Shown: one piece after another, positions 1 to 64,000 of the stretch
Numbering within the stretch: the stretch's first letter is position 1
Layout: each line of letters starts with the position of its first letter
The notes under the pieces: model-generated
What the model saw: the letters and a program-made list of their open reading frames with translations, nothing else
The model's database searches: none
What the model was told of the DNA's origin: nothing
Source of the DNA: Cristatella mucedo
Lineage: Eukaryota; Bryozoa; Phylactolaemata; Cristatellidae
Direction of reading: 5' to 3'
Length of the DNA stretch: 64,000 nucleotides
NCBI GenBank assembly: GCA_009760855.2
Contig: WPIO01000081.1
Location: 763,001-827,000 of the forward strand
Program-made: the position numbers and the translations under genes

Positions 1-185
1 TCGGTGAGCCGTGATGGCACACTAGGTAAGGTGGTCGCTGTTCGCGACCTCGGTCCCGAGGACGTGGGTTCGAATCTTGTGGTGGGCAATCCTTTATTGC
101 TTCGGCAAGCGGTGGTGATAGCCGTAAAGGCTCTTCTGTCGCTATACAAAAGAGAATGTTAAATCAGCTAGTATTTTTTTAATGT
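1..185 (+). mobile_element. SINE-1 copy (tRNA-derived), cut by window start
   Basis: The head resembles a tRNA: an A-box-like GATGGCACACTAGG is followed by a B-box GGGTTCGAATC at about 68-78. The body then reads through GGTGGGCAATCC and a conserved tail (AAGGCTCTTCTGTCGCTATA, then AAATCAGCTAGT) before an AT-rich end. The same order recurs in about ten places in this window, which defines the family I call SINE-1. Such elements are non-coding, transcribed by RNA polymerase III and moved by LINE enzymes. The 5' end may lie outside the window. Confidence 0.75.
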
Positions 186-277
186 AAACGAAATTTAATT
201 CTCAATTCCAGCTATGAGAGCGCATGCTGCTGCCATATATCAAGTCGGCAAATTATCTCCCCCTTTTGGCATTCACC

Positions 278-470
278 AATAAATAAATAAATAAATCCTA
301 GCTGATTAAACAGCTTTTTTTGTATAGCGACAGAAGAGCCTTTACGGCCATCACAACGGCTTGCAGTGGCGATACAGGATCGCCCACCGCAGGAATCAAA
401 CCTTCGGCCTCGGGACCGAGGTCGTGAAAGCAACTGCCTTACCTGGTGCGCCATCACGGCTCACCGATGT
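278..470 (-). mobile_element. SINE-1 copy, inverted relative to the copy at 1-185
   Basis: The reverse complement begins ATCGGTGAGCCGTGATGGCG, passes a B-box-like block, then carries the SINE-1 tail and ends in TTTATT repeats (the AATAAATAAATAAAT at 280-294 on the plus strand). It faces the copy at 1-185 across about 92 bp of AT-rich DNA, so the two could pair into a stem of about 180 bp. It looks full length. Confidence 0.75.
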
Positions 471-1174
471 AGTAGTGGTATTAAAAATACCCTCGCAGTA
501 ATACTAAAAGTCCATTACAAAGGACTCGCTATAAACGTGACTCGGTGACTGTGACGGACTTATGGGCTAAAAACCTAGCTTCTCATAGATGTTGATTGCT
601 ATAGCTATTATTACTATTATTAAAAATCGATGTACTATTAAATGGCTACCGGTCATCTGGCGACCATCAAAGTACGACGTACAGGGTTCGATCTTAGGCG
701 CCAGCTGTGCAGCACTATCAATGCTCTCCCTCTGGCAGCAATTTCATTGATAGATAAACCATCCACCACGGTTTTTCTACACTGATGATTACGCCGGCGG
801 GCCCTGGGAGCACGGGGTTCGGGACGAGCCAAGTGGCTCAGAAGTCGTCTGAAAGTTTCAGCTGTGACCAAGTTTCCGTCAACGGATTTTGTCTCTGGTT
901 GCATAGAGACCTTGCGAGGGTTCATCTGAAGGTCAGACATAAGCAACCTTTATTATGGACGATATTGAGTATGGCAGAGAACATACATGGTCCTATACGA
1001 TGCCGGAACAAACGCACGTGAGTGACCCTTGACCTTCTTCAGTACGCTGCCGGGGTCGCGAACTGAATTCAAGAGCTTACCATAGGTTCCCCAGGCTTTA
1101 TGTGGGAGCCCGGGACACTGGGCTCTTATATCATCGTACTGAGGACGAATCGTAAGGGCCAACTAAATTCTGTG
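471..1174. other. Unassigned stretch
   Basis: I see no gene, exon or clear repeat here. Short open frames on both strands are not supported by any recognisable domain. The part at 700-960 has a patchwork character like a decayed repeat, but no family can be named. Confidence 0.4.
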
Positions 1175-1288
1175 AGATAAACAAGAGCATTTAAGCTTCT
1201 TTTCAAATTTAGTCAAGTCATGGATATTGTGACTTCAGACGGGAGGGAGTTCCAGGTTTTAGGAGCACACTAACTAAATTCAAGCTTA
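1175..1288 (-). mobile_element. LINE-A fragment (end of ORF2 region), antisense
   Basis: The plus strand carries GTCAAGTCATGG and GGGAGGGAGTTCCAGG in the same order and spacing as the antisense LINE-A copies near 17255-17300 and 40256-40310. These encode, in reverse, the conserved WNSLP-like C-terminal region of the reverse transcriptase protein. It is short and diverged. Confidence 0.6.
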
Positions 1289-1834
1289 CGGAATGATAGT
1301 AGGTTCATATGAAATGTAGCTAAATTATCTGGGTCAGAAAATTTTAGTCGGCGGATTCTCTGTGATCTGTAGTAGCATAGTTCACTTAGGGCTGAGCTGG
1401 TTGAATTAGCTGGTATCGACCGCCCAACAGCGAGTACTTTCGATGCACAATTCCACCCTCTCCGCTCAGCGGCAGCGGTGCCTTGTGCAAGAAAATAGCT
1501 GGTAATAAATAGGCTGAGCTTATTCGTCATCCAGTGGCCCCAAAACCGGAGTTTCTGCGTATCACCGAGAGGGATTACGGCTTCTCTCGGGGGGGGGGGG
1601 CTTTCGGTGCAGACCCGACGGATGAAATGCCTGACAGCACATGCTTAGAACTGCCAACTCTAAGCAGGGTAACATAATTTTGATAAATGATCAATACCAG
1701 CTACTAGTAGGCTGGCGAGATAGACGAGATGACTCTCGTGTAAAAGGGTCGTGGCCATCGCAGCGTGCCAAGTTTAACAATCATTTGGAACAAACCCCCA
1801 TAGGCGGCCTGAGTATCGAACTGCTCCCAGCTTC
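1289..1834. other. Unassigned stretch
   Basis: No gene or repeat is recognised. It holds a short poly-G run near 1590-1599. Confidence 0.4.
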
Positions 1835-1840
1835 TCCTTC

Positions 1841-1893
<53 letters not shown>

Positions 1894-1993
1894 CCTTCCC
1901 TCCCTCCCTCCCTCCCTCCCTCCCTCCCTCCCTCCCTCCCTCTCCCTCTCCCTCTCTTCCTCTCTATCCCTCCCTCTCTCTCTCTCCTCTCTC

Positions 1994-2031
<38 letters not shown>

Positions 2032-2100
2032 TCTCTCCCTCTCTCCCTCCCTCTCCCTCCCCCTCTCCCTTTCTCCCTCTCTCCCTCTCTCCCTCTCTCC

Positions 2101-2192
<92 letters not shown>

Positions 2193-2226
2193 ACCCTCCC
2201 TCCCCCTCTCTCTCTCTCTCTCTCTC
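1835..2226. repeat. Composite (CT)n / (CCCT)n / poly-C microsatellite
   Basis: A pyrimidine tract of about 390 bp: CT repeats, CCCT repeats at about 1891-1945, mixed CT and CCCT, CT again, then a run of 42 consecutive C at 2151-2192, and a last CT block. Open frames across it (Ser-Leu on plus, Arg-Glu on minus) are artefacts of the repeat. It abuts the 5' end of a LINE-A fragment at about 2227. Confidence 0.95.
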
Positions 2227-2835
2227 TTGAGCAAGCAAGTTCCAGTCTGCTTGTAGAGCTAATCACTCCACAGAGTCAACATTGCTTAGGGTTACAATGC
2301 CCATCTCAGGAATGCAGACTTCTCAGGAATGCAGACTTGGGTAAAGTCCCTCTACTTGTTTTGCTTGATCTTACGGTGGCGTTCGATAGGACCGATCGCC
2401 AAGTCCTTCTCGAGCGCCTCTCATCCCGCCTGGGCGTCGCTGGCATTGCACTGCCGTGGTTTAAGTCCTATCTCGGTGGGCGACTCCAGAGTTTTGATGT
2501 GAATGGGAAAGGCTTGCCCGAGGAACCACTAAAGTATGGGGTACCTCAGCTCCGTGCTTGGTCCGCTTCTATTCACATTTTATACTCTCCCTCCTGCCGA
2601 CGTGATCGCTTAACACAATCTAGGCTTTCACTTCTATGCAGATGACACTCAGCTATACATTTGCTTTGATCCCTCCCAGCCCTCCAGCCCGTCGAATTCT
2701 CTCAACTCCCTTACAGTATGTATTGTTGAATCCGGACATCGGTGGCAGCAAACTTTCTCACATTAAATGACGAAAACCTAACTTACTTGTTATGGGCAAG
2801 CCAAGTATGACTTGGAAACTGGAAAGCTTAACGCA
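2227..2835 (+). mobile_element. LINE-A reverse transcriptase fragment
   Basis: Translation shows decayed reverse transcriptase motifs in order: LLDLTVAFDRTD (motif A region), LERLSSRLG, a GVPQ motif at about 2538-2549, and FYADDTQLY at about 2630-2656 after a frameshift. It matches the antisense LINE-A copy at 18480-17900. Several frameshifts and stops make it dead. A 17-bp tandem duplication lies at about 2306-2339. Confidence 0.85.
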
Positions 2836-2839
2836 GAAA

Positions 2840-3045
2840 TTTTGATAGTTAGGCCGGAGCAAGAGAATGAAGGAACCTGAAAGTAAAATACAATTCTTTA
2901 ATGTCGATACGCTGCTTCTTGGGAACCCAGCGCTGGTGCGCAGTCGTGTAATGTGGCAAGTGAGACGTTCTCGACAGGCAAGCCTAGATGTAAAGCGTTA
3001 TAGCAACTGTAAACCTCTCGTCCGGAACACGAAGTCCCGATTGGC
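2840..3045 (-). mobile_element. LINE-A fragment, antisense, convergent with the preceding piece
   Basis: The plus strand matches the antisense LINE-A segment at 17440-17620: GAATGAAGG, a TGTAATGTGGCAA-like block, CGACAGGCAAGCCTAG and a CTGTAAAC-CTC block. In the coding direction this is the region after the YADD domain. Together with 2227-2835 it makes a head-on inverted junction, a pattern known from twin-priming of LINEs or from later rearrangement. Confidence 0.7.
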
Positions 3046-4570
3046 TGTCTGGGCAACAGTGGTCGACTCGGAGAGGCTGCAAGATCCGCTAGATCAGTAC
3101 GGAGCTGCTGGTTGAGCAAAACCACAAGATAGGTCAAATCACAATGAGGTAGCTATGTTGTGTATGCGAACTGAATTTATTCCTAGCATCATGCAGCGGT
3201 TCACCGGAAGCATAAACAAATGGCGCCGTGTCTTGCGTCGTCTGCCTCACCGAGTGTCAGCGGGCGAACTGAAGCAACTTCGAAGCGTGTTTAGTCTAGG
3301 CGGGTACTGTTTTGGGACTTCTTCGTAATGTTAGCGTACTTCTTCGTAATGTTAGCGTTGGCTACTTGAGATTGGCAACGCAAGCAGAAGCCGGTCATTT
3401 ACCTTAGAGAGCAGCATCAGCAGAAGGCAATGATTACAACAGAGTGAAGACCAACACACACCTTGGTTAGAATGTACCCTAACCCTTGGCAGTCAGGCCG
3501 CGGCACTCGGCTAAACTGTCCTCCCCAGGGGAGTCGTCCCAGCCTCGCTTTCTATCCAAGCCACGGCGAAGAAAGCTGAGCTTAACTGAGAAAACTAAAA
3601 AGAAAACTGAGCTCCTCGACTGAGCTCATGAGCGGAGCCCTCAGTGGAGGCTGCCTCGAGGCAGAGCGTGTGCCTCGTTGGGTCTTAGGAGTCTAGCTGG
3701 TGCATCAGACGCCCAAATCGCCATTTTGCCGAGCGACTAAAACCTTACCGACAGCCCTTGAATTTACGGGCAGGCATCAGAACAAGCCGAATAAGGCGGT
3801 CCCAGCGAACCCAGCTTACAAAACGACGGTCGGTATGCGAAATCCATCGGCGCGACGACTGCCCGGACGTATCTGGACGTCTGAGGTCCTGAAAGGGATC
3901 TTCAATTTCGAGCGCTCAACACTAAGCTATTAGGTACACGACGCTGACGGCTCTGGCCGTTCAAGCCTCGTTAGCAAACAAGCGACACCTCGGCGAGAAG
4001 AGTAAGCGAGCTCCCGGCTGGTCGGCATCAAACCTTCGAGAGTGGCTTGATGACTTGCCTCTGCGGGACGTGGCCATCTCAGTCGCGATTCCGTAATGAA
4101 CGAGCTTTGATTTCCGGTTAGAATTGCCCACCGGCAGCTTTCAGAGAGAGCCACCTACAAAGACATTGCCAGTACTGATTGTTCCTTCATTCGCTTGCAC
4201 ACCGCCAAACTGTTTTCCAATCAGGCGAGGCATCGTAGCGTCAGCTCTTCGGAATTGAGTCGTTTAATAGTGTCTCTATCCGACTTCACATCCTTCGGAG
4301 ACCACGCCTTCAGTTTCGTTTGCTCCCAGTGCCCAGAACTCTCACCCAAAAGACGCCACGACATTGCCTGACTCTGTGGCATTTAAATGAAGCTAGAAAC
4401 TCATCCTCTCATGCTTCTCACTTTTGCCTGCAAAATGCGTACATTGTCCTTATCTGTGCTTATACGCGCTGATATTGAGCATGTGATCACTAACTGATTT
4501 CAGAACGTGTGAATTGCCCTGAAAGAGATTTATTTCTCTTGCGGCTCTATACAAGTGTCTTATAACACAA
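3046..4570. other. Unassigned stretch
   Basis: No gene or named repeat is recognised in about 1.5 kb. A perfect 21-bp tandem duplication (ACTTCTTCGTAATGTTAGCG T) occupies 3317-3358. Open frames are short and lack recognisable domains. Confidence 0.4.
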
Positions 4571-4574
4571 CTCG

Positions 4575-4715
4575 CCGAGCTGGTTTGGTCTAGCTGTTAA
4601 GGTGCTCGCCCCGACCAAGGTCTGACTGAGGTCGTGGGCTCGAGCCCCGAGGCATATGTGAAGCGCCTGAATAGAGATTAAGTTCTCCTGGGGCGCTATG
4701 TAAATGAATTATATA
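4575..4715 (+). mobile_element. SINE-2 copy (tRNA-like head, LINE-A-like tail)
   Basis: An A-box-like GGTTTGGTCTAGCTGTTAAG and a B-box-like GGGCTCGAGCCCC (about 4637-4649) are followed by the tail CGCCTGAATAGAGATTAAG, then TTCTCCTGGGGCGCTATGTA and an AT-rich end. The tail is nearly the same as the last 50 bp of LINE-A (for example at 6510-6570). This is the usual arrangement for a SINE that borrows a LINE's recognition tail. Confidence 0.7.
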
Positions 4716-4734
4716 TATATATGTATATATATAC

Positions 4735-5491
<757 letters not shown>

Positions 5492-5599
5492 ATCTAATCT
5501 TCAGCGCTCGGAAGTATGGGAAATGGCCATTATTGCCTGAAAACTTAACTTGTATAACTAGGATAGTGATTAGCTTGAAATCAACCCATTTCAGCTGAT

Positions 5600-6009
5600 A
5601 AAACTCGAAAAGCTCTCGCTTTCACGATGCATCTGTTGAGATGAGCATTGAGGGTATGGACTTTAAGGGACATTCTCGTTTAAACAGGGATACTACCTCT
5701 AAATTGGTCCATGCATTTGTAACATTCCGTCTTGACTTCTGTAACTCACTGCTTGCTGGTCTACCGGCCTGTACACTCCTGGGCTTACAGCTATACAAAA
5801 CTCAGCATCTAGACGTTTCTGTCGTGAACGTTGCAGTTGCCATATCACACCACTTCTCGCCGATCTGCACTGGCTCCCAGTCAAACACCGCATCGACTTC
5901 AAGGTTTTGTCACTCACTTTTTGGTCCCTTCATTTTTTGGCTCCAGCCTACTTATCAGATCTACTACCCCACCAGGCTAAGCATCGTACCGCCCGCTTTT
6001 TAGATTCTA
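5600..6009 (+). mobile_element. LINE-A fragment, 5' half of an interrupted copy
   Basis: Translation gives [23 protein letters not shown] and, in other frames, HWLPVKHRIDFK and APAYLSDLLPHQAKHRTA, all conserved in the C-terminal half of CR1/L2-type reverse transcriptase proteins and matching 17251-17924 on the opposite strand. The copy stops at a SINE-1 insertion and resumes at about 6169. Confidence 0.8.
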
Positions 6010-6168
6010 ATGGGTGGTTGCTTTTCACGACCTCGGAGCCGAGGTCGTGGGTTCGAATCCTGTGGTGGGCGATCCTTTATCGTCGCTGCAAGCGATAGTG
6101 ATAGCCATAAAGGCTCTTCTGTTGTTATGCAAGAGAGGCTGTTGAATCAGCTAGTACTTGTTTTAATT
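6010..6168 (+). mobile_element. SINE-1 copy nested in LINE-A
   Basis: The copy contains the block ACCTCGGAGCCGAGGTCGTG, the B-box GGTTCGAATCC (about 6049-6060), GGTGGGCGATCC and the tail GGCTCTTCTGTTGTTATGCA, ending near CAGCTAGT. LINE-A sequence that is contiguous elsewhere flanks it on both sides, so it inserted after that LINE copy. Confidence 0.8.
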
Positions 6169-6570
6169 GTTTACCTATACTTCGTATAAACCTCAAATCC
6201 TTTGGAGACCGTGCCTTTAATTCGTATGCTCCCAAAGCCTGGAACTCACTCCCGACTTGCGTCACGATAGCCCCTGACTTGTCCACATTTAAAAAGAACT
6301 TAAATACACACCTATTTAGGACAGCATTTAGTGGGTCCCTGCGATTTGTCCTTGATGTGCTTATGCGTGCTGACACTGTGCATGCTGCCACTAACCACAT
6401 TTGCATACTGACCCTGTGCATGCCACCCCTAACCATGTTATTCATGTTGTTTATTGTGCATGCTACCACTAACCATTCGATCGTGCTACCTTTGCAGCAA
6501 ATGTAAAGTGCCTAGAAAGAGATTGAGTTCTCTGACGGCGCTATATCAAATGTATCATTATCATTGTTAT
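6169..6570 (+). mobile_element. LINE-A 3' end, continuing the interrupted copy
   Basis: This covers the C-terminal coding tail (AWNSLPTCVT in the consensus) and a 3' region with repeated GCATGCTGCCACTAACCA-like blocks. The terminal tail is GTAAAGTGCCTAGAAAGAG, then ATTGAGTTCTCTGACGGCGC, then an ATT-rich end. It defines the 3' end of LINE-A. Confidence 0.85.
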
Positions 6571-7204
6571 TCTACATCCCATTTTGCATAGTCCTTGATG
6601 ACAGCCTGAACTAACGGCTAATAGTTTTAGCCTTGTGATTGCCCATAGAGCCTTAAACCACTGCCATGAAACTGTACCAAGCCTTTGTCTAAGTCCTGTT
6701 CAACTTCTTGGCGAATTCATCACTCTCTACAGTCTTCTTTATCTGATTAAGATACTGGTTTTGACCTTAACTTCCGGCAACTACTGAAAGAAATGTTTGA
6801 GTTTCCTTAAAGCTGCTGTCTAGCCATCTAGATCCGCGTGAAATCGCTTGCTGTGGCCTAAACTGATGTGTTGGTGGTGGTATAAGCCACTTCAGAGATC
6901 TCCTAGTGGCTTGCAGTTGATGTTGTTCTATCCTATAGAAAAATCAGCCCTCAAGTTCAGCCGGAAGGGCACAGTGACATTTCGTTTCCCCAGATTAGAG
7001 AACTTCACTAACTTCACAACAGACTTTACTTCAAGCAGGACAGCGTTAATGGGGCGCCGGGTGAACAGTCTCAATTGAAGTAAACATTGGTGTTTTCTTA
7101 TCGATGGACACGTCCGTATAGAGGTTCCGACCAAGTTGTGTAGCCTTCGAGTTGCGGTACTGCCAATTTTCTATAATACATTTGATAAATAAAATAAAAT
7201 AAAT
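6571..7204. other. Unassigned stretch
   Basis: No gene or repeat is recognised. The end (about 7170-7204) is AT-rich with AATAAAATAAAAT-like blocks next to the antisense LINE-A tail. Confidence 0.4.
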
Positions 7205-7312
7205 TAAATAATAATACATTTGATGTAGCCCCCTCAGAGAACTAAATCTCTTTCTAGGCACTCTACATTTACTGCAACGGTCGCACGATCGAATGGTTAG
7301 TCCGCTCAGCTG
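7205..7312 (-). mobile_element. LINE-A 3' tail, antisense
   Basis: An AATAATAATACATTTGATG start is followed by CCCCCTCAGAGAACTAAATC, then TCTTTCTAGGCACTCTACAT, the reverse of the LINE-A terminal tail. Only the last 100 bp or so is present, typical 5' truncation. Confidence 0.75.
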
Positions 7313-8900
7313 CTGACCGCCTGCGAGGCGGCCGAGGAGAAGCACGTCCGATCGTGCGAGGGTTGTTGGGGGGAGGGAGGACGCGGCCCGAGCGGTCGGC
7401 GTTAGGCTCTACGCACTGCTATTGCGCAAGAAAGGCATCAGCGAGGTAGGCATTCGCATCAGCCGCTTAGATGTTGCGTTACAATATCTGCCGCCAATTG
7501 CGGTCAGGAGAAAGGTGGCAGCCTCTAATTTATTGGTCTTCTCTGACCGTGGAGCGTCGGTGGGGGGAGGTGGCCGGCGCGGCTGCAGCCGATTATCCTG
7601 CGAAGTGCGAACGCCGCGTAGGCGGAAAGCCGTTTAAGCGGCGCTATTGCATTCGACGTCAAACCGCGATCTTTAGTCGAGCGCGCTCTCCGCTGCGGGA
7701 TTGCTACTACAATCGAGGTTCGGCGGCTTCCGTGCCCGCACACAGCTAGGGCTGCAGACGAGGCTCGCGCGAACGGCGCTCGTCTGCAGCCGACGAGCTC
7801 GGTTCGCGATGCTGGCGAAGCCCTGAGCCCTGAGTATCAGGGCTAACGACTTGTAGGTGCAGCACCAATGCAATCAGATATTTCGGCTGCGGCGGAAAAT
7901 GGCAGTCACGCGGAGCCCCCAAACCTTAGCACAACAAGTCCATATCGCTGGCACAGTCTATTTGCCAGCTACTGAGATAAGCAGGCGTTCGACAGAGCCA
8001 GTGACGTGCAACAACTCTCGTAGGACTGAAAGCCTGGCGCTCAAATCAGCTCAGCTGCTCAATCCGCTCGAGCACAATTTCTAGAGCGAAGCTCCCTCCT
8101 TCCTTGCCTCCCTGCCTATTCCAAGGCTTCGGCTTTTCTGCTGCTTTGGTCATAGATTATCGCACATCGGTTCCGAGTGCAATTACGAAAACGCGAATAA
8201 TTATTATCAGTCATAATCTGGCCGATTTAGTATGCGATCGAGGACCATCGATGGCCTTGGCCTTGGCATTGCATATTTGCGAACCTGTGCATTTGTGCAC
8301 CCGCCCGTTTACCGACGTTAATGGGTGTTATGTTACTGTGTCTCCGGCTGCAGCAGCGCTGGTGGAGTCTCACGGAGACACGAAGACACGAGCGGGCGAA
8401 CTTGAGCCGTCAACGAGACTCTATCTTTATTCCCCCAGCGGGTACATATGTAAGCTAGGGGCTGACTCACCACAGATAAGGGAGTGCATCCGTGGTGAGC
8501 CACCATGGTGGGCCACACGCCCACATCAAAGGCCGCACCGAGCCAACCGCCCAAACACCCACCCACATCACAGGCCGCACCGAGCCAACCGCCCAACCAC
8601 CCACCGAGAGCGGGGCACACACCAGTGGCCGACAAGCAACAGGCACACACAACATGGAGCGGTTGCATACGCTGTAGTACTAGAATAAGCTCGCTGCTAT
8701 CCAGTTGCAGCGATACGAAAAAGCCGAAATGACTTTGCCGGCAAAGACGCACTACTGTTCTGAACGGGCAGTGCAGCCTCCACGTGCGGACGGAACAACA
8801 GACAGCAAGCAAAGCGCTAGGTAAAGGGCTAGTCTCCGCCGACGCACAACTAATGCCGTACTAGCTTTGCCCATTAGTTAAGGGTTCTCGTCTTTAACGA
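7313..8900. other. Unassigned GC-moderate stretch with a hairpin and a tandem duplication
   Basis: No exon is recognised. A 12-bp perfect inverted repeat (GCTGCAGACGAG, 7751-7762, and its complement at 7779-7790) has a 16-nt loop. A 42-bp unit (ACATCAAAGGCCGCACCGAG at its start) is duplicated in tandem at 8523-8564 and 8565-8606. Overlapping frames on both strands cover the duplication and have no recognisable domain. Confidence 0.45.
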
Positions 8901-8907
8901 CCGAGGT

Positions 8908-8970
8908 CAAGGTGAATATATTTGATGACCGAGGTCGTGGGCTCAAGCCCCGTGGCATATTTAAAAAAAT
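8908..8970 (+). mobile_element. SINE-2 fragment (B-box part)
   Basis: GACCGAGGTCGTGGGCTCAAG followed by CCCCGTGGCATAT matches the middle of SINE-2. It is immediately followed by an inverted SINE-2 copy. Confidence 0.5.
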
Positions 8971-8974
8971 ATAT

Positions 8975-9112
8975 ACTTCATTTGTATAGCGCCATAAGAG
9001 AACTTAATCTCTATTCTGGCGCTTCGCATACGCGACAGGGCTCGAGCCCACGACCTCGGCCAGACCTTGGTCGGGGCGAGTACCTTAACCGCAGGGCTAA
9101 ACCAAGTGTCTG
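8975..9112 (-). mobile_element. SINE-2 copy, antisense
   Basis: The plus strand reads the SINE-2 tail in reverse (TATAGCGCCATAAGAGAACT, then TAATCTCTATTCTGGCGC), then the B-box complement GGGCTCGAGCCC and the head TTGGTCGGGGCGAGTACCTT. It pairs head-on with the fragment at 8908-8970. Confidence 0.7.
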
Positions 9113-9539
9113 AATAGACTCTCTTCGCGTGCTGTGCAAACGACTTATATTATGATATTTATACCGGCACAGCCATTTACCTTTGAGCCAGCGCTAGCGA
9201 CTTGTAGGGGCAGCACGCATCTACATAGATATAGGTATGCAGACGGTAGCGGAACAGGGCAGCAGCGATGAGTGAAGCGCGTGTACTTTAAGTTAGCAGA
9301 CGTCCAGCATCCATAGCGCAAAGAAGTCTATTTTCGACAGCGGCGGCGAATGCGTACAGACATCCAGCATCCGCCACGGCACCAAAAAAACTCTCGAACG
9401 GTGCGCACAGCTAAACCACTAAACTGCCAACCGGCGATATTCCGGCCTCTTCCAAGCTCCGCCAGGCTTTCGCCTGGCTCACAGCCTAGACAGCAAACTC
9501 CTGCCTCATTGCTCATTGCCTAGCGGAGCAGAGCTGTCT
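9113..9539. other. Unassigned stretch
   Basis: No gene or repeat is recognised. Confidence 0.4.
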
Positions 9540-10455
9540 GACTATTACATTATTTCTGCTTGTATGCCGCCTAAGTGTAGATTAATGCTTAACCGGTTTC
9601 CTAGTCTAAGCAGATGTACCTATGCTACGGTCCCTCTCTGCATTCTAGAGTGTCTCTCAGCTCCCTTGTTGCATGCATTGCTGACATTCGCACTTGGATA
9701 CAAATCAAGTGTTTCTCAAATTGAACGAGGATGAAACCAACTTACTAGTATTGGAAATGCTGTTTTAATCAGAAAGTTGGAAAACTCATCCCTCAAATGG
9801 ACTCGGCAAGTACAGTTAGCAGCTGCAGTATCTGCACGAAATCTGAGCGTCCTGTTCCAAAGTTTTCACTGAGACGACCAGATCAGCCTCATCGTCAATT
9901 ATGCCTACTTTTAGTTAAGTAACATTGCAAACTTTCAGGCCTGCTTAGACAGTGATGCTACATACTCGTCGTGCATTTGTGACATTCCGTCTTTACTTCA
10001 GCAACTCATTGCTCGCAGGTCTTCCAGCCAGTGCAATGAGGAGCTCTTACGTGGTCAAAAACACAAATGGTAAGCTTGTCTGCCGGTAACGTCGCACATG
10101 CCACATTACATCACTTCTCACCGAACTGCACTGGCTTCCAATCAAGCAGCGTATCGACTTCAAGGTTGTGTCACTCACTTTTAGGTCCCCGCATTCTCTT
10201 TCTCCTGCCTACCTATCTGAACTACTGCTCAATCAGGCTAGAAATCTTACCGCCAGCTCTTCTTACTGAAGTCCTTTTAGCTGTTCCTCCAACTAACCTT
10301 GAATCATTTTGAAACCATGCCTTTAAGTTCGCATGCTCACAAAGTATGGATCTCACTCACGACTGACGTCACGGCATCTCCTGACTGGAAGGTTTTTAAG
10401 CAGAAGCTTAAAAAACATCTGTTCCTCACATCATTTGCTGGGTGAGTATAACTTT
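9540..10455 (+). mobile_element. LINE-A reverse transcriptase C-terminal fragment
   Basis: Decayed coding sequence in several frames. It starts near LADIRTW-like residues after the YADD domain, then has LNEDETNLLVL, HAFVTFRLYF and a HWLPIKQRIDFK-type block at about 10125-10165, and ends before the 3' untranslated part. Stops and frameshifts throughout show an old copy. Confidence 0.7.
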
Positions 10456-10984
10456 TCCTTTGCGTGGTTTTGCGTGCCGATGCTGTGCCTGCTATCGCTA
10501 ACCATGTCGACACTGCCTAAAGCCTGTGCTGACCAACTCCTTCCACAACTCACAGGCAGCATGAACGAGACAGCTGCTACTGCTTCCGCCATAGCTACTG
10601 CTCCTGTCACTGCTACTGCTGCCGCCGGGAAAATTGAAAGCCGCGATAGATTTATGGCTGTTTTCTGATTCATCCTGAGCTGCTTTTCTGTCTCCCGACT
10701 TTTATTGTGTCGTCAAAAGCATCTGCCATTGGACAAGATTCCTGCTCGAATGTGTGCCAGCGCCATAGAGCCGTGGAGACGGAAGCTGGCCATCTCCCCT
10801 GCCGACGGCCGCTCCAGTGTCTACCCATGGGTAGATATCTGCAGCCGTTCCACTTGCTCTAGTGAGTTACCGTCGTCTTCGCAGTAGTGGACACGCCAAC
10901 GTCGGGTACGAGGCTGAGGTCACGTCCTCCTTAGGACGACCTCTGCTTTCCGAAGCCCAGCCCGTAAGTGAAAGTGAACATTGA
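10456..10984. other. Unassigned stretch
   Basis: No gene is recognised. A GCT/GCC-rich patch at about 10555-10630 gives Ala/Thr-rich frames, best read as low-complexity DNA. Confidence 0.35.
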
Positions 10985-11425
10985 AGAACTCCCCTACCAG
11001 GCCAAGCATCATACCATCGCAGTTCTCACTCAAATCGTTTTGCTATAGCTCGTACGGATCTCAAACACTTTTGAAGACCATACCTTTAGTTCGTATGCTT
11101 CCAACTCACTCCCGACTAACGTCCCGACGTCCGACTAACCTGACGACATTTAAAAAGAAGATTAAAACACGCCTGTTTATTACAGCATTTAGTGGGTCCT
11201 TGTGATTCATCCTTCGTGTGCTCATGCGTGCTGAAACTGTCCGTGCTGTCTACTAACCATATCTATACGTTCACCTGCACGTTACATCATACACTGTCAT
11301 TATTGATGACATTTGTGATTGCTACCACTAATCATACGTTCATACTTTCTTTACAGCATCTGTGCAGTGCGTAGAAAGAGATTCAGTTCTCTGAGGCGGC
11401 TAAACTAATGTATTATTGTTATTAT
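10985..11425 (+). mobile_element. LINE-A 3' end fragment
   Basis: It has the CCAGGCCAAGCATCATACC block, the TTTAGTGGGTCCTTGTGATT block near 11188 and the GTAGAAAGAGATTCAGTTCT terminal tail with TATTATTGTTATTATTATT. The order matches the copy at 5950-6570, without the SINE. Confidence 0.8.
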
Positions 11426-11434
11426 TATTAAAAA

Positions 11435-11505
11435 AAGACTGCTTAAATCGCTTCATTTATAGTCTGTATAGAGCAGCAGAAGAGGCTTTCGGTGTCTATC
11501 GGCCC
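11435..11505 (-). mobile_element. Possible SINE-1 tail, antisense
   Basis: CTTCATTTATAG, then TGTATAGAGCAGCAGAAGAG and GCTATCGGCC-like sequence resemble the SINE-1 tail in reverse. Divergence is high and the head is missing. Confidence 0.4.
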
Positions 11506-12070
11506 TCTCTCGTAGAAGGAATTAAGGGATTGCATGCTGCAACTAGGCTCAAACCGGGCGACGATGAGTGAAGTCGTCAAGTGCCCGGACCTTTACCATC
11601 GGGTGCCGATCATGCTAGCACTCGCCTTCTCGAACTGTTTAAGCCCGGATCTACACTGGTTGGTTTCTTCTCAGTCCTGCTTTGGCTCTGCTTCGGTCCT
11701 CCTTCTAGGAAGTTCACGGTCAGACTACCTTCCGTTCCTCTTTCCTATAGTGTGCTACTAGCGTCCACTCACGAACCGATCCGATCCGATCGCCGATCGA
11801 TCCGAACCGATCGGCGTCTCCAATCCTAGCCGTCGCAATCCTAACTGTCGCCAACCCTAGCCGATGTTGCACTCGCCAGCTCCACGCCGTGCACTGATCT
11901 CGGTGATTGGCGTTATTAGGCCACGATAAACGGTCAGTTTTATACTGCCCCGATACGCACGTGCCCAGCAAGCACTCGAAGCCTCCCCCTCGCCCTTGAC
12001 TAAGCCTCCGTCGACCGATCAATTGGCGCTCGCCGCCTCAAAGAATGCCCCGGGCCTTAGCCCAGAGGCA
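11506..12070. other. Unassigned stretch
   Basis: No gene or named repeat is recognised. A short cluster of CCGATCCGATCG-like words occurs at about 11775-11815. Confidence 0.35.
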
Positions 12071-12074
12071 CGGT

Positions 12075-12205
12075 GCTCACTTTTCACAATCCGGGTCGTG
12101 GGCTCAAGTCCTGAAGTGGTCAATCATTTATCGGCCACTGCAAGCGACGACGATGGCCGCGGGGGGGGGGCTCCTCCGCCACCACATAAATGAGGCTTTT
12201 AAATC
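12075..12205 (+). mobile_element. SINE-1 copy, diverged
   Basis: A CGGGTCGTGGGCTCAAGTCC block (B-box region, about 12102-12121) is followed by GTGGTCAATCATTTATCGG, CACTGCAAGCGA and ATAAATGAGGCTTTTAAAT. A G-run interrupts it near 12160. The tail is changed. Confidence 0.55.
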
Positions 12206-12715
12206 TGCATATCTCCGGTTTCCATAACTAATTAAAACAGCGTTCCACAAGCAGAGACTCTCGCGAATGCGTTTGCTGCTACTCCAGTTATGCCGTTCGT
12301 CATTCCTTCAAAGAAATGCAAAAGGCACCCCACCGTCGACCGCTGGTCCCTTCTGTCCTGCCTTCGGTCTTCCGTCGGTCAAGGTCAAGGCTAAGAAGAA
12401 AAATCAGCTCAGCATTTTCGCGCTTTGGCAATCTAACCAGGACTCGTGACATAAAAAAAGTATGCACCTCAGACGAAAGGAAGACGGAAGTAGAACCGAG
12501 AAGAGACAGGAAACGTGCAGTAAGACTAAACGCAACAGATGCATGTGCAAGCGAGAACGCATCTGTGAGCACACGTGCCAGAGCCAGCCTTCTTTTCAGC
12601 CGGAGCAGGGGTTTTGAGAGGCGCTCTAATTATTCGCTTCCGGTTTAGTCTTTCCTTATTCGCCTGTCAATTGACACCAACTGAAACCGAACGCTATTCC
12701 ATAATTCTCAGGTAA
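12206..12715. other. Unassigned stretch
   Basis: No gene is recognised. Overlapping frames on both strands at 12300-12650 lack recognisable domains. Confidence 0.4.
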
Positions 12716-12885
12716 CGACACCTCGTCAGCAGCTAACTCTTGAACACCTTTCTAACCGTCCTGACCTGCTACTTCCATGTACGAAGACTGTGGAACTCAC
12801 TTCCGCAATTTTTAGGCAGCAACATCTACTCTCCTGCTGCTGACGGCGGCAGATCTTTTCAAGCTGTCCTGAGCTGATTTTTTGC
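12716..12885 (+). mobile_element. LINE-B 3' coding fragment
   Basis: CTGTGGAACTCACTTCCGCA, then ACATCTACTCTCCTGCTGCT and a TTTTCAAGCTGTCCTGAGCTG block match the C-terminal coding part of LINE-B at 24735-24830 and 26150-26240. Confidence 0.65.
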
Positions 12886-13139
12886 AAGCCAGTGGTAGAC
12901 AACTCCTAATTTTAGACAGGGATCAGACGTCGTGACTAGCTGTGGAGGCAGTCTTCTTTATGAAACTTTCAAAATGTAAGCGGGTATAAAAAGGGCCACT
13001 AAATTCCGAGCTCGTGGTAACGGTCGCACATCAGCATCGCCTATTGGAAGAGAAAAGTCTCCTAGTCAGGCAATACGCTATGAGCATGAGTTCTGTTTTA
13101 GCGTCATTTAGTAGATGAAGTTGGCCGACACCCAGTATC

Positions 13140-13900
13140 ACACGTCTGCAGGGTAAGCATTCAGTTTATCGTTCGCTGCCGCAGATTCCGATCATTTAAA
13201 CGATTAATACAACTGGGTATCTTCAGTATAGAAGTGAATAGCCGATTCCATGGTCCCAAATCACTTTCCCTAGATGTTTGGTATCAATGGGGAACATTAA
13301 CAACGGATACTGTGGAACTCCATGGGTGACTGGTCTGAATGATAATACTTGACCCCACACGAAACGGATTGAACACGACCGGACAAGTAAGATTTGAACC
13401 AAGCCAGTGCCTCGTCTGCCAGACCGATCGTCGTTCTCAATTGTTTAAGTAGGGCATCGGGATCAATAGTGTCGAAGGCCACTGATAGATCTAGCAGCGC
13501 TAGGGCAGCGACATTGCCGTCGTCGTTGCAGCATAGGATTTCATTGCTTACATGGAAGAAAACAGTAACCGTGGAGTGCTGCCAGTTGAATCCCGACTGA
13601 ACTTTTGCTGATAACCTATTCGTTTGAATGTGTTTTACAAGCTGAATAGAGACAATCTTTTCGTGAACCTTTGGAAAATTTGAAGAAGGAAAACTGAGCG
13701 ATAGTCTTACTATGCAGGACCTGTGAATCTAATCCGGGCTTTTTAAAGATGGTTGAATGATAGCTAATTTGAAGTATTTTAGAGCAATTCCGTTATCCAA
13801 ATATGCATTAAAAAACCTGAGTTACGTCTTGACTGAGTTTCTCTGCCTGTGAAGACCAGAGAGGGGGTGGTATTGGGCCTTCAGGAGATGAGCTCTTTTT
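13140..13900 (-). mobile_element. LINE-B reverse transcriptase fragment, antisense
   Basis: The minus strand encodes ALLDLSVAFDTIDPDALL, then [20 protein letters not shown] and RVQSVSCG, which closely match LINE-B at 23700-23860. Upstream in the element (13560-13900) is N-terminal reverse transcriptase sequence not present in the copy at 23611. The part past the SVSCG block is eroded. Confidence 0.8.
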
Positions 13901-14224
13901 ACTAGACTTTAGTTTAATTTATTTATTTTACTACTTCGCTTACAGAAACGACAGATTGCTTGAGGAAGATCGCAGGATGAGACTCTGCAATAGCTTTGGT
14001 AGGAGGTTCTTTTTTGGGTGCAGGACAATGTGCAATTTTATCAGCAAAAGAGGTGGTATATTTATCGACCGAACCGCTAATACCCGTGGAGTGAAACCTA
14101 AGGCCAAACCCTGCAGTATCCCACACTGTAAGTGCTCTCTAGATGACCAGCAGGTGATCTTTAATAACTGCACTCTGACATCTCTTGCTGAAGTAGGACC
14201 TAGTCCAGTTTAGCACAGTGTTAG
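13901..14224. other. Unassigned stretch between LINE fragments
   Basis: No repeat or gene is assigned. It may be decayed LINE sequence, since it lies between two antisense reverse transcriptase fragments. Confidence 0.3.
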
Positions 14225-15185
14225 TGATACCTATGTGAAGAAATACTACAGAAGGATCTAGTGGTCAATGACGTCAAATACTGCTGACAGATCCAGGGGT
14301 ACCAGCAGAGAGTCCCAACCCCGATCAGCATTGTTCAGAAAGTCACTGTAAACCCGAAGCAGAGCTGTTTCCATGGAATCGTTAGCTCTAAATCCCAATT
14401 GGAGCTTTCTAGCAAGGTCTGATGAATTGATGTAATCGTCTTTTTGCTAGGTGACCAATGGGTGGAGTGTCTTGGATAAGAATGGCAGAAGGGAGACTAA
14501 GGAAGATTACTTAAAAGATCACGATCAAGGGTAGATTTTTAATGAGTGGCCTGACAATAGCCGTTTTCAGAAGGAAATGAGCTTCCCTGGTAACCAGGGA
14601 CATATTATAATATTTGTTGCGGTGAGCAGAAACATATCTAAGAAATCATATTACTGAGCTCGATGTACTACTTCGAATGTAAAAATGCCTTTAAAATAAT
14701 TTAACCATGTCGCGGTCATACGCCATTCGTCAAAACTTTGGATAGCATTTACTACATGTTTGGCTTTTGAAAAACGAACTTCGAAAGAATCGAGGTTTGA
14801 CCAATTTTCGGACCTTCCATGGACATTCCCCTAGGAAAGTTTTCGGGGAAGGATTTATGAGACCAGCTGTCTTTTTAGCCTGAGAGACAAGTTCAGGGAC
14901 GAGTTCGGCAGAGACAGGCGTGAAGTTGAAGATGAGAGAACAAGATCGAGGCGATGATTAGCTGCAGCCCTGCAGAGACGACATGGGGGAGATCGAGTCT
15001 CCCTAATCTGCTTCGTCTTTCCTACGAACAATTTGGACTGACGCTCTGCTATGTCAAAATTGGGCCGTATGCTTGCACTGGGGCGGTTAAGAAGATGGCA
15101 GACAGCGGACATTAACACTTTTATGGTATTGATCTGTGATTCCACAATCTCTCTTTAAAATTTGGACTAAGCTTTTACTCAAATG
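14225..15185 (-). mobile_element. Old LINE-A-related fragment, N-terminal reverse transcriptase region
   Basis: The minus strand encodes EIVESQINTIKVLMSAVCHL and an IRETRS block, parallel to NIVESQMHNPKMLMSTINHL and IRKSIP in the copy at 18794-19375. The plus strand also has antisense remains of the start of the polymerase domain (about 14265-14620). Identity to LINE-A is low, so this may be a related older family. Confidence 0.6.
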
Positions 15186-16615
15186 GATTGACACGAACTA
15201 CAATAATCTTCAAATGCCAATCGCCGGACAGTGAATTCCGACTTTTTGGCTGCCTTTTCAAGCCTATTTTTAGTCAGTGTTCTTTTCTCTTTATGTCAGC
15301 CGTAAACCAAAGGGAGTCGCGGAGGGGCCGGACCTGCCGTTTAGTCACAGGTACAAAGTCATCAACGATCAATGGCAATGACCATGCGTCGAATTGGTTC
15401 ACTGCATCAAGACGGGAAGATTCGCTCACCGAATTCTTCCTGGATTCTTCTAAGAAATTCTTAGAAGCTTCTCTACCATTCTAACTCCGTCTATTCATTC
15501 CCGATACATCCTAGAACTTTTTCTCGAAGTCGCTGAACGCATTTCTCAGAAGATTTCGCTATTGAAACTCCCCGGAGCCCATTATGCCAAGCATCGAGAG
15601 CATGCACAACGCGAGCCGTCACACTGCACAGCTGCTGCCCACGGCCACCGACTAGGCTGGCACAGTGTGACAGACTTAGAGGGCCCGACAGTTTGCGGTG
15701 GAGACCTGGATTCCTTGCTTCAGCGGTTTCGTGGCCGATGGGTCTCTCACTGACTTCTGCCTACTCGTCGAGCACCTGTCGCATGAGTGGCAGGCCCAAG
15801 CTCCGTGACCATGATCTCACAATCGCAGGGGTCGGCGAGGTAACCGGTAGAAGGTATTGAGACCATGTGGGTTCCCTGTGGCCTGGCACAGCCGTTAAGA
15901 GATGGCCGGCCAGCCGGCAGTGAGCGGCAGCCTCGCTGCAGGAGCTCTGCAGATTTAAGTGGTGCCCATTGAGCCAGTGCGTCACACCCTCCATCCGATA
16001 GCGAAGATGCACCAGAGTGACCTAGAGTGACTTAAAGTGACCTAGATAGATCATCCGATCGGTCCTGGTATACCACGTCTCAGGCTTCGAAGTGGGCGAC
16101 TGCAGCCTCACAATCTGCACACTGTCGGTCCACCGACGGCTATTCTCTCGCCGTCAAGCAGACGAACTTCTGCGGCAACGGAGGAGGCTTCCATCATGTG
16201 CATTCGCTTCTGTTGAAAGACGCTCGTTAGGCCAGCTCAGCGGGCTGCCGCGCTTCTGCTCCACTGCACAATGCTTGGCAGCGACGCACCCCAACTAGCT
16301 GATCGCGAGTCAGTGATCTACCTGGGCGAAGTGCACAAGCTCGGCTTCCCGGGGCCGATTTGGAGAAGGCGTACCAATCCCGTACATCAACTCGGTGCAG
16401 GCCTCTTTCCTCAGCCCCTGGCAGATGCACGAAGAATGCCCTGCAGGCGCTGCAGACGGCACCACCAACACTACTTGGGCCTACGGAGAAAGTAGCGATG
16501 AGCGGTGAGCAGGAACACACACTGCCTACCTCACTACTCGTCTACTCTCTTCTCGTTCGCTCTGAGGACTGTTGGCAGACTAGTCATAGCAAAGCGCAGA
16601 GGTCAATAAAGCCAA
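15186..16615. other. Unassigned stretch
   Basis: About 1.4 kb without a recognised gene or repeat. Overlapping frames on both strands (for example 16092-16520) have no recognisable domain. Confidence 0.4.
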
Positions 16616-16617
16616 AA

Positions 16618-16690
16618 AGCTAGGTGATTTAACAGCTTCATTTGTATAGCAGCAGAAGAGCCTTGGCGACTATCGCCGCTGCTAGCAGTC
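16618..16690 (-). mobile_element. SINE-1 tail, antisense
   Basis: TAGGTGATTTAACAGCTTCA, then TTTGTATAGCAGCAGAAGAG and CCTTGGCGACTATCGCC are the SINE-1 tail in reverse. The tRNA-like head is missing. Confidence 0.6.
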
Positions 16691-16931
16691 TTCCTTAGCA
16701 GTCAACAGCTGAATGGGGCATCAATCCCGAGTGGGGATGGTGCGTTGTCCCTGTTGAAACATGGCCGGAAATGCTTCAGCTGGGCTGCAGCATTTCCATC
16801 CTTAGGAATGAAGTATTAGCACCGTGACAGAAAAATCGTGGATGGACTCTAACTTCTCTCCGAAGGAGTTTGGTCAGGCGCTTTCGGCGCTTCTTAATGT
16901 CGGCTACAGGAGATGCCTGGGCCTCTCAGGG

Positions 16932-19590
16932 TGATAATAACATAATAATAATAATGCACTTGATAAAGCGCTCTCAGAGAACTCAATCTCTCTCTCAATC
17001 TCTCTCAATCAATCTCTAGGCGCTTTACATTTGCTGCAAAGGGAAACGCGATTGAATGGTGAGTAGTATCATGTTTGATAAACAACATGAATAACATGGT
17101 TAAAGGTGACATGCACAGGATCAGCATGCAAATGTGGTTAGTGGCAGCATGCACAATGTCAGCACGCATAAGCACATCAATGACGAATCACAGGGACCCA
17201 CTAAATGCTGTCCTAAATAGGTGTGTTTTTAAGTTCTTTTTTTATTGTAGTCAAGTCAGGAGATGTTCTGACGCAAGTCGGGAGGGAGTTCCAGGCTTTG
17301 GGAGCATATGAACTACTAATTGCACGGTCTCCAGAGGATTCGAGGCTTGTACGAGGTATTGGTAAACTGTTGGATTCCGAAAAGTGGGTGGTACGATGCT
17401 TGGCCTGGTGGGGGAGTAGATCTGAGAGATAGGCTGGAGCCAAAGAATGAAGTGACCTAAAAGTGAGCGACTAAACCTTGAAGTCGATCCGTTGCTTGAC
17501 TCGGAGCCAGTGCAGGTCAGTGAGAAGTGGTGTGATGTGGCAACTGCGACGCTCACGACAGACAAACCTAGCTGCAGAGTTTTGCACCAGCTGTAATCGC
17601 CTGCCTGATCGCACATGCCGGTAGGCCAGAAAGCAGTGAGTTGCAGAAGTCAAGATGGGATGTCATAAATGCATGGACCAACTTAGACTTGGTCTTCTTA
17701 TCTAAACAAGCCCGAATTTTAGCAATATTATGTAGCTGAAAGTAGGCAGACTTGATTGTGGAGCTGATGTGGTCGTCTAACGAGAGGTCACTTTGGAACA
17801 TGACACCTAGATTTTGAGCTGATTCAACAGGAGATATGGTGGCAGAGCCAGCTTTAAGCGTCAGCCTTTTCAATTTCTGAATCACACTGGGTTTGCCCAT
17901 AACTAGTAAGTTGGTTTTTACCATCGTTTAGTTTTATAAAATTTGCTCGATCCGTGTGCGGATGTCATCAATACATGCAGCAAGTGAGTTGAGAAAATTT
18001 GAGGGAAAAAAAGTCGAAAAAGTCGAAGGATGGGAGTGATTAAAGCAAAGGTACAACTGAGTGTCATCCACATAGAAGTGAAAGCCTAGATTGTGCTTGG
18101 CCATCACATCAGCAAGAGGGAGAGTATAAACCGTGAAAAGAACCGGACCTAGCACAAAGCCCTGAGGTACCCCATATTTCAGGGGTACCTCGGATGATCT
18201 TTGTCCATTCACGTCAATACTCTGGAGTCTCCCACTGAGATTGGACCCGAACCATTGCAGAGCAGTGCCAGTGATGCCCAGGCGAGATGAGAGGCGCTCT
18301 AGAAGAACTTTGTGATCGATAGTATCAAAAGCTGCCGAAAGATCAAGCAAAACAAGCAGAGACACTCTACCTATGTCTGCATTCCTAAGTAGGTCGTTGT
18401 ACACCCTAAGCAATGCTGACTCTGTGGAGTGATAAGCTCTAAAGCCAGACTGGAACTTACTAGCAACGTTTGAAGTTTCAATATATGAGTTCAGCTGGTC
18501 TGCCCGCCACGACCCGTTCCAGTGTCTTTGATTGGAATGGTAGAAGGGAGACTGGGTGGTAGTTGCTCAAGTTCTCTTGGTCTAGTGTCGCTTTCTTGAG
18601 AAGTGGCCTGACTACAGCTTTTTTGAAAGGTGCTGGGACATGACCTGAGGGCAATGACATAATAATGATGTTAGTTATGCATGGCAGCAGCAGATCAATG
18701 CAACGTAAGAGCAGGACAGTGGGAATAGGGTCCAGAGGACTTGTCTTCGTTCATTGGGATATGAGCTTTAGGACGAGATCACTAGTGACCTGCTTAAATG
18801 TAGACATTGAGGTGCAACCAGAAATCGGGGAACAGCATTCTATGGGGGGGTGTTGTCATCGCTGGGATAGACTTCCTAATCTCGTCTATCTTCTGCACAG
18901 AGAATCGAGAGAAGCGATCGGCTAGATCATCACAAGGATCATCAGGTAAGGAGCTAACCTGGGAACGGTTGAGGAGATGGTTTATTGTCGACATCAGCAT
19001 TTTTGGATTGTGCATCTGTGATTCAACAATGTTTCTATAGAAGCTAGACTTGGTCTTTGCTAGGATCGATTGGTACGACCTAAAGTAGTCTTCATATGCC
19101 TGTCGATGGACAGTCAGTCCTGATCTTTTGTATGATTTTTCAAGCTTGTGCTTAGTAGACCTGGCTAGTTTAATGTCTGTGATAAACCATTGGCCGTCTG
19201 GGTGAGAGCGCACAGTGCGCTTAGTCGGAGGTGCGAACTCGTCGAGCGTGTCAGCTAGTGTCGTGTTGTAGCTATCTACCAATGATGACAGATCGGAAGG
19301 AGGACTTAGCTCCAGAGGCGAAGCAGATATTTTCGCACGGACAGCATCGATGTCAGGGGTCTTGTGACGTTTCATGATTCACGGGTTATTTTGGAGGAGG
19401 AGGTTGGCACACACTGTTGATTGAATGAGATCTGCTTGTGGTCATATAAGCAGGATTTGGTAATAATTGGTGATGACAAAGTGTAGTTGTATGAGAAAAT
19501 CTGGTCGATTGTGTGACCCGTGATGTGAGTAGGGCCATGCACATGAGCCACAAGAGACAATGAGTCAGTCAATGCACGAAATTCAGTGAT
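16932..19590 (-). mobile_element. LINE-A, longest copy: end of endonuclease, reverse transcriptase, 3' tail
   Basis: Read on the minus strand from 19590, the copy opens in the C-terminal part of an APE-type endonuclease (HVHGPTHITGHTIDQIFSYN). It continues through the linker (18794-19375) and the polymerase domain. That domain shows [35 protein letters not shown] and FYVDDTQLYL; the usual YADD is YVDD here. It then carries the HWLRVKQRIDFKV block and a 3' untranslated region ending at an ATT-rich tail (about 16932-16960). It is about 2.66 kb, 5' truncated inside the endonuclease and broken by frameshifts, so it cannot move by itself. Layout and motifs place it in the CR1/L2 group of non-LTR retrotransposons. 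Confidence 0.9.
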
Positions 19591-20735
19591 CAGGACTCAG
19601 GGTGCCGCGACATTATCCAACCGACCACTGAGGCAGCCACACCTACTTATTACATGCCGAACTCGGTGTGACTTTCGAGGCCTGGCGCTATGTTTATCTC
19701 GACCAATTGAACTTGCGTCCCCGTGCATGCACTGGCGTCGCTTTGATTCGACCCAGTTAGCAGCCCCCTCCCCCGCCTCCACCTCTGAACAGAGTAAGAG
19801 TGATCTCTGCCTCAAGTACTGTGCTGCTGCGGTCCGGTGATGCTAATGGTCGAGGCCAGACATGACCTTGCCCTGAACCACTTGGTTGCAGCACTGACGA
19901 TCGCGTGGATAGTTGTCGATCGTGGATAGGTAGGTACCCTGAGGCCAGGGGCAGCGTACTACTACCGAGCCTAGATGTCGACGACTGAGTCGTGGCTATC
20001 GTCGCAGACGTCACCATCCCTTTTTGACATCAACGAGGATACTCTTGGCAAGGCTGCAGACCACACGATCACTAGGTATGCAGGCATTTAAAAACATACG
20101 ACTTTCTCGCGTAATCTCATGCCTGCACAGCAATCGTGCTGCTTTTCTTTTTTGGGTGCCCTTGGGCTATTGTATCCAGCGAATGAAAGTTGCCTCGATG
20201 CTTTTCTCGAGCCACGAAGCACGCAGATGCTCTTCCGGAAGTTTTGCGTCAGTAGAGCTATTGTTGGCAGCATTGGAGAAGTTGTTGGCGTGTGTATTCG
20301 TTGATGGTTAACACATGGTTAGAGTATGACTTTATTCCGCCAACGTACGAGAGAGAAACACACTCTGAGAGAAGAGGTCCGTTGAGGCCGAGCGGCATTC
20401 AGAGAAGACCTGCGTCGCATAGCCCAAGCAGCCGGACGGAATTGTCCTTTGTCTGCAATAACAAGACGGATGTGGGGGTTCAGCATGACTGACCACGAGA
20501 GGGACACACACAGCTCACACACAGCAGACAAGTGATTGGCTAGCCAGCGGTTGCTACGAAATTTCCTCTGGTGAAGACGACCTTGCCCGATGAGGAGGAC
20601 GAGACAACACCTGCAACTTTGTGAAACTGAATACAAACATAATGAAAATACTTACCTGAAAGAAAGTGGGCTACTGTAAGCTTTTAAGCGAGTCTTTCAG
20701 ACATCACCCGCCATATCAGCAGCAATATACAAGGC
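19591..20735. other. Unassigned stretch
   Basis: No gene or repeat is recognised in about 1.1 kb. Overlapping frames on both strands (19586-20636) lack recognisable domains. Confidence 0.4.
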
Positions 20736-20737
20736 AA

Positions 20738-20812
20738 TTCTTTGTAAAGCGCCTAGAAAGAGATTGAATTCTTTGAGGGCGCTTTATCAAGTGCATTATT
20801 ATTATTATTATA
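20738..20812 (+). mobile_element. LINE-A 3' tail fragment
   Basis: TTTGTAAAGCGCCTAGAAAG, then AGATTGAATTCTTTGAGGGC, then GCTTTATCAAGTGC and ATTATTATTATT. Only the terminal 75 bp is present. Confidence 0.75.
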
Positions 20813-21067
20813 TTACTTTCGTTAATTAGATTGTTCTGCTTGCTGCCGTAGGATTTCGAGCAGACGAGGGCTCATAAGAGAAGATTGTCAGCTGGATATC
20901 TCAGAACCGATGGAGTGGCTTCGAATAGAAGTATTCTCACGCACGGCCTTGGCAAACAAGTTTTGAGACCGCAGTCACATTGGTAGCCAATGCGCCGAAG
21001 CATTCGCAATAGGCGAAGACTCCATCTAAGATCCACAAATTGCTGGTAATAAATATAAATAAATAAA

Positions 21068-21178
21068 TATGATTCATGTGTATAGGCCCTCAGAGAACTT
21101 AATCTCTATTCAAGTGCTTCAAATATATGACACGGGGCTCGGGCCCACGACTTAGGTCATCAAATACATTCACCTTAA
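21068..21178 (-). mobile_element. SINE-2 copy, antisense, first of two in tandem
   Basis: Reverse tail GCCCTCAGAGAACTTAATCT, then CTATTCAAGTGCTTC and a B-box complement GGGCTCGGGCCCACGAC. It ends at a TCACCTTAAAAAATAT junction with the next copy. The head is truncated. Confidence 0.65.
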
Positions 21179-21179
21179 A

Positions 21180-21318
21180 AAATATATAATGCATATGTAT
21201 AGCGCCCCGAGAGAACTTAATCTCTATTCAGGCGCGTTACATATGCCTCAGGGCTAGAGCCCTCGACTTCGGCCAGGCCTTCGTCGGGGCGAGCACCTTA
21301 ACCGCTGGACCTTGACCT
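21180..21318 (-). mobile_element. SINE-2 copy, antisense, second of two in tandem
   Basis: Reverse tail TATAGCGCCCCGAGAGAACT, TAATCTCTATTCAGGCGCG, a B-box complement GGGCTAGAGCCCTCGAC and a head GTCGGGGCGAGCACCTTAAC. It is fuller than the copy beside it. Confidence 0.7.
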
Positions 21319-21429
21319 TGGGGACCCGTATTAGTCAAAACTTGACCAGCGCTTGAGAAACTTGATACTAAAAATTACTGTTGTGATGCTAGAGTTGCCC
21401 ATGAGTTTTGGAAGCATTCTGATATTACA

Positions 21430-21475
21430 GAAAAGATTAGCTGATTCGACAGCCTCATTTAAATAACAGATGAAG
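21430..21475 (-). mobile_element. SINE-1 tail scrap, antisense
   Basis: TTAGCTGATTCGACAGCCTC followed by ATTTAAATAACAG matches the end of SINE-1 in reverse and directly abuts an antisense LINE-A copy. Confidence 0.5.
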
Positions 21476-22800
21476 GGGCCTAAAAGTGAATGACAAAACC
21501 TTGAATTAAATACGTTGCTAGATTGTGAGAGCCAGTGTAGGTCGACGAGAAGCGGTGTAATGTGGCAACAGTGACGCTCATGTTTTGCACTAACTATAAG
21601 CGCCTGATTGTACAGGCCAGTAGACTTGCAAGCTGTGTGTTACAGAAGTCAAGACGGGGTGTCGCAAATGTATGGACCAACTTTGATGTGGTATCCCTGT
21701 CAAACCAGGCCCGAATTAAAGCAATGTTATGTTGCTGAAAGTCAGCAGACTTGACTGTAGACCTAATATGGTCATCTATTGAAGGGTCACTTTGGAACAG
21801 GACACCGAGATTTCTTGCAGTTTTATGAGAGTGGAGATGTCCTGCCAGAGCCGATTTTGAGCGTTAGCCTTTCTAATTTCTGAGTCACACTAGGTTAGCC
21901 CATAACTAGTAAGTTGCTTTTATCGTCGTTCAATGTAAAAACAGTTGCTTTCATCGGGTTCGGATGCCAGCAACACATGCAGCAGGGGAGTTGAGACAGT
22001 TTGACGTGTTTGATGGATGGGACGGATCAAAGCATAGGTACAGCTGTGTGTCATCGGCATAGAAGTGAAAGCATATATTGTGCTTGGGGATCGCATCGGC
22101 TAGAGATAGAGCATAAACTGTGAAAAGAACAGAGCCAAGCATAGCATAAACTGTGAAAAGAACAGAACCAAGCACAGATCCCTGAGGTACTCCATATTTC
22201 AGAGGTTCCTCGGATGATTGTTTCCCGTTAACATAAATGCTGTGGAGTCTCCAGCAGAGATAGGACCCGAACCACTGCATTGCAGTGCGAGTGATGCCCA
22301 GGCGAGATGCGAGCCGCTCGAGACGGACTTGGTGATCAATAGCATCAAACGCGGCCACTTTATCAAGCAAAACAAGCAGAGATATTATTCTTTAGTCGGG
22401 ATTCCTGAGAAGTCGTTACACACCCGAACCAATGGTGACTCGGTGGAGTGCTTAGCTCTACAGCCTGATTGGAACTTTCGGGATAGATTTGAAATTTAAA
22501 TCTAAGAGTTTGGCTGTTCTGACGCTACTTGTTTCAGTGTCTTTTCGTTTAATTGGAACGGCAGTAGGAAGACTGGGTGGAGGTTTCTTAAGTTGTCTTG
22601 GTCAAGTGTTGATTTCTTAGTTAGTGCCCTTGCGACGGCCTTTTTTGAAAAGTACAGGGCCAATACATAAGGCTAAGGACATATTTATTATGCTAGTTAT
22701 GAATGGCAGGGGCAGATCTGTGCATCGTTGAAGTAGGACAGTGAGAGTTGGGTCTAGAGGGCTAGTAGTTTTCTTTGACTAGGAAATGAATTCATGATGA
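21476..22800 (-). mobile_element. LINE-A reverse transcriptase copy, antisense
   Basis: The minus strand encodes [39 protein letters not shown] and [14 protein letters not shown]. Upstream is the N-terminal polymerase region (22440-22800) and downstream the C-terminal part to about 21480. A local tandem duplication of about 39 bp (22103-22180, repeating LGSVLFTVYA) and several stops show decay. It lacks the endonuclease and the 3' tail. Confidence 0.85.
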
Positions 22801-23164
22801 GGTCACTCCTCGAAGGTTTGGGTGCAGACACTTAGGTGTTTCGAAGGAGACGAGTCTTCTCCTGATTTGCCAGCCATCGCAATGGTTTCCCATTGCCAAT
22901 CACCTTCGAGGTGTCGTGTTTGAAGAGGAGTTCATTAGCATTTAAATAATATCAATAAATGTGCTGTGGGGGAGATAAATGCTATAGGGGGCATAACTCC
23001 CCAACCCTCTGTCACTCCCCCTTAATGGTTTGCCGTTGCAGTCACGTTCGAGGTGCCTTGTTCTTCTGACTAGTATTTTCTTTCTAACTTGTTTGTTAGC
23101 CAAGACTACGATTAAGATCATTGTCGATCCGCGATTTCTGTTGTATTTCTGCAGTAAATGGTGT
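22801..23164. other. Unassigned stretch
   Basis: No gene is recognised. Two related blocks (TGGTTTCCCATTGCCAATCA near 22882 and TGGTTTGCCGTTGCAGTCAC near 23024), each followed by a TTCGAGGTG word, hint at a second short duplicated unit. Confidence 0.35.
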
Positions 23165-23610
23165 CGTTCGATTCGGAGTCCGGCGAGCTCGTCTCGTGGC
23201 TTCGGATTTTACGGTGCTGCTTCGTAATGGAACTTTGAGGTTAACGGAGCTGGCTCGTTGGCTCTGAACGAAACCAAGTTAGTACGATGTACTCGGGCTT
23301 CTTACTTTGCCCGCGCTGTGTGATTCAATGGCGACGATCGTGGCCCGATTTAAGTGGCTTTCCTATGATTGCCAACATACTGGTCACGGGATATTCTCTT
23401 TACGCTTGCTTCGATGACAAAGTTGCGATCGTCGGAGCCTCGTTTTAGTGGCTCTCAAATATTCGTCGGTATAGTGTTCGCGGAGTCCTTTTTTTACTCA
23501 TGCTAAGATGATTGAGTCGCGATCGGAGTCGAAGCTGATTGAGTGGCTCTTGTGCATTGTTTGTATGTTGTATGCGCGAGTGAAGCCTTTCCTTTCCCGA
23601 GCCGGGGCAG
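23165..23610. repeat. Degenerate tandem repeat, period about 95 bp
   Basis: The words GTGGCTTTC, GTGGCTCTC and GTGGCTCTT occur at about 23354, 23449 and 23543, with a weaker one near 23259, so spacing is 94-95 bp. Each is preceded by GCGATCGT-GGAGCC-like sequence. Units differ from one another at many positions. The array ends where LINE-B coding sequence starts at about 23611. Confidence 0.6.
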
Positions 23611-25046
23611 TTGCGTGTTCTGGCCGAAGCCGAGCTTGATATCGCGTTTGATATCGCTACAGCCGTGTTGAGCTGTGGTGGCAACGACATCGGGAATGTC
23701 ACTGCCTTAGCTCTGCTAGATCTGTCTGCTGCCTTCGACACCATTGATCACGAAGTTCTGCTTGAACGATTGAGAACAACGATCGGTCTGGCAGACGAAG
23801 CACTGGCGTGGTTTAAATCATACTTGTCTGATCGTGTTCAATCTGTGTCGTGTGGGGGTCACGTCTCAGACATGAGAAGGGTCACCTGTGGAGTCCCTCA
23901 AGGGTCTGTACTTGGTCCTTTGCTGTTCTCTATTTATACACAACCTCTGGGAAAAGTGATTAAGGCCCATGGAATAAAATATCACTTCTATGCTGACGAT
24001 ACTCAGTTGTATTTGTCATTTAAACCGTCGGAATCTGCTGCAACAACTGAGAAACTGAATGCTTGCCTTGCCGATATTCGATCCTGGATGTCGGAAAACT
24101 TCCTGAAATTAAATGACGATAAAACCGAACTTCTTCTCATAGGACACCCTAAGCGTGTAGCTGGATTAAAAGGCTTTGCTGTTCTAATAGGTGATGCTAT
24201 TGTGCGACCTTCACCACGTGCTCGTAATCTAGGTGTCGTGTTCGACAGCTGCCTCAATTTCAAAAGCTTCATTCAGAAGACTGCCTCTACAGCTAGCCAT
24301 CACATCCGATCCCTATCCAAGATTAGAAGCTGTCTCCCACAGTGGCTTGTAAAAAATTTAACTAGCTCTTTAGTTCTGTCTTGGCTTGATTATTGTAATT
24401 CCCTTTTGGCTGGGCTACCAAAGAAAGCTATTATACCACTACAGCGGTCTATGAATATGGCTGCAAGGCTAGTCTTCAAGTCCCAGCGGCTTGAGCACGT
24501 GTCACCTTTGCTGGAAGAGCTAGGATGGTTGCCGGTTGAGCAAAGGATACAGAGCAAAGTTCTTACGCTGACCCACAAGGCCCGCCACGGCTTGGCTCCT
24601 TCATACCTAGCTGAACTGCTGCATCTGTTTCAGCCTGTTTGCTCCGTCAGGTCCTGTGTGGACAATAAATTAGCTGTCCCATTCCTCCGCTTAAAGACAG
24701 TTGGCGACAGAAGCTTTAGCTCTGCATGTCCTAGACTGTGGAACTCGCTTCCATAATTCTTACGCAACGACATCTACTCTCCAACTGCCGACTATGGCAC
24801 ATCTTTTTCAGCGGTCCTGAACTGCTACTTCTATGCTACTCACTACGTCAACTGTTCTCCTAACTCTGCTATGCTTCCCACTTTCTCTTTGTTGCGTGAG
24901 ACGAAGTCTGTTGGGTACCGAATGCGTACCGAAAGCCGCTTAGGCTGTGAGTGCGCTATACAAAACTCTCCTGCGTAACACCCACATGGTCTTTATGACT
25001 TTGTGGAGTTACTGACGGAGATACGTTACATTTCATTACATAGGCC
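23611..25046 (+). mobile_element. LINE-B copy 1, reverse transcriptase domain nearly intact
   Basis: An open frame of 381 codons runs from 23611 to 24756. It shows [20 protein letters not shown] (motif A), [14 protein letters not shown] (motif B), [14 protein letters not shown] (motif C with catalytic YADD), [12 protein letters not shown] (motif D) and [11 protein letters not shown] (motif E), then a C-terminal region ending in WNSLP. A TAA follows where related copies have a glutamine codon, and the same frame stays recognisable to a CAIQNSPA-like end near 24978. The 3' end is TTACATTTCATTACAT-like at about 25025-25046. Endonuclease and ORF1 are absent. This is a 5'-truncated CR1/L2-like element and probably the youngest LINE here. 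Confidence 0.9.
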
Positions 25047-25164
25047 GTAGAGCCCTACTCGAGGTACTACTCTACGTCATCGCCGAGGACTAACGCCAGC
25101 CAGTGACCCTCCGTCAGCCTCAAATAGAATTCTTTACGTTATGGACATGGACTTGTTATGTTAA

Positions 25165-26437
25165 GATCAAGATGTTCCACTTGAACGATTAAGAACAACG
25201 ATTGGTCTGGCAGATGAGGCACTGGTGTTGTTTAAATCGTACTTGTCCGATCATGTTCAGTCCGTGTCGTGTGGGGGTCAGGTCTTACACATGAGACGGG
25301 TCACCTGTGGAGTCCCTCAAGGGTCCGTACTCGGTACCTTGCTGTTCTTCATTGATACTCAACCTCTGGGAAAAGTTATTAAGGCCCGTGGAATAGGATA
25401 TCACTTTTATGCTGACGATACTCAGCTGTATTTGTCATTCAAACCATGGGAATCTGCTTCGGCAACAGAGAAACTGAAGCTTGCCTTGCCGACATTTGAT
25501 CCTGGATGTCGGAAAACTTGAAACTAAATGACGATAAAACCGAACTGCTGCTCATAGGACACCCTAAGCGTGTGGCTGGATTAAAAGGCTTTGCTCTTTT
25601 AATAGGTGATGCTGTTGTGCGACCACTGCTACGTGCTCAAAATGTAGGTGTCGTTTTCGACAGCTGCTTCAATTTTAAAAGCTTCATTCAGAAGACTGGT
25701 TCTACAGCTAGCCATCACATCCAATCCCTATCCAAGATTAAGAGCTGTCTTCCACAGTGGCTTGCAAAAAATTGAACTAGCTCTTTAGTTCGGTCTCGGC
25801 TAGGTTATTGTAATTCCCTTTTGGCTGGGCTACCAAAGAAAGCAACTAGGCCACTGCAGCTGACTATGAACATGGCTTCAAGGCTAGTCTTCCAGTCCCA
25901 GAGGTTTGAGCACGTGTCTCCTTTGCTAAAAGGGCTAGGATGGATGCCAGTTGAGCAACTGATACAGAGAAAAGTTCTTACACTGACCCACAAGGCCCGC
26001 AACGGCTTGCTCCTTCGTACCTAGCTGAACTGCTACACTAGTTTCAGCCTGTCCGCGCCCTCAGGTCCTGTGTGGACAATAAACTAGCTGTTCCATTCCT
26101 TCGCTTGAAGATCGTTGGCGACAGAAGCTTTAGCTCTGCAGATCTTAGACTGTGGAACTCACTTCCACAATTCTTAGTCAACGACAACTACTTTCCTGCT
26201 GCCGACTATGCCTCATCCTTTTCAGCGGTCCTGAGCTGCTACTTCCATGCTACTCACTACCTCAACTGTTCTCGTGATTCTGCTATGCTTCCCACTTTCT
26301 CTTTGTTGCGTGAGACAAAGTCTGTTTGCTACGGAATGCGTACCAAAAGCAGCTTAGGCTGTGAGTTCGCTACACAAAACTCTCCTGCGTAGTCTTCGTG
26401 GCTTTGTGGAGTCGCAGACGGAGATACATCACATTAC
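25165..26437 (+). mobile_element. LINE-B copy 2, tandem behind copy 1
   Basis: It starts in the [11 protein letters not shown] segment (about 25188) and follows copy 1 closely: [44 protein letters not shown] and WNSLPQFLVN, then the GAGATACATCACATTACGAG tail. Frameshifts near 25500, a stop near 25775 and a lost base near 26010 inactivate it. The two copies have the same orientation with about 120 bp between them. Confidence 0.85.
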
Positions 26438-27768
26438 GAGTCCGCTGCGGCAGACTTCGTGGGAGACTTGACTGCTGGTGCTGGATGCTCCGAATGGCCG
26501 CTGGCGAACGCCAGCGACCCTCCTCTCTTAGTTGCTGCCTCGTTCCGCTACCGCTTGACATGTCTGCGTGCATCGGTGCTGAGCCTACAAGTCGCTAGCC
26601 GCTACCCAAAATTCGGGTATCAGCAGTATACGTAGTGCATTGGCCGAGACAATCGCCGTCTGCCGAGACGATCGCGGTGCTTTCGGCCTAGTTACGCCCG
26701 GGCGTGGAAGCCACTTCACCCCTTTTGCAGCAGCAGTGAAATGATGATGGACACTGACCCCTTGAGTCAGTTTGATAATGTCCACTTGCAGTAATCTCTC
26801 TGTGATTGTTGAATGGCGATAATGATTCTTAGCTTAATTGGCATAGCATACGATCAGAGCATCTGACATTTAGTAGACCAAGCGATAACACTGGAACAAA
26901 GACAGTCCTTGGCCAAGGCACGTTTTTTATTACTACATGCATGAGTCAGCAGGGCTGGCCGGCTTTATAATTTGAAAAGGTCGGCGTCTCCTATTTCTCG
27001 TCTGCCATTAGCAAAGTTAGTCGCTTTACCATTTCTCTCTCTATCTGCTTGGACAGAGCGGCAGAGCCAATCGCTGATTCGTCTGCTTCGTCGGCTTCAA
27101 GGAGCCGTCGGTTTGTCGCTCCGCTCTCCGCTTTTCTTCTCCGTCCGCGTTGAAGAAAATTAACCACTGCGGCGGTTGCAACTCTTTCGCTGTACATCAA
27201 TCAGTCAATGCTGCGGCATGAGGAGTATTATCTGCCGATGAAAGCCGTCTTGCCGGCGGCGGCGCTCAGAAGCAGTGGAGGCAAAAGGAGACGATGGGGG
27301 CGGAATATGTTGACACGTCTACGACTCTGTCCGGGGGGGGGGAGTAGCGGCTGACTGCTGCGAAGACGATGCAACTTAGCGTTAGAAGAGCCGCTTGATT
27401 CCAGCACGACTCCTGGCATTTCGGTGGCATCGGCGACCCAGAAGAAGACATGCGGAGGCCAACAGCTCATTCAATGCTGTCAAAGGTGCTGCGAGCGCTA
27501 CGAGGCCTTAAGCGATCGACTCTTGGACGGACGGACACGAGTTTTAATGGATGGGGATAGGATAATGAGGGGAATGGCTGTGGAGCAATGTCCCACGATT
27601 GTTTACTGTGAGATCGGGCCGCTGACTTCGTTGACCGAGTACCGCTTATGAAATAGCTACTACTTATGAGCAGCGGTATAAATAATTATGCAGCGTAACG
27701 AGATTTATGTAAGACTTACGCTCCGGCCAGCATATAAAGCGCGAGACTGAAGTGATAAACCAGTCGAA
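26438..27768. other. Unassigned stretch
   Basis: No gene or repeat family is recognised. Mixed GC content, with a G-run near 27331-27340. Open frames are short. Confidence 0.4.
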
Positions 27769-28573
<805 letters not shown>

Positions 28574-28645
28574 GTTAGCTATAATAAAGGATTGCCTGCT
28601 GCACGGCTCGAGCCCGTGACCCCTGGGTCTTGAAGTGCGAGCGCC
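28574..28645 (-). mobile_element. SINE-1 head fragment, antisense
   Basis: AATAAAGGATTGCCTGCTGC followed by ACGGCTCGAGCCCGTGACC is the middle and B-box of a SINE-1-type element in reverse, then GCGAGCGCCTCATTCTC as the head. Confidence 0.5.
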
Positions 28646-29281
28646 TCATTCTCGGGGTAAGACGCGGGGGCGGGGGCGGGGGTCAGCCACCGGCTACGGC
28701 CCGTCGCCGTCCAACTCAGCTACACACAGCTCCCCCGGCTTGAGTAAGGCAGCGGCAGCGTGCCGGGGATTCTCAGTCCAATTTAACTCGTATTTAAAAA
28801 GTGTAGTATTTATGCACGTTGCCTGCAGTGCAAGCGCGTGGCATACAGAGGGGCACGGGGCGCTTCCGGAATCCGCCGACAGCCTCTTTTCTACGCGGCT
28901 GCTTCCTTCGCTTGCTATCTTCCACAAACCGCTCGGCGGCACCGGTGGCACGCCGTTTTGGAGCCGACCGCCAACGACGTAGAGACGACGGCACGTTTCG
29001 CCAGAGCAGACCCGGTACGCGACTGTTACTTGCCACCGCGCGCGACGCCGATTGAGTTCGGCTCTGTAGCTCGGCGGCGGCAGGCGTACGCCCGCGTGCG
29101 TGCGACAGCGACCGCGACCTTCGACCTTCAGCGAGCAGCGCGGCCTGGCGCTGCTTCCGTCGGCCTCGGGCGACGCCGCAGCCGACGGTCGGCCCACTTC
29201 CCACGCCGCGAGACGGCGTCGCCGCGCGGGGTCCGCCAACATGCCGGCGGTCCCAGCCGCTAAGCACATGAGCAATCCTCT

Positions 29282-29288
29282 TATAAAA
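29282..29288 (+). promoter_or_regulatory. TATA-like word in the CpG island
   Basis: TATAAAA stands alone in a strongly GC-rich setting. No initiator or transcript start can be shown from sequence. Confidence 0.25.
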
Positions 29289-31195
29289 TGCGGCTGCGGC
29301 CGCCATTTATTGCGGCCGCAAATGCGAGCGTTCGACGAGCGCACTTTTGAAGTTTTGCCATCGGAGACGCTCGCGGTTATCGCGCGCTGCAATCGAACGC
29401 GACCGGCGCTCGCTGCGACGAGAGAGAAAGAGAGACCTTAGATGCGCTTAGGCGATCGCAGAGAAGCCGAGCCGAAGCAGCAATCCGAGAAAGGTGCTCC
29501 GCTCGAGACACTTTATGGCCTGTGACTCGTCAGTGAGCAAACAGCGCGGCGAAGCGCGCGCGGCCCCGCGCCGCCGCCGCCGCCACTGGAGCAAGCGGGC
29601 GTGGGGGCGAGTAGCCCGAGCGCGGCGGTAGACCTGTTTGTAGACAGGATTGTCGGCTTAGGGCACCCGCGAGGTTTAAGCTCATTCCGCCTCTCGCTCG
29701 GCGCGCTGCGTCATAGTGCGGCGCCGCGCTCCGCCGAGCTGCTCAAAGGGGAAGCAGACGACCGTAGCGGCGCCGAGGTACGAGAGAGAATCGCGCATCC
29801 TTCGCTGAACCGCGCGTGCGCTCGCGCCTCGAGCGTCGAGGCGTCGCTGAGCAACTGCCCGGCGGCGGCGGCGGCGCGACGGCGGCGGCCGGCGCGCCGA
29901 ATCCTTGCCGCGCCGAAGCAGCCGCTCATGCTCGCCGGCGAACGCGCATCTCCGGCGTCCGCCGCGCTGCGAGGCGACCGCGCTCAGCCCCCCCCCCCCG
30001 GCCTGCGCCGCGCCCAGCGGTCCATGAGTCGCGTCTCGGAGCGGGAGGGCGGGCGGGTGGGGCCTCGCACCGCAGCGGCGCACAGCTCGAGGTTCGCCCC
30101 TCGCGCGCGCTCCTGTCGGCTGCTATGCCCACGGATCGAGCGCTCCGACACGCTCGCCTGCGGTTGGCCGCGGTCGCGCGCGTGCCGCCGACGCTCGCTC
30201 GGGTCACGCGCCGACGGCTAATCGTCGTGCCAGCCGGCGCTGCCGAACGTCGCCGTGCCGCCATTTTGTCGCTGGTAGCCAGGCCCGTCTCGGCCGCCTC
30301 TGGCCGTCGTCTCTCCGTCTCTTCCGCGCGTTCTGCGTTCCGAATCTCTGCGGTGCGGCGAGATATTTCGCGCGGCTGGAGCGAACTCATTCGCCCGACC
30401 GCCCCCGCGATCCACGCGCGGCGCACCAGGTGGCGCTCCGGCCGTTTCCGGGCGGGCGGGCGCGAGCGACCGGCGCCGCGGCTGCGCGACCAGCATCATC
30501 TTCGCGCGGCCGCTCGCAGTCGTCGAGCGAGCTGCCGCGACCTCGCCGCGGCTTGCGCCGCCGCCGCCGTCCTCCGCTGTCAGCGGAACGCTCGTCGCGG
30601 CCGCGGCCCATCTACGTCGGGTTTGCGGCCCAAATCGAGCCGGCGCCGAGCCTCCGGCTCCGGCGCCCCTTTCGCAGCCCGTTTCGACGCCGGGGCCGCG
30701 AAGAGAAAGGAAGAGAGCGGTTTTTAATTACGTTTCTATGTTTGGTTAATTATTCGCTCAGAATTTACGAGCGAACCGGCCGTGAGGCTCAAAGGTTACG
30801 CCGCACCGTCGGCGACGGCCGGCGGAGGCTGGGGTGCAGAGAGAGAGAGAGAGATCGGCGGAAGATAAGTAATTATGACCAAATTTGGCTCAAGCGGCGC
30901 CGCTGGGCGGACCCGCAACCATTGGCCTTCTCCTCCTCCGTAATCTCGGGGCTCGCTCCGGAAACCTCCTCTTGCGAAGTCTCCTCTTTTAAGAGCGGGA
31001 GAGGTCGGCGCACAGGCACTCGCCGCCGCACCGCCGACTGAGCACTGCGCTCCGTAGCACTTGGTTAGCTTCGATCAAGGCTCGCCGCCCTCCGGCCTCC
31101 GGATATTTCATTTCCCACCGGCTGCCTCCTCGGCTGCTGCCAGGTGAGGGTCTCGCTGTGCTGGCCGCGAGCGTACGGGATAATGGCGTGGGAGA

Positions 31196-31201
31196 GAGAA
31201 G

Positions 31202-31267
<66 letters not shown>

Positions 31268-31268
31268 C
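31196..31268. repeat. (GA)n microsatellite
   Basis: Uninterrupted AG dinucleotides for about 60 bp, with slightly broken ends. Confidence 0.95.
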
Positions 31269-31655
31269 GAATATGAATAATGCCGCCGGATGAGGATCCG
31301 CACGGTTTATACTCGCACGCACTAGATCTCAAAAACGAAGCGCGCCGGGCCGAATTCACTTCTGGCGTTCTCAATCGACTCGCCGCGGGCAGCCGCCGGG
31401 CTCAGGACGCGGTCTGGTCGCGTCGCTTTCCTCCGCACGGCTCTGCCCCCTCCCACCGCCTCGCTGACTCGCTGCCGTATCTACGCTGCGGTCCCGTCGG
31501 CGGCCAAGCTGCTCCATCGCGCCACGCCATGCCGCCAGCCGCGGAGTCGCCTGCTCTGCTGTTCGCATCACAGTAGCACTAGGTTCTCTCCAGAGACAGG
31601 CAGACAGAGCGCAGCAGCCGCCGGCGCGGAGCTTCGCTCGAGCGGCCGCCGCCGC

Positions 31656-31689
<34 letters not shown>

Positions 31690-32150
31690 CACATTCGGTT
31701 TCTTGAAACAATTAGGCGGCTCTTCGACGGCGAGCGGGCCGCTGCAGCCCCACCGCGCAGCTGGCCCGGCGCTCCGCGGTTTGGCCGGCGCTCTCCGCCG
31801 GCTCGGCGCTCCTAGCCGGGCTTTGCCACGGCTCGCCGGCGACTCCGTCGCCGAGGGGCGGTTCGGAGCCAACGGCGGCGGCTGCCCCGGGAACGACCCG
31901 ACGCTCTCCGTCAGAGTGAGGCCGGAAGCGATCTGCCTTCGGCCTCCTCCGGCAGGCGGCTGGCCTCCCCCCCCCCCGGCGAGACAATGGCTTCCGTCCG
32001 GCGGCTATTGACGGCTAGCGAGTGCGCGGCGGCCATTTCTCGTCGGAAAGGTCACCTAAGAAGGCTGCACGGCTACTGGCCAGTCGGCCCCGAGGGAGAG
32101 AAGGTAGATGCGAGGGGGTAGATGCGAGGGAGCGTATTAGCAGCGAGTAG

Positions 32151-33042
32151 TTTGAGATGACTTTGCGAATTGACAGGTCTCACGCCGGCGAGCCTGCAGC
32201 AATGTGGCGGCAAGCGCTAGAGGTTGCTCGATGCCCCACGCGACCACGCAGGAATACCTCCGAATCCCCCTCTGCCTCTCTTTTTCTTTATTCTATCCGC
32301 CCTAACCCCTGTATGCCTTCCTCTTTCTCTATCCGTCACCCACGTCACGCCTGCATCACTCTACCTGTCTGTTCGTATGTCTGTCTGTATCATCCGGCTG
32401 CCTGCCCCGGCTATCTCTCAGTCTGTCTCTCAGACTATCTCTCTGTTTGTCTCACTGTCAGTCGCCTTCCTGTCCGGCCCATTCCAGAGCTGTGTGGCGT
32501 CGAGCGGGTCGACTGTCCGCACCTTACTCCCGCTCCAGCTCCCAATCCACCAAGAGATCAGCGAAGGGAGAGAGATACGTTCGAATACCTAGTAGCCAAT
32601 TACCTAACCCGTACCTGCATAATAATGGACCTCTCGCGTGCCCGGAAACGTTGCGCAACTCGCATAAGTAATGCTCTGCTACCGGTCCAAAGGGCGGGTC
32701 ACAACGAGCAAGAGGCAAGGGAAGCTGAGCTGAGCGGCCGCCGCTACGCTACTACTCGAGCTCTCGAGCGAAGGCCCGAGTGGATCTGGAGCGATGCGGG
32801 CCGGAAAGGGAACGGAAACTGTCGCTCCCCCCCCCCCTTCGTAGACGCCCTCCAGCCTGACCGCCGCGATTACGGTGCCGAAACTGGTAAGAAACTGGCA
32901 GGAAAGTCGGGACGAGCGAACGAGTGCTCAGTCTTTTAGCTCGTCCCATCTTTCGTCCTTCCGACTTGCCTGAGAGCCACGGGCGCTGCATGGCCTGCAG
33001 AAAGATAAAATGCAATATTGGGGCGCCCATGTCATCGGAAAT
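32151..33042. other. Unassigned stretch with a CTGT-rich patch
   Basis: No gene is recognised. CTGTCTGT-type words cluster at about 32365-32460 and a C-run lies near 32829. Frames here lack recognisable domains. Confidence 0.4.
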
Positions 33043-33160
33043 CCTTATATAATGGCTCGTTCGTACAGCGCTCTGAGAGAACTAAATCATTTCCGTGGCT
33101 GCGTTTGCATTTTCTGGAAAGGAAGCACGTCAATTGGTTAGCAATAAGTTGGGCTCGAAG
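33043..33160 (-). mobile_element. LINE-A tail, antisense, diverged
   Basis: CAGCGCTCTGAGAGAACTAA, then ATCATTTCCGTGGC and AGGAAGCACGTCAATTGGTT resemble the reversed LINE-A terminal region. Confidence 0.5.
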
Positions 33161-33594
33161 GAAAATATGTGAATAAAGTCAAAATCTGCTCAAAATATTG
33201 CCACAATCTGTGGGTGGGGAAAGGTAACCAATTTGCACAACAAAACAGTAATCGGTGAAAAAATAGTAGCGAGTCTTTCACTGTGAAATTCAGGAACTAT
33301 TTGTAGAATTCGGGAGCAATCAGCAATCTCTAGTATAATTCAAATGAACTATTTAATTCAATATTTGCATAACATCCTGCGAAAATAAAACCAAGAAATG
33401 TGCCCGATGACCATCGAAGTATTAGCGTTTTTCTGTGTTCGAGAGCGTCTGTCGTTAGCCAAGAAGTCACTGTACTTAGAAAAGAGTCGCTCGGCATCAA
33501 CCGCATAAGCCACATCAGCCGCATCTGTGAGCGATCTAAGGTAGCCATGAGCTCTCCGCCTGCTCTCCGCCAATCTTTTGGTATATCTTATGAA
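33161..33594. other. Unassigned AT-rich stretch
   Basis: No gene or repeat is recognised. Confidence 0.4.
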
Positions 33595-33770
33595 TACTAG
33601 CTGATTTAACAACCGCATTTGTATAGCGGCAGAAGAGCCTTAACAGCTTATCATATCCGCTATCTATCAGCACCGCTTGCAATTGGCAATTCCAGATCGC
33701 CCGCGGGAGTACTCGAATCCACGACCGAGGTCGTTAAGAGCGAGCGTCTTACTTTCTGGACTATCGAGGC
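33595..33770 (-). mobile_element. SINE-1 copy, antisense
   Basis: TACTAGCTGATTTAACAACC, GCATTTGTATAGCGGCAGAA and GAGCCTTAACAGC form the reversed tail. GATCGCCCGCGGGAGTACTC, then GAATCCACGACCGAGGTCGT covers the B-box and head. It looks nearly full length. Confidence 0.75.
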
Positions 33771-35168
33771 TAATCGGACTATCGCGGCCCTAATCGGACG
33801 GGCGTCGTGGCTTACATTTGATGACGCATAATTTAGCCAGTCGGCACTTTGCACCTTTGACCCGACGTTTGGCATGCATTGCTCATACTCTTTTCTTTGG
33901 CAGCACAGACAGCGGCTTTGGGTCAAGAATGCTGCCACCCCTGAAGTACGCCGTAGCTTGGCGGGCTTGAAATAGCAGTGCACGATTTTATTTTTACTTT
34001 CCACATTAACTGCAAAAAATATCAGCACGGGCGCTCCTTTCAATATCCTATATATTCTGCAATCGACCTGGTACGTGCTTTTCGAGCCGGAAGTATTTCC
34101 GATTTTGAAGATTTGTTGGAGCTGTCCATCGCAGTTTCAGGCGATCGCAGTAAATTTAAACAGCAGACGATACAGTAAGTAAAACACAATCGAGGTGCCC
34201 GAAGACTTGCTGACGACGAAGTCGTCAGCAAAGCATTTCAGCACACTTAATCTTTTTCGCTACAAAAAGAGCTCGAGCCCTTGAGACGTCAAATCTGTCT
34301 CGCGGAACAATCTCCACATTTCTCCACGGCATCCTCACTCGTGCACTTGACTGCTGATCTCGAAGGTCGAGTATCGAGGCTGTTGGCGCGGGTTGTTGGT
34401 CATGTAGTCCGCAGCTACGGCTCACTGCAGCCAACGTGTTAAAACAGGGACAACAAGTTGTTCGGATTAAGTGAGCCATTGCATTTCACGGGAAGTCAAA
34501 GAATTGCTGTCGTCTTTCGGTGTGGAGTTGATTAAAAAGCTTTTTGTAAAGTATGTGAGAAGTTTCCAATTCTGCATTGAAGGGCGAAAGATCTCCAGTT
34601 TGAGGTACAGTGAATATGCCAAGCAAGTAAAATGAATTGAACAAGGTATTAAGCCTTTTTCTTTCATTAAAGGTTTGCTTTCTAATTATATTTCGTATAG
34701 TTTGCGTCGTGGGTCACAAAGCTAGCGCGTCATCGAAACGATTCCGAACTTATGGCGAAAATCTGATGGGAACTCGGCACATTTATCTATCGGCCGCTCA
34801 TGTAACTGCAGCTGGGTGCTCTCTTCCACAAAGTTGCTCTTCCAGTTGTAGTACTTGCCGTTAGCAGCCAGCCACACGGTTTCTCAAATTCAACCCTAAC
34901 AACTTACTAATGTGGGTAGGACAGCAAACGGCGGGCCTAAAAGTAAGTTTATTTTTCAAAATCCGATGAAGGCCAGCCAAAAAGACTAAACTCTTCGCTC
35001 GCTGCGTAAAATCAGCGCTTCGGTCAAAATCCACTTAGTGACAATGTGACAATCATCCAATCAGCTGATTTCCGCAAGCTCGGATTCGATTCGGCTCTAA
35101 CGACAACGCTCGCATCGTCAGCATGATAACACGAGCATCTGATGATAACTCGTGCATTGTCAGCATGC
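33771..35168. other. Unassigned stretch with a short hairpin
   Basis: No gene is recognised in 1.4 kb. A perfect 11-bp stem with a 3-nt loop (TTGCTGACGAC, GAA, complement) lies at 34207-34231. Confidence 0.4.
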
Positions 35169-35169
35169 A

Positions 35170-36060
35170 TAGCTAGCACACAAAGGACAATTCACGCGGG
35201 CTGTGCCACGTGTGCCACGTGCGCTGCGGGCGGGTTTTCAGCTTCACTTTAAATGTCGGCGTCAAGTCGGGCGAAAAACGCCTAGCTTCTTTACTAAACG
35301 GTCAATACCTGATGTCACCGCTCGGTGCGCCATCTGGCGATCGGCCGTTGCCGCCTGCCTCGCCCCGGCTGCCAGCAGCTCTCGCCGGCGGCGGATCCAA
35401 AGTGGGTAAGCAGGCGTTGCTGCCGGACGCCCCCATCAAAGAATTCCTCTGTCTACCGGCAGAGCTAGCTAATGTGCAGCGATGGCGCTCGCTACCTCTC
35501 GGAACTATCGCTTAGCGCGGAGCTCCTAGCTGGGGGTGTGGCGGTTTCGTCGCTGGCTTGACCGCTAACCGCCTTGCGGCGTTTATTAACGAGCTGTGGG
35601 CCGAGCGTGCGAAGCGCGTCAGTCCAGCGCTGCTGCGTCGATCTGGGGCGCTGACTGACATTTGCCGGGTCCGATTTCGAAACCGGAAAGGCGGTTCGAG
35701 CGCCCGCCGCTCTCTCTCCTCGGGCGGAGCGTGGGCGAGAGGGGCGGTGCTCGAACCGCCTTTCCGGTTTCGAAATCGGACGCGTCGAAGCACGCTCCGC
35801 GTTTGTGTCAGCGAGTCTCGGGCGAGGCGGTGGGCGGGCGCCCTCGACGCCGAGAGAGCGACTGGCGCGAGTTCGCCGTGCCAATGCAAGGATCGCACAC
35901 GGTAACTCGGCACCGCGTAGCACTTCGTAGCACCGCTTACCGGCGGCGTCTCGGCTCACTCGGCTGCCGGCGCTTTCGTGTCGGTGGGTTCCTGGCGGAC
36001 GTCGCAGGCTTTGCCGCTTATTTAAGCGCTCGCTCGCCGCCCTAACTGCGCTCCAGCTTT
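35170..36060. promoter_or_regulatory. CpG-rich block
   Basis: GC-rich, CpG-dense DNA with overlapping open frames on both strands and no recognisable protein. It contains the 113-bp hairpin annotated separately. Promoter function is possible but not shown. Confidence 0.35.
35669..35781. repeat. Perfect 33-bp inverted repeat with 47-nt loop
   Basis: The left arm 35669-35701 (starting GTCCGATTTCGAAACCGGAA) and the right arm 35749-35781 are exact reverse complements over 33 nt. Translated, the two arms give FRNRKGGSS on one strand and EPPFRFRNR on the other, which explains the mirrored open frames. It could be a foldback element, a hairpin RNA source or a recent inverted duplication. Confidence 0.9.
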
Positions 36061-36149
36061 TTCAACGGAAATTACCGGAACGCCTCTTTTTTTACTGCGC
36101 TGACCTCGAAGTTCGTCCGCAGGCGCCAACCGAAGGGCGCTCGGGGCGC

Positions 36150-36262
36150 TTTTGGGCTACGGGGGGGGGAGGGAGGAGGCGAGGAAAAGGGCAAGAGGAG
36201 AAAGAGAAAGAGGGAAAGAGAAAAGGGAAAGAGAAAAGGGAAAGAGGGAAAGAGGAGGGGCC
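36150..36262. repeat. Purine-rich GGGA/GAAA tract
   Basis: A stretch of G and A with AGAGAAAGGGAAAGAG-like words. It is low complexity and on the minus strand gives a Ser/Leu/Phe frame without meaning. Confidence 0.8.
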
Positions 36263-36432
36263 AACGGGTCCCGGTACCCCGCCCCCACGCGCTCGAATCT
36301 GCCCTGAGAAATGTGCTTAGCGGCTTCCCGCCGCCCGCGCCCCATCAATCCTCCAACGATGAGCTACAGGGGCAAGGTTGAGGTCTGCCCCCTCCTTGGC
36401 TTAATCCTAGTCCCACCCGCATCAGACCGCGC

Positions 36433-36650
36433 AGTTAATAATAATAATGATAATAATATTGCACTTGATAAAGCGCCCTTAGAGAACTCAATCTCTTTCT
36501 AGGCACTTTACATTTGCTGCAAAGTGATATGCAGTAGAATAGTAAAAAAGTAAAATCATGCTTGAAAAACAAACAAAATGAATAATATGGTTAGGGGTGA
36601 CATGCACAGGGTCAGCATGCAAATGTGGTTAGTGGCAGTTGACATCTTAT
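36433..36650 (-). mobile_element. LINE-A 3' end, antisense
   Basis: TAATAATAATGATAATAATA, then GATAAAGCGCCCTTAGAGAA, CTCAATCTCTTTCTAGGCAC and GGTTAGGGGTGACATGCACA follow the reversed LINE-A 3' region exactly as at 16936-17140. Confidence 0.85.
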
Positions 36651-37780
36651 TCGGCGGAGGTCGGAGTAAAGCAATTATCGTCTTCCTAATATTTCCCAGG
36701 GAAGTAGGCCACTAGTGTAAACGATTGTCGATTTCGCCACACTGACCTCCATCCGGGCATTCAGCAGGACGTTCCCGAAATCGGTCCGGTTGCAAGTCTG
36801 TCACGTGCGTCGCTTTCGCTTTCGCAGATGTGGCTGCGGCGAGGGGAGAGGAGGAGCATAGGCGTTCGGCGGGCGCCGTAACTACGTCGGGTAGCCAAGA
36901 GTCCTCGTGGACGGCCAGCCCGTTAAGGCAGGCCATTTGCTTCGGGTCCTGGTCGGAGCGCAATTCGACCCACAGTGGGCAGCAGCGGAGGCGGAGAGAG
37001 AGAGCACACGATGGCGGCGACGGGGGGGATGACGGCCTGCAGCATGTCGGCTCAGGGGCCGCCGCGGCGCGGTCGAGCGGACGAGGACGAGTGCGCAAAG
37101 ATGGCCGCCACTTGCTCTCGGGCGAGCGAAATCCCCGGAAGTCGGACGACTTCGAGCCGCAGAGAGCGGTAGCAGCCTACCGAACGAGAGGCGCTCTGAG
37201 TCATGCCAGGTCTCGTTCGAATCGCCAGCGCTCTCCTCGAGAGCTTCTCGCGTCGCCGGGCGGTGAACGATGGCGCGGCCAGGCTTCGATATTCCTTCCG
37301 CTGCCGGGAGGGGGCGCTGGAGGGGGCGGGACTGTAAACATCGATCCTCTCTGCAGATTCCCAGCATTCTTTTTAGTGTTCTGCGAGATAGGAATTTCCG
37401 CCATCCGAAGCGGCCCCTCCGCTCAGCCGCCCGTAGACGCATCGGAAGCCGTTATCGCAGCGGCTGCTTTAGCGCAGCAGCGTCGCCCTGATTCACCGAG
37501 TGAATCAGGGCGACGCTGCCGAGTCGCCCTACTGTAGACGCTCGATCATATACTCGCGAGCGCGGCTCACTCAAAACGATGACTAGCGTGAGAACTAGCA
37601 AGTGCACCTGGTGCCGACCGGCGACGCAAGCAGCCGCAGCAGCAGGCAGACGGGCACGCCGTTCGCTACTCTAAGCAACGCTCTACGGTCTGGCTCATCC
37701 GGGGGGGGGGGAGAGGACAGCCGGCGTCACTCAGGCGGCACTTGATCACTGCCCTCGCCCTTCTAGCTTTACATTTGCTA
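36651..37780. promoter_or_regulatory. CpG-rich block with a perfect palindrome
   Basis: GC-rich DNA with long overlapping frames on both strands (for example 36830-37537 plus) that match no family I know. It includes the hairpin at 37477-37519 and a G-run near 37700. Possible regulatory DNA. Confidence 0.35.
37477..37519. repeat. Perfect 20-bp palindrome with 3-nt loop
   Basis: GCAGCGTCGCCCTGATTCAC at 37477-37496, loop CGA, then the exact reverse complement at 37500-37519. The very short loop is typical of foldback duplication or a transcription-terminator-like hairpin, though the latter is a bacterial signal and not expected here. Confidence 0.95.
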
Positions 37781-37781
37781 T

Positions 37782-37872
37782 AATAATAATAATAATAATA
37801 ATGCACTTGATGAAGCGCCCTCAGAGAACTCAATCTCCTCCTAGGCGCTTTACATTTGCTGCAAAGGGAAGA
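37782..37872 (-). mobile_element. LINE-A tail, antisense
   Basis: An ATAATAATAATAAT run, then TGCACTTGATGAAGCGCCCT, CAGAGAACTCAATCTCC and TAGGCGCTTTACATTTGCTG. It faces a sense-strand tail at 37930. Confidence 0.8.
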
Positions 37873-37929
37873 CGCAGATTTCGCAGGTGATCGAATTTGG
37901 CTCAGTGGCGGAAAATGTGACGTAATGTA

Positions 37930-38010
37930 CAGCATCTGCAAAGTGCCTAGAAAGAGTAGATTCAGTTATCTGAGGGCGCTATACAAATGTATTATTAATA
38001 TTTATCATCA
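37930..38010 (+). mobile_element. LINE-A tail, sense
   Basis: AGCATCTGCAAAGTGCCTAG, AAAGAGTAGATTCAGTTATC and TGAGGGCGCTATACAAATGT, then an ATT-rich end. With 37782-37872 it forms an inverted pair around about 57 bp. Confidence 0.8.
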
Positions 38011-38029
38011 TTATTACATGATGATGATA

Positions 38030-38520
38030 GCTCGAGGCGTTGGAGGTGGAGGGGGAGGCACGGCTGCGAACGGACGGAAACAGAGGAAACTCGCGATCTT
38101 TCGAATAAAGCTCGACGCCGTCTCGCGCGCCGAGCGAGTCTACTTGGGAGGGGCGGCGCTTAGCTGGCGAGCGAAGACTGCGGCGTTTCGAGCCCGGGTG
38201 TCGGAGCCGGTGGCGGCGATGGCAGGCTGGCGCGGCTCGGCAAGGAGGCACGAAGCGGAGAGGCTGACCTCCCGGGATAGAATCGATACAAGACGGCGCG
38301 ACGAGCGGCGGCGAGCCTCGAGGACGGACGCGAGGCGACGCTGCGAGCGGCGTCGCTTCCTCTCAGATACCCGGCTTCCGCTCCGCGGGCACCGCAGCCG
38401 GTCCTCGGTATTCGACCGGAAAATGCTAAGCGGGCCCGTGAACCGTGTTTGGTCAGCATCGTCTTCGAAATCTGGCTCATAAGTAGCTGCCGGTCATTGC
38501 CGTCCGGGATCTAGAAGCCT
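38030..38520. other. CpG-rich unassigned stretch
   Basis: GC-rich, with overlapping frames on both strands but no recognisable protein. Confidence 0.35.
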
Positions 38521-38524
38521 TAGG

Positions 38525-38700
38525 AGGTGCAGGTGCTCGCTCTTCATGACTCATGTCGCTGGGTTCGAGTCCGGCAGTGGGCGATCCCGTGTTGCCCACT
38601 GCAAGGGGGGGGGGGGGGGGGGGGGGGGGTGGGTGACAGAGCCGTTAAGGCTCTTCTGCCGCTGTACAAATGAGGCTGTTAAATCCACTAATGTTTATTT
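38525..38700 (+). mobile_element. SINE-1 copy with a 25-base G run
   Basis: CGCTGGGTTCGAGTCCGGCA (B-box), GTGGGCGATCCCGTGTTGCC and CACTGCAAG lead into a run of 25 G (38605-38629). Then come GCCGTTAAGGCTCTTCTGCC, GAGGCTGTTAAATCC and a TTTATTTATT end. The G run sits where other copies have a short GCGGTGGTGATAG-like block. Confidence 0.8.
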
Positions 38701-38729
38701 ATTGCCTTCAAGTGTTTAGAGCTCGACGT

Positions 38730-39205
38730 ACGAGCTAAATAGAAGCTGGGTCCCTGGGTCCCTGGCGCCCGGGGCATCTCGGCGGCATTTGCGGCTCGGC
38801 GGCGACTAGCGGATTGCTCAGGGGCCGACTGGCGGAGAGCTCGCGGTGGCGTGGCTCAGGCGACTGGCGGAGCGCTCGCGGAGTGACGGACCGGCGAGCG
38901 CTCGTCGACAAGCGGAAGTGGGTGAGACCTCCGAGTCGGCGACGACGACGCGCGCGCCCGCGAAAGGTGACGGCCGGCGTCGACGTCAACGAGCAAATGG
39001 ATACGCGCGCTTCGCCCTTCGGGTTTTGGCTTCGAACGACGAGAGGCGCTGCATTTCCAGAGCGAACGCGGCGCCGCCGCCGTCACTCAGAGCCGCCGTT
39101 TTTCTCACGGTACTAGAAAGCCTGCCGCCGCGCGGCCGCGGGGAACCGCACGCGGTCGGGCCAGCGAGTGGGCGCACACTTCCTTCCAAGTGCGAGTGAG
39201 AGGCA
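38730..39205. other. CpG-rich unassigned stretch
   Basis: GC-rich with overlapping open frames and no recognised domain. Confidence 0.35.
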
Positions 39206-39224
39206 AAGTTTATAATAATAATAC

Positions 39225-39300
39225 TACTACTAAAACGATAATAATATATTTGTATAGCATCCTCAATGAACTGAATCTCTCAGTACACACTTGACATAAA
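39225..39300 (-). mobile_element. LINE-A tail scrap, antisense
   Basis: ATAATAATATATTTGTATAG, then CATCCTCAATGAACTGAATC resembles the reversed LINE-A terminal tail. Short and diverged. Confidence 0.45.
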
Positions 39301-39329
39301 GAAAAAGTTGCGGCGAACGTCACAAGGTC

Positions 39330-39658
39330 TAGCCGTTTGTCGCCAAGCATTGCGACGCGAGGCCGCCCTCTCGAGCCACGCCCTCACGCGCGCGAGATGG
39401 ACGCCGCTTTTATAGAGTTCTTTTGTGCGAAATGAAAGTGGACACGCCACGAAAATGCGAACGCACGCGCGCGCGTTCGGTCGCATCTCGAGCGCCGCCG
39501 CCGCCGCCGCCGCCGCCTCCGCTGCAGCTTCGCAGCGCTCGAGAGCTTGGCCGCAGCAGAAGAGACTCGAGAGCGGAAGGAGAGCTTCGAGTTTCGAGTT
39601 TTCTGAGTTTCGAGCGAGGCCGGCTAGAGGCGAGGCGATGCACGCGCGCGAGGATACC

Positions 39659-39690
<32 letters not shown>

Positions 39691-39890
39691 AGCGCGCGTG
39701 CGAGCGTGCGAGCTGCACCCACTACACGCGCTCTGCCGCGGCCCCGCTACAGGCGAGTCGGAATACATTTCCGGCGAGCGTCCGTCAGCGTCCGAATTCC
39801 GTTGCATCGGCTTGTCGCTTTGGCGCCAACTTTCTTGCGCCGGCCACAAGCTGCTATTAACGTCCGTCCCTTTCTGGCTAGTCTTTCGGA
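39330..39890. other. CpG-rich unassigned stretch with (GCGT)n
   Basis: GC-rich DNA. A GCC trinucleotide run lies at about 39494-39520, and a GCGT tetranucleotide run at 39661-39690. No protein is recognised. Confidence 0.4.
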
Positions 39891-39894
39891 CGTC

Positions 39895-39984
39895 CAATGG
39901 TGGAAAATTGCAGGCGCGTCTCAGCAAGACGAAAGCCTTGCTTAATTATACGTTTCGTCGGCTTCGCAAATGCCGCTAAGTTAA
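39895..39984. repeat. Dispersed repeat X, copy 1
   Basis: A CTCAGCAAGACGAAAG block and CAAATGCCGCTAAGTTA (about 39966-39982) reappear in the same order at 41320-41455. The family is not known to me. Confidence 0.4.
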
Positions 39985-40470
39985 TAATAATACATTTGTT
40001 AAAGCCCCCTCAGAGAACTCAATCTCTTTCTAGGCACTTTGCATTTGCTTTATAAAAGCACGATCGAATGGTTAGTAGTAGCATTCTCAGTAAACAGCAA
40101 GAATAATATGGTTAGGGGCGACGTGCACAGGGTCAGCATGCAAGCATGGTTAGTGTCAGCATTCACAGTGAGCACGCATGAGCACGTAAAGGATGGGACA
40201 TGGATTCACTAAATACAATGATAAATATATGTATTTCTAGTTTCTTTTAAATGTGGTCAAGTCAGGGGATGTCGTGACGCAAGCTGGAAGTGAGTTCCAG
40301 GCTTTGGGAGCATACGAACTAAAGGCGCGGTTTCCAAAGGATTTGTGGTTCGTACAACGTTATAACAATTAGATTCCGAAAAGCGAGTGGTACGATGCTT
40401 ATCCTTGTGGGGATCTGATAGATCTGATAGATAGGCTGAAGCTACAGAATGAAGGGACCTGAAAGTGAAC
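39985..40470 (-). mobile_element. LINE-A 3' half, antisense
   Basis: It runs from the ATT tail (TAATAATACATTTGTTAAAG) through the reversed 3' untranslated region and the reversed WNSLP-type coding end (GTGAGTTCCAGGCTTTGGGA) to a GAATGAAGGGACCTGAAAGT block at about 40447. It agrees with 16932-17470. Confidence 0.85.
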
Positions 40471-40487
40471 TGAACGCAACCGAATAG

Positions 40488-40523
40488 ACTTCCTCTTTTG
40501 AGCACTCGCTCAAAAGAGGAAGT
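40488..40523. repeat. Perfect 16-bp palindrome with 4-nt loop
   Basis: ACTTCCTCTTTTGAGC, loop ACTC, exact reverse complement. A related but unpaired sequence (CTTTCTCTTTGAGCACTC) is found near 41468. Confidence 0.95.
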
Positions 40524-40549
40524 ATTTCTGTATTAGCACTGAGCCTGAT

Positions 40550-41045
40550 TGTTACACAGAGCAAAGTTCTTACCCTGACCCCCAAGGCTTGCCGCCACGG
40601 CTTGCCGCCTCCACGCCTCCACGCTGAGCTGCTTCACCAGTTTCAGCCTATTCGAGCCCTCAGGTCCTGTATGGGCAATAAATTAGCTGTTTCATTCCTC
40701 CGCTTAAGGACCGTTGGCGACAGAAGCTTTTTCTCTGCAGGTCCTAGCCTGTGGAACTCACTTCCACGATTCTTACGAAACGACAGCTACTCTCCTGAGG
40801 CCGACTATGGCTCATCCTTTCCAGCCGTCCTAAACTGCTACTTTCATGCCGCCCACTACCTCAACTGCTTTCCTGACTCAACCAAGCTTCTCACTTTCTC
40901 TTTGTTTCTTGAGAAGAAGTTTTTTGGCTACCGAATGCGTATCGAAAGCCGCTTAGGCTGCGGGTTACGTGCTACATACAAATTTCCTTCGTAATAAGCA
41001 CACCGTCTTCATAGCTTGTGGAGTAACAGATGGAGATATTTTATT
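40550..41045 (+). mobile_element. LINE-B C-terminal fragment
   Basis: Open over 130 codons: FQPIRALRSCMGNKLAVSFL, WNSLPRFLRND and AVLNCYFHAAHYLNCFPDS match LINE-B at 24630-24900, then a GGAGTAACAGATGGAGATAT 3' end. It is 5' truncated. Confidence 0.85.
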
Positions 41046-41779
41046 ATATGCATGTTCTCGTTTTCCAATTACCCAGGCCACTGAGCTCTGTATACCGCAT
41101 CTGGAAATGGGTGAATTGAGATTTACATCGTAAAAGCTGTCCGTAGGCTGAAATTGCGACAACGTTTAAAGGCGGCAGCTATATGATAGTAAAGCTTAAA
41201 GCTAAAGGTAGGTATTTTCTGAATAGAAAGATCTTATGATCAGAGTTCGTGAGATCAGGTGCCCATGAGAAATCGCACGATGCACGATGTTCAGCTTGAT
41301 AATCAAAGACAGAAAACTATAAGCCCGTTCCAGCAAGATAAAAGTCTACTCATACTTTTTACTACATTATGTGTATTACGTTTTTTAGTTTTAAATTTGG
41401 TTGATTACGTAATTTACGCTGCGTTGGCTTACCAAATGCCGCTAAGTTGAGCACAACCGAACAGGCTTTCTCTTTGAGCACTCTCTCTCTCAAGACTTTA
41501 TGGCCTCTATAGACTGAGCCGAATCATTAACGAGCACCGCGACGCAGTAGAAGAAGCGGAAAGCTTGTGATGAGCTCAAATTTGCATTTCTGTGAAGCCA
41601 GGATACGGCGCAGCCTGGAGTACGGTAAAAATATACGAGATTCTAGCAGGTTATTTGCGAACTTTTTAGCCAGCGAAGAGTTTATACCCCGTTATAAACC
41701 AATTTCTGCAATTCAGCTAGTGCAGAAGCAGTCCGATTTACGTAAGACTTCGCAGTAAATTCTGTGAGGAACAGGTGCA
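41046..41779. other. Unassigned AT-rich stretch containing repeat X copy 2
   Basis: Repeat X copy 2 (about 41320-41455) shares CAGCAAGATAAAAG and CCAAATGCCGCTAAGTTGAG with copy 1. It is followed by ACCGAACAGGCTTTCTCTTT, which is related to the flank of the palindrome at 40488. No gene is recognised. Confidence 0.4.
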
Positions 41780-41992
41780 CTTGGTTTCTGATAAAGTAGG
41801 CTGGAAGCAGAAAGTAAAGAGACCTGAAGGTGGCCGAGAAACCCATAAGTCGCTTCGCTGCTTGATTGGAAGCCTGTGAAGGTCAGTAAGAGGCGGGAGT
41901 GATGTTGCCACTGCGACGCTCACGACGAACAAGCCTGCCTGTAGAGTTTTTCGCCAGCTGTAAGCGCCCGATAGCATATAGGGAGCGCATAG
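41780..41992 (-). mobile_element. LINE-A fragment, antisense
   Basis: The minus strand holds PPLTDLHRLPIKQRSDLWV, the block found as HWLRVKQRIDFKV in the longest LINE-A copy. The plus strand reads CACTGCGACGCTCACGACGA as in 17540. Confidence 0.7.
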
Positions 41993-42976
41993 CAAAGCTT
42001 TCCCCGTTCAAACGATAACGACCTCGGGCGACTTAGCTTGGGAGTGGGTGTGCTATCGCTTCCCAGTCTCGGCGGCATCCTTGCATCTTGGTGCCTGCTG
42101 ATCGCTGCACCAGTCGCGCCGCCGCCACCGCCACATCGCCGCGCTGATCCCGAGGGGCCGTTTGTCTTGCATCCATTTCTTATCAGCGATTAGAGTTACT
42201 CAGAAGGCGTCGCTCGGGCTCGGCCAGCTGCTGCCGCCTTCTGTGCCGCCTTCTGGCAGATGCTGCCGTAGAGCGCATAGCTTCGCACTTCGCCACTTCG
42301 AACCTCGCTCTCTTGTTCGGATCTCGCATCGCGGGCGCCTAGGCCTAGTCCGATCTCGAGCCGAAACCTGTGGGGTCAGCGGGCGGCTCATAGGTTAGAG
42401 GCGGCCTTGACCTTGAGAGAGGCTGCATGTTGGCTATACTCTACGCGAGCCCCCGTAGCTTCCTGGCAGCCGCTGCCTGGCGCCCGCCTTTTCGCCAGCG
42501 TTTCGGTCCGCTGCCGAGGGGTGATGGGTGGGTGGGTGGGTGGGTGGATGGGTGGCAAGAGTGGATCAGTTTTCGACGGCGTCCACGATTGGTAACGGGC
42601 GGCGGCGCAGAGCGTACGCTCGCCAAAGAAGCCTGTACGCGAGACTCTACGATGATGCTCTTTTCGGCGAACGCCGAAGCGCTAACTAAGATGCGCCTGT
42701 CAAGCTTAGGGAGGCAGAAAAATTGACTACTTCAGCAGCCGCCGGCAGCAGTGCCATCCTTCGCTCGCTCGGACTGCAGCGGCATAAGCGTCGCTAGTTA
42801 AGACGACGGCGACGACAACGGCACAACGATGACGAAGGCTCGCCTTCTGTAGTCAGCTAAACGAGCCCCGGCACGAAGCTGCGGCAGCACCAAGGCGGCC
42901 AGCACGCGGGGTCCAGTTCCGGTTCGCCCATTTGCAGGTCACGCCTACAATAGAGGTCAACCCGCCGGCTCCGGGA
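41993..42976 (+). promoter_or_regulatory. 5' flank / possible 5' untranslated region of filamin
   Basis: GC-moderate DNA between the last LINE fragment and the filamin ATG. An in-frame TGA at 42830-42832 closes the reading frame upstream of the ATG at 42977. A CATTTGCAG splice-acceptor-like site ends at 42937, so the first coding exon may begin at 42938 after an upstream non-coding exon. A GGGT repeat (42526-42555) is noted separately. No TATA box or initiator is convincing. Confidence 0.45.
42526..42555 (+). repeat. (GGGT)n, potential G-quadruplex
   Basis: Five GGGT units in succession plus a sixth GGG after GGAT. Four or more GGG runs separated by single bases is a classical quadruplex-forming pattern. 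It lies about 420 bp before the filamin start codon, on the sense strand. Confidence 0.85.
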
Positions 42977-43322
42977 ATGGCATTCGCTTACAGCCAAAGA
43001 GAGGCTGAGCCGCCGGCGGACGAGGACGACATGCCGGCGACGGAGCGCGAGCTCGCCGAGGACGCTCAGTGGAAGGTCATTCAGAAGAACACGTTCACGA
43101 GATGGACGAACGAGCATCTGAAGAAGGCGCAAAAGAATCTCGCCGACCTCGAGTTCGACCTGACCGACGGACTGCGGCTGATCGCCCTGGTCGAGGTGCT
43201 ATCTGGCAAGAAGTTCAAGCACATCAACAAGCGGCCGTCGTTCCGGCACCAGAAGCTCGAGAACGTGTCGTTGGCGCTTAAATTCCTCGAGGAAGATGAA
43301 GGAATCAAGATCGTTAACATCG
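42977..43322 (+). CDS. FLN: Filamin, exon 1 (start, acidic leader, most of CH1)
   Basis: Filamin crosslinks actin filaments and anchors membrane and signalling proteins to the cortex. This exon gives residues 1-115: an acidic leader with [17 protein letters not shown], the hallmark filamin start, then CH1 ([48 protein letters not shown], ending IVNI). ATG 42977 is the first in-frame ATG after a TGA at 42830, with G at -3 and +4, so it is the likely start. A second ATG at residue 19 fits some family members. The donor GTAAGC follows at 43323, phase 1. A splice acceptor at 42937 would make an upstream exon possible. I am very sure of the family. The paralogue or species name cannot be decided, but most invertebrates have a single conventional filamin. 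Confidence 0.95.
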
Positions 43323-47192
<3,870 letters not shown>

Positions 47193-47459
47193 ACAGCACC
47201 GACATCGTGGACAGCAAGCTGAAGCTGATCCTCGGTCTGATATGGACGCTCATTCTCCACTACTCCATCTCGATGCCCATGTGGGAGGGCGAGGAGGACC
47301 AGCCTCAGCGCGAGGCCGGCGCCAAGGAGGGCCCGACGCCCAAGCAGCGCCTGCTCATCTGGGTGCAGAACAAGCTGCCCGACCTGCCCGTCAGCAACTT
47401 CACCACCGACTGGAACGACGGCCGCGCCATCGGTGCCCTGGTCGACGCCGTCGGACCGG
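47193..47459 (+). CDS. FLN: Filamin, exon 2 (end of CH1, start of CH2)
   Basis: This exon supplies residues 116-204. It starts after GTTTGCAG with phase 1: the G from exon 1 plus AC gives Asp. It encodes [20 protein letters not shown], the conserved end of CH1, then [10 protein letters not shown], an acidic linker ([16 protein letters not shown]), and CH2 from [15 protein letters not shown] to [15 protein letters not shown]. The two CH domains together bind F-actin. The donor is GTAAGG at 47460. The linker between CH1 and CH2 is of ordinary filamin length. Confidence 0.97.
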
Positions 47460-47647
47460 GTAAGGCGCGCGCCGCCGCTGCCGCCTGCAGCCCTGCTAGC
47501 CGCCGCCTCATCCACTGCTGCCCGTTGGGCCGACCGACGCGGCCGGTCAGCCAGAGCGCCACGCGGTCACAGCGCACGCATCGGCGGTGGCGCAGGGGCG
47601 GGCCGAGCCGAGCGCTCACCCGCTTTTTTCCTTTGCCTCCGCTGCAG

Positions 47648-47745
47648 GCCTCTGCCCCGACTGGCAGGACTGGGATCCCAGCCAGGCGAAGCGCAACGCC
47701 ACGGAGGCGATGGACCTTGCTGAGAAGTGGCTGGACGTTCCTCAG
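47648..47745 (+). CDS. FLN: Filamin, exon 3 (middle of CH2)
   Basis: Residues 205-237: [20 protein letters not shown], then [12 protein letters not shown], the canonical filamin CH2 centre. The acceptor CGCTGCAG is preceded by a pyrimidine-rich tract and the donor GTGAGG follows at 47746. It enters in phase 1 and leaves in phase 0. The intron before it is only 188 bp. Confidence 0.97.
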
Positions 47746-50943
<3,198 letters not shown>

Positions 50944-51091
50944 CTGATTCGCCCGGAGGAGATGGTGAACCCCAAGGTGGACGAGCTGAGCATGATGACT
51001 TACCTGTCCCAGTTCCCTAACGCCAAGCTGAGGACCGATGCGCCCCTCCGGCCTCGCACCAACGCCGCTCGCGTCCGTGCCTACGGACCAG
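50944..51091 (+). CDS. FLN: Filamin, exon 4 (end of CH2, first residues of Ig repeat 1)
   Basis: Residues 238-286, encoding [20 protein letters not shown] and SQFPNAKL, the conserved end of CH2, then [18 protein letters not shown], the linker into Ig-like repeat 1. The acceptor is TGTTGTAG at 50943 and the donor GTGAGC at 51092. The exon leaves in phase 1, with G as the first base of a glycine codon. This is the constant exon before the duplicated exon pair and splices in frame to either alternative. Confidence 0.97.
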
Positions 51092-51323
51092 GTGAGCGAA
51101 GCGCCGCTGCTGCAGCCAGTAGCGACCGGCAACCCATGCTGCGACGCCGCCGTTAGCCCCCCAAGTCCTGGGCCGGATGAGGCCCCCCTCCGGAGTGGTT
51201 GTGAGTCATCGGTCCTTGGCCGACTGCTCTGGCGCTGTGGCCTCCCCCTCGGCCTGCCTGCCCCTTCAGTTGTCGGCGCCGTCGGCACATTGTCACTCGG
51301 GCACACCCTCGCGATCTGCTCAG

Positions 51324-51442
51324 GCCTGGAGTCGACTGGCAACTGCAAGGGCAGGCCAGCCAATTTCAAAGTCGAGACTTTCGCTGGTGGTAAGGGTGAG
51401 CTGAAGGTGATCGTGCTGAATCCTCGAGGCCAGCCGGAGCCC
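51324..51442 (+). CDS. FLN: Filamin, exon 5a (first half of Ig repeat 1, alternative A)
   Basis: 119 nt, phase 1 in and phase 0 out. It encodes residues 287-326: GLESTGNCKGRPANFKVETF then AGGKGELKVIVLNPRGQPEP, the first strands of a filamin Ig-like repeat. The acceptor is CTGCTCAG and the donor GTAAGT, which is strong. A (TG)n tract begins about 5 bp into the following intron, with a TGCATG at +36. It has the same size, phases and fold position as exon 5b and is 52% identical to it (21 of 40). The two cannot be joined in frame. Confidence 0.95.
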
Positions 51443-51446
51443 GTAA

Positions 51447-51448
51447 GT

Positions 51449-51479
<31 letters not shown>

Positions 51480-51480
51480 C
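51447..51480 (+). repeat. (TG)n tract just after exon 5a donor
   Basis: Nearly uninterrupted TG dinucleotide starting 5 bp after the splice donor. UG-rich RNA is bound by CELF- and TDP-43-type splicing factors in animals. Confidence 0.9.
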
Positions 51481-51483
51481 ATG
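51478..51483 (+). promoter_or_regulatory. UGCAUG motif, candidate RBFOX site (+36 of exon 5a)
   Basis: TGCATG directly at the end of the TG tract. RBFOX proteins bind UGCAUG and, when it lies downstream of an exon, usually favour its inclusion. Confidence 0.5.
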
Positions 51484-51684
51484 TGCCTGTGCGCATGGGT
51501 GCGCAAGCACGTTGGTGTGGGGCAGCATTCGTGCAGGGCCCGTGAGCACGAGCTGTAGCGCACACACGCATGGGTTGTGAAGCTGCGGCTGGCGCTGCTG
51601 CCGCGTCTCTGTGTGTGCCTCCTAGTATCTTGTGCACTAGCTTGCTGTGAGCGTGAGTGTGATGGACTGGTCGCCCGACGGCAC

Positions 51685-51690
51685 TGCATG
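51685..51690 (+). promoter_or_regulatory. UGCAUG motif between exons 5a and 5b
   Basis: Second TGCATG of the cluster, downstream of 5a and upstream of 5b. Confidence 0.4.
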
Positions 51691-51865
51691 GCACTTGCCA
51701 TCATACCTGTCGCTGGCCCGAGGCGTTCGTCCCTAGCCGAAACCGCTCTCACTCGCTCGGAGGCAGTTGCTGCACTGGCGCTCTCCGCCCGGTGGCTCTC
51801 AGTGTGCAGTTATTGTAGTTGCCCTAGTCGAGCTCTTGCCGACTCGACCACACTTTTGTTGTGCG

Positions 51866-51871
51866 TGCATG
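51866..51871 (+). promoter_or_regulatory. UGCAUG motif upstream of exon 5b
   Basis: Third TGCATG of the cluster, 224 bp before the 5b acceptor boundary. Upstream RBFOX sites usually repress the following exon. Confidence 0.4.
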
Positions 51872-52094
51872 CGTGTCTCACGTGTCTCTCCGTGTGTACG
51901 TGGTGCCGTATGACTAGGTCCCGAGTGCTGACCGGCTCTTCCGGTATGATCCCACCTTTCTCCCCCAACCGTTTTCCGTGCCTTTATTGTGCTCACCTAT
52001 GTTCGGACATCGCTCGGCATGCTGCCTGCCACTGCCGTGATCTCGTGTGCGCACGCGCGTGTGTGACCGCGCCGTGTGCTGTGCGACTCGCCAG

Positions 52095-52213
52095 GTCTAG
52101 AGCAGACGGGCAACAGCATGGGCGCGCCCTCGAAATTCACCATCGAAACGTTCAGCGCCGGGCGCGGCGAGCCCGTGGTTCGCGTGCTGAACGCGAGCAA
52201 CGTGGAAGAGCCC
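52095..52213 (+). CDS. FLN: Filamin, exon 5b (first half of Ig repeat 1, alternative B)
   Basis: 119 nt, phase 1 in and phase 0 out, exactly as exon 5a. It encodes GLEQTGNSMGAPSKFTIETF then SAGRGEPVVRVLNASNVEEP. The acceptor is ACTCGCCAG, with a weak pyrimidine tract, and the donor GTGAGT. Conserved family positions (GLE-TGN, FT-ET, GRGE) are intact with no stop, so it does not look like a pseudo-exon. The changes are spread over the repeat. Joined after 5a it reads GTC TAG, a stop at 52098-52100. Confidence 0.93.
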
Positions 52214-52435
52214 GTGAGTAGCGCGGCTGCGGCGGCCGAGCGAGTGCGGGGGAAAGCCTGCCTCCGCAAACGCTCGGCCATCGTTGCCCTGCGCAAGTCG
52301 AGAGAGCTTGGATCGCTGACTCAGCTTGTGTCGCACGCTGCTCGCGACCCGGCGGCCGCACTGATGACCATTTGGGCCGCCGAACCCGCCCGCATGGCAG
52401 AGCTCTTGCGCGCGCGCGCGTGTGTGTGTGTGAGC

Positions 52436-52441
52436 TGCATG
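52436..52441 (+). promoter_or_regulatory. UGCAUG motif downstream of exon 5b
   Basis: TGCATG 223 nt after the 5b donor. It follows a (CG)n-(TG)n run (about 52408-52432), a layout like that after exon 5a. Confidence 0.45.
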
Positions 52442-52625
52442 CTTGCTCTGCCGGCGCCTCGGCGACTTGACTGACCTCTGCCGGCGCTGGCCGATGCCGC
52501 ATGCTCGGCTGCGGGGTTGCGCTGTGGTTCCGCAGCAGCAGCAGCAGACCTGTGCTCGTGGGCCTGAGAGTGCGCCGGGCGCAGAGTGCGCAATCGTCAG
52601 CTCACTTCCTTCGCGCCTCCTACAG

Positions 52626-52703
52626 TGCCAGGTCGTCTTCAACAACGACCGCAACCTCACCTACTCGTGCCAGTATCTGCCCACCATGGAAGGCGAATAC
52701 ACG
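52626..52703 (+). CDS. FLN: Filamin, exon 6 (middle of Ig repeat 1)
   Basis: Residues 327-352: CQVVFNNDRNLTYSCQYLPT then MEGEYT. The NND-N-T-S pattern and the YxPxxxGxY motif are diagnostic of filamin repeats. The acceptor is CTCCTACAG (ends 52625) and the donor GTGAGC. Both phases are 0, so it fits after either 5a or 5b. An alternative acceptor six bases on (CCAG, 52631) would remove Cys-Gln. Confidence 0.95.
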
Positions 52704-53444
52704 GTGAGCCTGCCGCGGCTGAGCAGCCAGCTGCCATCTTCACTACTCGCCCCTCCTCTCCTTCTTCGCTCCCTGTCTCTCGGCTGAGCAGGACCAGTCA
52801 GCAGAGTCGGTCGCCAGAAAAGTTGAGACCAAAGAGACTTCGTCCCCTTTTCGAGCCGTCGAAGGGCTTCGTTCATAGGCCGCCTCTCTTCATCTCGTGA
52901 ACCTGCTGCCGGGGGTTGGGGATGGGTCTTTTTGATCTATTCAGCCTTGGCTTGTTGGAGCAACAGCCTAGTAAGAACATAATGTGTTTTCTCTGTCCGT
53001 ACCAACTTGTGCCCTGGCTCAGGTTCATGGTTAGAGTTCGGTATTGGGCAATAAGCTGTGACGTTGGTGCCATTTCACAACGCCGAATGGCGTTTATTTC
53101 TTGACTCCTTGATAAGTTGGTGCCATTTTACAACACCGAATGGCGTTTATTTCTTGACTCCTTGATAGTTGGATTGGTGTGGCAGTGGCACTGTGCACTC
53201 TGTAGAGCTGCAGTCTGTCAGCTTAATCACACCGAGTAGGCAGGCTGTGGGCGCATGAGCTAGCGTAAAAGAGCAGCTGGGTTTCCTGTTCTCATCTGAT
53301 GCATTCCAAAGGCCTCGAATCGGTGCACCGTGCCCGATAGCAGCGCTCCCAGCTGGCTCGAGCGCCAGCCAATGGCACCTGGATCTCAAATTTGGAATCG
53401 TTTGACGTTTTTATTTGCAGGAAGCTTCTCGTATCGATGTTGCA

Positions 53445-53590
53445 GGCCGCTCTAATTTGGCCCAGGGGGTAAGGTGCTCGCCTTTGACAATGTGGGTGGT
53501 TGGCTTGAGCCCTCTGGCCCATGTGAGCGCCTTGATAGAGAGAGATTAGAGTTCTCTTAGGGCGCTATACAAAATAATTGTTACAAACAT
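53445..53590 (+). mobile_element. SINE-2 copy in filamin intron 6
   Basis: An A-box-like AATTTGGCCCAGGGGGTAAG, GGTTGGCTTGAGCCCTCTG (B-box region) and the LINE-A-like tail TAGAGTTCTCTTAGGGCGCT followed by ATACAAAATAATTG. Same strand as the gene. Confidence 0.65.
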
Positions 53591-53851
53591 ATCATTATCC
53601 AGCGACGTGTTTCACATGCTGCTGGGTTTTCTTTTGTCACGAGTAGCTGTTGCATGCCGAGTCTGTGGGCAATGGTCATACCGCCGCCTCGTAGCCAACT
53701 TCCCAGTCTTATCACGAGATACTGCGCGATGCATGCCCTAACTCGATGCAGTTCGCACTGCTCAAGTGTCCCCTCCCCTACCCCTCCAGCAGTCGCAGCA
53801 GCAGGCGAGCAATTTGCTTGCTCCGAATCTTTCAAGCAAGCTAAAAGTGCC

Positions 53852-53889
53852 AGTCCTAGGTCCTCCGGTTGGCCGGAGGACCTAGGACT
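53852..53889. repeat. Perfect 17-bp palindrome with 4-nt loop
   Basis: AGTCCTAGGTCCTCCGG, loop TTGG, exact reverse complement. Intron 6 of filamin. Confidence 0.95.
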
Positions 53890-55208
53890 CCCGGTGGCTT
53901 CCCATGTGCTTGCTCAGATGCAGATGCTGCGCGTTGCTTTGCTGGTGAAAAGCAGCTTCCTCCCCCAACCCAGAGGTCCAACAGGGGGGGGGGAGAGAGA
54001 GAGAGGGGCTGCGACCTTGCTGTCCAGTGTATCTGCCCTGGAGGCAGAGAGGGAGAGACAGAGGCTCAGGTCTGTCCACTGAGAGGCATCTTGCTGGCAG
54101 CAGGCAGACAGCCCTGCCCCGCCCCTCGGTGAGCTCGATGTCAAGAGTGTATCGTAGTGGTAAAGTCTCTGTCGGTCAATGGGGCTGGCTGTTCGTACCT
54201 TCCGGCATTCCCTTTCGGGCAGCAGATTTGCTCGTTCCAGACGTCTGGCCTGGCAGCAGCTCATCACGATGTGCCTGCCGGCAAGCTCTCGAAAAAATGA
54301 GCGGCAGTAGCAATTAATTAGCCGGATTTTGGGAACCAGCGTCCACCTTCGTTCGGCCGGCCGCCCGGCCAGGCACCTACACCGTAGGGGGATGTTGTCT
54401 GATGGGCAGTGAGCTGTAACTGCCAGACTGCTCTATCCTTGGTGCACTCGCCAGGGTGGTGCGGTCAAGCAGCAAGAATGCCCGGACATGTCGAATTTAG
54501 GCTCGCTTCTGCCCGGCCGATAAATGCCGTGTTGCATCATCTGGTGGGGCTGGACCCAATGTAAGTTTGCTGCTCCGTGCCCGAAAGCAGCGGAAGACCG
54601 ACAATAACACGTCGCAGCTTTGGAACTGGAGGAGCTGCTGAGTGGCCGAGGCCGGTCCTTCCTCGCCTCGCCGGCGGCGCTGCCGTCAAATCGACGTGCC
54701 TCAACCGCTGCTGGCAGTTCGAATTACCGTCGCGAAAACCGAGCTACCCGTGAGAGGGTCGTATCGATGCCCCTATCAACAGGGCACACGGCTCGCCCCT
54801 GCGCAGCAGTGCGCACACTCACTCACGGGACAGATAGCCGTCCCTCGCCGTACAGATAGCCACTGCGTGCCTGGCTGTCAGAACCACCAACGCCGACGTC
54901 CTCTGCTTTGTCGAGCCTCGAATTAGCAACGGCGACTGGTTTGGCACGTGTCTCGTGTGAAGGGAGGCGGTGATTACTTCCTCCTGACAGCTTTCCCCGG
55001 CGTAGCCCCAGCCTGTGCATACAGGACATTTTCCTCGGTTAGTCTTTATCTTTTAAATTCTTGACGGTACACAATGGTCCGGGTGCCGAAGCTTTGCACT
55101 GGTGTGAAAAGCCGGCTGCTACTGCCCTGCTAGGCTTTGCACTGTGAAGAAAGGCAACCGTGTAAAAATGTGCCGTGTGGCCGTTGATGCTGCGCTGAGC
55201 TCACAGCT

Positions 55209-55227
55209 GAGAGAGAGACAGACAGAC

Positions 55228-55258
<31 letters not shown>

Positions 55259-55402
55259 GATAGAGAGAGAGACAGAGAGAGACAGAGAGACACAGAGAGA
55301 GAGACACAGAGAGACAGGGAGAGAGAAATCGAGAGAGGGGAGTGAGAGAGAAATCGAGAGAGACAGAGAAGAGAGAGAGAGAGACACAGAGAGAGAGAGA
55401 GC
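55209..55402. repeat. GAGA/GACA microsatellite in intron 6
   Basis: Mixed GA and GACA repeats with a few GGGG and AAATC interruptions. Confidence 0.9.
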
Positions 55403-56026
55403 CCAGGCTACTTGCCTGTGGTCGGCTGGTCTCATTATAGCAACGGTCAGGATTGTTATGAGGATAGCAGCTGCTGGAGTATCCAGTAGCTTGCTAATAA
55501 AACTTCTAGGGCTATTCAGGCACGATTTAATTGCCTGCTTAGCCATGCTAGGGAGCCCTGCCCACCGGATCGGCTGACAGTTTTATATTGTGGGACAGTT
55601 TTTGTCTCCCCCCACTCAATCTGGCTAGATTTGGCTGTAATCTGGCCTGACCAGGTCACCGAAAGATCTGCCCAAGTGTGCTTTTTTCAGCTAGCTTTGG
55701 TTTAGCAAGCATGCTTTGTGTTCTATCTCCACTGTGGCCATATTGCACGACCCGACCAGCCACCACAGTTGGTCATCTCAAAGCTTAGCACGTGGGCCAG
55801 CCGTCCACTTACACGGGGACGACAATTTAAAGCCGTAAATACACTGATGGATGGCCAAACTGATCTGGGTGTTTTGGGGACTGTCTCATGCCATGGCTGG
55901 CTAATGCTGCTGCAGAATTGTGTGGACCTGCCTTGCCCATGTCACAGATTGCCCATACTGCCCATGTTTCAGATCCACGGCAAACGCGACCACCAGCCTT
56001 GCTAATCGTGCTGTCTGCTCTCTTAG

Positions 56027-56189
56027 GTCATAATCCAGTTTGCCGGTAAAGAGATCCCCAAGAGTCCATTCAAGGTGAAGGTTGAAGGTGCTGCTGGCGA
56101 TGCGACCAAGGTGCGGGCTGCTGGCCCAGGATTGGAACCCTCTGGCGTGCAGAATGAGAAGAAGACGTTCTTCGAAGTTTATGTGGAGG
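56027..56189 (+). CDS. FLN: Filamin, exon 7 (end of Ig repeat 1, start of Ig repeat 2)
   Basis: Residues 353-406: VIIQFAGKEIPKSPFKVKVE, the FAG-xIPxSPF end signature of repeat 1, then GAAGDATKVRAAGPGLEPSG and QNEKKTFFEVYVEG starting repeat 2. The acceptor is CTCTCTTAG and the donor GTAAGC at 56190, phase 0 in and phase 1 out. If both 5a and 5b were skipped, translation would stop at a TAA at 56047-56049. Confidence 0.97.
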
Positions 56190-57139
56190 GTAAGCTGCTT
56201 GCAGAGTTTGGGTCTACGTGCGCACATGCTGCCGCCGCCGCGTTGGCAGCCTGTTAGGAATACCGCTGCTTGACTCACTTCGAGACGCCTCGGCTTCTCG
56301 AAGCAAAAACTTACCTTCGGCACGGTGCCTGTTGAAAAAAATATTAAAATATAGGGCGCCGGATCGGCGACCGAAGATGCGTTTCTTTTTTGCAGTATTG
56401 GCAGCAGAGTCTGGCATCGACAGCAGTCACGTGTTTTCTTTCTAGCAAGTTAAAAGTGACTAGAAAGAGATTGAATGATGGTAGATAGTTTTAGGAATGT
56501 CTGGTTATTGTTAGGGTTATATTAAAACCTTTCCAATAGACATCTTAAGCGCGGTGCCCGATAAGGCTCCGGCATTTTACCCCTCTTGGTCGTTGTAACT
56601 GAAAACTGAACTCGAGAGATATTGGTGGAGCTGTGATGATGGCGCATTAGGCACAAACCGGACGCTCTTCACGTTCTCGTTCAAATCCTGCATGCTTGGG
56701 CAAAAATCCTTTATTCACGCTGGAAACAGTAGTGAAAGCCGTGACGTCTCCTCTGCCCCTATGCAAAAGGAGGCCATTAAATCGGCTGGTATTTTATTTT
56801 ATTTTTTATAGCAAGTGTCATCCTCTCACCCACTTCTCAGGAAAGGGTCCTCGTGTCCCAATCTCAATCATGGATTTCTTTTTTTATTCAGCTAAGAGCC
56901 GTCATCTTGCTCTGCTCGCTGCCTGACAGCAAATCGACGACTTTCTCTGTCTCCTCTGACGTTCCAACTTGAATGTCGGTGTCGATGCAATGCTCGACCG
57001 AGAGAACCGTAGCCTCAGCGATTTCAACGGCCTTCCTCGTCGGCGAATCGCCAGCTTCCTATAGCCGAAGGCAGGCTTCAGTAGCCGTTGTTGTCTGCGC
57101 AGATCAACGTAAGCGCTAGTGCTTTGCGCCTCGTTGCAG
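56190..57139 (+). other. Filamin intron 7 (950 bp)
   Basis: It contains a LINE-A-like AGTGACTAGAAAGAGATTGA scrap at about 56454-56473 and a SINE-1 copy. No exon is recognised. Confidence 0.8.
56630..56815 (+). mobile_element. SINE-1 copy in filamin intron 7
   Basis: TGATGATGGCGCATTAGGCA (A-box region), CGTTCAAATCCTGCATGC (B-box), AAAAATCCTTTATTC, TCCTCTGCCCCTATGCAAAA and GGAGGCCATTAAATCGGCTG, then a TTTTATTTTATT end. Moderately diverged. Confidence 0.65.
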
Positions 57140-57340
57140 GAGCCGGCGTCGGCAATGTTGAGGTCGTGATAGTGGACCCGCAGGGTCGCAAGGATACCAC
57201 TAAGCCTCGAGTCGCAAAGACCACAGAGACCACTTTCTACGTGGAGTACCTGCCGAAGGACGTGGGCCGATACACCGTGCACATTTACTTTGCCGGCAAG
57301 GAGATACCCGCCAGCCCATTCACCGTCGGCGTCGCTCAGC
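57140..57340 (+). CDS. FLN: Filamin, exon 8 (most of Ig repeat 2)
   Basis: Residues 407-473: AGVGNVEVVIVDPQGRKDTT, KPRVAKTTETTFYVEYLPKD and VGRYTVHIYFAGKEIPASPF, then TVGVAQ. The YxPxxxGxYTVHI and GKEIPASPF signatures are complete. The acceptor is TCGTTGCAG, the donor GTAAGC at 57341, phase 1 both sides. Confidence 0.97.
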
Positions 57341-57611
57341 GTAAGCACGCACCCCCCCTGCTGCTGCTGCCACCGCCGGTGGCAGCTCTCACGGTGGTGC
57401 GGGGCCCTGTCACTGCTGCTGCCTGAGGCGTGGTGTATTCGATTGTGTGCCCGCTGATTCGCTGCTGCTGCCGCCACCGCATCTCTCCGCTTGCCCGCTT
57501 TGTGCATGCGGCATGCTCGATCGCACTTCGGGAAGGCCCGGCTCGTGCCGCGCTGCTGCGGCTGTCGCCGTTGCCTCTGCAGCAGTCGCAGCTGTCCATG
57601 TAAATTCGCAG

Positions 57612-57749
57612 CCGTCGACTCGAAGAAGTGCTATGCAACCGGCCGCGGCGTGCAGTCCAAGGGCGTGCGTGTCAAGGACATTGCCGACTTCAAAGTGCAC
57701 ACGGAGGGTGCCGGCGACGGGGAGCTGAAAGGATCGCTGGTGCTGCCGG
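57612..57749 (+). CDS. FLN: Filamin, exon 9 (first half of Ig repeat 3)
   Basis: Residues 474-519: PVDSKKCYATGRGVQSKGVR, VKDIADFKVHTEGAGDGELK and GSLVLPG. The RGVQ-KGVRVK-ADFKV series is characteristic of filamin repeat 3. The acceptor is AATTCGCAG and the donor GTAGGC at 57750, slightly weak. Phase 1 both sides. Confidence 0.96.
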
Positions 57750-57942
57750 GTAGGCGCTGCCTCGAGGTCGACCCGCAGATCGCGTGGGAGGGCCCGAAGC
57801 GGCACAGCAGCAGCAGCCGCCGCCACCGCAGCGGGTCGTCACCTGCGGCCGGATGCAGGCACGGCAGCGCTAGCTCTTCGTGCACGGGGATGAGTTCGCT
57901 CAATGCCGTAGCCGCTCAGAAAACGCCGAGGGACCGTTCTAG

Positions 57943-58079
57943 GTGGCAAAGAGGAGCCGATACGCTTCAAATCGGTCGCTCCGAACGTGTACGAGGCCGC
58001 GTACGTGCCTACTGTTGCTGGCGAGTACACGCTGAACGTGACCTACGGTGGAGGCCATATCACCAAGAGCCCTTTCAAG
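57943..58079 (+). CDS. FLN: Filamin, exon 10 (second half of Ig repeat 3)
   Basis: Residues 520-565: GKEEPIRFKSVAPNVYEAAY, VPTVAGEYTLNVTYGGGHIT and KSPFK. The acceptor is CGTTCTAG, the donor GTAACC at 58080, out in phase 0. The typical YVPTVAGEY turn and the SPF end are present. Confidence 0.96.
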
Positions 58080-58107
58080 GTAACCGAGGCAGCCAGTTAG
58101 GGTGCAC

Positions 58108-58450
58108 TGTAGTGAATGTTATGTAATGTATCTCTGTCTGTAACTCCGCAAAGCCGCAAAGACTGCATGGGTGTTAACGCATGAGAGTTTTGTATAGTGC
58201 ACTCACAGCCTAAGCAGCTTTCGGTACGCATTCGGTAGCCAACAGACTTAGTCTCACGCAACAAAGAGAAAGTGGGAAGCATAGCAGAGTCAGGGGAGCA
58301 GTTGAGGTAGTGAGCAGCATAGAAGTAGCAGTTCAAGACGGCTGGAAAGGATGTGCCACAGTCGGCAGCAGGAGAGTAGTTGTCGTTGCGTAAGAATCGT
58401 GAAAGCGAGCTCCAAGGTTTCTCCAAGTGCATATCGGGGACGTGCAAACG
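58108..58450 (-). mobile_element. LINE-B 3' end, antisense, in filamin intron 10
   Basis: The plus strand starts TGTTATGTAATGTATCTCTG (reversed tail). The minus strand then encodes LSRFLRNDNYSPAADCGTSF and AVLNCYFYAAHYLNCSPDSA, matching LINE-B at 24750-24870. It is young-looking, with an open frame of 116 codons. Confidence 0.9.
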
Positions 58451-60014
58451 AACTCCGGAGCTCAGTTGCTGGGGCTGATCCCTGGCTGTGGCTGTGGCGA
58501 ACTCTCGGACTCTTACGCCTCCTCCAGCGCTCGCTCCGGCGTCGAATCGGCTGTTGGAAGTTGGTTTTCCGCCCGTAAATTAGCCCTGTAAGCCGACCCC
58601 CAACTTCGTTATCGGAAGTAGGAGTTTTCTAGCCTGTAACATTGACATCCTAACTCGACGGCAGGGACTTGGCCAGAAAAAGCCAGAAAATTCTCAAATC
58701 GTGACCTCCGGAGCCAGTCCGCCATTGGCAGGTGGCACAGCCCCGGGGAGGGAGGGGGCAGCTGGCCTGGACCCTGGCGGTCCTCTTGCTGACTCACCTC
58801 CCAGCCGGGTTGACAGATATGCTTATTCTTGCTCCACATGCTGTATAACGCCGCCACACACATGTGGGGCAACCCAAAGGCACGCGTTCGGCAAAATTCC
58901 ACAGCCGCACTGCAATGCCACCTCGACTGTGAACGTGGCAGAAAAGTTGCGTTATCGCTCTTATAAAATTGCATCATTACTGTATAGCATTTAGTTTTAG
59001 TAGGTATTTATTTGCGAGTATCTATTACATGTTAAATTTGCTGCTACATGCTTGAGTGCCGACCACTTTACTTGGTCTGCTGGGCATTATTCGCGACACC
59101 TATTCGATCTGTTGCCATCGTCCTGAACCGGGTCGCCTGCTTACCTGCCCTCAGCTGCTATTCTCGTGACATGCAGGCTCCTGTCTGGGATTGCTCATCA
59201 GCCTTCATTGACCTTCAAAGGAGCAATAGAGCCAGAGCCCCGCATGCAGAGCCTCTCCTTCCTGTCTTTTCGCGGAAAGTCTCGTGCGTTCCTGCTGCCG
59301 CTGCTGCTGCTCTTGGCTTGCTCGCTGCCTGTTCCAAGGACCTCGATTCTCTTTCTGCACAAAGCCTACCACCGAATTAAAGTTTGTGTCGCGTTGAAGT
59401 TTTGTATTTCTAGCGTTAAGGCAAGACTGCTTGCCAGTTGGGAGGGGGACCTTGCAGGAAAACCTTGTCTCAGGAATCGAGCCTGCCGCTGCCGGTTTTC
59501 TGGTTCTGAGCTGAGTTTTCCGGTTCTTTGGAAGCGTGTGTATTGGGACGCCATCCCAGGAAAGCCTTAGCCGTGCCAAGCTATGTAATTGTCTATTCCG
59601 AGGTCGCAGTACAGGCAGCAGAGTGGAGCGAAATTCGAGCAATACGCGCTATCGAGCTCCGACCAATCATGCCCATGGGTATTGACGGACATATGCACCT
59701 CCACTAATATGGCCGACGGGATATGCCGGAGAGCTTCCAGGCTAAAATTCTCTGAGCCATGAGGGAGGCGCTCGAACATTTGCACGATGCATAACACTCA
59801 TAGAGCTCTCAAAGTGTATACAATAGCTGTACCTAACTTCTTAATCGATTACAAATAGGCAAACTTCGGTTCCTTATGCATCTCCTGCTCCTGGCTGAGC
59901 ATCAAAGCTTCAGTTACCGTGTCGTGCTTTGTAGATTTCACAGCAGTCGAGACCTTTTAGAAAGATCTCTGCTGGGATTGGTTGGGATTTGGTTGCTTCT
60001 CAGTCGCTGGTTAT

Positions 60015-60115
60015 AAAAAAAATATAATAAGCACTAACCTCAGAAGTTAATCTCTTTCTGGGCACTTTACATATGCTGTAAAGGAAGCACGAGCAACTGG
60101 TTAGTTTAGCTTAGG
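60015..60115 (-). mobile_element. LINE-A tail, antisense, in filamin intron 10
   Basis: ATAATAAGCACTAACCTCAG, then AAGTTAATCTCTTTCTGGGC and ACTTTACATATGCTGTAAAG resemble the reversed LINE-A end. Confidence 0.6.
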
Positions 60116-60369
60116 CCTAGAAAGAGTTTATTGGTAGCCCTCTTAGATGCTTGTAAAACCTCGTACTTCAATAACTCTCTAGACAAACAATGGCAGCCCC
60201 AAACCAACCTGTAGAAACTGACTCAGCTTTCACACTCAATGTGCACAGTACCAGCCAGCGTGTCGAGCCCCCATCACAAAAGCCACCCACCCCGAGAAGC
60301 TAATCAAAGCTGCATGCTGCAGGCGCTGCCCGAAAAGCATCTAGGTCCTCTCTGTCACCGTGTTAGCCA

Positions 60370-60560
60370 TTTCCGAGAACCTTTAGTAACCACTATGTTG
60401 GCACTGGCATTTCATTACCCAGGTCGCAGGTTCGGCAGCAGCGGGCAATCCCCTGTTGCTCACTGCAAGCGATGGTGATGGACATGGTGGGTCTTCTGCT
60501 GCTATATAAATAAAGCTCTTCGATCAGCTGACCTTAACTTTTTCTTTTATTACACGGGGA
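60370..60560 (+). mobile_element. SINE-1 copy in filamin intron 10
   Basis: CAGGTCGCAGGTTCGGCAGC (B-box region), GGGCAATCCCCTGTTGCTCA, CTGCAAGCGATGGTGATGG, GGTCTTCTGCTGCTATATAA and TCGATCAGCTGACC, then TTTTATT. Diverged head. Confidence 0.65.
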
Positions 60561-60948
60561 GGGGGCTGATAGAATGTACCTGGTGGCTTGTGCCTGGCTG
60601 GGTCGCTTGCCAGTCGACTCACGAGGTGGAGGACTAATGCTCCTCAGCCCCGCTCAGAGTGTGCTGCCAGCAGTGACATTTAAAGGCTCACCTCCGAAAT
60701 GCAGCAATCTGCAAATCACTCCTCATACTAGAGCAATTTAGGATGCTGCTGGGAGGGCCTCCTTTTACAGCACGCATTAAGGGGTAATGTCAAGAAAGTA
60801 CTTATAAAATTGGTCTGGCAATCGAATATTGGTTTAGGGTACCGTTCAAAAGGCAAGCCTGTTGGAAATGGTATCAGAAGTTTTGGTGACTTCAACATAA
60901 AAGAAAAAGTGATTATGCAAACCACGGCTGACCCGAAAAAGTGGAAGC

Positions 60949-60950
<2 letters not shown>

Positions 60951-61016
<66 letters not shown>
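60951..61016. repeat. (AC)n microsatellite in filamin intron 10
   Basis: About 33 AC units. Confidence 0.97.
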
Positions 61017-61019
<3 letters not shown>

Positions 61020-61044
61020 TTAAAGAAAATTACCAATCTCTGCA

Positions 61045-61340
61045 TAGTATTAATAATACATCTGAATAGAACCATCAGAGAACTGAATCTCTCTCTCTCT
61101 CTTTCTCTCTAAGGACTTTACAGATGCTGCATAGTGTAACAATGTACATGCATACGAAGGACGAATCACAAAGATCCACCAAATGCGGTGTAAAAAGGTG
61201 CGCTCAAGTTTTTTTTAAATGTAGACATGTCGTGACGTGCGTTGGGAGTGAGTTCCAGGCTCTGGGATAATAGGAACTATTCGTATGTGACTTGTACCCC
61301 AACTTGTTGAACCTTGGTAAATTGACGTACATGTGTGAAG
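61045..61340 (-). mobile_element. LINE-A 3' end, antisense, in filamin intron 10
   Basis: TTAATAATACATCTGAATAG, then CATCAGAGAACTGAATCTCT, AAGGACTTTACAGATGCTGC and GGGAGTGAGTTCCAGGCTCT follow the reversed LINE-A 3' region, with a shortened middle. Confidence 0.75.
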
Positions 61341-62654
61341 CCTGTTAAGGTGCATGCCTGACTTGTAAACAGCATATTTGACATATGCTATCCAATAGAT
61401 GGCCTAGAGGGGTTTTAATCAGGCGAGTGATTGGGTCAACCCGAGCCGGTGACAGAAGACTCGTAAAACAGTTTTCTGACCCAGTTCGGAATAGTTTTTG
61501 GGTCAATATCATGCTGAAACCGTTATTTATCTTCCAGATAACTCACGGCAGACATATTTTCCCATGTTCCAGGCACACGTCGGCATGCAAATTCTGGTTC
61601 ATGCTGCCAGCAATTAAATGCACCGACCAGATGCCGGCACCGGAAACCCCAATTTTGCCCCTGCCTTGCCTAGATAGGCTCGGCTGGCTGATGCAGACTG
61701 CATTTCTCAATCACAACGAGGCGATATTTGCTCTTGTCACGCTAGCAGGCCTGGCACCAGTTTTTAACCATTCAGTTGGCCCTGAGCCCTTGGCTCTGAT
61801 CGACTCAGATCTCAGGTCTCTGACGGCTCAGTGCTCGGTCTCCTCTCTTCATCCCCTGTCGTCGAAAGATGTTCTGGCGAGTCGACAGTTCACCGTTTGC
61901 CAGCCAGCTGCCCCCACTTTCGGTTTTTTCTGCTTCCCGTGAGAACAGCGTTATGAAGAAGAGATGACTTCTTGCATCTTAAACTCTCGGCTTGCTAAAT
62001 GCACGTACTACATTGAATGGCCTTTTCATAATTTCGATGTAAACTTGTTAGCACACGCAGATCGCCCAAGCTCTCGGCAGTTGAGGGATTTTTCTCAGAC
62101 GCTTCCCCTCAGCTGGATATTATTGCTCTTGCCTGCACTACATCTGCAGGCTGCCGGGGCACCAGTTTTTCGCCATCTCTCCTGCCTACTTGGGCTCCTC
62201 GCTAAAGCGTCCCCCTTTGCTTCCTCGGCGGCCGATTTGCTCGCAAAGAGCACGCTGCAGCTGCTTCGAAGCAGTCATGTTCTCTTCAACTTCGCTCTCC
62301 CTGTCTGTCAGTTTCTGGTTTGCCTCGACCACGGAAAGTCTCTCGGCCCTTCGCTCTGCTCTGGGCCGAGAGTGAGTCGTGCTGCCGTTTTTGCCGAGCG
62401 TGCCTGCCTGCCTGCCTGCCTGCACGGTGCCGTCCCTTGTCGAGCCTGCTATTTTCGCGAGAAAATAGCGAGATTCTCAGCTGCTGCCGTTGTGGATCCA
62501 CCACATCACGTGGCAATCAATCATTTCGCGAGCTCTGTGGCTCTGATGCTCCATCCATCGATCACGATGTCATGGCGCTCGATCCGTCGAGGCTGCAGCC
62601 GCGCGCTCTCGGGCGATTCATTGAACGCATTTCTTGCCTCTCTGCTTTCGACAG

Positions 62655-62790
62655 ATCAATATCGGAAAGCAAATTGTCAGCAATATTCGGGCCTACGGTC
62701 CGGGTCTTGAGGGAGGCATCGCCAACAAACCGGCCGACTTCGTTGTTGAAACGAACGGAGAAACGGGTTCCCTTGGCTTTGCAGTTGAAG
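62655..62790 (+). CDS. FLN: Filamin, exon 11 (first half of Ig repeat 4)
   Basis: Residues 566-610: [40 protein letters not shown] and GFAVEG. It begins in phase 0 after a good pyrimidine tract (CTTGCCTCTCTGCTTTCGAC then AG), so KSPFK joins INIG. The donor GTTAGC at 62791 is weaker than consensus. Out in phase 1. Confidence 0.93.
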
Positions 62791-63032
62791 GTTAGCACAG
62801 CGAAGGCTGCTGCTGCCCGGTGTTTGGCTCTGTCGCCGCCAGTCGTTTCAGTCAGTCGGCGGCCACGTTTGCTGCATGTGGCCTGCAGCAATTACGCCTG
62901 GACACCCTCGAGTCGCCGCCTTGTTTGGCCGAACTGTGGGTGTGACGTGAGCCTAGGCAGCTTTACGAAGTTGTCCCCCCCTCCAGTCCTCACGGTGGCT
63001 CGATGCACAAATTTTGTTTCCGCCTTTTCAAG

Positions 63033-63211
63033 GACCGTCGCAGGCAAAGATTGACTGCAAGGACAACGGCGACGGATCGGCGAACGTCTCCTATCTGCCC
63101 ACGGTGCCTGGCGAGTATGCCGTTCACGTCCTGTGCAACAACGAGGACATTCCCAACTCGCCGTACATAGCTCAAATAGGCCCCGCCACGAAGGACTTCT
63201 TCCCCGAGAAG
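63033..63211 (+). CDS. FLN: Filamin, exon 12 (second half of Ig repeat 4)
   Basis: Residues 611-670: [40 protein letters not shown] and [19 protein letters not shown]. This is the most conserved stretch of the window relative to filamins in general. The acceptor is CCTTTTCAAG. The donor GTGCTG at 63212 departs from consensus at +3 to +6, yet register with the next exon (PEK then VIASGPG) supports it. Reading through gives VLRS and a TGA at 63224, so retention would truncate the protein after repeat 4. Confidence 0.95.
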
Positions 63212-63561
63212 GTGCTGCGCAGCTGACGCTTTGTCGCCGCTACGCCACGCTGGCGCGGCTCGCCGGCATCATCTTGCCGCGCGAACCTGGCGGCGCGGCC
63301 GCGCTTGCCGCTTCACGCTGCTGCTGCAGTGCTGAGGCATCTCTCTCAGTTTTTTTCGCTCATTTATTCGCCCAAGTTTATTCTAGCGAGCGTGCCCGCT
63401 GTGTCATTTCCCCCCCTTTTTTCCATCGTGCCTATTTAATTCAGCCAGTCTCGTGCGTGCATTTCCGTCGGCCGCAGCCCAACGTCGCGCGCCGGCTGTA
63501 GACGCGTCAGGTGCACAGTTCGGCGAGCTTGAAGTGCTCGACATTTCCCCACATTGTGCAG

Positions 63562-63819
63562 GTTATCGCGAGCGGTCCTGGCCTGCAGCCCAAAGGGCCA
63601 GTGGTAGGCAAGCCGGCCCAGTTCACGATCGACACCGCTTCAGCCGGCCTCGCGCCTCTGCGCGTGGTCGGCCAGGATGCCGAGGGCCAGCCCATCGACG
63701 TGCAGCTGAAAGACAACAAGGACGGCACGTACACGTGCCAGTACACACCCAAGACCCCGACCAAGCACACGATATTTGTCACCTACGGCGGAGTCTGCGT
63801 GCCGAACAGCCCGTTCAGG
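63562..63819 (+). CDS. FLN: Filamin, exon 13 (Ig repeat 5)
   Basis: Residues 671-756, the whole repeat 5 in one exon: VIASGPGLQPKGPVVGKPAQ, FTIDTASAGLAPLRVVGQDA, EGQPIDVQLKDNKDGTYTCQ, YTPKTPTKHTIFVTYGGVCV and PNSPFR. The GKPAQFTID start, the DNKDGTYTCQY core and the NSPFR end are all present. The acceptor is ATTGTGCAG and the donor GTAAGC at 63820; phase 0 both sides. Confidence 0.97.
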
Positions 63820-63979
63820 GTAAGCCCTCGGATTGCGGTTGTTGGAGCTGCGCCTGCGCACGTGCGGCCGTTCTGCGGTCGCTTCCGGAGTGCTGATTTG
63901 CTTCCGGTCACGCTTCGCGCCTTCTGCTCGCGCCATGGCCAGCAGCGCTGGCTCTAGCACGAGCGCCTCGCATTCGCAG

Positions 63980-64000
63980 GTCGGAATCATCGAGGCGAGC
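63980..64000 (+). CDS. FLN: Filamin, exon 14 (start only, cut by window end)
   Basis: Seven codons (VGIIEAS) after CATTCGCAG in phase 0, where the family has VxVG and the linker into repeat 6. The exon continues outside the window. In known filamins the rod has about 20-24 repeats, so most of the gene probably lies further right. Confidence 0.75.

Follow-up and report, generated by a model that had tools for sequence, protein, structure and literature searches.

On its forward strand, the window, a stretch of 64,000 nucleotides from a single contig (C667, 763001-827000), includes the 5' portion of a filamin gene (42977..63819). For this portion a model of 13 successive exon positions was built, with GT-AG borders (Table 1); its joined frame remains open over 756 aa with either of two versions, exons 5a and 5b, at one of these positions. 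Exon E4 was located through a tblastn match to FLNA. The predicted protein matches PF00307 (CH) in two stretches (E 1.1e-41) and PF00630 (Filamin; E 1.9e-20), so that an N-terminal pair of CH domains is followed by filamin Ig repeats, the arrangement by which membership of the filamins was judged, and the repeats run on past the end of the window. The linker and repeat 1 furthermore align with the solved FLNB structure 4b7l (E 7.9e-39), the alignment to E4 beginning at residue 215. By its gene content, the sequence is that of an animal. A search of positions 50000-64000 against Rfam returned no match.

Table 1. Features of the filamin gene, of the exon pair and its surrounding introns, and of a further exon pair present in this gene and in its paralog (positions on the scale of the window unless marked C614)
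Feature	Position	Strand	Description	Basis
E1	42977-43322	+		gene model
E2	47193-47459	+		gene model
E3	47648-47745	+		gene model
E4	50944..51091	+	constitutive; end of CH2 of the actin-binding domain and start of repeat 1; phase 1 out	tblastn, gene model
5a	51324..51442	+	first half of repeat 1, version A, GLESTGNCKGRPANFKVETFAGGKGELKVIVLNPRGQPEP; net charge +2	gene model, homology, codon signal
(GT)n tract	51447..51479	+	right behind the 5a donor; UG-rich in RNA	repeat scan
TGCATG	51478..51483	+	RBFOX-type motif; starts 36 nt behind exon 5a	motif scan
TGCATG	51685-51690	+	RBFOX-type motif; 5a-5b intron	motif scan
TGCATG	51866-51871	+	RBFOX-type motif; 5a-5b intron	motif scan
AG exclusion zone	51926..52092	+	167 nt, 5' of the 5b acceptor	AG scan
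CTGAC	51928..51932	+	sole yUrAy match in the zone, at its 5' end; A 164 nt before 5b	consensus scan
Pyrimidine-rich stretch	51933..51992	+	73% C/T over 60 nt, behind the predicted branch point	composition
5b	52095..52213	+	first half of repeat 1, version B, GLEQTGNSMGAPSKFTIETFSAGRGEPVVRVLNASNVEEP; net charge -2	gene model, homology, codon signal
TGCATG	52436..52441	+	RBFOX-type motif; intron behind 5b	motif scan
E6	52626..52703	+	constitutive; CQVVFNNDRNLTYSCQYLPTMEGEYT; phase 0-0	gene model
E7	56027..56189	+	constitutive; end of repeat 1 and start of repeat 2	gene model
E8	57140-57340	+		gene model
E9	57612-57749	+		gene model
E10	57943-58079	+		gene model
E11	62655-62790	+		gene model
E12	63033-63211	+		gene model
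E13	63562-63819	+		gene model
X1	84779-84961		same contig, beyond the window; 183 nt, phase 1-1	profile scan
X2	85388-85561		same contig, beyond the window; 174 nt, phase 1-1	profile scan
Y1 (paralog)	C614:124392-124219	-	174 nt, phase 1-1	profile scan
Y2 (paralog)	C614:123963-123787	-	177 nt, phase 1-1	profile scan

Exons 5a and 5b are separated by an intron of 652 nt. The initial annotation had described them as equally long and equally phased versions of the same 40 residues, and this description was reproduced in every detail: each exon is 119 nt long with AG/GT borders, enters in phase 1 and leaves in phase 0, and the two share 21 of 40 residues and 72 of 119 nucleotides. Both E4-5a-E6-E7 and E4-5b-E6-E7 form open frames. 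When the two exons are joined, E4-5a-5b reads GTC TAG, with the stop at 52098-52100, and when both are skipped, E4-E6-E7 runs into TAA at 56047-56049 in E7; as 119 is not divisible by three, the frame itself could act as a backstop against either outcome. The two are thus neighbouring internal exons of similar length and identical frame, homologous, bordered by GT-AG and without in-frame stops, which are the properties given for mutually exclusive tandem exons in WebScipio-type searches (PMC5740500).

A second filamin gene is present in the same genome (C614:175195-109393, minus strand) and extends from the exons of the actin-binding domain through the late repeats. This paralog, the only relative examined, has a single exon for the first half of repeat 1 (C614 154527-154409), which is likewise 119 nt long with AG/GT borders and the same frame; tblastn with all three versions as queries revealed no second copy of the repeat-1 exon, stop-ridden or otherwise, in the corresponding 2255-nt interval. 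Its 40 residues are identical to those of 5a and 5b at 19 and 21 positions, respectively. Fifteen residues are common to all three versions, while six are common to 5a and 5b only, four to 5a and the paralog only, and six to 5b and the paralog only; the synonymous divergence of the paralog is saturated, and these site counts favour neither a duplication of the exon before the split of the genes nor one after it. Scans of viral and prokaryote contigs with exon 4 gave 15 and 402 pattern matches, respectively, none of which was confirmed as a relative. The comparison with the paralog also qualifies the frame trap, which the initial annotation had treated as a signature of mutually exclusive splicing: the trap is real, but the length of 119 nt and the phases are inherited, being the same in the single exon of the paralog, and the trap is therefore what an ordinary duplication of a non-symmetric exon produces rather than a specially evolved device.

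Several measures were used to assess whether both copies are under coding constraint. In BLOSUM62 comparisons, the two peptides reach 104 with one another and 101 and 103 with the repeat-1 exon of the paralog, but no more than 69 with six other repeats of the window gene. Codon log-odds, trained on the other exons of the gene, are 10.3 for 5a and 15.6 for 5b, while 3000 random 120-mers drawn from four introns of this gene score no higher than 3.8. Based on these scores, both exons are of the repeat-1 type to a degree beyond chance. The divergence between them (dN 0.42, dS 1.2; NG86) is distributed over the codon positions such that 26, 27 and 20 of 40 sites are identical at positions 1, 2 and 3, respectively. 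One copy was also left to drift neutrally in a simulation. At the two drift levels on either side of the third-position identity actually seen, 0 of 3000 runs retained 21 or more identical residues, and at three lower drift levels 0.7%, 9% and 65% of runs did so. Finally, together with the constitutive exons, 5a and 5b complete a PF00630 repeat of 75.2 and 74.8 bits, respectively, whereas the peptide lacking the 40 residues reaches 41.3 bits. Both exons consequently look coding, and the drift simulation, the codon log-odds and the full Pfam repeat obtained with either exon make a long-dead copy unlikely as far as sequence can tell, while a recent disuse of one of them is possible.

The acceptor of exon 5b stands out in its upstream sequence. 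The AG exclusion zone of 167 nt in front of it compares with zones of 10-56 nt at the other 12 acceptors of the model, and of 21-63 nt at the acceptors of the paralog and of the second exon pair described below, where no long zone is present. In dinucleotide shuffles of the intron (n=5000), a zone at least as long was found at the acceptor in 0.12% of cases and a run of that length anywhere in 1.7%. The weight of the zone is lessened by the scarcity of A in this intron (12%). Across the gene region, 8 of 3793 AG-to-AG runs span at least 150 nt, one of which is a masked stretch. The pyrimidine content of the 30 nt directly before the 5b acceptor is 57%, within a range of 47-83% for the 13 acceptors of the model. 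With a zone of at least 100 nt, a branch-point match near the 5' end of the zone and a pyrimidine tract behind that match, exon 5b has the make-up of an exon with a distant branch point, the branch point itself being predicted. Human exons with AG zones of at least 100 nt have been reported to be alternatively spliced more often, and every experimentally established distant-branch-point exon known at that time was alternatively spliced (PMC1431707).

The predicted branch point lies approximately 490 nt behind the 5a donor, and steric exclusion between the two exons is for this reason not expected. Incompatibility of U2- and U12-type splice sites was also rejected, since the donors of 5a and 5b are GTAAGT and GTGAGT, respectively, neither of the U12 type and both presumably U2-type by their consensus. 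Blocking of the steric kind has been defined by a branch point less than 50 nt from the upstream donor (PMC5740500), a spacing far exceeded in the 652-nt intron found here.

A profile scan of the window gene and its paralog, which covered the unmasked part of the gene, identified a second tandem pair in the same gene past the end of the window. Its exons, X1 and X2, encode two versions of the second half of one repeat, which we take to resemble FLNA repeat 15 (66% and 60% to the sequence of that repeat, the repeat number being our own label), and the paralog contains an equivalent pair, Y1 and Y2. Judged by eye, the end motifs match X1 with Y1 and X2 with Y2, which suggests that this pair predates the duplication of the filamin gene; the overall identities (X1-X2 62%, X1-Y1 55%, X2-Y2 53%) do not follow this pairing and do not settle the matter. 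Given that the lengths are divisible by three and the phases symmetric, the frame does not enforce a choice between X1 and X2. Either/or use is nevertheless likely on structural grounds, since a repeat built from both exons would contain its second half twice.

Short motifs associated with splicing regulation are concentrated around the 5a/5b pair. In the three introns surrounding it, GCATG occurs 9 times compared to 3.0 expected (reached in 0 of 300 shuffles), TGCATG 4 times compared to 1.3 (14 of 300 shuffles) and TGTGTG 18 times compared to 4.3, with 14 of the copies in the 5a-5b intron, though these tests were post hoc and covered six motif patterns. PTB, QKI and MBNL patterns showed no enrichment in the same introns. 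All nine GCATG copies are positioned between or behind the two exons, and the intron ahead of 5a has none. The (GT)n tract that directly follows the 5a donor is presumably a site of the CELF/TDP-43 type. TGCATG is also found close to the second pair, starting 13 and 16 nt ahead of X1 and X2 (84766 and 85372), respectively. Taken together, the introns between duplicated exons (5a-5b, X1-X2 and Y1-Y2) hold 11 GCATG in 1333 nt, or 8.3 per kb, compared to 18 in 17160 nt, or 1.05 per kb, in the ten introns of the window not adjoining the pair (binomial P 3e-6). This amounts to 8 times the density in those ten introns and 4 times the average of the gene, which at 1.92 per kb lies above the ten-intron background. 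Local clusters occur elsewhere as well: two small introns reach 4 and 7 GCATG per kb through one and two sites, respectively, 17 of 848 windows of 1296 nt contain at least nine copies, and among the windows listed, some with at least eight also start at approximately 68.3-68.7 kb, where the profile scan shows no exon pair.

These observations support the proposal of the initial annotation that 5a and 5b are spliced in a mutually exclusive manner: what would be expected of such a pair at the level of sequence was found, and the AG zone, the motif clusters and the second exon pair add to it. The exons are probably a true and functional mutually exclusive pair in filamin repeat 1, and we assign a probability of roughly 0.84 to the reading in which the choice between them is made via the distant branch point and the RBFOX- and UG-type sites, with the frame shift as a backstop. 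In this reading, 5a and 5b would go back to a single exon, encoding the first half of repeat 1, that was duplicated in tandem, and one of the two would be retained in each mature mRNA. Splicing of 5b from a branch point approximately 164 nt upstream, across the AG-free stretch, would make it a repressible exon, and the UGCAUG (RBFOX-type) and UG-rich (CELF-type) sites between the exons would decide which of the two is used. RBFOX sites positioned behind an exon favour its inclusion, while sites ahead of an exon hold it back. The sites behind 5a may thus favour 5a, and those ahead of 5b repress 5b. Transcripts with both exons or with neither would shift frame and be lost by nonsense-mediated decay.

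A possible objection is that regular use is confined to one exon, the other being a duplicate that is intact but seldom spliced in, either as a relic or as a poison exon whose addition reduces filamin levels via the frame shift. Addition of 5b to 5a does lead to an immediate stop, as with a poison exon, the paralog manages with a single copy, and the pyrimidine content before the 5b acceptor is weak. Against this, both copies have kept an open frame, splice sites, a codon signal and a Filamin repeat of full strength, and a poison exon has no need for 39 codons of fitting repeat-1 protein, framed such that they work only without 5a. This explanation is accordingly regarded as unlikely. It is considerably more improbable that the two exons belong to different promoters and different classes of transcripts, for instance a long form containing 5a and a shorter one that starts near 5b from an internal promoter. 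Filamins of C. elegans do use alternative starts along with alternative splicing (PMC3143143), but 5b possesses an acceptor and the phase of E4, which it continues without a break, and a first exon requires neither.

Competing RNA structures of the kind known from Dscam, with a docking site and selectors, would be a way to enforce the choice within the mutually exclusive reading rather than an alternative to it, and a role for them appears improbable. The strongest intron pairing (51743-51782 with 52214-52253) spans the 5b donor and reaches -51.0 kcal/mol; the margin over the best of 12 shuffles (-48.5 kcal/mol) is slim, and of the other three pairings scanned, two fall inside their null ranges and one, within the 5a-5b intron, has no null. 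An assembly artefact or a collapse of paralogs, finally, is scarcely credible. The genome does contain a second filamin gene, yet 5a and 5b lie within one unbroken gene, neither of them is the exon of the paralog, and their flanks are unlike: comparison of the intron sequences on both sides of the exons revealed nothing in common beyond GT repeats and short matches, as a result of which the original boundaries of the duplication are no longer visible. The evidence as a whole thus favours the mutually exclusive pair.

By analogy with filamin Ig structures, the 40 residues encoded by 5a or 5b would make up strands A to C of repeat 1. If so, the switch would leave the fold of the repeat intact and alter its surface, including the expected strand C of the partner groove, and a change from 5a to 5b would reverse the net charge next to the actin-binding domain, from +2 to -2. 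In other repeats, strand C forms the partner groove together with strand D, as with integrin, which binds the CD face of repeat 21 in FLNA (PMC3143143), and LARP4 is described to bind the cleft of the C and D strands. Of the effects envisaged by the initial annotation, a changed contact to partners or actin next to the actin-binding domain would therefore be expected, but a change in folding would not, as the Filamin scores with the two exons are alike.

Filamins have a central role in cross-linking actin and in sensing force, which raises the question of how a single gene can serve tissues that differ in stiffness; alpha-actinin, too, is an actin cross-linker. The genes for the latter (Actn, atn-1) likewise contain duplicated, exchangeable exons (PMC9741552), though in another protein family and another domain. 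Closer in terms of regulation are the tandem exons of unc-32 (7a/7b) and egl-15 (5A/5B) in C. elegans, which have UGCAUG nearby and are controlled by RBFOX proteins with CELF or SUP-12; in unc-32, the switch depends on a CELF-bound UG-rich element between the exons and UGCAUG behind them (PMC3585155). These systems concern other proteins, and factor binding and its effect, demonstrated there, are predicted for 5a and 5b from the motifs. In pairs of the alpha-tropomyosin or OGDH type, the branch point of the second exon similarly lies a long way upstream (PMC1431707, PMC7969005), but there exclusion is enforced by the closeness of the branch point to the upstream donor, in contrast to the predicted distance for 5a and 5b. 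Among filamins, the nearest case is exon 30 of FLNB, where rod splicing is controlled by RBFOX1 with QKI (PMC6103745), a role that RBFOX may share at 5a/5b; that exon is a skipped cassette encoding hinge 1, and it involves neither repeat 1 nor an exchange of two exons.

As in the initial annotation, which knew of no such case at this position, no mutually exclusive exons in filamins were found described in the titles and opening parts of abstracts of the filamin splicing literature, a scope that does not establish their absence from print. The term 'FLN' is absent from the main text of a human survey (PMC5740500), both 'filamin' and 'FLN' are absent from a human tandem-exon survey (PMC9741552), and for the C. 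elegans filamins, alternative exons and starts are described in a text whose main part lacks the term 'mutually exclusive' (PMC3143143). The 5a/5b pair is thus probably a new case, while mutually exclusive tandem exons as such are already known. If the pair functions as proposed, an exchangeable half-domain behind the actin-binding domain would provide a natural minimal pair of proteins differing in one surface, the role of repeat 1 would become testable, and RBFOX-linked splicing of filamins, as for human FLNB exon 30, would extend to a pair of duplicated exons in a further animal.

A more tentative idea, which we consider somewhat doubtful, is that of a scaffold with two switches. The either/or exon in repeat 1 would exchange a surface by the actin-binding domain, the older pair in the repeat-15-like domain would exchange a whole partner groove, and with the same RBFOX-type motif dense at both, one tissue program could tune both ends of the first rod.

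Two minor observations were made elsewhere in the window. A 53-bp unit is repeated in approximately two copies with 94% match at 53063-53172, in the intron 3' of E6, and, among the open frames listed, LINE-type reverse transcriptase-like ones were recognised by eye at 13300-13728, 17937-18566, 21954-22391 (minus) and 23584-24753 (plus).
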